The translations under genes and the position numbers were made by a program. Below are positions 1 to 23,488 of a DNA stretch of 23,488 bases, piece after piece. Source of the stretch: a virus; the IMG/VR virus record IMGVR_UViG_3300032665_000190, positions 1 to 23,488 of that record; one strand, written 5' to 3'. The notes beneath the pieces were generated by a model. The model was not told the DNA's origin. It ran no database searches and worked only from the letters and a program-made list of their open reading frames with translations. Positions within the stretch are counted from its first letter, which is position 1. Each line of letters begins with the position of its first letter.

Positions 1-169
1 CATCCTCATCAAAGTCATCATCCTCCTCTATATAGTTGGTGATTTCTTCGATGGCTTCTCCGCAGAACGGACAAAACTCTGGATATTCGGCTGAGGTCAA
101 TTCTTCAACATAGGCAACATCATAGCTAGATTCACAGTTATGACATTCGGCTGTTATGGTTTTATCCAT
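1..169 (-). CDS. Small zinc-ribbon protein, C-terminus cut by window edge
   Basis: The reading frame starts at ATG 169 and is still open at base 1, so only the first 56 residues are visible. Two CxxC pairs, CHNC (residues 9-12) and CPFC (about 33-36), form a zinc-ribbon pattern. They are followed by a very acidic tail that runs into the window edge. An AAGGAG Shine-Dalgarno lies just upstream of the start, in the 9-base gap after the nrdB stop. It is the last gene visible in the ribonucleotide reductase operon. Zinc ribbons of this size are common in phages as nucleic-acid-binding or regulatory proteins, but the specific function is unknown. I am confident that it is translated and do not recognise a family. 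Confidence 0.7.
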   Translation of the reverse strand, partial: MDKTITAECHNCESSYDVAYVEELTSAEYPEFCPFCGEAIEEITNYIEEDDDFDED

Positions 170-178
170 TATAACTCC

Positions 179-1162
179 TTAATGAGCCCAAACATCTCCC
201 CAGTCTCCTGATAAAGCACCTTTTGCATAATCGGTTGCTCTATTCTCAAAGAAGTTGGTATGAGTTGGTGCGTTAATCATTTCCTCAACCCATGGTAGAG
301 GATTACGTTTTACTTTGAATATGCCTTTTAGACCTAAAGATATCAAACGCCTATCAGCAATGTAACGAATATACTTCTTCACATCTTCTGACGTTAGTTC
401 TTCCATAGGACCCATCTCAAAAGCTAAGTCAATAAACTTATCTTCTAATTTGACCATATTCTCGGCTATCGTATATAGGCGACCTTTCAACTCATCGTTC
501 CAGATTTCATTATTCTCGTTGATATAGGTTCTAAACAGTTTAATCATGTTCTCTGTATGTTGAGTCTCATCAACAATTGACCATGTAACGATTTGACCCA
601 TACCTTTCATCTTACCGTGTCTTGGGAAGTTTAGCAACATAATGAAAGAGGAAAACAATTGCATACCTTCTGTGAAGGCAGAGAATGTAGCAATGTGAGT
701 TGCTGTGTTCTCTTTAGTTGTGTTTTGACCAGAGATGTTCAACACATAATCGTGTTTCTCTTTCATGGCTGCATATTCTAAGAATTCGTTATAAGTTGTC
801 TCAGGTAAACCTAGTGTTTCAATCAAGTGTGAGTAAGCTGCAACGTGTAATGCTTCACGAGCTGCAAACCCCAATAACATCATACGAACCTCAGGTTGGG
901 GAAAATAAGGAAGATAGTTAGTAACATAACCACCAGCCACATCAATATCTCCTTGAGTAAAAAAACGAAAAATGTGTGTGAGAAATTTCTTTTCAGTTTC
1001 ATTCAGTTTCTTCCAATCTTTAGTATCTTCAAGCATTGGTACTTCTGTATGTAACCAATGAGATTGTTCATGTTTTAGCCATGCTTCATATGCCCATGGA
1101 TAGTTAAAAGGTTTAAATGATGTACGGCCTTCTGTAATATTTGTATTTGTTTTTTTAATCAT
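179..1162 (-). CDS. nrdB: Class I ribonucleotide reductase, small (beta) subunit NrdB
   Basis: This is the radical-generating beta subunit that works with NrdA to reduce ribonucleotides to deoxyribonucleotides in the host cytoplasm. It has 327 residues from ATG 1162, slightly shorter than the E. coli protein. The ligand pattern of a class Ia di-iron R2 is present: EALHVAAY (E103, H106, and Y110 as the likely radical tyrosine), an upstream acidic residue near D72 in TQGDIDVAGG, and DETQH at about 198-202. The frame can be extended to a GTG at 1174, but the ATG at 1162 overlaps the thioredoxin stop as ATGA with GGAGA beside it, so coupled initiation there is preferred. Partner genes nrdA and thioredoxin lie upstream in the same operon. 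The C-terminus ends GDVWAH. Confidence 0.97.
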   Translation of the reverse strand: MIKKTNTNITEGRTSFKPFNYPWAYEAWLKHEQSHWLHTEVPMLEDTKDWKKLNETEKKFLTHIFRFFTQGDIDVAGGYVTNYLPYFPQPEVRMMLLGFAAREALHVAAYSHLIETLGLPETTYNEFLEYAAMKEKHDYVLNISGQNTTKENTATHIATFSAFTEGMQLFSSFIMLLNFPRHGKMKGMGQIVTWSIVDETQHTENMIKLFRTYINENNEIWNDELKGRLYTIAENMVKLEDKFIDLAFEMGPMEELTSEDVKKYIRYIADRRLISLGLKGIFKVKRNPLPWVEEMINAPTHTNFFENRATDYAKGALSGDWGDVWAH

Positions 1163-1404
1163 TCTCCAGCCCACTCTTTAAGTTGTTTAGGTGTTTTAAC
1201 TCCAACCATACGACTAACCTCTGTGTTCTCATCCAATAGAATCATAGTTGGTAAATTACGAACACCATACTCATTAGCAATTTCAGTATTCTCATCAATA
1301 TCGTATACTTCAACAGGTGTTTTTAACTCAGCTCTCACCAAGTTTTCTTTTAGTTGTGTACATGGTTTACACCATGACGCTGTAAATCTTAATATTCTTT
1401 TCAT
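1159..1404 (-). CDS. Thioredoxin-like protein with WCKPC active site
   Basis: This is a compact thioredoxin-fold redox protein of 81 residues, shorter than E. coli thioredoxin (about 108), as phage thioredoxins and glutaredoxins often are. The active site is WCKPC at residues 11-15, at the end of the first strand, and the cis-proline loop NLPT is at 50-53. The central strand VEVYDID precedes the helix, as expected. It lies between nrdA and nrdB and overlaps nrdB by ATGA. Its own start also overlaps the stop of the 42-aa gene upstream. This context strongly suggests that it reduces the C-terminal cysteine pair of NrdA, the role of T4 NrdC. WCKPC instead of WCGPC may shift its redox potential; that is inference. 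Confidence 0.93.
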   Translation of the reverse strand: MKRILRFTASWCKPCTQLKENLVRAELKTPVEVYDIDENTEIANEYGVRNLPTMILLDENTEVSRMVGVKTPKQLKEWAGE

Positions 1405-1529
1405 TTCTTTTTCTTTTCTTCGGTTTGTTCAATACTCGGTGGGAAATAAGGCTCTATCACATAGTGCTCTGCACCCCACCACCCTATTGCGGTAAAGAAA
1501 CCGCCTACTAATAATTCTGCTATTAACAT
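1401..1529 (-). CDS. 42-aa membrane microprotein in the nrd operon
   Basis: This is a short gene of 42 codons starting at ATG 1529, immediately after the TAA of the amidotransferase-like gene (TAAATG). Its TGA overlaps the thioredoxin start as ATGA. A good GGAGAG Shine-Dalgarno precedes it. The protein has one hydrophobic stretch (residues 2-20, rich in L, A, G, F, I and W), an aromatic, proline-containing middle and a basic tail ending in four lysines. This suggests a single-pass membrane protein with a positive cytoplasmic end. Tight packing between two coupled genes and a strong ribosome site support real translation. I do not recognise a family; a membrane tether or host-modifying function is possible but unproven. 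Confidence 0.7.
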   Translation of the reverse strand: MLIAELLVGGFFTAIGWWGAEHYVIEPYFPPSIEQTEEKKKK

Positions 1530-2180
1530 TTATCTCTCCATCAAATCATTCACAAAATCTAATAGTAATTCATGTTGTAAACCACCATGATATTTACCCT
1601 TCATCCAACTATAACTATCATACCAAAATTCTTCACTTTCAGGATGACAACCAATTAGACCAATATTGTTTTGAACAATGGCCATTGGCATACCTGTGTT
1701 GGTATAAGTGGCGTGAGTTTCATACACACCATCACCAATGAAAGTTGGACCATCATAAAAGAACATATCTTGATAGTGACCGTTATACCAATTTGTTGGC
1801 ATATTCTTTGCATGAGGTCTTCTAGTACAAGTACCTTCTTGTTTTATATATTGAACTGCATCCACATCTTCCAATATATTAAAGTAATGTTTGCCAGCCC
1901 AAAATGCCCCCATACAAATACCAAGATACTTACCACCCTTCTTCACAAACTTTCTAACATACTTACCATTTTTACCAAGTAAGTTATCAAAAGAATCCGA
2001 ATCACCAAATCCACCAGGAAATGCCACCATATCAATATTCTTATCAAAGAACCCATCTTCCATTTCATTCTTAGAAAACAATTTGAAATGGTAATGGTCC
2101 TCAAGTGCCTTCAATAGTCCATTGCCAGATTGAACTGAACATTTTGGATCATTAATAAACATGGCAATGGTGGGTTTCAT
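1530..2180 (-). CDS. Class I glutamine-amidotransferase-like protein (BPL_N type)
   Basis: The protein has 216 residues from ATG 2180, one base after the nrdA stop. An in-frame extension to 2219 exists but would overlap nrdA, and the conserved-looking domain starts with the first strand (MKPTIAMFIND). The class I amidotransferase layout is visible: an FPGGFGDSD oxyanion-type loop at 54-62, the nucleophile elbow YLGICMGAFWAG with C89, and GCHPESE with H179 and E181 completing a Cys-His-Glu triad. The compact form resembles the biotin-protein-ligase N-terminal (BPL_N) subgroup, whose substrate is generally unknown. No synthetase domain is attached. Its place between nrdA and thioredoxin suggests a nucleotide-pool or cofactor role, but the reaction cannot be read from the sequence. 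Confidence 0.82.
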   Translation of the reverse strand: MKPTIAMFINDPKCSVQSGNGLLKALEDHYHFKLFSKNEMEDGFFDKNIDMVAFPGGFGDSDSFDNLLGKNGKYVRKFVKKGGKYLGICMGAFWAGKHYFNILEDVDAVQYIKQEGTCTRRPHAKNMPTNWYNGHYQDMFFYDGPTFIGDGVYETHATYTNTGMPMAIVQNNIGLIGCHPESEEFWYDSYSWMKGKYHGGLQHELLLDFVNDLMER

Positions 2181-2181
2181 T

Positions 2182-3969
2182 TTAGCCTTCACAAGCAAGA
2201 CAGTCGTTACCTTGGGCAACTTGTGTCATGTCTAATTCCTTAATAACTTGTCTTTCAATTCTCTTTGATACCTTATCGGCCTTACCAATCTTTTCAGAAC
2301 GGCAATAGTATAATGTTTTAAGTCCTTTTTTCCATGCCGTGAAATGTATTGCATGAATATACTTAATATGTGCATCTGGTCTAAAGAATAGATTTAATGA
2401 TTGTGCTTGGTCGATATATTCTTGTCTATCTGAAGCCAATTCAATAACCCATCGTTGGTCTATTTCCATGGATGTTTTGAATACATCCTTCTCCAAGTCC
2501 GATAGAATATCCAAATGTTGAACAGAACCATCATTAGCAATAATAGAAGACCAAATGTCATTATAATCATTTTCGTCTTTTGCCTTCTCTTTGATAATCT
2601 TATCTAACCATTTGTTCTTGTTTAAATATGCTCCCGATAATGTATCCTGACGATATGCGTTAGCACGATAAGGTTCGATAGAAGGAGAAGTATTTCCCAT
2701 AATGATAGACGAAGAAGCATTTGGAGCAATAGCCATAGTATGACTGAAACGTTTACCAGTGCCAACAGCATCAGGGGCTTCACCTCGTTCTTTACCCAAT
2801 TCCAGATTTGCATGGTCTAAACCTTTCTTAATATGTTTAAAGATTTGGTTATTAGTTACTTTTGCAATTACGCCTTCGAAAGGGATTCCCAACTTCTGTA
2901 GATAAGCATGAAAGCCGAGAGCACCCACACCAATGCTACGCTCTTGGCTAGCAGAGAATTTGGCTCGTGCAATAGTATCAGGAGCATTGTCAATAAAGTA
3001 TTGCAATACGTTATCCAACATCTCCGCAACGTCCCGTAAAAACAACTTATTATTCTTCCACTCATCATATGTCTCCAAGTTCAAAGACGATAAACAACAT
3101 ACAGCTGTTCTTTGTTCATTAGTTGGTAGAATGATTTCGGAACACAAATTGGATTGGTGTACTTTTAAACCTTTGTCTTTCAACCACTTTGGTAACTTTC
3201 TATTGCTAGTATCAATGAAGTGAATATAAGGTTCACCTGTGTGCATACGTAGTTCTAAGATTTGTTGCCACAAGTTTTTAGCTGACACAACATCTCTCAC
3301 TTCTCCCGTATGTGGGTCCTTTAATTGCCAATCATCATTAGCATTTGGATCCAACATACATCTCTCAATAATCTCCATAAACGAATCTGGTATATTGATA
3401 CCGTGGTGTAGATTCAAACAGCGTACATTGGGATCACCAGTTGGTTTTCTTAATTCAATAAATGATGTTATGTCAGGATGACTAATATCAAGATAAGCGG
3501 CATAAGAACCACGGCGAGTACGGCCTTGACGATAAGCAAGAGAACTTGCATCATACATTTTAAGGTGAGGCATAACGCCAGTAGACTTGTCATCAGCAGA
3601 CCTAATACCAAAACCGATACCCACTCCACCGCCGAGCATAGACAACCAATTAGTTTCTGATAAGTTTTCAACTAAACCCTCCGCAGTATCTTCAATATAG
3701 TTGAGAAAACATGATATAGGCATACCACGCTTAGACCTACCAAAAGATAAGATAGGAGTAGAATAAGAAAGCCAATGTTTACTGCTGTAATCATACAGTC
3801 GTTGAGCGTGTTCTTTATTACTTCCAAATGTTTTTGATACATATGCAAACCTATGTTGTGGTGATTCTTCATCCTCTCTCATATAAGACTCTTTAAGTCT
3901 CTTAACTCCTAATTCATCAAACAGTTTATCTCTCTCTAAATCTATCTTAATACCTAGATACTCTGTCAT
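2182..3969 (-). CDS. nrdA: Class I ribonucleotide reductase, large (alpha) subunit NrdA, short form
   Basis: This is the catalytic alpha subunit, which makes dNTP precursors for phage replication. Key residues are visible: C87 in PISCFLNY and C291 in TAVCCLSSL (active-site disulfide pair), NLCSEI with C276 and E278 (thiyl radical and general base), and YY at 554-555 in TLYYCRSEK (radical transfer pair). The C-terminal CLAC at 590-593 is the thioredoxin-reducible tail. ATG 3969 is chosen because AAGGA lies 5-6 bases ahead of it; ATGs further upstream at 3996 and 3975 have poorer context. At 595 residues it is clearly shorter than T4 or E. coli NrdA (about 750-760). The sequence enters the catalytic core almost at once, so the N-terminal ATP-cone allosteric domain is missing. 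Confidence 0.97.
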   Translation of the reverse strand: MTEYLGIKIDLERDKLFDELGVKRLKESYMREDEESPQHRFAYVSKTFGSNKEHAQRLYDYSSKHWLSYSTPILSFGRSKRGMPISCFLNYIEDTAEGLVENLSETNWLSMLGGGVGIGFGIRSADDKSTGVMPHLKMYDASSLAYRQGRTRRGSYAAYLDISHPDITSFIELRKPTGDPNVRCLNLHHGINIPDSFMEIIERCMLDPNANDDWQLKDPHTGEVRDVVSAKNLWQQILELRMHTGEPYIHFIDTSNRKLPKWLKDKGLKVHQSNLCSEIILPTNEQRTAVCCLSSLNLETYDEWKNNKLFLRDVAEMLDNVLQYFIDNAPDTIARAKFSASQERSIGVGALGFHAYLQKLGIPFEGVIAKVTNNQIFKHIKKGLDHANLELGKERGEAPDAVGTGKRFSHTMAIAPNASSSIIMGNTSPSIEPYRANAYRQDTLSGAYLNKNKWLDKIIKEKAKDENDYNDIWSSIIANDGSVQHLDILSDLEKDVFKTSMEIDQRWVIELASDRQEYIDQAQSLNLFFRPDAHIKYIHAIHFTAWKKGLKTLYYCRSEKIGKADKVSKRIERQVIKELDMTQVAQGNDCLACEG

Positions 3970-3988
3970 ACTCATCCTTCTTATTATT

Positions 3989-4324
3989 TTATGCAAATTG
4001 CTCTAAATCAGGTGGAGTCCAGCCTTCTGGTTTCAACACCTTACCATCTTCTCTTTTTAATACTTTACCTGTTATCGGATCAATCTTTGCTAAATTAGAA
4101 CGTGCAACTTCTTTCCATGCACCTTCTACATCAAAACCTTTCATGTAACAGTAACCAAGAATCACCCAAATCATATCCATACAAGCATCAAGGTCTTCTA
4201 CCTTAGTCTTTGCATCCATGAACTCATTATATTCTTCTTCAATCAAATCAATATAAAGTGCTTCATTATCCCAATTTTTTTCTTGGTCACAAGCTTCGAT
4301 AAATTTTACTACATCATTATACAT
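3989..4324 (-). CDS. MazG-like nucleotide pyrophosphohydrolase
   Basis: This small all-alpha NTP pyrophosphohydrolase has 111 residues. The metal-binding pattern of the MazG/PRA-PH superfamily is present: EEEYNE at about 29-34 on the first helix, and EDLDACMD at 43-50 on the next. A PRA-PH-like tail follows (SNLAKID, then KREDGKVLKPEGW). Enzymes of this fold hydrolyse NTPs or dNTPs to monophosphate and pyrophosphate; phage versions have been linked to nucleotide turnover and ppGpp. The second ATG (4324) sits about 7 bases after GGAG, which is better than the first at 4330 where the spacing is zero. That Shine-Dalgarno lies inside the 3' end of the HNH gene, and the two genes overlap by 8 bases. 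It lies directly upstream of nrdA. Confidence 0.85.
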   Translation of the reverse strand: MYNDVVKFIEACDQEKNWDNEALYIDLIEEEYNEFMDAKTKVEDLDACMDMIWVILGYCYMKGFDVEGAWKEVARSNLAKIDPITGKVLKREDGKVLKPEGWTPPDLEQFA

Positions 4325-4904
4325 TATCATTCTCCAAATTATTATATATTCTCTTTATATGTAAGAAAAAATTTTCATTACTTCTATTCTTTTTCATATC
4401 ATTACAATCCCAACAACAAGAAACACAATTATACTTTATGTAACCTTGATTAGAATCAATTCTGTCGATACCCGTATATACAAAATCACCGCTGGTTTTT
4501 CCTTGACCTTTGATTATTTGTGTTCCTTGTCTGCCGCAGTAATTACATTCGCCTGTGACCAACTTTTCAAAATCTTCCATAGTCAAGCTATATTCAAGGT
4601 TTCTTTTTTTTGCACCTCTAATATATTGTTGCAACAAATTGTTTTTGGCCGCTTGACCTTTGGGTAATTGCCAAGGTTTCGTTTTTGGTCCAGTTGAATT
4701 TTTCCAAGTCGAACTATCATATTGTCTACATCCACAACTATTGCGTTTTTTTACACTAGAACCATTCATAATAGTTTCAGTATTGCAATAATTACACATA
4801 CACCTCAACTTAACGTGTTTTCCCTGTTGGTTTGACGGTAAAATTTCTAAGATTTTCAATCCACCAAAAATGTCACCAATATTATAACTACTCTTTCTTC
4901 CCAT
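4317..4904 (-). CDS. Free-standing HNH homing endonuclease
   Basis: This protein of 195 residues carries two zinc-binding regions. The N-terminal one has CMCNYC (35-40) and CGC (57-59). The HNH-type core has CNYC (120-123), the signature GIDRIDSNQGY (145-155), CVSCC (160-164) and WDCNDMKK (165-172). That arrangement, with a Cys-pair-supported HNH core, is typical of phage and intron-associated homing endonucleases. The start at 4904 (MGRKSS) is chosen because GGAG lies 6-8 bases upstream. It sits between thyX and the mazG-like gene, has its own perfect late promoter, and overlaps the next gene. Together these suggest an inserted mobile gene that does not belong to the nucleotide-metabolism operon around it. 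Confidence 0.88.
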   Translation of the reverse strand: MGRKSSYNIGDIFGGLKILEILPSNQQGKHVKLRCMCNYCNTETIMNGSSVKKRNSCGCRQYDSSTWKNSTGPKTKPWQLPKGQAAKNNLLQQYIRGAKKRNLEYSLTMEDFEKLVTGECNYCGRQGTQIIKGQGKTSGDFVYTGIDRIDSNQGYIKYNCVSCCWDCNDMKKNRSNENFFLHIKRIYNNLENDNV

Positions 4905-4932
4905 AATACACTCCATTTAGTGTTACTAAGAT

Positions 4933-4940
4933 TATTTATA
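4933..4940 (-). promoter_or_regulatory. T4-type late promoter for the HNH gene
   Basis: The minus strand reads TATAAATA, the exact T4 late-promoter element. It lies in the 38-base gap between the thyX stop (4943) and the HNH start (4904). Transcription starting about 6 bases downstream would give a short leader containing the GGAG ribosome site. It implies late, sigma-gp55-like expression of the endonuclease, separate from its early-type neighbours. Confidence 0.75.
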
Positions 4941-4942
4941 AA

Positions 4943-5605
4943 TTATTGATTCTTCATATCACTATGAACGAATTCCATAATCATTGGAAAGATAGGCTCG
5001 ATTGCTTTAGCACACTCATATGCAATTAGTTTATGTTCTAATTGTGTTCCGGGTTCAGTTCTCACTCGAATGTAATGTACGTGTGACCTGAGTGTACCGT
5101 GCATATACATTCTACTCTTTGTTATGCCTTCTGGCAATACAGCCTTCGCCTGTTCTTTTGCTATTCCTTTATCTAATGCAAATTGGTAAGCATCTTTACA
5201 CTTCTCAATCACTTCTAATTGGTAATTTTCCCACCAACTTTGTAGTGCCAAGTTATCCGTTTCAATACTATTCTGCCTATTCTTGGCATCCTGTAATCTT
5301 GCTTCTCTTACTTCAAAACCTAATTGGGACGCATCAGCATACCGTTGACTAAACTCTTGAAAAGAGAAAGACCGGTGCCTCAAGATTTGTCTTGCTATAT
5401 CCCTTGTTGTGTTAATTTCTAAACAGACACTAGCCATTTCTAATGGTGACCAATGCTGATTATTGATAAGATATCTAACTAGCTTTTCAGATGTTGCATC
5501 ATTATTTTGATTTGCTGGATTTGATACCCTGGCTGCATATGCTATCTGCTCAAGCAGATTTTTGCCATCAGCTCCTTGTGTGTATGATATTAATTTCACT
5601 TCCAT
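4943..5605 (-). CDS. thyX: FAD-dependent thymidylate synthase ThyX
   Basis: This enzyme converts dUMP to dTMP using FAD, NADPH and methylene-tetrahydrofolate, feeding phage DNA synthesis. The protein has 220 residues, normal for the family. The diagnostic ThyX motif RHRxxSxxxxSxRY is intact as RHRSFSFQEFSQRY at residues 76-89. The C-terminal region contains the expected Arg-rich substrate segment (TLRSHVHYIRVR, 171-182). AAGGA lies about 8 bases ahead of ATG 5605. It sits downstream of primase and upstream of the nrd genes, so dTMP and dNDP production are encoded together. ThyX instead of ThyA is usual in marine T4-like phages. Confidence 0.97.
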   Translation of the reverse strand: MEVKLISYTQGADGKNLLEQIAYAARVSNPANQNNDATSEKLVRYLINNQHWSPLEMASVCLEINTTRDIARQILRHRSFSFQEFSQRYADASQLGFEVREARLQDAKNRQNSIETDNLALQSWWENYQLEVIEKCKDAYQFALDKGIAKEQAKAVLPEGITKSRMYMHGTLRSHVHYIRVRTEPGTQLEHKLIAYECAKAIEPIFPMIMEFVHSDMKNQ

Positions 5606-5618
5606 TATATAGTCCTTT

Positions 5619-6641
5619 TTAACTCTTTTTCCAGTTGGTAAATTCTAATTTCGCTCTCAAATTTTGATATGTATGGTTAGTTATGATATCTTCAATTTCG
5701 TCCAATGAAAAACCATCTAAAACCATGTCGTTTATATCTTTACATTCCATCATTTCAGGCCAAATTACCACTTTGTAATGATCCTCAATGGCCTTTTCCA
5801 TTTGTTTGACAATTTCTTTATTCCGTGGTTCATTATCATAGATTAATACCACATTTTCTTTTGGTAATACTTTGGTGATAGATGTTAGATTAGAATCGGC
5901 AGTAGCCACAGCGTTCTTAATGAATAGAGAGTCAATAGGACCTTCCGTCACATAGATTGGTTGTTCCGTGTCGATCCTATCAAGTCCAAATACTTTATAA
6001 CCATCCACATCCAGTTTCATGGTGATATATCTAAGTTTAGATTCACCTAGAGCACGACCTTGGAACGCAATTAGATTTTTGTCTTTATCATAGAATGGTA
6101 TTACTAATCTTTTATCACCTTCAATTAATTTTTGTTGGCCAAGTTGATTAAAGCCAAGACCGTCTACAAAGGCTTTGAAATCTTCTGCATAGTATAGTGA
6201 ATCAAAAGCTCCGTCTGGGATTTTTCTATTTGTAATATAATCTCTTGCAAAATGTCCTTCTGGTAAGGAAGCAATGGAAGGGATTCCGAGTGATTTCTTA
6301 AATATCGGTTTCTCCGTTTTAAATCCCGAGAAGTCTGGTTTGGTATTGCTGATGTTTCTGGATTCGTCATGTTTGTATCTCTCCAATGCATATTCTTTCA
6401 GTAGACCTGGATCTACCTTTTCTAAGAAATTATAGAATGATGTGGATGCGCCACAGTTATGACACATGAAGAAGTAATTATTCTTCTTTTCGTAGATATA
6501 ACCACGGGCTTTGACTTTGTTTTTTTGTGAATCGCCACAAAGAGGACACCTGAAGTTATACAGGTTGTCTTTCTTTTGTGAGAATTTGTGGAGCTTAGGA
6601 GCTGCCCTAAGCAAAAAGGCTCTATCAATAAAAACGCTCAT
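5619..6641 (-). CDS. DNA primase, T4 gp61 type
   Basis: This primase makes RNA primers for lagging-strand synthesis, presumably with a gp41-like helicase encoded elsewhere. At 340 residues it matches T4 gp61 in size. An N-terminal zinc-binding domain has CPLC (32-35) and CHNC (60-63). The TOPRIM catalytic core is recognisable by VTEGPIDSLF with E233 and VVLIYDNEPRN with D269, followed by an acidic DIND (302-305). The C-terminal segment after this is also gp61-like. No clear Shine-Dalgarno precedes ATG 6641; the upstream bases are AT-rich, so initiation may be weak or dependent on upstream translation. The preceding gene ends 16 bases earlier. Confidence 0.93.
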   Translation of the reverse strand: MSVFIDRAFLLRAAPKLHKFSQKKDNLYNFRCPLCGDSQKNKVKARGYIYEKKNNYFFMCHNCGASTSFYNFLEKVDPGLLKEYALERYKHDESRNISNTKPDFSGFKTEKPIFKKSLGIPSIASLPEGHFARDYITNRKIPDGAFDSLYYAEDFKAFVDGLGFNQLGQQKLIEGDKRLVIPFYDKDKNLIAFQGRALGESKLRYITMKLDVDGYKVFGLDRIDTEQPIYVTEGPIDSLFIKNAVATADSNLTSITKVLPKENVVLIYDNEPRNKEIVKQMEKAIEDHYKVVIWPEMMECKDINDMVLDGFSLDEIEDIITNHTYQNLRAKLEFTNWKKS

Positions 6642-6657
6642 AATATAAAATAGTAAT

Positions 6658-7074
6658 TTAACGAAGTATTCTTACTATTGTATCAAAATTTAGATGTGAA
6701 AGCAACCATGAAAGTACCAGAACCCCTCCGGTAATAAACCATTTCCATTGCAGAATGGCATCCAGTTGTTTCTTTTCATTAGTTTGGTGATTTTGTATTA
6801 CGCCACGCAGGTTTTTTATTTCATCCATAATCCGAATTTCGGATGCCTGCATTTTGTCCAAAACGGTATCTATTCGTCCGTGGATTTCTTTGATGTCAGA
6901 ATCGGTTTCTTTTCGTCTTTCTTCCATATCTTCGTAGACTTTCGCAATGTGACGGTCGTGTACTTCCACTAATTTTTCTATAACTGTATCCATTTTTCCG
7001 CAGAGAGAAGTTAAGGTGGCGACCTGTGATTTGAGGACTCCAACATCCACTCTTATATCGTCTTCAGAACTCAT
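6658..7074 (-). CDS. Coiled-coil, tail-anchored membrane protein (XhlA-like)
   Basis: The protein has 138 residues. Residues 1-105 are charged and heptad-like (predicted coiled coil), followed by one hydrophobic segment at about 111-128 (WFITGGVLVLSWLLSHL) and a short tail. This order, with the aromatic QWKW just before the helix, resembles the haemolysin XhlA family, whose members assist holins in some phages. It lies at the end of the lysis region, which fits a holin accessory role. Codon use contains more C-ending codons than its neighbours. The ribosome site is poor: AGAAGG lies 13 bases away. A generic membrane-tethered coiled-coil protein with another role remains possible. Confidence 0.6.
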   Translation of the reverse strand: MSSEDDIRVDVGVLKSQVATLTSLCGKMDTVIEKLVEVHDRHIAKVYEDMEERRKETDSDIKEIHGRIDTVLDKMQASEIRIMDEIKNLRGVIQNHQTNEKKQLDAILQWKWFITGGVLVLSWLLSHLNFDTIVRILR

Positions 7075-7132
7075 TTCTTGACAGGCCTTCTTCTCTCTTT
7101 AGCAAAAATTGTGACAGTTATTTTTTGACAGC

Positions 7133-7318
7133 TTACTTCTTCTCTGGCAATTTCTCGCCATCAAGTTTCTTATGAATCTTTACTTGTTTACAAACTTGTT
7201 TATCTTTGCCTGTTTTAGCATCTTTAGTTTGTTCGCATACCTTTTTAATTTCTGGTTCAGCATAAACTAAACTGATAGAAACAAAAGACAATGCTATAGC
7301 TAGAATAATTTTTTTCAT
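7133..7318 (-). CDS. Small exported protein with signal peptide
   Basis: The protein has 61 residues. It begins with a textbook signal peptide: MKK, a hydrophobic core (IILAIALSFVSISLVYA) and a likely cleavage site after VYA at about residue 20. The mature part is about 41 residues, very basic, and has two cysteines (C28 and C43) that could form a disulfide in the periplasm. AAGGAATCAAC precedes the ATG at ideal spacing. The gene is within the lysis cluster but has no recognisable lysis domain. It may be a small periplasmic factor acting on the host envelope or on superinfection. I do not recognise a family. Confidence 0.7.
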   Translation of the reverse strand: MKKIILAIALSFVSISLVYAEPEIKKVCEQTKDAKTGKDKQVCKQVKIHKKLDGEKLPEKK

Positions 7319-7327
7319 GTTGATTCC

Positions 7328-7777
7328 TTAAATTTCAGGTTGTGGTGCTGGTGGAGGTGCTAACTTACCACCGTAACCAACTACCGGGTCGGCTGCTGGT
7401 GTTGGAGTTGGTACACTAACTGGTGTTGGTCTTGTAACTGGCGCAGGTACATAAGATGTTGTTGGCACATAAGGTGTGCTGGGTGTAACTGGCGCTGGCG
7501 AGACTGGTGTTGGTTTGGTAGCTGCATTAAGTGCTTGTGCCTTTAAGTCTTTGTCGTTACCCGCTAACATAATACCAGATAATGTACCTGTTAAGAATGT
7601 AGCGATTGGGATAATCATCTCAAAGAACTTTTGGTCGATAGGACTAATAGCATTTAATGGCTGAGTAATAAAGATAATTGAATATAACACAACAAAGACA
7701 ATACCTGTCAATGTAAGTGCTAAGCAAATACCAATAAAGAATTTCAGACGAGCCATTAGCTGGTCTTCTGTATACAT
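7328..7777 (-). CDS. Two-helix membrane protein with proline-rich tail, holin candidate
   Basis: The protein has 149 residues from ATG 7777 (MYTEDQLMARLKF). Two hydrophobic segments lie at about 12-37 and 52-72, separated by a short loop. They are followed by a roughly 60-residue Pro/Thr/Val/Ala-rich tail with imperfect PTPVS/PAPVTP repeats. The open frame continues upstream to 8002, but that part would overlap the Cys-rich exported protein by more than 200 bases and looks non-native, so the internal start is chosen. No strong Shine-Dalgarno is visible at 7777. Two membrane segments, a small size and a position next to the endolysin suggest a holin; the long Pro-rich tail is unusual for one. 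It could be a membrane anchor of another kind. Confidence 0.65.
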   Translation of the reverse strand: MYTEDQLMARLKFFIGICLALTLTGIVFVVLYSIIFITQPLNAISPIDQKFFEMIIPIATFLTGTLSGIMLAGNDKDLKAQALNAATKPTPVSPAPVTPSTPYVPTTSYVPAPVTRPTPVSVPTPTPAADPVVGYGGKLAPPPAPQPEI

Positions 7778-7787
7778 GAATGGTTGA

Positions 7788-8069
7788 TTATTTTCCACAG
7801 CTTGCTCCACTTGGTTTACATGATGGGGTGTTTGTTTGTGTTGGTTGATCCGCAGGTGGTGGAGGACCCAATCTAGGGTCTCTTTGGCCTTTGAAAATTT
7901 GTTCTGGACAAGTCCTCGTAACGTCACAAATAGGTGGTTTACAATCATCTGAATCCCAATTCTTAGGGTCTTGGCATGGGTATCTGAACTGGTCATGGCC
8001 ACAAAATGCCAAGGTTAATGGTAAAATGAGCAAGAGACTTGCCCACGCAAATAGTTTATGGTCGTGCAT
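7788..8069 (-). CDS. Cys-rich exported protein in lysis cassette
   Basis: The protein has 93 residues, starts one base after the endolysin stop, and is preceded by GGAGCC. The N-terminus is a signal sequence or anchor (residues 5-22, hydrophobic) ending at LAFC. This resembles a lipobox, but phenylalanine at the position before the cysteine is atypical, so lipidation is uncertain. The mature part has six further cysteines (32, 43, 48, 54, 84, 91) and the pattern YPCQDPKNW...CKPPIC...CPE, which I associate with small proteins of marine T4-like phages. A Pro-rich stretch (LGPPPPADQP) follows. Its place between endolysin and holin candidate suggests a periplasmic lysis accessory; the function is not established. 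Confidence 0.75.
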   Translation of the reverse strand: MHDHKLFAWASLLLILPLTLAFCGHDQFRYPCQDPKNWDSDDCKPPICDVTRTCPEQIFKGQRDPRLGPPPPADQPTQTNTPSCKPSGASCGK

Positions 8070-8070
8070 A

Positions 8071-8694
8071 TTAGGCTCCTAGAATTTGTTTAATGTGATT
8101 AAACTTTTCTGTTCTATCGGCTAATCCAATGTCACCACCATTAATAATCTTAGTCATTTTAACAATATCACCTGCATCTGCTACGGCATTCAGGTTATTC
8201 GTTTCCCAGAACCAGCAAGCAGACTGTAATGCACCTTCAAACGTTTGCATATACTCTGAGGCTTCTTCGGCTGTAATCTCAATACTTGCTGCAAACCAAA
8301 AGTAGTTGTCTTTACCAGTAATTTGAATAGCACCACGACCACAGTATCTGTAACCATCACCGGACGCTTCATCACCGTTACCCATACGATTAGCATAGAT
8401 ACGGTTTGCAATTGCTTCCTGTTTATTTGGCTTTGCACAGTACTCTTGTGCTAACTCAATTGTAGGAAAGTATTTGTGAAATATTTTAATTAAAGATTCT
8501 GGTTTATAATTCAGATTCTCTTTAAGTGCTGTTAACCCATTAGACTCATGTACACATTGTGCCAAGAATCCTGCAATTCTTGCCGGTGTATTGATATCGT
8601 AATCTGGTAATAGTAATGCCAAATCTTTATACCAATGATCCAAATATGGATTCTTTGGTATGATTTGTCTTAGTTGGTCTTTTGTAAGTTCCAT
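8071..8694 (-). CDS. GH19 (chitinase-like) endolysin
   Basis: This is a peptidoglycan-degrading lysin of 207 residues, matching stand-alone GH19 phage endolysins. The catalytic glutamate is in AQCVHESNG (E50), and a second acidic residue lies near KENLNY (E59). The family core GDGYRYCGRGAIQITGKDNY occupies about 112-131. Conserved-looking ACWFWETNNLN (159-169) and INGG (184-187) follow. No signal peptide is present, so release to the periplasm needs a holin, for which a candidate is encoded two genes downstream. The start at 8694 is preceded by a GGACAAC-like site just after the previous stop. The gene is flanked by lipoproteins and spanins, completing a Gram-negative lysis cassette. Confidence 0.93.
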   Translation of the reverse strand: MELTKDQLRQIIPKNPYLDHWYKDLALLLPDYDINTPARIAGFLAQCVHESNGLTALKENLNYKPESLIKIFHKYFPTIELAQEYCAKPNKQEAIANRIYANRMGNGDEASGDGYRYCGRGAIQITGKDNYFWFAASIEITAEEASEYMQTFEGALQSACWFWETNNLNAVADAGDIVKMTKIINGGDIGLADRTEKFNHIKQILGA

Positions 8695-8701
8695 GTTGTC
8701 C

Positions 8702-8911
8702 TCATGCTAGTGCTTGCGCTAATTGTATTGCTCCCATCAAAATAGCATGATATTCATCGTTTTCTGCCAACTGGTCTGCATTGGCATCTATTCTTGCAAC
8801 AATATTCATATCGTTGATTAATTCTTTGTACTCATCGGCAGTCAATTGACCTTCATTATATAACTGTTGGTACCCTTGTGCCTGAATCGCTAAATCTTGT
8901 ATTGCTGTCAT
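8702..8911 (-). CDS. Small acidic helical protein of unknown function
   Basis: The protein has 69 residues, predicted almost entirely helical, and is acidic with many Gln, Ala and Asp. There is no signal peptide, cysteine or recognised motif. The start at 8911 overlaps the stop of the lipoprotein gene upstream (ATGA), and the stop lies seven bases ahead of the endolysin ATG, so it is translationally embedded in the lysis operon. A fragment such as LYNEGQLTADEYKELI has the look of a short helical-hairpin repeat that occurs in many phage small proteins. It might be an antiholin-like or chaperone factor for the endolysin, but nothing in the sequence demonstrates this. Confidence 0.7.
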   Translation of the reverse strand: MTAIQDLAIQAQGYQQLYNEGQLTADEYKELINDMNIVARIDANADQLAENDEYHAILMGAIQLAQALA

Positions 8912-9267
8912 CTTGGTTCACCCCCAATTGCTTTTTGTATTTGTTCTGCCGACTTGGATATACTATTTAGTTTTAAACCACAATAGGTTGGATTAATAGT
9001 GTCTTTTTGGTGTAGTTCATCCACCAATATAAACAAGTCATTGTTCATCTTTACTGTTACGTCATTGTATGGTAGAAATTGACTATAATTCTTTAGTTCC
9101 AATGCGTCCTGGTATAGTACCTGTACACCTTCTTTGGTACAATTCTTTAATTCGGCATCGGTACGTACTTTATTGACTAGGCCATACTCATTATTGTCGT
9201 AATGTGCAACAAATAGAATGGAACAACCAGATAACAATGCAACTAGGCTTAATATTAGTTTTTTCAT
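8908..9267 (-). CDS. Putative lipoprotein in lysis region
   Basis: The protein has 119 residues with a lipoprotein signal peptide: MKK, a hydrophobic run, and the lipobox LSGC with C15. The mature domain (about 105 residues) is mixed alpha/beta with two more cysteines (around 43 and 96). It has no proline-rich region, so it does not look like an outer-membrane spanin. The spanin role is better filled by the embedded gene at 9556-9768. No clear Shine-Dalgarno is seen between the upstream stop and ATG 9267. It may be an outer-membrane or inner-membrane lipoprotein that acts in lysis or superinfection exclusion. The family is not recognised. Confidence 0.75.
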   Translation of the reverse strand: MKKLILSLVALLSGCSILFVAHYDNNEYGLVNKVRTDAELKNCTKEGVQVLYQDALELKNYSQFLPYNDVTVKMNNDLFILVDELHQKDTINPTYCGLKLNSISKSAEQIQKAIGGEPR

Positions 9268-9272
9268 ATTTG

Positions 9273-9512
9273 TTATTTTGCAGTTTGGTGTGTTTGTACT
9301 AACCAGTCTACCGCATCCTTTTTGGTTTTATGTAATTTACTCATATCCCAATGTTTAGAATATGCTTTATGTGGTGTTTTTTTATTAGAAAATGATTGCA
9401 TAATGTTGCCAATATGTTGGCCATTATGGTGTACATTTAATATTGAACCGTCTTTAACAATTTTTGTTGCTTCATCTAATGGTTCTCCTATAAATGATTT
9501 GAAAGATTTCAT
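9273..9512 (-). CDS. Small head-interior protein candidate with capsid-targeting-like leader
   Basis: The protein has 79 residues. It begins MKSFKSFIGE, very close in pattern to the T4 internal-protein capsid-targeting sequence MKTYQEFIAE, which the prohead protease removes after (I/L)xE. A second such site, LDE, lies at residues 12-14. The remainder (about 22-76) is one mini-domain with VHHNGQHIGNI and DAVDWLVQTH. It closely resembles a segment inside the 807-aa protein at 14049-16472. The start overlaps the stop of the inner spanin gene (ATGA). I infer a small packaged internal protein made of a single copy of this module; packaging is not shown by sequence alone. Confidence 0.75.
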   Translation of the reverse strand: MKSFKSFIGEPLDEATKIVKDGSILNVHHNGQHIGNIMQSFSNKKTPHKAYSKHWDMSKLHKTKKDAVDWLVQTHQTAK

Positions 9513-10084
9513 GGATTAATCCTTTTCTGTTCTTTCAACCACATCTGTATACCAGTCATTTTGTCTGCGAGTTCGTGGTAGAGTTCGTAGTTGTCGGCAA
9601 CTGTTCTTTCGACTTCAGAGAGTGCAACTCCGGAACTGGATCCAGCCACTCCTTCGGGTAATCGGGAAACGGTACCTTTAGCGGCGTTGTCGTGAAGCAG
9701 GACGAAAGACTGAGGCACATCACACATATGGTCATCAGCGGTAGTAATTTGTTTAACAATTTCATCATGGACTATCCTATCTTGAATTACTTTATCATGT
9801 ATAACTTTAACAACTTCCTGTGTAACAACTTTTTGTTCTGATACAACTCTTTCAACTTCGGCTTTGGCACTTATTAAAACATCTTGCCTACCTTCTACAT
9901 AAAAACCAGCCGCAAAGACAACAATTGCCAATAATCTAATTGGCAATCTGTATAAAAAGGGAATTAATTTGTTGAGTATTGCTTCTAGTACAAAGAGCAC
10001 TACTCCCACTCCGACTATTGCCCATGGTACCCATGTCGGTAATAGACCTAGTAAATAATTAATTGAAAACAATGACGAAAACAT
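9509..10084 (-). CDS. Inner-membrane spanin (Rz-like), host of embedded o-spanin
   Basis: The protein has 191 residues. The N-terminus has two hydrophobic segments (about 18-36 and 44-62) followed by a long periplasmic region: coiled-coil heptads with many V, K and E (about 70-115), then CDVPQSF, a Gly/Ser stretch, and a C-terminal helix with DNYELYHELADKMTGIQ that looks like the end of Rz-type i-spanins. Two membrane segments instead of one is unusual for Rz. The decisive support is a complete lipoprotein gene embedded in another frame (9556-9768), the lambda Rz/Rz1 architecture. Spanins fuse inner and outer membranes in the last step of Gram-negative lysis. Confidence 0.85.
   Translation of the reverse strand: MFSSLFSINYLLGLLPTWVPWAIVGVGVVLFVLEAILNKLIPFLYRLPIRLLAIVVFAAGFYVEGRQDVLISAKAEVERVVSEQKVVTQEVVKVIHDKVIQDRIVHDEIVKQITTADDHMCDVPQSFVLLHDNAAKGTVSRLPEGVAGSSSGVALSEVERTVADNYELYHELADKMTGIQMWLKEQKRINP
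9556..9768 (-). CDS. Embedded outer-membrane spanin lipoprotein (Rz1-like)
   Basis: The protein has 70 residues and is encoded entirely within the inner spanin gene in a different frame. It has a lipoprotein signal peptide with lipobox LSSC (lipidated C24), leaving a mature chain of about 47 residues. The mature part starts with a proline-rich segment (PLKVPFPDYPKEWLDPVP), the hallmark of Rz1 proteins, and ends in a Thr/Asn-rich tail. The initiation region is credible: AGGA at 9775-9778 on the minus strand is 6 bases from ATG 9768. Local base composition is more GC-rich than in surrounding genes, as expected for doubly constrained sequence. Partner: the i-spanin at 9509-10084. Confidence 0.85.
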   Translation of the reverse strand: MMKLLNKLLPLMTICVMCLSLSSCFTTTPLKVPFPDYPKEWLDPVPELHSLKSKEQLPTTTNSTTNSQTK

Positions 10085-10087
10085 GAT

Positions 10088-10693
10088 TTATGCCTTTGGC
10101 GGTTTTCTCTTAACCATGCCTAATAAAATTGGGCTTTTCTTTTTACGTTTATTGTTGTAAACCCCAGGTTCACTTTGGTTGCTATTAGGACCTTGTGCTC
10201 CCATACCTGCAACACCACCGGTTACTGCTGTTGGTCCTGCTGAACCTACGGCACCAGCGCCACCATCTTCAGCAATTTCTTCAACTTCTTCATTTTTCAT
10301 ACCGCTATGGTGTAAGTGTGCAACAATATCACCAGCTTCGTGTTTATTTTCCACTTTGTCTGTTTGATAGTCTTTATGTGATTCGTTACCTGGCCAATTT
10401 GGATTGCTACTACCATGATATCTCCACATATTACCTTCTTTTTCTACATCACCAACGTGTTCACCACTAGGAGAATGAACTCTATATTTACCCGAATGTT
10501 TTTGGCGCATTGTATAACCGTGAGCTACAGGAATACCTTTAGCTTCAGTAACAACTTCTTCTGGCACACAGTTAGGTACTGTTCCACCATTCTTCTCTTT
10601 GGTGCCAACAGCAGTATAACCAGACCAACAAGCCTTCTTAAGGCCACCAGTTGGTTTCTTAACTTCGTTGATAAAACTTTTAAATGATATCAT
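10088..10693 (-). CDS. Head-interior protein candidate with FINE leader and Cys mini-motif
   Basis: The protein has 201 residues from ATG 10693, which overlaps the preceding stop as TAATG; an ATG 12 bases further upstream is in frame but less likely. The leader MISFKSFINE matches the T4 capsid-targeting pattern, with a predicted protease site after INE. It continues with CWSGYTAVGTKEKNGG and NCVPEEV, a cysteine-bounded module also present in the next protein upstream. The V72-H130 region (RVHSPSGEHVGDV, later AGDIVAHLHH) looks like the mini-domain of the 79-aa protein. The tail is Gly/Ala-rich, then strongly basic (NKRKKK, VKRKPPK), suitable for DNA contact. I recognise no named family. Confidence 0.75.
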   Translation of the reverse strand: MISFKSFINEVKKPTGGLKKACWSGYTAVGTKEKNGGTVPNCVPEEVVTEAKGIPVAHGYTMRQKHSGKYRVHSPSGEHVGDVEKEGNMWRYHGSSNPNWPGNESHKDYQTDKVENKHEAGDIVAHLHHSGMKNEEVEEIAEDGGAGAVGSAGPTAVTGGVAGMGAQGPNSNQSEPGVYNNKRKKKSPILLGMVKRKPPKA

Positions 10694-11391
10694 TAGCAAT
10701 TCCACTTTCTTAAGGCTAATGCTTTACGTGTTGGCTTACCGTTTGGTTTCTTCATAGGTCCTTTAACGCCACCCATACGAGCACAGAATGATTTTCTACG
10801 ATTTGCAGCTTTAGAACCTGGTTTTAGTTTTGATGGCTTTGTTGTTACTGCCATACTTAATTTAGAACCTGGATGTTCTCTACGATATGAAGCAATACCT
10901 TTACGGTTCAAACCACCTTTAGGGTCTTTACCAGCACTTCTTTGCCATGCAGCCGATTCAAATAGTTCTTCGTCTGATACATCATCGAGGTCTTCCCAAA
11001 TAACTTCAGGATCAAGCTTGTTGACTTCTGCAATTTCCATAACAAGTTCTTCAATGATATCAAACATAACATCAGGATTATGTTCTTCTTTGAGCTCACT
11101 ACGCATATAATTGGCAACAGTCATAATGTAATCTTCCGCCAACGTGATTTTGGATTCAACCCATTCAGGTAAATCTGTTTTGTCACCAATCAAGTCCATC
11201 ATTTCTTGTGCATTATGCATGATAGTCTTTAATTGATTAACTGCCATATATGGATCAGAATATTCCGGATCTTTAGCTTCTGTAACTTCTTCTTTTGCAC
11301 AGCTACCAGGTGAATATGGTTCTTTACCGGATACTGGTTTATATCCAGTCCAGCATCTTCCTTTTTCTCTAATTTGTTTAAATGTTTTCAT
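10693..11391 (-). CDS. DUF6321-like protein with short leader, head-interior candidate
   Basis: The protein has 232 residues. The leader is MKTFKQIREKG, a shorter variant of the capsid-targeting pattern with IRE as the possible cleavage site. The module CWTGYKPV...SCAKEEVTEAK (13-40) is paralogous to that of the following gene. A helical domain (about 47-97, MAVNQLKTIMHNAQEMM, KITLAEDYIM) resembles a domain common in T4-like marine phages. The C-terminal 85 residues, rich in K, R and G (GGLNRKGIASYRREHPGSKL, FCARMGGVKGPMKK, ALRKWNC), match my memory of DUF6321. The start overlaps the upstream gene as ATGA. Its basic tail and leader suggest a nucleic-acid-associated head protein. Confidence 0.78.
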   Translation of the reverse strand: MKTFKQIREKGRCWTGYKPVSGKEPYSPGSCAKEEVTEAKDPEYSDPYMAVNQLKTIMHNAQEMMDLIGDKTDLPEWVESKITLAEDYIMTVANYMRSELKEEHNPDVMFDIIEELVMEIAEVNKLDPEVIWEDLDDVSDEELFESAAWQRSAGKDPKGGLNRKGIASYRREHPGSKLSMAVTTKPSKLKPGSKAANRRKSFCARMGGVKGPMKKPNGKPTRKALALRKWNC

Positions 11392-11774
11392 ATTTTGTTT
11401 AATATCTCTGCGACATCCATATCTAGTGGTATTTCTGATGACCTGATATTCTTTCCGTTGATACCATATATCATCTCCGGCATTAAATTCAAATAACTTA
11501 AGAAAGTCTTAAGTATATCATAGTCTCGCTCATCCGTTTTATAGAATAATATTCTTGCCATATGTTCTGGTCCAAAAACATTATTCAATAAAATGATATG
11601 ATTTAAAATCAGTCTCTCTTTCAATGACTTAGTAACTTTGTATCTACGGAATAATCTTTTAAGATACTTAGTACGCTTTATGTCACCTTCAAACTCCGAT
11701 TGGATACAATGAGGTGACGTATAGCACTTAGCCGCATACATCATAAAGTTATCTTCATTCAAATCATCGAACAT
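11388..11774 (-). CDS. Conserved T4-like phage protein, unknown function
   Basis: The protein has 128 residues from ATG 11774 (MFDDLNEDNF), predicted all-helical, with a basic segment KYLKRLFRRYKVTK and a later ILNHIILLNNVFGPEHMARIL. I recognise this as a small protein widespread in T4-like marine phages (DUF7207-like in my memory), of unknown function. The start is uncertain. The family usually begins MFDDLNED, but an in-frame ATG at 11801 has a better Shine-Dalgarno (GGAG, 8 bases away). That ATG would place the first codons inside the hairpin at 11784-11801, giving 137 residues. The gene overlaps the next one as ATGA. Confidence 0.82.
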   Translation of the reverse strand: MFDDLNEDNFMMYAAKCYTSPHCIQSEFEGDIKRTKYLKRLFRRYKVTKSLKERLILNHIILLNNVFGPEHMARILFYKTDERDYDILKTFLSYLNLMPEMIYGINGKNIRSSEIPLDMDVAEILNKI

Positions 11775-11783
11775 ATTGTAAAT

Positions 11784-11801
11784 ATGGGGCCGAAGCCCCA
11801 T
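11784..11801 (-). terminator. UUCG-capped hairpin, probable terminator
   Basis: The minus strand reads ATGGGGC-TTCG-GCCCCAT, a perfect 7-bp stem (five GC pairs) capped by the very stable UUCG tetraloop and followed by ATTT. It begins four bases after the stop of the virion structural protein gene, a typical place for a T4-family terminator. The following U-run is short, so it may act mainly as a 3' stabiliser or a partial terminator. It also covers the alternative ATG of the next gene. Confidence 0.7.
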
Positions 11802-11804
11802 TTG

Positions 11805-12461
11805 TTATACTCCAGCGAAGTAAGTTAGTGAATTACTTGTGTTACCAGAGATTACGTTAGCTGCTGAAGGATTTGCCAAAACAACTAATGTCTCTACTTG
11901 AACACGACCAGCACGGCCGCCAGTACCTGTTGTAACTACAGCCCAACCTGCATGACCGCCTGCACCAGAACTTAGATTATAGTTTGATGAGTTTGCAGTA
12001 CCAGCAAAAACTGCATTAGCCAAACGAGTTGGTGTAACTAATACTGTATTCTGGTTGTAGTTAACTTCTGAAGGTTTATTTGAATTGTAAACAGTTGCGT
12101 TGTCAAACTCAGTAGTAAACGCAGTAGTTACAGCACCAAATAAGTTAGTAGACAAAGTAATTGTGTTACCACTTGTTGATAGAACTTGAGTATTTGATGC
12201 AAAGAAACCAGGAACACCGTTACCTGCTTGGCCACCGTTACTTGCGGAAGTACCTTGAGCCCAAAAGTAAACATATTGACCAGCAACTACACCGATGTTT
12301 GCCACATTGTTCTGTGCGCCATCATTGTAACTGACTTTGATTATATTATTACCAGCGGTATTACCAGCAAAAACAGGTAGTTGTACTGCTTCTGAGGTTG
12401 TGCGTTCAAAATTGAACTTTGGTTTTGCGTTGTTGTTGTCGTTATTTGACCATGCTGACAT
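11805..12461 (-). CDS. Virion structural protein, T4-like marine phage type
   Basis: The protein has 218 residues and is rich in Asn, Gly, Ala, Thr and Ser with few charges, typical of beta-rich capsid-decoration or tail structural proteins. The N-terminus MSAWSNNDNNNAKPKFNFER and the C-terminal GTGGRAGRVQVETLVV are patterns I associate with an abundant structural protein of marine T4-like phages. Codon choice is C-richer in places than its neighbours, consistent with high expression. It has its own late-promoter element 36 bases upstream, a good AGGAG site, and a strong hairpin directly after its stop, so it can be expressed as a discrete late unit. Whether it is a head or a tail component is not clear. 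Confidence 0.78.
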   Translation of the reverse strand: MSAWSNNDNNNAKPKFNFERTTSEAVQLPVFAGNTAGNNIIKVSYNDGAQNNVANIGVVAGQYVYFWAQGTSASNGGQAGNGVPGFFASNTQVLSTSGNTITLSTNLFGAVTTAFTTEFDNATVYNSNKPSEVNYNQNTVLVTPTRLANAVFAGTANSSNYNLSSGAGGHAGWAVVTTGTGGRAGRVQVETLVVLANPSAANVISGNTSNSLTYFAGV

Positions 12462-12495
12462 TTTGTGTATCTCCTATTGATAAGGTGTTTATATG

Positions 12496-14040
12496 TTATT
12501 TATTGTTTCTGTCACCGTTAGGATCTGATTGTCCTGGACGTGGATTATTCAAGTCTGGATCAATTTGTACTGTATCACGCTTTTGTCCAGTTAGTGTAGT
12601 TCCGCCAGTTAGAATGGCAGCTGCTTTGGTCTTTATGCCGTCAATATTTTTGGCTTGCTTACCTTTCTCAGCTGTTTGTAAAACTGGTTTTTTACCAAAA
12701 GTTGGATTCTGACCATACTTGTCATCTTTTTCAGAATCGTAAGTATCTTCAGCCATCTTTTTTTTGTATAGAGCCTTAATTTTACTGGCTCTACTTTCTT
12801 TTTGTTGTTCATTATCTGGTTGTGAATTTGGTTGTGAGATTGGTATCCCTACTCCCTTAATTGCAGCCATAGCGTCACCAACATCTTCAGGAATCGGTAT
12901 TTGTAAATGTGGTTGATCCTTATGGTCGTCATTCCACATCTTCATCAATTCTTTTTGCTTGTCAGCAATACCTTGATAAACTTTATGACGTTTATTGGCA
13001 TAATCCGACATCTTCTCAGAAGCAGATAACTTAGGTTTCTTAGCATCTGATAATACAGAACCGTTTACTGCCCAACCTTCAGTCACATCCGATTCGGTTT
13101 CAATCTTATGTTCTCTCTTGCCAGCCATTGCCAAACCCTTTTTACGGCGGTCTAGCATACGATTTACAATACCACTATACTCACCTTTGGTGTGTTTCTT
13201 CAATTCTTTAGTTTGTGCCTGAGCCTTTTGTTTGTAATCACCTAAAGAGATTTCATCCAGTTGGTCACCATCAAGTTCCACAGATTCAATTATACCTCTT
13301 AATTGAGCACCTGAACCTTGTGGTGTTTTGGTTACAGTATGTTTAGGTAAATCTCTTTTGATTGCCTGTTTGTGTTGGTAATCATTTAACTTTGGAGTAG
13401 TATCATCAACCGCCTCTCTAAAAGGCGTTTCAATGTCTTTATCAATATAGTGATCTTTATCAACTTTGTGTTTTGAACCAGGTTTTTTCAAATGGTCAAA
13501 ATTTTTACCGGCTTTTTGGTCCATTACCTCATCATCAGGATGTTTTTGTTTACCACCACCATATCTAGTACCTTGTTTAACCCCAGAATCACCAGAAGGT
13601 TGTGGACCTGCACGGTCTTTAACTGCTTTCATCATATCATCCCAACCTTCTTTACGCATTGTACCAGGAGGTGTTGGAATATTATAGTGAGCTTTTGCTT
13701 TAACCAATGTATCCAAACGTTTCTTGGTTGGAGAAACACTCAAATCAGTTTTATGGTCAACTCCAGTACCAGTATGGTGAGTTGTCAAATCTTCTCCTAT
13801 ATGATGTTGTTGCCATAATTTAAATTGATTAGATTTAGAATGAGCAACTTTAATATCTTTAGGAGTGTGTTTTGGATCAAATCCTCTAGACAACAAATAT
13901 TTGTTTAGACTAGGTGATTCAGATATTTTGTTTTGAGCCGACCATTGGTCGTTTGGATCTGTACCACCAACTTTTTGTTCTGGTGGTGCAGATGTAGGTC
14001 TCTTAACAATATCTAAAAGTTTTTTGGCTTTGGGTGTCAT
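12496..14040 (-). CDS. Large Lys-rich head/structural protein, unknown function
   Basis: The protein has 514 residues with over 15 percent lysine plus many Asp, Gln, Pro and Gly; it is mostly low complexity and probably disordered. The N-terminal part (about 27-80: DPNDQWSAQNKISES, SLNKYLLSRGFDPK, KVAHSKSNQF) matches a recurring segment I associate with T4-like marine phages. Residues 255-309 hold LDGDQLDEISLGDYKQKA and RRKKGLAMAGKR, the same LDE(L/I)S...Y...K module found in the 807-aa protein. LDE at 261-263 is a possible prohead-protease site. AAGGA precedes the ATG by 6 bases. Position and composition suggest a head-core or internal protein; no enzymatic motif is seen. Confidence 0.75.
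   Translation of the reverse strand: MTPKAKKLLDIVKRPTSAPPEQKVGGTDPNDQWSAQNKISESPSLNKYLLSRGFDPKHTPKDIKVAHSKSNQFKLWQQHHIGEDLTTHHTGTGVDHKTDLSVSPTKKRLDTLVKAKAHYNIPTPPGTMRKEGWDDMMKAVKDRAGPQPSGDSGVKQGTRYGGGKQKHPDDEVMDQKAGKNFDHLKKPGSKHKVDKDHYIDKDIETPFREAVDDTTPKLNDYQHKQAIKRDLPKHTVTKTPQGSGAQLRGIIESVELDGDQLDEISLGDYKQKAQAQTKELKKHTKGEYSGIVNRMLDRRKKGLAMAGKREHKIETESDVTEGWAVNGSVLSDAKKPKLSASEKMSDYANKRHKVYQGIADKQKELMKMWNDDHKDQPHLQIPIPEDVGDAMAAIKGVGIPISQPNSQPDNEQQKESRASKIKALYKKKMAEDTYDSEKDDKYGQNPTFGKKPVLQTAEKGKQAKNIDGIKTKAAAILTGGTTLTGQKRDTVQIDPDLNNPRPGQSDPNGDRNNK
12497..12504 (-). promoter_or_regulatory. Late promoter-like element for the virion structural protein
   Basis: The minus strand reads AATAAATA, matching the relaxed late-promoter form NATAAATA described for marine T4-like phages. 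It overlaps the stop codon of the 514-aa gene and lies 36 bases upstream of the ATG at 12461. This spacing is like that of the two exact TATAAATA sites in this window. Because the match is inexact in AT-rich DNA, confidence is moderate. Confidence 0.5.
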
Positions 14041-14048
14041 ACTATTCC

Positions 14049-16472
14049 TTAGTTGGCAATCTTGCCCAACATTTCATTTTTCAAACGGTTCATTGTTTTC
14101 TTTGCCAATTCCCTAGCATTCTTCAATGGTTTTGCTTCTGCTGTAACGAATGGATGGTCACCAACACCAGAACCTGCTTCAGGTCCTTTGAAAGCCTCAT
14201 CAGTTTTCTTTAGAGCATCTTTCTTGACCATCTTTTTAACTAATGCTTTATCTTCTGCTTCATCATCGTGTTCAGTTTCTTCACCAACAGTCAAAGCAAC
14301 TTTATATGATTTAGATTTGTTATGGTAATCAGCAGGCACTTTCATACGACCACGTAGACCGTCAACAGTCTTAGTGTTCATATCAGTTTCACCGTCAACT
14401 CTAACGTGCTTGTCAGCTTCTTTATCTACTGCTTCTTTTTTCACTTTCTCATCATCTTTATGTTCCATATCTTTCTTAGACCAATTCTTAGTATAGACTG
14501 TACCAGTAGATGTTTTCTTAGGAGTGTGTGACTTTGGTGCAAAGATACTTGGCTTCTTATCAGTCTTGTAATCTGTAAATGCGTTTTCGTCCAACTCTAC
14601 TTCTTCTTTTTTAACTTTTGTATCTTGTAGGTGCTCGGCGTGGGCCTGTCTCAGGTCAGCAATTGCATCTTCTGCACTTCTGGAACCAGCAGTCATATCA
14701 CCAGTAGCATCGTGATGCATACCATATCGTGTGCCAGTTCTGTGTGAATATGAACTAATTAAACCAATCTTTTTACCTTTGTGGTGAACATCTTGGTTAT
14801 GGCCGCCTTCTTTATTTTTTACTTTTTTACCGAGAGTAATATGTGTCATTGTACCTTCATCTAATTCAACTTCTTCTTCTTCATTCATGCCATATTCAAA
14901 TTCTTCAAATTTTCCACCTTTTGCTTTTAATTTACTATGAGCTTTTTGTAAGTGGGCTACTTTCTTTTGTTTTTCCGCTGGACTCATTGTAGCTGCATTT
15001 TGTTTGAATTTACTGACACCTTTATGGAGATAAGAATTCAAAGCATGAGTAGACAATTCATCCAATTGCTCTTCATCTAATTCAACTTCTTCATTCTTTG
15101 GTTTCTCACCAGTTTGTGGAACACCAACTTTCTTTTGTAGGTCTTTACGCATACCTTTATCGTCCGGATGACCAACTTTAGATAGAATCTTCTTAGCCAC
15201 ATCTTTTAGGCTTTCCGTTACTTCCATTTCTTCTGGTAGATTTGGTTTAGTGTGTTTGCCTAATGATGATTTAATGGCACTCTTTAAACGACTTGGTTGA
15301 GAATCTCTTTCACCTTGAGAGAACTTATTTTTACTGTCTGGTCTATTTCCTGATGGAATATTTCTCAAATCGGTTTGACCTTCTCTTGGTTTCTTGTTGA
15401 CAATATTTGTACCAATACGACTACGCAATTCGTCTTTCTCATCCAATGTAACTTCTTCTAATGTTGTGCCTGTAACTTCTACAGAGTCACCCATATAGCG
15501 TCCTTTTCCGTAATCGTTTGCGGCACCGCTTTGTATTTTTTCTCCTGCTCTTTTTAAGGCTTCTGCATTTTTTGGATCTTTACGATATGCTTCTGCTTTT
15601 TTCATAGCATTTTCATGTGTTTTACTACTTAATTTTTCAAGTTTTTTATGTTCATCATGGTCGCCTCTTGCTAATGCTTGTTGTGCGTGATGATAGTGTA
15701 CACGAGATTGGTGTATCATGTCTGATGCTTCTTTTCCAAAATACTCGCTGTGCTTTTCTGGTTTTGCTGGTGCCGGTGTTTTTAAGATTTTTTCATTGCG
15801 GTCTTTCAATGCTTTGGCATTCATTGCTTCACGTTCTTTTATTTTATCATCTATTGATTTTGTTTCTTCGGACATTGCTTTACTCAACATCTTTGTACCT
15901 TTGTCGGCTTTGTTGAAGTCTTTAGCAACAGATTGTGGAATACCAACTTTCTTTGCAAACTTTGGATTGTGTGCAGCTGCAGCCATTGTACGTGCTTGCT
16001 TTTCGGATGTGCTCTTTTCCAAAAGACGTTCTTTGAAAGACTTACCTTCTTTGTGCATTTCTTTCTCGTGTTTACCAACTTCTTTATCAGCAATCTTCTT
16101 CGCTTTCATTGGAGTTACACAATTGCCTTCTTCATCCAATTCTGTTTCTTCCGCACTCATAGCAATTGCTGGCTTACCTAGAGCTGCTTTTTTATCATCT
16201 TTCTTTTTAAGAATTTGACCTTTAAGTGTTTCTGGAGTAATATTAGGTTCTTCTTCAATCATTACGATTTGTTTCTTTCCTACTGGTCTCTCGTAACCTG
16301 ATACCAATAAATCTTTTACTGGTTTCATTTTACCTGTATGTGGATCAATATTGAAATCATAGATTTCTTCACTTAACATAGCTGGTTTTTTATTTTCTAC
16401 GACCGGTTCTTCACCGATGACTGAATTAACAGCATCAATCATAGATTTAGATATTTTTGATTTTCCGAACAT
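14049..16472 (-). CDS. 807-aa modular head protein with repeated LDE protease-like sites
   Basis: This very charged protein (Lys, Glu and Asp dominate) begins MFGKSKISKSMIDAVNSVIG and then EE, so an IGE site lies at 19-21. Acidic motifs of the form EExxLDE recur at about 110-114, 340-345, 461-467 (with a second LDE at 470-472), 531-539 and 623-629. Each separates lower-complexity or small globular segments. One segment (about 541-615, DVHHKGKKIGLIS to EDAIADLRQAH) is a mini-domain shared with the 79-aa protein. Another (470-515) is shared with the 514-aa protein. (I/L)xE is the specificity of T4 prohead protease gp21. I infer a head-core or internal protein processed into several pieces. The start overlaps the upstream stop as TAATG. 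Confidence 0.75.
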   Translation of the reverse strand: MFGKSKISKSMIDAVNSVIGEEPVVENKKPAMLSEEIYDFNIDPHTGKMKPVKDLLVSGYERPVGKKQIVMIEEEPNITPETLKGQILKKKDDKKAALGKPAIAMSAEETELDEEGNCVTPMKAKKIADKEVGKHEKEMHKEGKSFKERLLEKSTSEKQARTMAAAAHNPKFAKKVGIPQSVAKDFNKADKGTKMLSKAMSEETKSIDDKIKEREAMNAKALKDRNEKILKTPAPAKPEKHSEYFGKEASDMIHQSRVHYHHAQQALARGDHDEHKKLEKLSSKTHENAMKKAEAYRKDPKNAEALKRAGEKIQSGAANDYGKGRYMGDSVEVTGTTLEEVTLDEKDELRSRIGTNIVNKKPREGQTDLRNIPSGNRPDSKNKFSQGERDSQPSRLKSAIKSSLGKHTKPNLPEEMEVTESLKDVAKKILSKVGHPDDKGMRKDLQKKVGVPQTGEKPKNEEVELDEEQLDELSTHALNSYLHKGVSKFKQNAATMSPAEKQKKVAHLQKAHSKLKAKGGKFEEFEYGMNEEEEVELDEGTMTHITLGKKVKNKEGGHNQDVHHKGKKIGLISSYSHRTGTRYGMHHDATGDMTAGSRSAEDAIADLRQAHAEHLQDTKVKKEEVELDENAFTDYKTDKKPSIFAPKSHTPKKTSTGTVYTKNWSKKDMEHKDDEKVKKEAVDKEADKHVRVDGETDMNTKTVDGLRGRMKVPADYHNKSKSYKVALTVGEETEHDDEAEDKALVKKMVKKDALKKTDEAFKGPEAGSGVGDHPFVTAEAKPLKNARELAKKTMNRLKNEMLGKIAN

Positions 16473-18301
16473 TATTTTGCTCCCTTTTTCTTATTAATTT
16501 TTATTCCGGCTAATTGCATTTTGTATTTTTTATCGCCATAAGTAGACATAGTTTCTTTATTATCTACATTACCTGCTACACCACCTAGACCTGGATCACC
16601 TAAACCCGGATCATCTATTGCCTCTTTTGTAACTTGCTTTCTAAAAGCACTAAATCTTTTTGTTTCACCTAGGCCCATTTGTAAACCTGAGCGGTCGCTA
16701 ACTGTTGGACCTGGCCCATTACCCATCGTATTTCTTCCACCATGTGACGGATTACCAGAAGTTTTTCTTCTGCCGTTCTTATCTATGTTGTTGTCTTTGG
16801 AGAAGTTCGAGGTTTTTTGTTCTGGACTGATTTTGAGCGTGGGCTGCGCTTCTTCTTGAGCTGCGTAGGCTCCTGATCCTGCTCCACCTGCGATGGAGTA
16901 ACCGTTGGGGTTTTTCCTCGGGAACGTGTCGCCTTTGATGGAGTCGGTTTGACCGAATCTGAGACCACCTCTTCGGTTGTCTGGGGTGGCATCGGCTGGT
17001 CCAGCGGTTTTGAAGGTGGGGTTGTATCTACCGTAGGTTTTAGCTTGAATAGATTTGCTATCTTTCTTAACATCATTCTTCTCTTTAAAAAGGTATTTGA
17101 ACGTTTCATTTATATTTAACTTATTGTGGTTTTCTAACCAGGAGAAAGCAATATCATTATATTCCTTATCATCTAAGAAATCATTGATATTATGATAAGT
17201 TTCGGTAATCTGTTGTTCTATTTCTCTATATGTAGGACTATTATCGAAACTTAAAATATTTCTAAATTGCTCTTGGAAGGCTTTATGAATCTTTTGTGAT
17301 TCTTCCCACTTATTCAAACGAATAGATTCAGAAATCATTCTATTCAACTTCTCATTTCTCTCTTTAGATACTTCATTAGTGGTATTAACAAACACCATCA
17401 TTGTTTCGTATCCTAGTTCTTCCAATTCTTCCTTGATAGTCATAATACGGTCATGGTCATCGGCAGGACCGTTGATAATCAATGGTGAACGGTTACGAAT
17501 TGCTTCTCTACGTAAGTCACCAGTTCTTTCAGACAATCTAACTTTATCTTGTAAGTAATCAAATGCTTGTGTAGTGTTTAACTCTACTGCTCTTGCTTCA
17601 GCAATTGCTTCACGGATAATGATATCTTTACCGGAACCAGGACCACCAGTCACAAAGATTGCTCTGAATTGACCACGGTCAATTTGTTCATGTAGACCCA
17701 TACCTTTACGTGTATCTTTCATCAATTCTTTTACATGAGCGTCCGATACATGGTGTGGAACACCTTTTCTAAACTCGTGGAAGTCTTTATTCTTTGCGTG
17801 TTCTCTCATCTTAGTACCAGACATACCTTCTTCACCTTCGGCATCTGGATCACGGTGACCAGCGGAGACAACACTAATTTTTTTAAAATTATAATGACCG
17901 TGACGACCTTTTACACCATTATATTTGTGTAGTAAGTCGTACATCTCTTTGACACGGTCAGATCCAGCAACTACTGTTAAGTGGTCATGGCCTGCAGCGT
18001 GTAATCTGGCAGCATGATGTAGAATTGTTGGTGTCTCTTTAGAAGATGCCTCAAAGTGTGTACCTGGTGAATATCTTTTTAAGTGTTTAACTTTCTGTTC
18101 AGCAGACAATGGATTCTTTTTAGAATCTTGCGAATGTGAAAGTACAACCGTATGTTTAGCCTTTTGCTTATTAGCAACTTCTCTAACCTTGTCAATCAAC
18201 TTAAGATGACCGGTAGTAGGCGGATTCATACGACCGAAAGCCATAACAACTGGCTTTTTACCTTCGTCTTCTTCCTTTAAAACTTGTAGAAATGATTTCA
18301 T
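16472..18301 (-). CDS. Nucleotidyltransferase-P-loop kinase fusion with capsid-targeting-like leader
   Basis: The protein has 609 residues from ATG 18301 (MKSFLQVLKEEDEG), one base after the upstream stop; an upstream in-frame start at 18361 is unlikely. The leader carries an LKE site at 8-10. Domain 1 (about 17-200) is a cytidylyl/adenylyltransferase of the HxGH superfamily: AFGRMNPPTTGH at 21-32, GSDR at 113-116, and MSGTKMRE at 160-167 in place of ISSTxxR. Domain 2 (about 212-370) has a Walker A GGPGSGKD at 219-226 and resembles zeta-toxin or polynucleotide-kinase-like P-loop kinases. The last 200 residues are Gly/Asn/Lys-rich and probably disordered. The substrate is unknown; NAD metabolism or nucleotide-end modification are possible. 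Codon use shifts to C-ending codons around 16800-17040. Confidence 0.85.
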   Translation of the reverse strand: MKSFLQVLKEEDEGKKPVVMAFGRMNPPTTGHLKLIDKVREVANKQKAKHTVVLSHSQDSKKNPLSAEQKVKHLKRYSPGTHFEASSKETPTILHHAARLHAAGHDHLTVVAGSDRVKEMYDLLHKYNGVKGRHGHYNFKKISVVSAGHRDPDAEGEEGMSGTKMREHAKNKDFHEFRKGVPHHVSDAHVKELMKDTRKGMGLHEQIDRGQFRAIFVTGGPGSGKDIIIREAIAEARAVELNTTQAFDYLQDKVRLSERTGDLRREAIRNRSPLIINGPADDHDRIMTIKEELEELGYETMMVFVNTTNEVSKERNEKLNRMISESIRLNKWEESQKIHKAFQEQFRNILSFDNSPTYREIEQQITETYHNINDFLDDKEYNDIAFSWLENHNKLNINETFKYLFKEKNDVKKDSKSIQAKTYGRYNPTFKTAGPADATPDNRRGGLRFGQTDSIKGDTFPRKNPNGYSIAGGAGSGAYAAQEEAQPTLKISPEQKTSNFSKDNNIDKNGRRKTSGNPSHGGRNTMGNGPGPTVSDRSGLQMGLGETKRFSAFRKQVTKEAIDDPGLGDPGLGGVAGNVDNKETMSTYGDKKYKMQLAGIKINKKKGAK

Positions 18302-18302
18302 G

Positions 18303-19502
18303 TTAATCGTGTACCATGTGTTCCGATTTATCTGTATAATGTACGTCTTTATGGTCTTCACTAGGTAAAACTACTGAACCTCTTGGAGAATGATTTGCTG
18401 GTCTTCCTCCTGCGTGTACAGAAATTCTAGCTACTGCCATTTTCTTACCAGTTTTCTTATGTGTACCATGTACTGTAACTGAACCACCACTTGTGTGTGG
18501 GTCTACGTGTAAACCATGGAAATGATCCAAATATTCGTCTACGTGTTTATGTAGGTCATATGTGTGGTGAGATTCATGTTCACCTGTCTTGGCATTTGTT
18601 TTTTGTCTCGATACAATATGCTTCAAATGTGTTTTTGGTGCTACTTCATGTTTAATAGTATCACGTAATTCATCGTGAGATTTTTTAGCAAGACCTTGTC
18701 TCAAACCATGTGCTACATTAGCATTCATTCTTTCAGAAGAATGTTTAATTTCTGCAGCTTTAGATTGGTCTTCTTTACTATTAGAATCTCTTAATTCTTT
18801 ATACTTTTTATGTGAATCACCTTTACCTGCAGGTAGATTTGCTTTAACAACTTTCTCATGTTCAGCTGTATGTTTAGACAAATCGTGTCCAGCCATAGTA
18901 CTCAAAGACTTAACGCCTGGATTAGAATAGTTTACATTTCCACTTCCTGTCTTAACAGAAATGGCAACTTTCTTTTCACTACGTGATTTTGCTGCGGCTT
19001 CAATTAAAACATTTAAGATTTCTTCATTTAATCTTTTGTGTGATTTACTTGTGGTAAGAATCAAGTCAGCGCTATTATTTGGATCGTGGTGACCAGTCTC
19101 ACTTTCATGGTCACTAGGTTGTGATGTCCATACAGTTCTTGTAACATCACCATGACCATATTTCTTCAAATGAGCTTTGATATGTTTGGCGGCATCAGCA
19201 GCAAGTTTTTGTGATTTCTTGTGTGCTACGGATTTTTGATAGTTTTCACCGTGCATTTTAGTAGCATGAATGTGATGCATCTCAGCTGGAGTTTTACCTT
19301 CAGCACGATAACTCGACATATGCTTGCCACCATTAAGGTGTTGGCCAACTTCCAATTCTCTTAGTTTACCTTTAGAATCGGCTGAAGCACCTGCACCACC
19401 AGCTTCAGCCAAATATTCTTCGTCTAATATCTGTTCTACGATAGTTTTCTTTTTGATTAAGCCGGCATTTTCTAGCCATATTTGTGTTTGTTTTGATATC
19501 AT
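18303..19502 (-). CDS. His/Lys-rich protein, possible PD-(D/E)XK-like nuclease
   Basis: The protein has 399 residues, strikingly rich in histidine and lysine. The N-terminus contains ILDE (25-28) and LAEAGGAG (31-38), both (I/L)xE sites before a small-residue stretch, so an N-terminal propeptide of about 33 residues may be removed. Residues 143-200 show NSADLILTTS, KKVAISVKTGSGNV and NYSNPGVKSL. This is reminiscent of a nuclease core with an Asp on one strand and xVK on the next, but the usual Glu before the Lys is Ser here. The call is tentative. The start overlaps the ligase stop as ATGA. It is sandwiched between a ligase and a nucleotidyltransferase/kinase, which favours a nucleic-acid role. 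Confidence 0.6.
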   Translation of the reverse strand: MISKQTQIWLENAGLIKKKTIVEQILDEEYLAEAGGAGASADSKGKLRELEVGQHLNGGKHMSSYRAEGKTPAEMHHIHATKMHGENYQKSVAHKKSQKLAADAAKHIKAHLKKYGHGDVTRTVWTSQPSDHESETGHHDPNNSADLILTTSKSHKRLNEEILNVLIEAAAKSRSEKKVAISVKTGSGNVNYSNPGVKSLSTMAGHDLSKHTAEHEKVVKANLPAGKGDSHKKYKELRDSNSKEDQSKAAEIKHSSERMNANVAHGLRQGLAKKSHDELRDTIKHEVAPKTHLKHIVSRQKTNAKTGEHESHHTYDLHKHVDEYLDHFHGLHVDPHTSGGSVTVHGTHKKTGKKMAVARISVHAGGRPANHSPRGSVVLPSEDHKDVHYTDKSEHMVHD

Positions 19503-20677
19503 TTTCTTGCCTTTAACAAATTTGCTTTTGCGAATTCTTTACGGTTAACTAACTTATCTGGTGTTCCTTCGTGGTTAACAACGTAACCTTCAGGATCAGT
19601 AGGTTTACCATTTATATGATGTTCTAGTCCACCAGGATGCTGATTCAAAGTATTTACTAATACATCTTTAGCTTTTTGAATATGTTGGTGCATATCTAAA
19701 GCTGATTTATAATGTTTCTTATTTGCATCAATATGATCCATGTGAATCTTTAATTCTGATGCTTTTTTACCTCTGGCAGCAGGTGTCTTTAACTTTTCTG
19801 TTGCTTTCTTATACTTATCAGCAATATGTTTCTTTAGACCTTCGGGTGTAGGTTTCTCATCTGTACGAACGGTATGATTTATATATGTGGCTAAGTGTCC
19901 GCCATCACCACCGTGCATTTCGATAGCTTTATACATCTCTTTTCCACCAGCTTTGTGTATCTTTTCAGCCGCATCCATGTGTTTCTGAAATTCTTTCTGG
20001 TCTGGTTCAGAATAATGAACGTGTTTTGTGTTCATTTCTGCTGATTTGTGCCATACATCTGGATGATGGCCAAAGTTATGATGGTCTGGATGTGGATCCG
20101 CCTTCATATTATCTAATGTGTCACCATGATATTGTTGGTGAACCACTACTCCCAACTTGGCTTTTTTAACTTTTTCAGCCTCATCACCTTTGGCAGTATA
20201 TGAGATTGTGTTAGGAGTAAACTGTGCCTTTCCGCCTGGTTTATTCTTCACATCACCATGAGAGAACATTACATCACCTTGGTATACACCATGTTTTGGT
20301 GCAACTTTCTTAAGGTGTGTTAATGATGATTGTAATTTATCTACTAGACCAGGAGCGTGTCCATGGTTCTTTTGAATATCTGCGGAAGTATAGTTAATCT
20401 TCGGATTCTTGTTGAAAGCAGACTTAGAAGCGACAAAGAACTTACCAGTTTCTGGATGATGACCAAACACCAAAGATGGTGAACCGTCATACTTCATTGT
20501 TAGGTCTGAACTGTTACCGCCAGATTTGATGTGATTATGTGCTTTGTTCAGTACGGCTTTGGCACGGTCAAAACCTTTAGCGCCTGACATTAATGGTCGG
20601 TCTTCAGGATGAGTGATGTGCTTTAACTTGCCATCTCCCTCATCTTCTTCTTTAAGAAATTGTAAAAATGCACCCAT
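19499..20677 (-). CDS. Nucleic-acid ligase-like nucleotidyltransferase (DUF6267 type) with capsid-targeting-like leader
   Basis: The protein has 392 residues. It starts MGAFLQFLKEEDEG, with an LKE site at 8-10, the same leader form as the nucleotidyltransferase/kinase. The catalytic signature of the covalent nucleotidyltransferase (ligase/capping) superfamily is clear: motif I KYDG with K62, GVYQGDVMF (130-138) as motif III, EGYVV (363-367) as motif IV and KLVNRKEF (375-382) as motif V. The segment between motifs III and IV is His-rich. I recall related phage proteins being grouped as DUF6267. It would join nicked or broken DNA or RNA, using ATP. It is the first gene after the late promoter at 20723, so it is expressed at the time of head assembly. 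Confidence 0.82.
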   Translation of the reverse strand: MGAFLQFLKEEDEGDGKLKHITHPEDRPLMSGAKGFDRAKAVLNKAHNHIKSGGNSSDLTMKYDGSPSLVFGHHPETGKFFVASKSAFNKNPKINYTSADIQKNHGHAPGLVDKLQSSLTHLKKVAPKHGVYQGDVMFSHGDVKNKPGGKAQFTPNTISYTAKGDEAEKVKKAKLGVVVHQQYHGDTLDNMKADPHPDHHNFGHHPDVWHKSAEMNTKHVHYSEPDQKEFQKHMDAAEKIHKAGGKEMYKAIEMHGGDGGHLATYINHTVRTDEKPTPEGLKKHIADKYKKATEKLKTPAARGKKASELKIHMDHIDANKKHYKSALDMHQHIQKAKDVLVNTLNQHPGGLEHHINGKPTDPEGYVVNHEGTPDKLVNRKEFAKANLLKARK

Positions 20678-20722
20678 TGATTTTTAGCCTTAGAATTGCA
20701 ACACACTTTGGTTGCCGTGATA

Positions 20723-20730
20723 TATTTATA
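20723..20730 (-). promoter_or_regulatory. T4-type late promoter for the head-interior operon
   Basis: The minus strand reads TATAAATA exactly, followed by TATCACGG. It lies in the only sizable intergenic gap (112 bases between the glycosyltransferase-like stop and the ligase ATG at 20677) and gives a leader of about 40 bases. It probably drives the ligase, nuclease-like, nucleotidyltransferase/kinase, 807-aa and 514-aa genes as one late transcript. No convincing terminator is visible in the rest of the gap. Confidence 0.78.
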
Positions 20731-20789
20731 CAACTTTTGCCGTCTGGCGCTCAAACTTTTAAATTATCGTATTAGATATATAGAGACTT

Positions 20790-21485
20790 TTAGATATAAG
20801 TCAGACCCGGCCGGTCAAACATACAGTCAGGTTTAGCGAGGTCGTGTCTAAGTTCGAGATATAAAGGCTTTTTCAAAGCTTCCACAATAACAGAAGGTAG
20901 ACTTTGGTTCATTACCGAAAACTCAGCACCGTTAATTATTTGTGCCATTTGTAAAGCATCCATAACTCCAAGACAAGATATTCTTTCGTTATTAAAGACC
21001 TTCATAAATGATTGCCACTCCTCAACCAGTCCGATAAAGGAACATTTTGGCCAAACATCCTTAAGTAATTCATCATAAGTTGGATTATATAAAGGTCTAC
21101 TATTATGTAAACCACGTTCTACTCTATTAACAATAATATTACCCGGAAATAAAGTACCAGGATCTTCTAACCAAGGTTCTGTCTGAAAGTTCTCAGGTAC
21201 AGGTTTGCCAAAAACAACAAAGTAACATTCCGCCAAAGACCTTTGGTGGGAACTATTCATAATCTCACGGAATCGGTCCAGGTCGTAATCAATTTGTTGA
21301 TTTGACCATACTTCTACTCCAGTAATGTAGGATTGAGCCAACAGCAGAGGTTTTAAGAAATCAAAGCCTTTTTGGTCAAGATATTCACCTAATTGTAGAT
21401 AAAGTTTGCCGCCACCCATGGCTTTGACAAAACACAAAGACCAGGCAATATCACCTAGTTTACCACGATGTTTGAATGTACTCAT
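20790..21485 (-). CDS. Glycosyltransferase-9/heptosyltransferase-like protein
   Basis: The protein has 231 residues. The N-terminal HRGKLGDIAWSLCFVKAMGG followed by KLYLQLG resembles the first Rossmann strand and Gly-rich turn of GT-B fold heptosyltransferases. The C-terminal LQMAQIINGAEFSVMNQSLPSVIVEALKKP resembles their donor-binding half, where a helix follows a short Gly/Asn turn. It is small for an entire GT-B enzyme (usually 320 or more), so it may be degenerate, or bind sugar nucleotide or a glycan without catalysis. It overlaps the upstream gene as ATGA and is the third of three related genes. It may modify virion or host glycans; the substrate is unknown. Confidence 0.68.
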   Translation of the reverse strand: MSTFKHRGKLGDIAWSLCFVKAMGGGKLYLQLGEYLDQKGFDFLKPLLLAQSYITGVEVWSNQQIDYDLDRFREIMNSSHQRSLAECYFVVFGKPVPENFQTEPWLEDPGTLFPGNIIVNRVERGLHNSRPLYNPTYDELLKDVWPKCSFIGLVEEWQSFMKVFNNERISCLGVMDALQMAQIINGAEFSVMNQSLPSVIVEALKKPLYLELRHDLAKPDCMFDRPGLTYI

Positions 21486-22201
21486 ACGTCTATTTTAGTC
21501 CAAGGACCTTCAAAGTTTAACCAATAACTGTTTATTTGACCTTTACCTCTAAGTGAATAGAATGGTAGAGTATGTACTAGACCTCTACTTGATGACCAAT
21601 ATACTAAATTTGGCGGAGACCTGTCCAAAGCCCATGCAAAATGGGATGTACCAGTATCACCACCAACATATGTGTCAGCAGTAAGAATGTGGTCTATGTT
21701 TGTCATAAAGTCGGTAGAAATCTCCCAACCATTGACACTTATTTTAATATTGGGTGTTATACAAATGATTTTACGGTAATCTTTGTATTTTTCGCCACCA
21801 TATTCATTAACAATCTGTTGGAAGACTTCTTGTGGCCAATTGCGCCAAGCATTATATGGAGCATCTAATACTGGAAAGATAACAACTTTCTTTTCTACCG
21901 ATCTATAATTCACTATCTTTACCAAATCACCAGAAATGTCTCTAAAGTCCCAAACGTTACAATGTTTCCAATCTAAAAACTTATCACCAGGTGTGAGTGA
22001 GAACCAATCAGTATTCTCTGTCAACCAAAAAAAGAATTGCTGTACATAACTAGCTGGACTTAATGTATCTGGCTTCATATAGAATTTTAATTCAGGATTT
22101 TTATCTCTGATTCTTAAATATTCCAATACATTACCAACAGCGACCAAGTCACCATTTCTTAGTGTGTCTCCAAATAAACCTTTAACAATATTAAGTATCA
22201 T
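21482..22201 (-). CDS. Glycosyltransferase-like protein (GT-B, heptosyltransferase-like)
   Basis: The protein has 239 residues. Features of the GT9 heptosyltransferase group are visible: GDTLRNGDLVAVGNVLEYLR near the N-terminus (a GD-x-L type turn), IFPVLDAPYNAWRNWP at the start of the second domain, and the donor-site motif YVGGDTGTSHFAWAL (about 182-196), which matches the vGgDtGxsHlAaAl pattern of these enzymes well. This is the best preserved member of the local cluster. It overlaps both neighbours by ATGA, so all three are translated together. It may transfer a sugar onto a glycan of the virion or of the host LPS; donor and acceptor cannot be read. Confidence 0.78.
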   Translation of the reverse strand: MILNIVKGLFGDTLRNGDLVAVGNVLEYLRIRDKNPELKFYMKPDTLSPASYVQQFFFWLTENTDWFSLTPGDKFLDWKHCNVWDFRDISGDLVKIVNYRSVEKKVVIFPVLDAPYNAWRNWPQEVFQQIVNEYGGEKYKDYRKIICITPNIKISVNGWEISTDFMTNIDHILTADTYVGGDTGTSHFAWALDRSPPNLVYWSSSRGLVHTLPFYSLRGKGQINSYWLNFEGPWTKIDV

Positions 22202-22929
22202 AGTCGCAAATCGTCAGAATGTACCAGTTTTGAATTTCTATTACCATAGAAGTGTTTCTTAAAAACAGAATCTATGTTCTTACCATTATCCCAATTAATA
22301 TCTTTACCATTTCTAAATTCTGGATTCCAGTCTTCAGACTTCCAAACAATCCATTGTTCTTTATTCAACAAGTCTCCCAATACAGAGATACCTGTCAAAT
22401 TGGTAATGAATGGTTTAGGAGATTCGGCAATAAAATAACAATTTTCCAACAAATCTCTGGTATAATCAATGAAGATGCAATCACTCATATGTGACAATAC
22501 GTTGGTGGCCCTTCTGGTGTCAATATTACCAACATCCCATCTATCACCAACATAATATTTGTTTTGGTCAACAATTTTATTCAAATCTGGATAACGAATC
22601 TTAAAATCATCTTGTACATCAAAATTAAAACCTCTATCTTTCATCCAATTCTCATATCTACAAGTTTCAATTGGACGATTAGGATCATTCTGGTCTTCTC
22701 TAGTCCAAGAACTAATCTCAGTTACTCCACTAAAGAATACCTCGTCATCAAAATTAACGTCTTTGAATATACTTTGGTATGATAAGAATTCTTTCATGCC
22801 TCTAAATTTTCTCATCTCACTTCTGATAATCAAACTAACATTACCATAAGATATAGATAGACCTGCTAATACAGGCATAGCATTTAGAAAGTCGCCAAGA
22901 TTGGCTGTGGATCTAAGATACAGATTCAT
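22198..22929 (-). CDS. Glycosyltransferase-like protein, GT-B N-terminal type
   Basis: The protein has 243 residues from ATG 22929 (MNLYLRSTANLGDFLNAMPV), preceded by AAGGAATATA at good spacing; an in-frame extension to 22983 would overlap the upstream gene more. The LGDFLNAMPVLAGL turn is the N-terminal signature of heptosyltransferase-like GT-B proteins. A middle segment (NVLSHMSDCIFIDYTRDLLENCYFIA) and FITNLTGISVLGDLL in the second half fit a nucleotide-sugar domain only weakly. It overlaps the preceding gene by 17 bases and the next by ATGA. It probably acts with the next two genes in glycan building; catalytic competence is uncertain. Confidence 0.68.
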   Translation of the reverse strand: MNLYLRSTANLGDFLNAMPVLAGLSISYGNVSLIIRSEMRKFRGMKEFLSYQSIFKDVNFDDEVFFSGVTEISSWTREDQNDPNRPIETCRYENWMKDRGFNFDVQDDFKIRYPDLNKIVDQNKYYVGDRWDVGNIDTRRATNVLSHMSDCIFIDYTRDLLENCYFIAESPKPFITNLTGISVLGDLLNKEQWIVWKSEDWNPEFRNGKDINWDNGKNIDSVFKKHFYGNRNSKLVHSDDLRL

Positions 22930-23488
22930 TATATTCCTTAAAAATAATAAACCAGTCTGATGGATTAACTGGATGCAATTCAAACATTTCTGGATTACTT
23001 AGTGTTGACATTAATAACAATGTTTGGTCATCATCAATCAAATCATTATGGAATAATAAACTAATATGTTCCATAACCATCTTCTCCAATTTAGGCCACA
23101 AATCTTTATGTGCTATAATATGTGGACCTGTGATATGTACATCATTATTAGCAATAATACTATTAATATAAGTACCTTCAACAAAATCTTTGATGTTGAA
23201 TAGATGTATTTTATCTTCATTAAAAGGATACTTCCAATGAGTAACACCATTCAATGTAGATTCATCTCTACAATAACCAAAGTCTAGCCAAGCAACCAAA
23301 TCTGTATTAATATCACCGGCTGCAATTGCTAATGTGATGAATGATGATTTTAATAGGTTGACTAACACATAGTTAGCATTCCAATATTCAGGATTCTTAA
23401 CCTGAGAAGGATTAATCATTTGTTGATAACTAGGTAACAAATGAACTCTTAAAATCTCATCCCTTAACTTTGGTGCCAACGTAGAGAA
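22913..23488 (-). CDS. HtrL/YibB-like protein, 5' end cut by window edge
   Basis: The frame is open through base 23488, so the true start lies beyond the window. The apparent TTG at 23479 is inside the gene, because the codons before it (F, S, T) remain open. The visible part has LVAWLDFGYCRDE, the core of the HtrL/YibB family (a family linked to LPS core loci), plus NNDVHITGPHIIAHKDLW and a C-terminal DDQTLLLMSTLSNPEMFEL. The last resembles the DEQ acid motif region of GT-A-like enzymes of this group. The neighbouring downstream genes are glycosyltransferase-like, supporting a sugar-transfer role. It overlaps the next gene by 17 bases. Confidence 0.75.
   Translation of the reverse strand, partial: FSTLAPKLRDEILRVHLLPSYQQMINPSQVKNPEYWNANYVLVNLLKSSFITLAIAAGDINTDLVAWLDFGYCRDESTLNGVTHWKYPFNEDKIHLFNIKDFVEGTYINSIIANNDVHITGPHIIAHKDLWPKLEKMVMEHISLLFHNDLIDDDQTLLLMSTLSNPEMFELHPVNPSDWFIIFKEYNESVS

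Follow-up and report, generated by a model that had tools for sequence, protein, structure and literature searches.

Why should five proteins encoded in one block of a viral contig begin with closely related leaders? The block lies in the window, the whole 23,488-base IMG/VR contig, which comes from an aquatic T4-like phage. The five minus-strand ATG starts, at 9512, 10693, 11391, 18301 and 20677, carry the residues quoted in the original prediction, and the closing [IL]-x-E of every leader is read directly in the translations. Leader 1 (MGAFLQFLKE, 20648..20677) opens a 392-residue DUF6267 protein, leader 2 (MKSFLQVLKE, 18272..18301) a 609-residue protein, leader 3 (MKTFKQIRE, 11365..11391) a 232-residue protein, leader 4 (MISFKSFINE, 10664..10693) a 201-residue protein and leader 5 (MKSFKSFIGE, 9483..9512) a 79-residue protein, all on the minus strand. 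The description of the leader as a ten-residue element holds for four starts but not for MKTFKQIRE, which is one residue short; the same four match exactly a pattern of aromatic residue 4, hydrophobic residues 7 and 8 and Glu10, with Val at position 7 in the 609-residue protein. A regular expression, devised after the leaders had been seen, matched these five starts and no others among window ORFs of at least 45 residues. Four starts have a purine-rich upstream stretch or overlap the preceding gene; the sequence upstream of 18301 has no clear ribosome-binding site, and a GTG precedes that ATG in the same frame. We propose, with a probability of about 0.8, that the leaders represent capsid-targeting sequences of the T4 type, attached to the products of a late-transcribed cargo cassette, which would be packed, trimmed by gp21 and injected.

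In T4, residues 4 and 7 of the capsid-targeting sequence govern targeting and residues 8 and 10 govern processing (PMC9026906); the conserved columns of the environmental leaders (4, 7, 8 and 10) are these same functional positions. MKTYQEFIAE, given earlier as the start of the T4 internal proteins, is correct for IPII and IPIII, but IPI begins MKTFKEFTST and has its ITE site further on. IPII and IPIII resemble the window proteins in having an N-terminal leader with aromatic residue 4, hydrophobic residues 7 and 8 and Glu10, whereas residue 4 is Phe in the window and Tyr in these T4 internal proteins. A point against capsid targeting is that P1' is most often Glu in the present leaders (73 of 157; Pro in the 79-residue protein) but Ala in IPII and IPIII. 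As with IPI–IPIII, the mature sequences of the carriers are unrelated, and related phages encode a gp21-family protease; unlike IPI–IPIII, the window carriers include much larger proteins bearing enzyme domains, and their genes form a single late cassette next to replication genes. The IPI–IPIII families are absent from the Pfam and PHROG matches of the window proteins, libraries that may not include them.

A weight matrix was built on 92 environmental leaders and used with a cut-off of 8, which was lowered to 6.5 for the whole-T4 scan because a 49-kb stretch of T4 gave no match at 8. At 6.5 or above, the matrix picks out only four proteins in the whole T4 genome: IPI (6.9), IPII and IPIII (both 7.8) and, with the top score of 24.5, gp61.1 (MKTFKEFIKE), a 54-residue protein annotated as hypothetical and located between genes 41 and 61. 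Its gene lies beside primase gene 61, in the interval that holds the block in relatives; its small size and hypothetical annotation set it apart from the candidate cargo of the window. The same cut-off gave one match in SPO1 and two in Felix O1, one of them an internal TTG scoring 16.0, and at 6.5 or 8 the relatives yield some spurious or extra-cassette matches, for example a short ORF in the S-SCSM1 DNA polymerase, and a Melnitz methylase. MKTFKQIRE falls below 8 (7.1, scored on the identical leader of L002). DLP6 has no match at 6.5, though its DUF6267 protein starts MMKFTQFLAE, because the scan was made without shifts. The HTVC008M block has hardly any leader of the window type (one fair leader plus spurious matrix matches), and a strict-pattern scan of this phage found two unrelated starts only.

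The recurrence of the leader is not due to chance. In 11 genomes and contigs, 32 first-ATG starts score at least 8. Internal ATGs reach that score twice, once at start 18301 of the window itself, and shuffling the N-termini gives an expectation of 0.55; the close relatives of the window, G001 and G002 were themselves in, or near, the training loci. In eight genomes outside the training set, the hand-summed counts are 19 of 3805 first-ATG starts and 1 of 6699 internal ATGs, with 0.55 expected. Among environmental DUF6267 loci (the best 80 of at least 596), all 80 show the leader pattern where their starts align, one of the six search peptides having fallen within the leader. In alignment A1 (42 DUF6267 sequences: 41 loci, from 62 of the 80 that qualified, and the window), M1, F4, F7 and E10 are invariant and L8 occurs in 41; in A2 (30 proteins of the nucleotidyltransferase family that carries leader 2: 29 of 35 loci and the window), M1, K2, F4 and E10 are invariant. 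Both alignments were restricted to loci matched from residue 1 or 2 onward, and so the invariance is partly selected; the DUF6267 count was repeated on all 80 loci, free of the A1 selection. The 80 loci are close relatives of common ancestry, and the promoter and site-depletion figures given below are therefore not independent events.

The likeness could in principle reflect gene duplication, or selection on the 5' ends of the mRNAs, with no common targeting role. Leaders 1 and 2 do share FLQxLKEEDEG, and related modules follow leaders 3 and 4: the claim that the carriers are otherwise unrelated survives for four families, but the 201- and 232-residue proteins have in common a Cys-Trp-x-Gly-Tyr module behind the leader. 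However, residues are kept while codons vary (at residue 8 it is mainly the second base that is kept, so that conservation acts on the amino acid, not on the nucleotides), and in the DUF6267 alignment several residues immediately past the leader are variable. Moreover, 186 leader proteins stripped of the leader fall into 13 groups, eight of them single proteins among which some may be chance ORFs, and T4 proteins of proven leader function score with the matrix. We find duplication or mRNA selection scarcely credible, and capsid targeting is taken up again below with the individual carriers.

The 392-residue DUF6267 protein (19499..20677, minus strand; PF19782, 5.3e-94) is an RNA/DNA-ligase-like candidate cargo. 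Members of the covalent nucleotidyltransferase superfamily carry motif I, KxDG, followed in order by EGxV and Lys-rich motifs. The window protein has KYDG at 62, YQGD at 132, EGYV at 363 and KLVNR at 375, and K62, D64, G65, E363, G364 and K375 are invariant among 42 DUF6267 sequences; judged by these motifs, it would belong to the covalent nucleotidyltransferase (RNA/DNA ligase) superfamily. The predicted structure (pLDDT 86.5, with residues 2–16 below 50) places the leader outside the folded domain as a low-confidence helix. VIA-align superimposes the model on an RNA ligase (Z 9.4, rmsd 3.6, 182 aligned), and ligases make up all 50 matches listed; Foldseek with this model gave nothing below E 0.001, and neither A1 nor A2 found a useful match among PDB sequences. 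One outcome that the original prediction named as refuting, the same protein without its leader in related phages, was in part observed: of 11 isolates, three have a clear DUF6267 leader (Melnitz, C48C1 and DLP6) and seven have none, and HTVC008M has a short degenerate start. In S-CREM2 and S-SCSM1, the leaderless DUF6267 protein is encoded outside the block and is missing from the listed virion proteins; the exception there thus agrees with the capsid-targeting model.

The 609-residue protein (16472..18301, minus strand), also candidate cargo, combines a nucleotidyltransferase of the cytidylyltransferase/NMNAT type (PF01467, 4.1e-08) with a P-loop kinase; its model is poor overall (pLDDT 62.6, pTM 0.36), and the fold matches rest on it. 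By eye, a clear leader precedes the nucleotidyltransferase in six of ten isolates (Melnitz, Syn9, S-SCSM1, P-RSM6, S-CRM01 and S-CREM2), and in HTVC008M and Melnitz the kinase domain has a gene of its own, which opens with a leader-like sequence. The 399-residue protein encoded between leaders 1 and 2 (18303..19502, minus strand) has a different N-terminus, MISKQTQIWLENAGL..., and its orthologs in two relatives (L062 and L053) start MKSFKFWLKE in place of MISKQTQIWLENAGL. The remaining carriers are the 232-residue protein (10693..11391), with DUF6321 at its C-terminus (PF19846, 6.6e-21), the 201-residue protein (10088..10693), with the CWSGY module and PHROG matches, and the 79-residue protein (9273..9512), in which leader 5 is followed, at residue 14, by a further site, LDE/A; all three are on the minus strand. 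One relative (L077) has MKTFKQFINEKGRCW at the position equivalent to leader 3. In L012 and L010, the module of the 79-residue protein is found within a 380-residue protein in which the modules of the three small window proteins are fused behind a single leader; in the window the same modules carry separate leaders. There is one leader per polypeptide.

A leader of this kind might mark prohead core or scaffold proteins destroyed by gp21, as gp67 and gp68 are, and not surviving cargo. The 232-residue protein is rich in [IL]xE (9 against 2.3), as is an 807-residue protein of the block (13 against 7.9 in shuffles, P 0.03), and in G005 a leader-like gene lies immediately upstream of gp21. It also counts against the cargo reading that the 609-residue protein has 11 internal sites against 4.8 expected, which an unselective protease could cut. 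The DUF6267 protein of the window, on the other hand, has one [IL]xE in total, that of the leader, and the mature parts of 42 related proteins are depleted in the motif (28 observed, 99.9 expected). Conserved catalytic motifs in some carriers, and the presence of leader-bearing proteins in virions, further argue that the products survive. We consider a scaffold role unlikely.

The octamer TATAAATA, which we take to be the T4-type late promoter sequence, occurs on the minus strand at 20723..20730, ahead of the leader block; its first base and the first leader gene are 53 nt apart. The window holds one other exact copy, also on the minus strand. An exact copy lies within 160 nt upstream of the DUF6267 gene in 68 of 76 loci, and GATAAATA does so in the remaining eight; TATAAATA precedes 12 of 665 other ORFs. 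The block is situated between helicase gene 41 and primase gene 61 in six annotated relatives; the full helicase-block-primase order was not seen in the sequence examined of C48C1, DLP6 and S-CREM2, and the helicase-like gene of S-CREM2 is located elsewhere. This synteny with replication genes, together with the low-confidence helix modelled for the leader, would suit a docking peptide for other machinery, such as the replisome or a membrane, in place of the prohead. Yet the late-promoter sequence upstream of the block, the recovery of the T4 head proteins IPI, IPII and IPIII with the same matrix, and the leader proteins found in purified virions make docking highly improbable. The protease that would cut the leaders occurs in relatives: all 12 complete phage records tested, T4 included, have the gp21 family, as do 4 of 10 environmental contigs, and the other six are mostly short. 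The window, a fragment, contains no gp21 or capsid gene. By eye, the major capsid proteins presumed from gene position in G001, G002, G003 and G005 have an LxE about 50 residues in.

Mass spectrometry of cyanophages provides protein-level data on relatives. Orthologous nucleotidyltransferases, among them orthologs of the 609-residue protein, and other enzymes are reported in purified virions of S-CREM2, S-SCSM1, S-SM1 and S-CRM01, whose hosts are Synechococcus; the leader is present on the virion enzymes of S-CREM2 and S-SCSM1 and on the annotated kinase of S-CRM01, and the available text of these reports names no targeting signal. In CsCl-purified S-CREM2, 52 proteins were detected (PMC10665884). 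Scanned with shifts of 0–2 residues, which separated the carriers better than the regular expression, the four best leader scores among its 219 proteins all belong to virion proteins (chance about 0.003, calculated by hand from 52/219), and the score drops from 9.8 to 2.1 after the fourth. Three of four enzymes occupy the top three scores (P 2.3e-6), a comparison that takes its classes from the paper but was picked after their leaders had been seen. The broader comparisons are not significant: 26 non-structural or hypothetical virion proteins score no higher than 167 undetected ones (Mann-Whitney P 0.24), and regular-expression enrichment gives P 0.09 (strict) and 0.15 (loose). Most such proteins therefore enter the virion without this leader. 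S-CREM2 gp12, annotated as Cas9, had no Pfam support for that name at E 0.01; it ranks 193 of 219, its only leader-like sequence in the first 25 residues being RFASFMAE. In S-SCSM1, the adenylyltransferase gp91 has the top leader score and is a virion protein (PMC9602691), and gp30 has a strong leader yet is not marked as one.

The S-CREM2 authors, who relied on CsCl purification, caution that such virion enzymes could be contaminants (PMC10665884), and abundant late proteins might indeed be carried over irrespective of any leader. Carry-over would hardly have selected all four top scores of 219, nor does it readily account for 19 and 21 unique peptides of the SAM hydrolase and kinase in the same study (PMC10665884), and the virion lists of S-CREM2 and S-SCSM1 lack their leaderless DUF6267 proteins; we judge contamination very unlikely. 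Capsid targeting is the best-supported reading of the leaders, as the functional T4 residues are conserved, the matrix recovers T4 internal proteins, leader-bearing orthologs occur in purified virions and the gp21 family is present in every complete record tested.

We infer that these leaders direct targeting, that the proteins are cleaved and injected, and that the chain as a whole operates in this phage. The cargo genes would be transcribed late, as one cassette; each leader, chiefly by its residues 4 and 7, would attach to the prohead core and thereby bring its protein into the prohead; gp21 would cut after [IL]-x-E at residues 8–10; and the mature protein would remain beside the DNA in the head and enter the next host cell together with it. 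A head-packing tag on five proteins suggests that in such phages enzymes travel alongside the DNA and can act immediately on entry into a bacterium. T4 itself packages and injects an enzyme, the ADP-ribosyltransferase Alt (PMC9026906); one leader protein of contig G002 weakly matches an ADP-ribosyltransferase family (PF03496, 20.0 bits against a cut-off of 23.4), whereas the five window proteins have no such match in Pfam. A broader reading, which we advance tentatively and which is rather doubtful as a whole, combines a cargo code, an injected kit acting on nucleic-acid ends and nucleotides, the leader as a plug-in, and gp61.1 as a T4 internal protein. The kit might comprise the ligase-fold protein, the polynucleotide-kinase-like domain and the adenylyltransferase and, in other phages, the SAM lyase, the protein kinase and the ADP-ribosyltransferase-like protein. 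If so, it would act ahead of phage gene expression, for example in tRNA or DNA repair or NAD restoration against host defences; a gene would become cargo by acquiring a leader, in phages of fresh and salt water; and T4 would have in gp61.1 a fourth internal protein with the leader, so far unrecognised. On the capsid-targeting reading, the leader provides a sequence rule for predicting the packed and injected proteins of a group of aquatic T4-like phages, pointing to functions in the first minute of infection, and a possible mechanism for enzymes repeatedly detected in cyanophage virions with no known route. It names candidate cargo in the cultured phages S-CREM2, S-SCSM1 and S-CRM01 and in T4 (gp61.1), and the leader's possible capacity to load large enzymes into heads would be of practical use in phage protein delivery.

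The Lys/Glu-rich 807-residue protein (14049..16472, minus strand) is a candidate packaged or core protein with a second type of leader, MFGKSKISKSMIDAVNSVIGE (16410..16472, minus strand); three relatives match the protein only over its first 24–26 residues, and DLP6 has a similar start, MKISKSLMDAVVGALSE, by eye. Residues 154–211 match phrog_22033 and phrog_25121, annotated 'virion structural protein'. By eye only, the second leader type resembles the N-terminus of gp22 in relatives.

The original prediction, that five proteins share a leader of about ten residues ending in [IL]-x-E, is borne out by the sequence, where both the residues and the starts (minus strand, 9512, 10693, 11391, 18301, and 20677) match it exactly. 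Leader strength was expressed as a weight-matrix score, the matrix being built from 92 distinct leaders in 80 environmental loci (L002-L081). Across 11 genomes or contigs, the number of first-ATG starts scoring at least 8 was 32, against two for internal ATGs (one of them the window's own start at 18301) and 0.55 expected from shuffled N-termini. For the eight genomes outside the matrix training, the same score was reached by 19 of 3805 starts and 1 of 6699 internal ATGs, with 0.55 expected (summed by hand). The pattern M-x-x-F-x-x-hydrophobic-[ILVM]-x-E stands at the aligned start of 80/80 loci, the best 80 of at least 596 relatives. The leader recurs more often than chance predicts.

The leader of the DUF6267 protein has M1, F4, F7, and E10 invariant in 42 proteins and L8 in 41 of them; that of the 609-residue nucleotidyltransferase-kinase has M1, K2, F4, and E10 invariant in 30 proteins, with mostly hydrophobic residues at positions 7 and 8. 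This conservation pattern is that of the T4 capsid-targeting sequence, for which residues 4 and 7 of IPIII are the main determinants of targeting and residues 8 and 10 of processing (PMC9026906). The same paper states that T4-like phages may use this sequence generally to pack proteins. At residue 8, it is mainly the second codon base that is kept (157 leader DNAs), so conservation is of the amino acid rather than of the DNA. The stretches with pLDDT below 50 in the DUF6267 model are residues 2-16 and 388-392. Within a literature lying mostly outside the subscription journals, ‘capsid targeting sequence’ occurs in 15 papers, of which PMC9026906 alone also has ‘cyanophage’ (in a reference title); among the papers listed, titles and abstract openings disclosed none on leaders of this type in aquatic T4-like phages, and no paper names DUF6267.

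Once their leaders are left off, the 186 distinct proteins that carry one form 13 groups (eight of them single proteins) with no detectable similarity between groups. In loci L012 and L010, a 380-residue protein with a single leader combines modules of the 201-, 79-, and 232-residue proteins, all three of which carry a leader of their own in the window. HTVC008M (MIPFILKE...) and Melnitz (MKTFAELQE...) encode the kinase domain of the 609-residue protein separately, in both cases with a start that looks leader-like by eye. The 399-residue protein within the block begins MISKQTQIWLENAGL in the window versus MKSFKFWLKE in loci L062 and L053. The 807-residue protein (14049-16472) has a different common start, its first 21 codons giving MFxK[NS]K[IV]S[KQ]SMIDAVNxV[IL]GE (ending IGE in the window), the common N-terminus of otherwise divergent proteins; its similarity to three relatives is confined to the first 24-26 residues. 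We infer that the starts of these two proteins may be alternative leaders. By eye, the second N-terminus resembles that of gp22 of relatives. In contig G005, the gene immediately preceding that of the gp21 protease encodes a basic 96-residue protein with the leader-like start MLTFKEFLLNE (L105:3028-3315).

Cyanophage virion data bear on whether such proteins are packaged. S-CREM2 has 219 protein genes, and 52 proteins were detected in its CsCl-purified virions (PMC10665884). Its four highest leader scores, below which the values fall from 9.8 to 2.1, are those of the cytidylyltransferase gp154, the SAM hydrolase gp6, the kinase gp14, and gp136; the virion contained all four (chance approximately 0.003 by hand calculation). 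Taken together, the 26 virion proteins classed as non-structural or hypothetical showed no significant excess in leader score (P 0.24), and tests of two patterns were likewise not significant (P 0.09 and 0.15). A strong leader therefore accompanies virion presence, but most such proteins enter otherwise. The highest score of S-SCSM1 is that of gp91 adenylyltransferase (MKSFLQFLKE), a virion protein (PMC9602691); gp30 has a strong leader, yet carries no virion-protein tag. Cytidylyltransferase family T4-GC190 was detected in S-SM1 virions (PMC3037559). One kinase has been reported from S-CRM01 virions (cited in PMC10665884) and is probably the annotated kinase, whose leader is MISFDQFLSE. Another S-CREM2 virion protein, annotated Cas9 (OR473000, 7704-10313), has a leader-like RFASFMAE within its first 25 residues; the name is doubtful, as the protein has no Pfam match at E 0.01.

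The DUF6267 leader is clear in only 3 of the 11 isolates carrying DUF6267 (Melnitz, C48C1, and DLP6), is a short degenerate start in HTVC008M, and is absent in S-MbCM7, P-RSM6, S-CRM01, XG4, Syn9, S-CREM2, and S-SCSM1. The leaderless copies of S-CREM2 and S-SCSM1 lie outside the block and are missing from the virion-protein lists. The nucleotidyltransferase leader is clear in 6 of 10 isolates, degenerate in HTVC008M and DLP6, absent in S-MbCM7, and ambiguous in C48C1. The annotation of the C48C1 cytidyltransferase gene (OQ984149, 63451-64857) may miss about 60 bases: it starts at 63514, whereas similarity runs from 63451, and no ATG lies between the two positions.

The window spans the whole of a 23,488-base IMG/VR contig; all its recognised genes are on the minus strand, and none is a head gene. 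Downstream of the block, past lysis-like genes, translations read by eye give DNA primase (5619-6641), ThyX, and the NrdA and NrdB reductases. By eye, the window also has a membrane protein gene (9509-10084) enclosing a small lipoprotein-like gene in another frame (9556-9768), in the manner of an Rz/Rz1 spanin pair; an endolysin-like gene (8071-8694) has a weak, below cut-off match to chitinase class I. The order gp41 helicase, block, gp61 primase is found in six annotated relatives (HTVC008M, Melnitz-3, Syn9, S-MbCM7, S-CRM01, and P-RSM6). In S-SCSM1, the block precedes primase gp99, and a virion-protein tag is borne by seven of the ten proteins gp88-gp97 (numbers 89, 90, 91, 92, 93, 95, and 97).

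The same interval in T4 holds gp61.1 (NC_000866, 18966-19130), which adjoins primase gene 61 inside the gene 41-61 interval that the block occupies in aquatic relatives. With the same matrix, trained without T4 sequence, we scored every T4 ORF of at least 50 residues at its start codons, with a cut-off of 6.5 (reduced from 8 following an earlier scan). Four proteins were returned: gp61.1, with the highest capsid-targeting-like score in the genome (24.5), IPII (7.8), IPIII (7.8), and IPI (6.9). Protein gp61.1 may be an unrecognised T4 internal protein.

TATAAATA, which we take to be the T4 late promoter sequence, starts 53 bases upstream of the first leader gene, that of DUF6267. Of the 76 loci in which the upstream sequence is long enough, 68 have it ahead of this gene and the other 8 have GATAAATA; by comparison, it precedes 12/665 other ORFs. 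The sole other exact TATAAATA in the window (4933-4940) precedes the gene of a 199-residue protein (4317-4916) that has no Pfam match at E 0.01 but in which paired cysteines and residues like those of HNH can be made out by eye. A gp21-family protease is present in 12/12 complete records (T4 included) and in 4 of 10 environmental contigs; the search found none in SPO1 or Felix O1. The mature part of DUF6267 has 28 [IL]xE sites versus 99.9 predicted by shuffling in 42 proteins that share kinship, a shortage that looks as if the protein were protected from a gp21-like protease. In the window's 609-residue protein, such sites are enriched, not depleted.

As to the candidate cargo, DUF6267 contains, in order, the motifs KYDG, YQGD, EGYV, and KLVNR, and each of the 50 structural matches listed is a ligase of RNA or DNA (highest Z among those listed, 9.4); Foldseek with the DUF6267 model gave no significant match. 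The low-overall-confidence model of the 609-residue protein has a nucleotidyltransferase domain (approximately 13-207, Z up to 11.5) and a P-loop kinase domain (approximately 208-404, Z up to 12.9, with polynucleotide kinases among the ties). Further leader carriers include a SAM lyase (PF23780) and a protein matching a polynucleotide-kinase family (phrog_415). It is plausible but unproven that the cargo is an injected kit for nucleic-acid ends and nucleotides. One leader-bearing protein of contig G002 (L093:4391-5257) matches ADP-ribosyltransferase weakly, with a score short of the curated cut-off, and recalls T4 Alt.

Follow-up and report, generated by a model that had tools for sequence, protein, structure and literature searches.

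A probable embedded spanin pair in a T4-like phage, with relatives in which the C-terminal helix is carried by the other subunit

The best-characterised inner spanins (i-spanins) have one membrane segment, not two. Embedded spanin pairs, of which 182 were found among 677 phage genomes, are often overlooked by annotation, and a periplasmic cysteine is present in at least one subunit in 507 of 528 spanin systems (Kongari 2018, PMC6139136). In that survey, embedded members never shared a family with overlapped or separated ones, and the indel route that it described runs between the overlapped and separated layouts (PMC6139136). In the literature searched, which covered few subscription journals, we found no later report of a mixed-layout family, no description of spanin tails that switch frame, and no i-spanin with two membrane segments.

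The pair described here lies in a 23,488-nucleotide stretch of viral DNA (IMG/VR record IMGVR_UViG_3300032665_000190; the window). The first-pass annotation had proposed that a proline-rich lipoprotein of 70 residues, with an LSSC lipobox and its own AGGA ribosome site, is encoded in another frame inside an Rz-like gene, and the coordinates, lengths, and frame all agree with that description (Table 1). The phage is a freshwater T4-like virus; its primase and that of Prochlorococcus phage P-TIM68 share 47.5% identity, and the window also encodes a ribonucleotide reductase and ThyX.

Table 1. Positions of the putative spanin genes, their sequence features, and the endolysin gene in the window
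Feature	Coordinates	Strand	Basis or remark
i-spanin gene, 191 aa	9509..10084	minus	ORF
o-spanin gene, 70-aa lipoprotein	9556..9768	minus	+1-frame ORF fully embedded in i-spanin gene
Shine-Dalgarno-like AGGA	9775..9778	minus	6 bases 5' of o-spanin ATG; sequence and relatives
Lipobox LSSC codons, o-spanin L21-C24	9697..9708	minus	sequence
i-spanin hydrophobic segment 1, residues 19-37	9974..10030	minus	Kyte-Doolittle 2.38
i-spanin hydrophobic segment 2, residues ~46-62	9899..9949	minus	equivalent of the single segment of distant homologues
Codon for i-spanin periplasmic Cys C121	9722..9724	minus	invariant in three alignments of relatives
i-spanin C-terminal tail helix, residues 155-191	9512..9622	minus	carried by o-spanin in overlapped and adjacent relatives
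Endolysin, GH19-like, 207 aa	8071..8694	minus	phrog_181 endolysin, E 2e-71; Pfam Glyco_hydro_19 below cut-off

The o-spanin ORF occupies 0.55 to 0.92 of the length of the i-spanin gene. Its lipobox is followed by Phe at +2 (there is no Asp at this position), and the mature protein would have 47 residues, including 7 Pro and 9 Thr. When the i-spanin protein was held fixed and its codons were shuffled or resampled, a +1 ORF of at least 70 aa arose in 2 to 3% of trials, and ORF length alone was therefore rejected as proof of an o-spanin gene. A lipoprotein-like +1 ORF of at least 50 aa arose in 30 and 49 of 20,000 such trials with shuffled and resampled codons, respectively. Among the genes of the window, an embedded lipoprotein-like ORF is unique to the i-spanin gene.

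The reality of the embedded frame is decided by its conservation in relatives more than by the sequence of the window alone. Scans of IMG/VR yielded 25 contigs with the embedded layout and two hydrophobic segments, and these related phages keep the second frame, as the first-pass annotation required: the +1 lipoprotein is present in 25/25, although in one of them (L019/L045) the contig end cuts both genes. All of these relatives have the lipobox and a Pro-rich motif, which in the o-spanins of the near relatives reads PFPxxPxE(L/W)(M/L)xPxPEL. In the window and the relatives closest to it, the lipobox Cys lies one residue earlier (LSSC-F) than elsewhere (LYGC-T, and also LSGC and LSAC), which indicates that the lipobox has been retained even though its key residue has shifted. 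Most near relatives have AGGA, AGGG, or GAGG at equal spacing to the o-spanin start; a Shine-Dalgarno-like site is weak or absent in L036, L042, L043, and L046-L052. The frame is kept where i-spanins are only 42 to 94% identical and also in distant one-segment homologues, and C121 of the i-spanin is invariant across three alignments.

Divergence between seven separate pairs of relatives points the same way. The i-spanin frame has a synonymous divergence of 63/327 (0.19) inside the overlap versus 221/512 (0.43) outside it, while non-synonymous divergence in that frame is equal inside and outside (0.10), and the share of third-position changes differs between the two regions (Fisher p = 4e-4). 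For the o-spanin frame, pN/pS is 0.49. Lowered synonymous divergence of the i-spanin frame within the overlap is the mark expected of two selected frames, and the 70-aa frame is very probably a genuine o-spanin gene embedded in an i-spanin gene in the lambda Rz/Rz1 layout.

The i-spanin appears to consist of an N-terminal helix, two hydrophobic segments, a long periplasmic helix, and a small C-terminal domain that ends in a tail helix. An AlphaFold model from a 26-row alignment (mean pLDDT 81; a 16-row run with pLDDT 59 was set aside) has helices at residues 2-14 and 18-39, a continuous helix at 47-111, a small domain, and the tail helix at 155-189. With Foldseek, named inner spanins and Rz-like proteins were matched at a probability of 0.90 to 0.99 with modest TM-scores, and fold and sequence searches of the PDB gave nothing significant. 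The N-terminal tail lacks K and R in 16/17 members (the exception has one such residue), and the loop between the segments always has at least one; this charge pattern predicts an N-out, loop-in, C-out topology. The two hydrophobic segments noted in the first-pass annotation are no peculiarity of the window, since they occur throughout the freshwater T4-like group, and the two-segment plan is also present in a freshwater family with adjacent genes (L099 type). One-segment homologues align with the second segment of the window protein, and the first therefore seems to have been added in the two-segment group.

Residues 72-190 of the i-spanin, which comprise the C-terminal domain and tail, match positions 51-169 of the phrog_4952 profile (E 8e-21), a family labelled "signal peptide motif" rather than spanin, and the o-spanin weakly matches phrog_456, "Rz-like spanin" (E 1e-3). 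No Pfam family matched the i-spanin above cut-off, and nothing found places it in the lambda Rz family: there was no sequence match, the protein has two segments, and matches to PHROG Rz families are weak. Neither the i-spanin gene, used as a DNA query against the phage collection, nor the o-spanin alone, used in tblastn, gave a match. Two cultured phages have homologues, Luteibacter phage Pluto and Pseudomonas phage Bise, and both proteins match phrog_4952 strongly. In Bise, the embedded lipoprotein is clear and the pair lies downstream of an annotated protease-family gene and a small membrane protein. A Limnohabitans prophage (L196) has a cassette of holin (phrog_1356), Phage_lysozyme (PF00959, 8e-32), and then an i-spanin with an embedded lipoprotein. 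Phrog_4952 thus appears to be an i-spanin family. Its members L021, L022, and L196 carry the embedded +1 lipoprotein frame, which is weakest in L021.

The pair has the components of a two-component spanin, namely, a predicted inner-membrane protein with a periplasmic domain and a predicted lipoprotein partner, and C121 of the i-spanin provides the periplasmic cysteine. As to location, the endolysin gene belongs to the same gene run, 0.8 kb downstream of the pair, and the L196 cassette is canonical. A second lipoprotein gene (8908..9267, minus strand; 119 aa, lipobox LSGC) is kept in 5/5 records searched, and its start coincides in most relatives with the stop codon of the i-spanin gene; the L099-type family has a different, unrelated-looking lipoprotein in a similar place. 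Between this gene and the i-spanin gene, in the window and L001 only, is a 79-aa gene (9273..9512, minus strand) with an N terminus like that of 10088..10705 (MKSFKSFI and MISFKSFI, respectively). The ORF at 7328..7777 (minus strand) adjoins the endolysin and is a holin candidate, with about 149 aa from an internal ATG (MYTEDQLMARLKFF) and two hydrophobic segments; the GTG start listed for it at 8002 is probably too early. Directly after the endolysin, 7788..8069 (minus strand) encodes a Cys- and Pro-rich, secreted-looking protein of 93 aa with a lipobox-like LAFC, for which no family match was found.

That the embedded frame arose by chance or is a vestige, with the long frame as the sole gene, might be suggested by the open +1 frames of 70 aa in 2 to 3% of codon-shuffled versions and by eleven other genes of the window that hold non-lipoprotein +1 ORFs of 50 to 108 aa. 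However, a chance ORF would hardly keep its lipobox across such divergent i-spanins and in distant one-segment homologues, or be accompanied by constraint on host-frame synonymous sites within the overlap only, and this explanation seems extremely unlikely. It is very unlikely, although somewhat less so, that the downstream 119-aa lipoprotein is the actual outer partner and that the embedded one has some other role. The start of that gene at the i-spanin stop in most relatives and its retention in all five records searched would fit a partner, but its profile matches include none to spanin-like proteins beyond the signal peptide, a different gene takes its place in some overlapped relatives (L049 and L051), and the distant homologue L196, which has an embedded pair, is without such a gene directly downstream.

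Two hydrophobic segments, unlike the plan of lambda Rz, and the lack of a Pfam family would also suit a holin, or some other membrane protein whose C-terminal domain is cytoplasmic. We consider this identity highly improbable for the 191-aa protein, because positive charges lie in the loop between the segments and not in the N-terminal tail, so that the C-terminal domain is predicted to be periplasmic; the invariant cysteine fits that compartment, and the domain is homologous to those of one-segment i-spanins whose cassette has its own holin and lysozyme. The retention of the second frame in relatives, the dual-coding constraint, and the homologues in a lysis cassette all uphold the lambda Rz/Rz1-type layout proposed in the first-pass annotation, and we assign a probability of about 0.93 to the reading that the locus encodes a two-component spanin whose genes have the embedded layout and whose i-spanin and lipidated o-spanin would fuse the membranes. 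Weighing against it are the weak PHROG matches of the o-spanin, the non-spanin label of phrog_4952, the missing Pfam match of the i-spanin, the 0.8-kb distance to the endolysin, the second lipoprotein as a potential competing partner, and the single segment of well-studied i-spanins.

Relatives of the pair differ in which subunit carries the tail. In seven contigs (L046, L047, and L048-L052), an early stop ends the i-spanin, and the lipoprotein frame runs on into a tail homologous to window residues 155-191. A profile built solely from i-spanin tails finds the tail in these overlapped o-spanins with E values of 1e-6 to 1e-15, and the DNA of embedded and overlapped members can be aligned on either flank of the junction. 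In the linker, overlapped members have 25 or 28 extra bases, and each number is a multiple of three plus one, indicating that the frame of the tail has changed in this group. On the o-spanin, the tail is under purifying selection (pS 0.86 and pN 0.13 between L046 and L048). In 79/80 freshwater contigs of the L099 type, the two genes lie next to each other, with a 1-base overlap, and the o-spanin carries the tail; an independent view comes from the external phrog_4952 profile, to which the i-spanin of L116 matches at 10-116 and its o-spanin at 131-169. One spanin family thus contains embedded, overlapped, and adjacent layouts. The adjacent pairs (L099 and L116-L195) belong to a large freshwater phage family with 163 contigs matched and a two-segment i-spanin beside a tail-bearing o-spanin; a tblastn search with the L099 pair gave no match among the cultured phages of the collection.

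A tree of the i-spanin without its tail, from a short alignment of 123 columns that does not place the deepest root, puts the overlapped group beside embedded L112 (98/90) and within the embedded two-segment clade (100/100). Because the overlapped group nests in the embedded clade, the tail there most likely moved from the i-spanin to the o-spanin; for the embedded clade versus the L099 group, a tree without the deepest root gives no direction. The tail-on-o-spanin group, as distinct from the window itself, could instead reflect an assembly artefact or a hidden programmed frameshift that yields an i-spanin tail too, given that the i-spanin stop is just 5' of the tail and a +1 shift there restores the full protein. 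Such an origin is unlikely, however, as the group comprises seven contigs with two different length changes, the constraint on the tail in the o-spanin frame is strong, and inspection by eye revealed no obvious slippery site. It seems probable that the embedded and overlapped layouts interconvert by frame changes in the linker and that the C-terminal helix works on either subunit, belonging to neither in particular. If so, the helix would act at the joint of the spanin complex from either side.

In the mechanism that we propose, the i-spanin would be anchored in the inner membrane by its two segments, with the N terminus and C-terminal domain predicted from the charges to be periplasmic. A helix of about 65 residues, including the second membrane segment, would extend into the periplasm and lead to the small domain with its one invariant cysteine and then to the C-terminal helix. 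The o-spanin would have its own translation start in the +1 frame, receive its lipid at C24, and be delivered to the outer membrane, and the two subunits would bind through their C-terminal parts. After the endolysin cuts the peptidoglycan, the pair would fuse the inner and outer membranes, as has been proposed for lambda Rz/Rz1, from which this last step is taken over. Lipidation, topology, binding, and fusion are all deduced from the sequences and from this analogy.

The pair in the window is a new member of a well-known embedded class. We found no report of a tail moving between subunits by frame change for the embedded arrangement, and the family supplies what the 2018 survey missed, namely, embedded, overlapped, and adjacent homologues with a readable route between two layouts. 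The origin of embedded spanins, and the question of which subunit needs the C-terminal helix, become directly approachable by swaps. In addition, phrog_4952 and a large freshwater spanin family without a match in cultured phages now have a suggested function.

In its layout, the pair resembles lambda Rz/Rz1, in which the o-spanin likewise lies wholly inside the i-spanin gene in the +1 frame, with a lipobox and a Pro-rich mature part, beginning in mid-gene and ending near 0.9 of the i-spanin gene; this position is close to the range for most embedded pairs (Kongari 2018, PMC6139136). It differs from lambda in that the i-spanin has two hydrophobic segments and one cysteine rather than two, the mature o-spanin has no cysteine except the lipidated one, and the genes are not adjacent to the endolysin. 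The T4 pair pseT.3/pseT.2 shares the T4-like background and the two-component organization, but its layout is separated and no sequence relation to the window pair was detected. The phrog_4952 proteins of Bise, Pluto, and the Limnohabitans prophage share a homologous i-spanin C-terminal domain and tail and the +1 lipoprotein embedded in the gene (evident in Bise and in the prophage, weakly matched in Pluto), whereas they have one hydrophobic segment and about 30% identity to the window protein. The L099 and L116-L195 pairs share the two-segment phrog_4952-type i-spanin and a lipoprotein partner with the same tail, but their genes lie next to each other and the o-spanin carries the tail.
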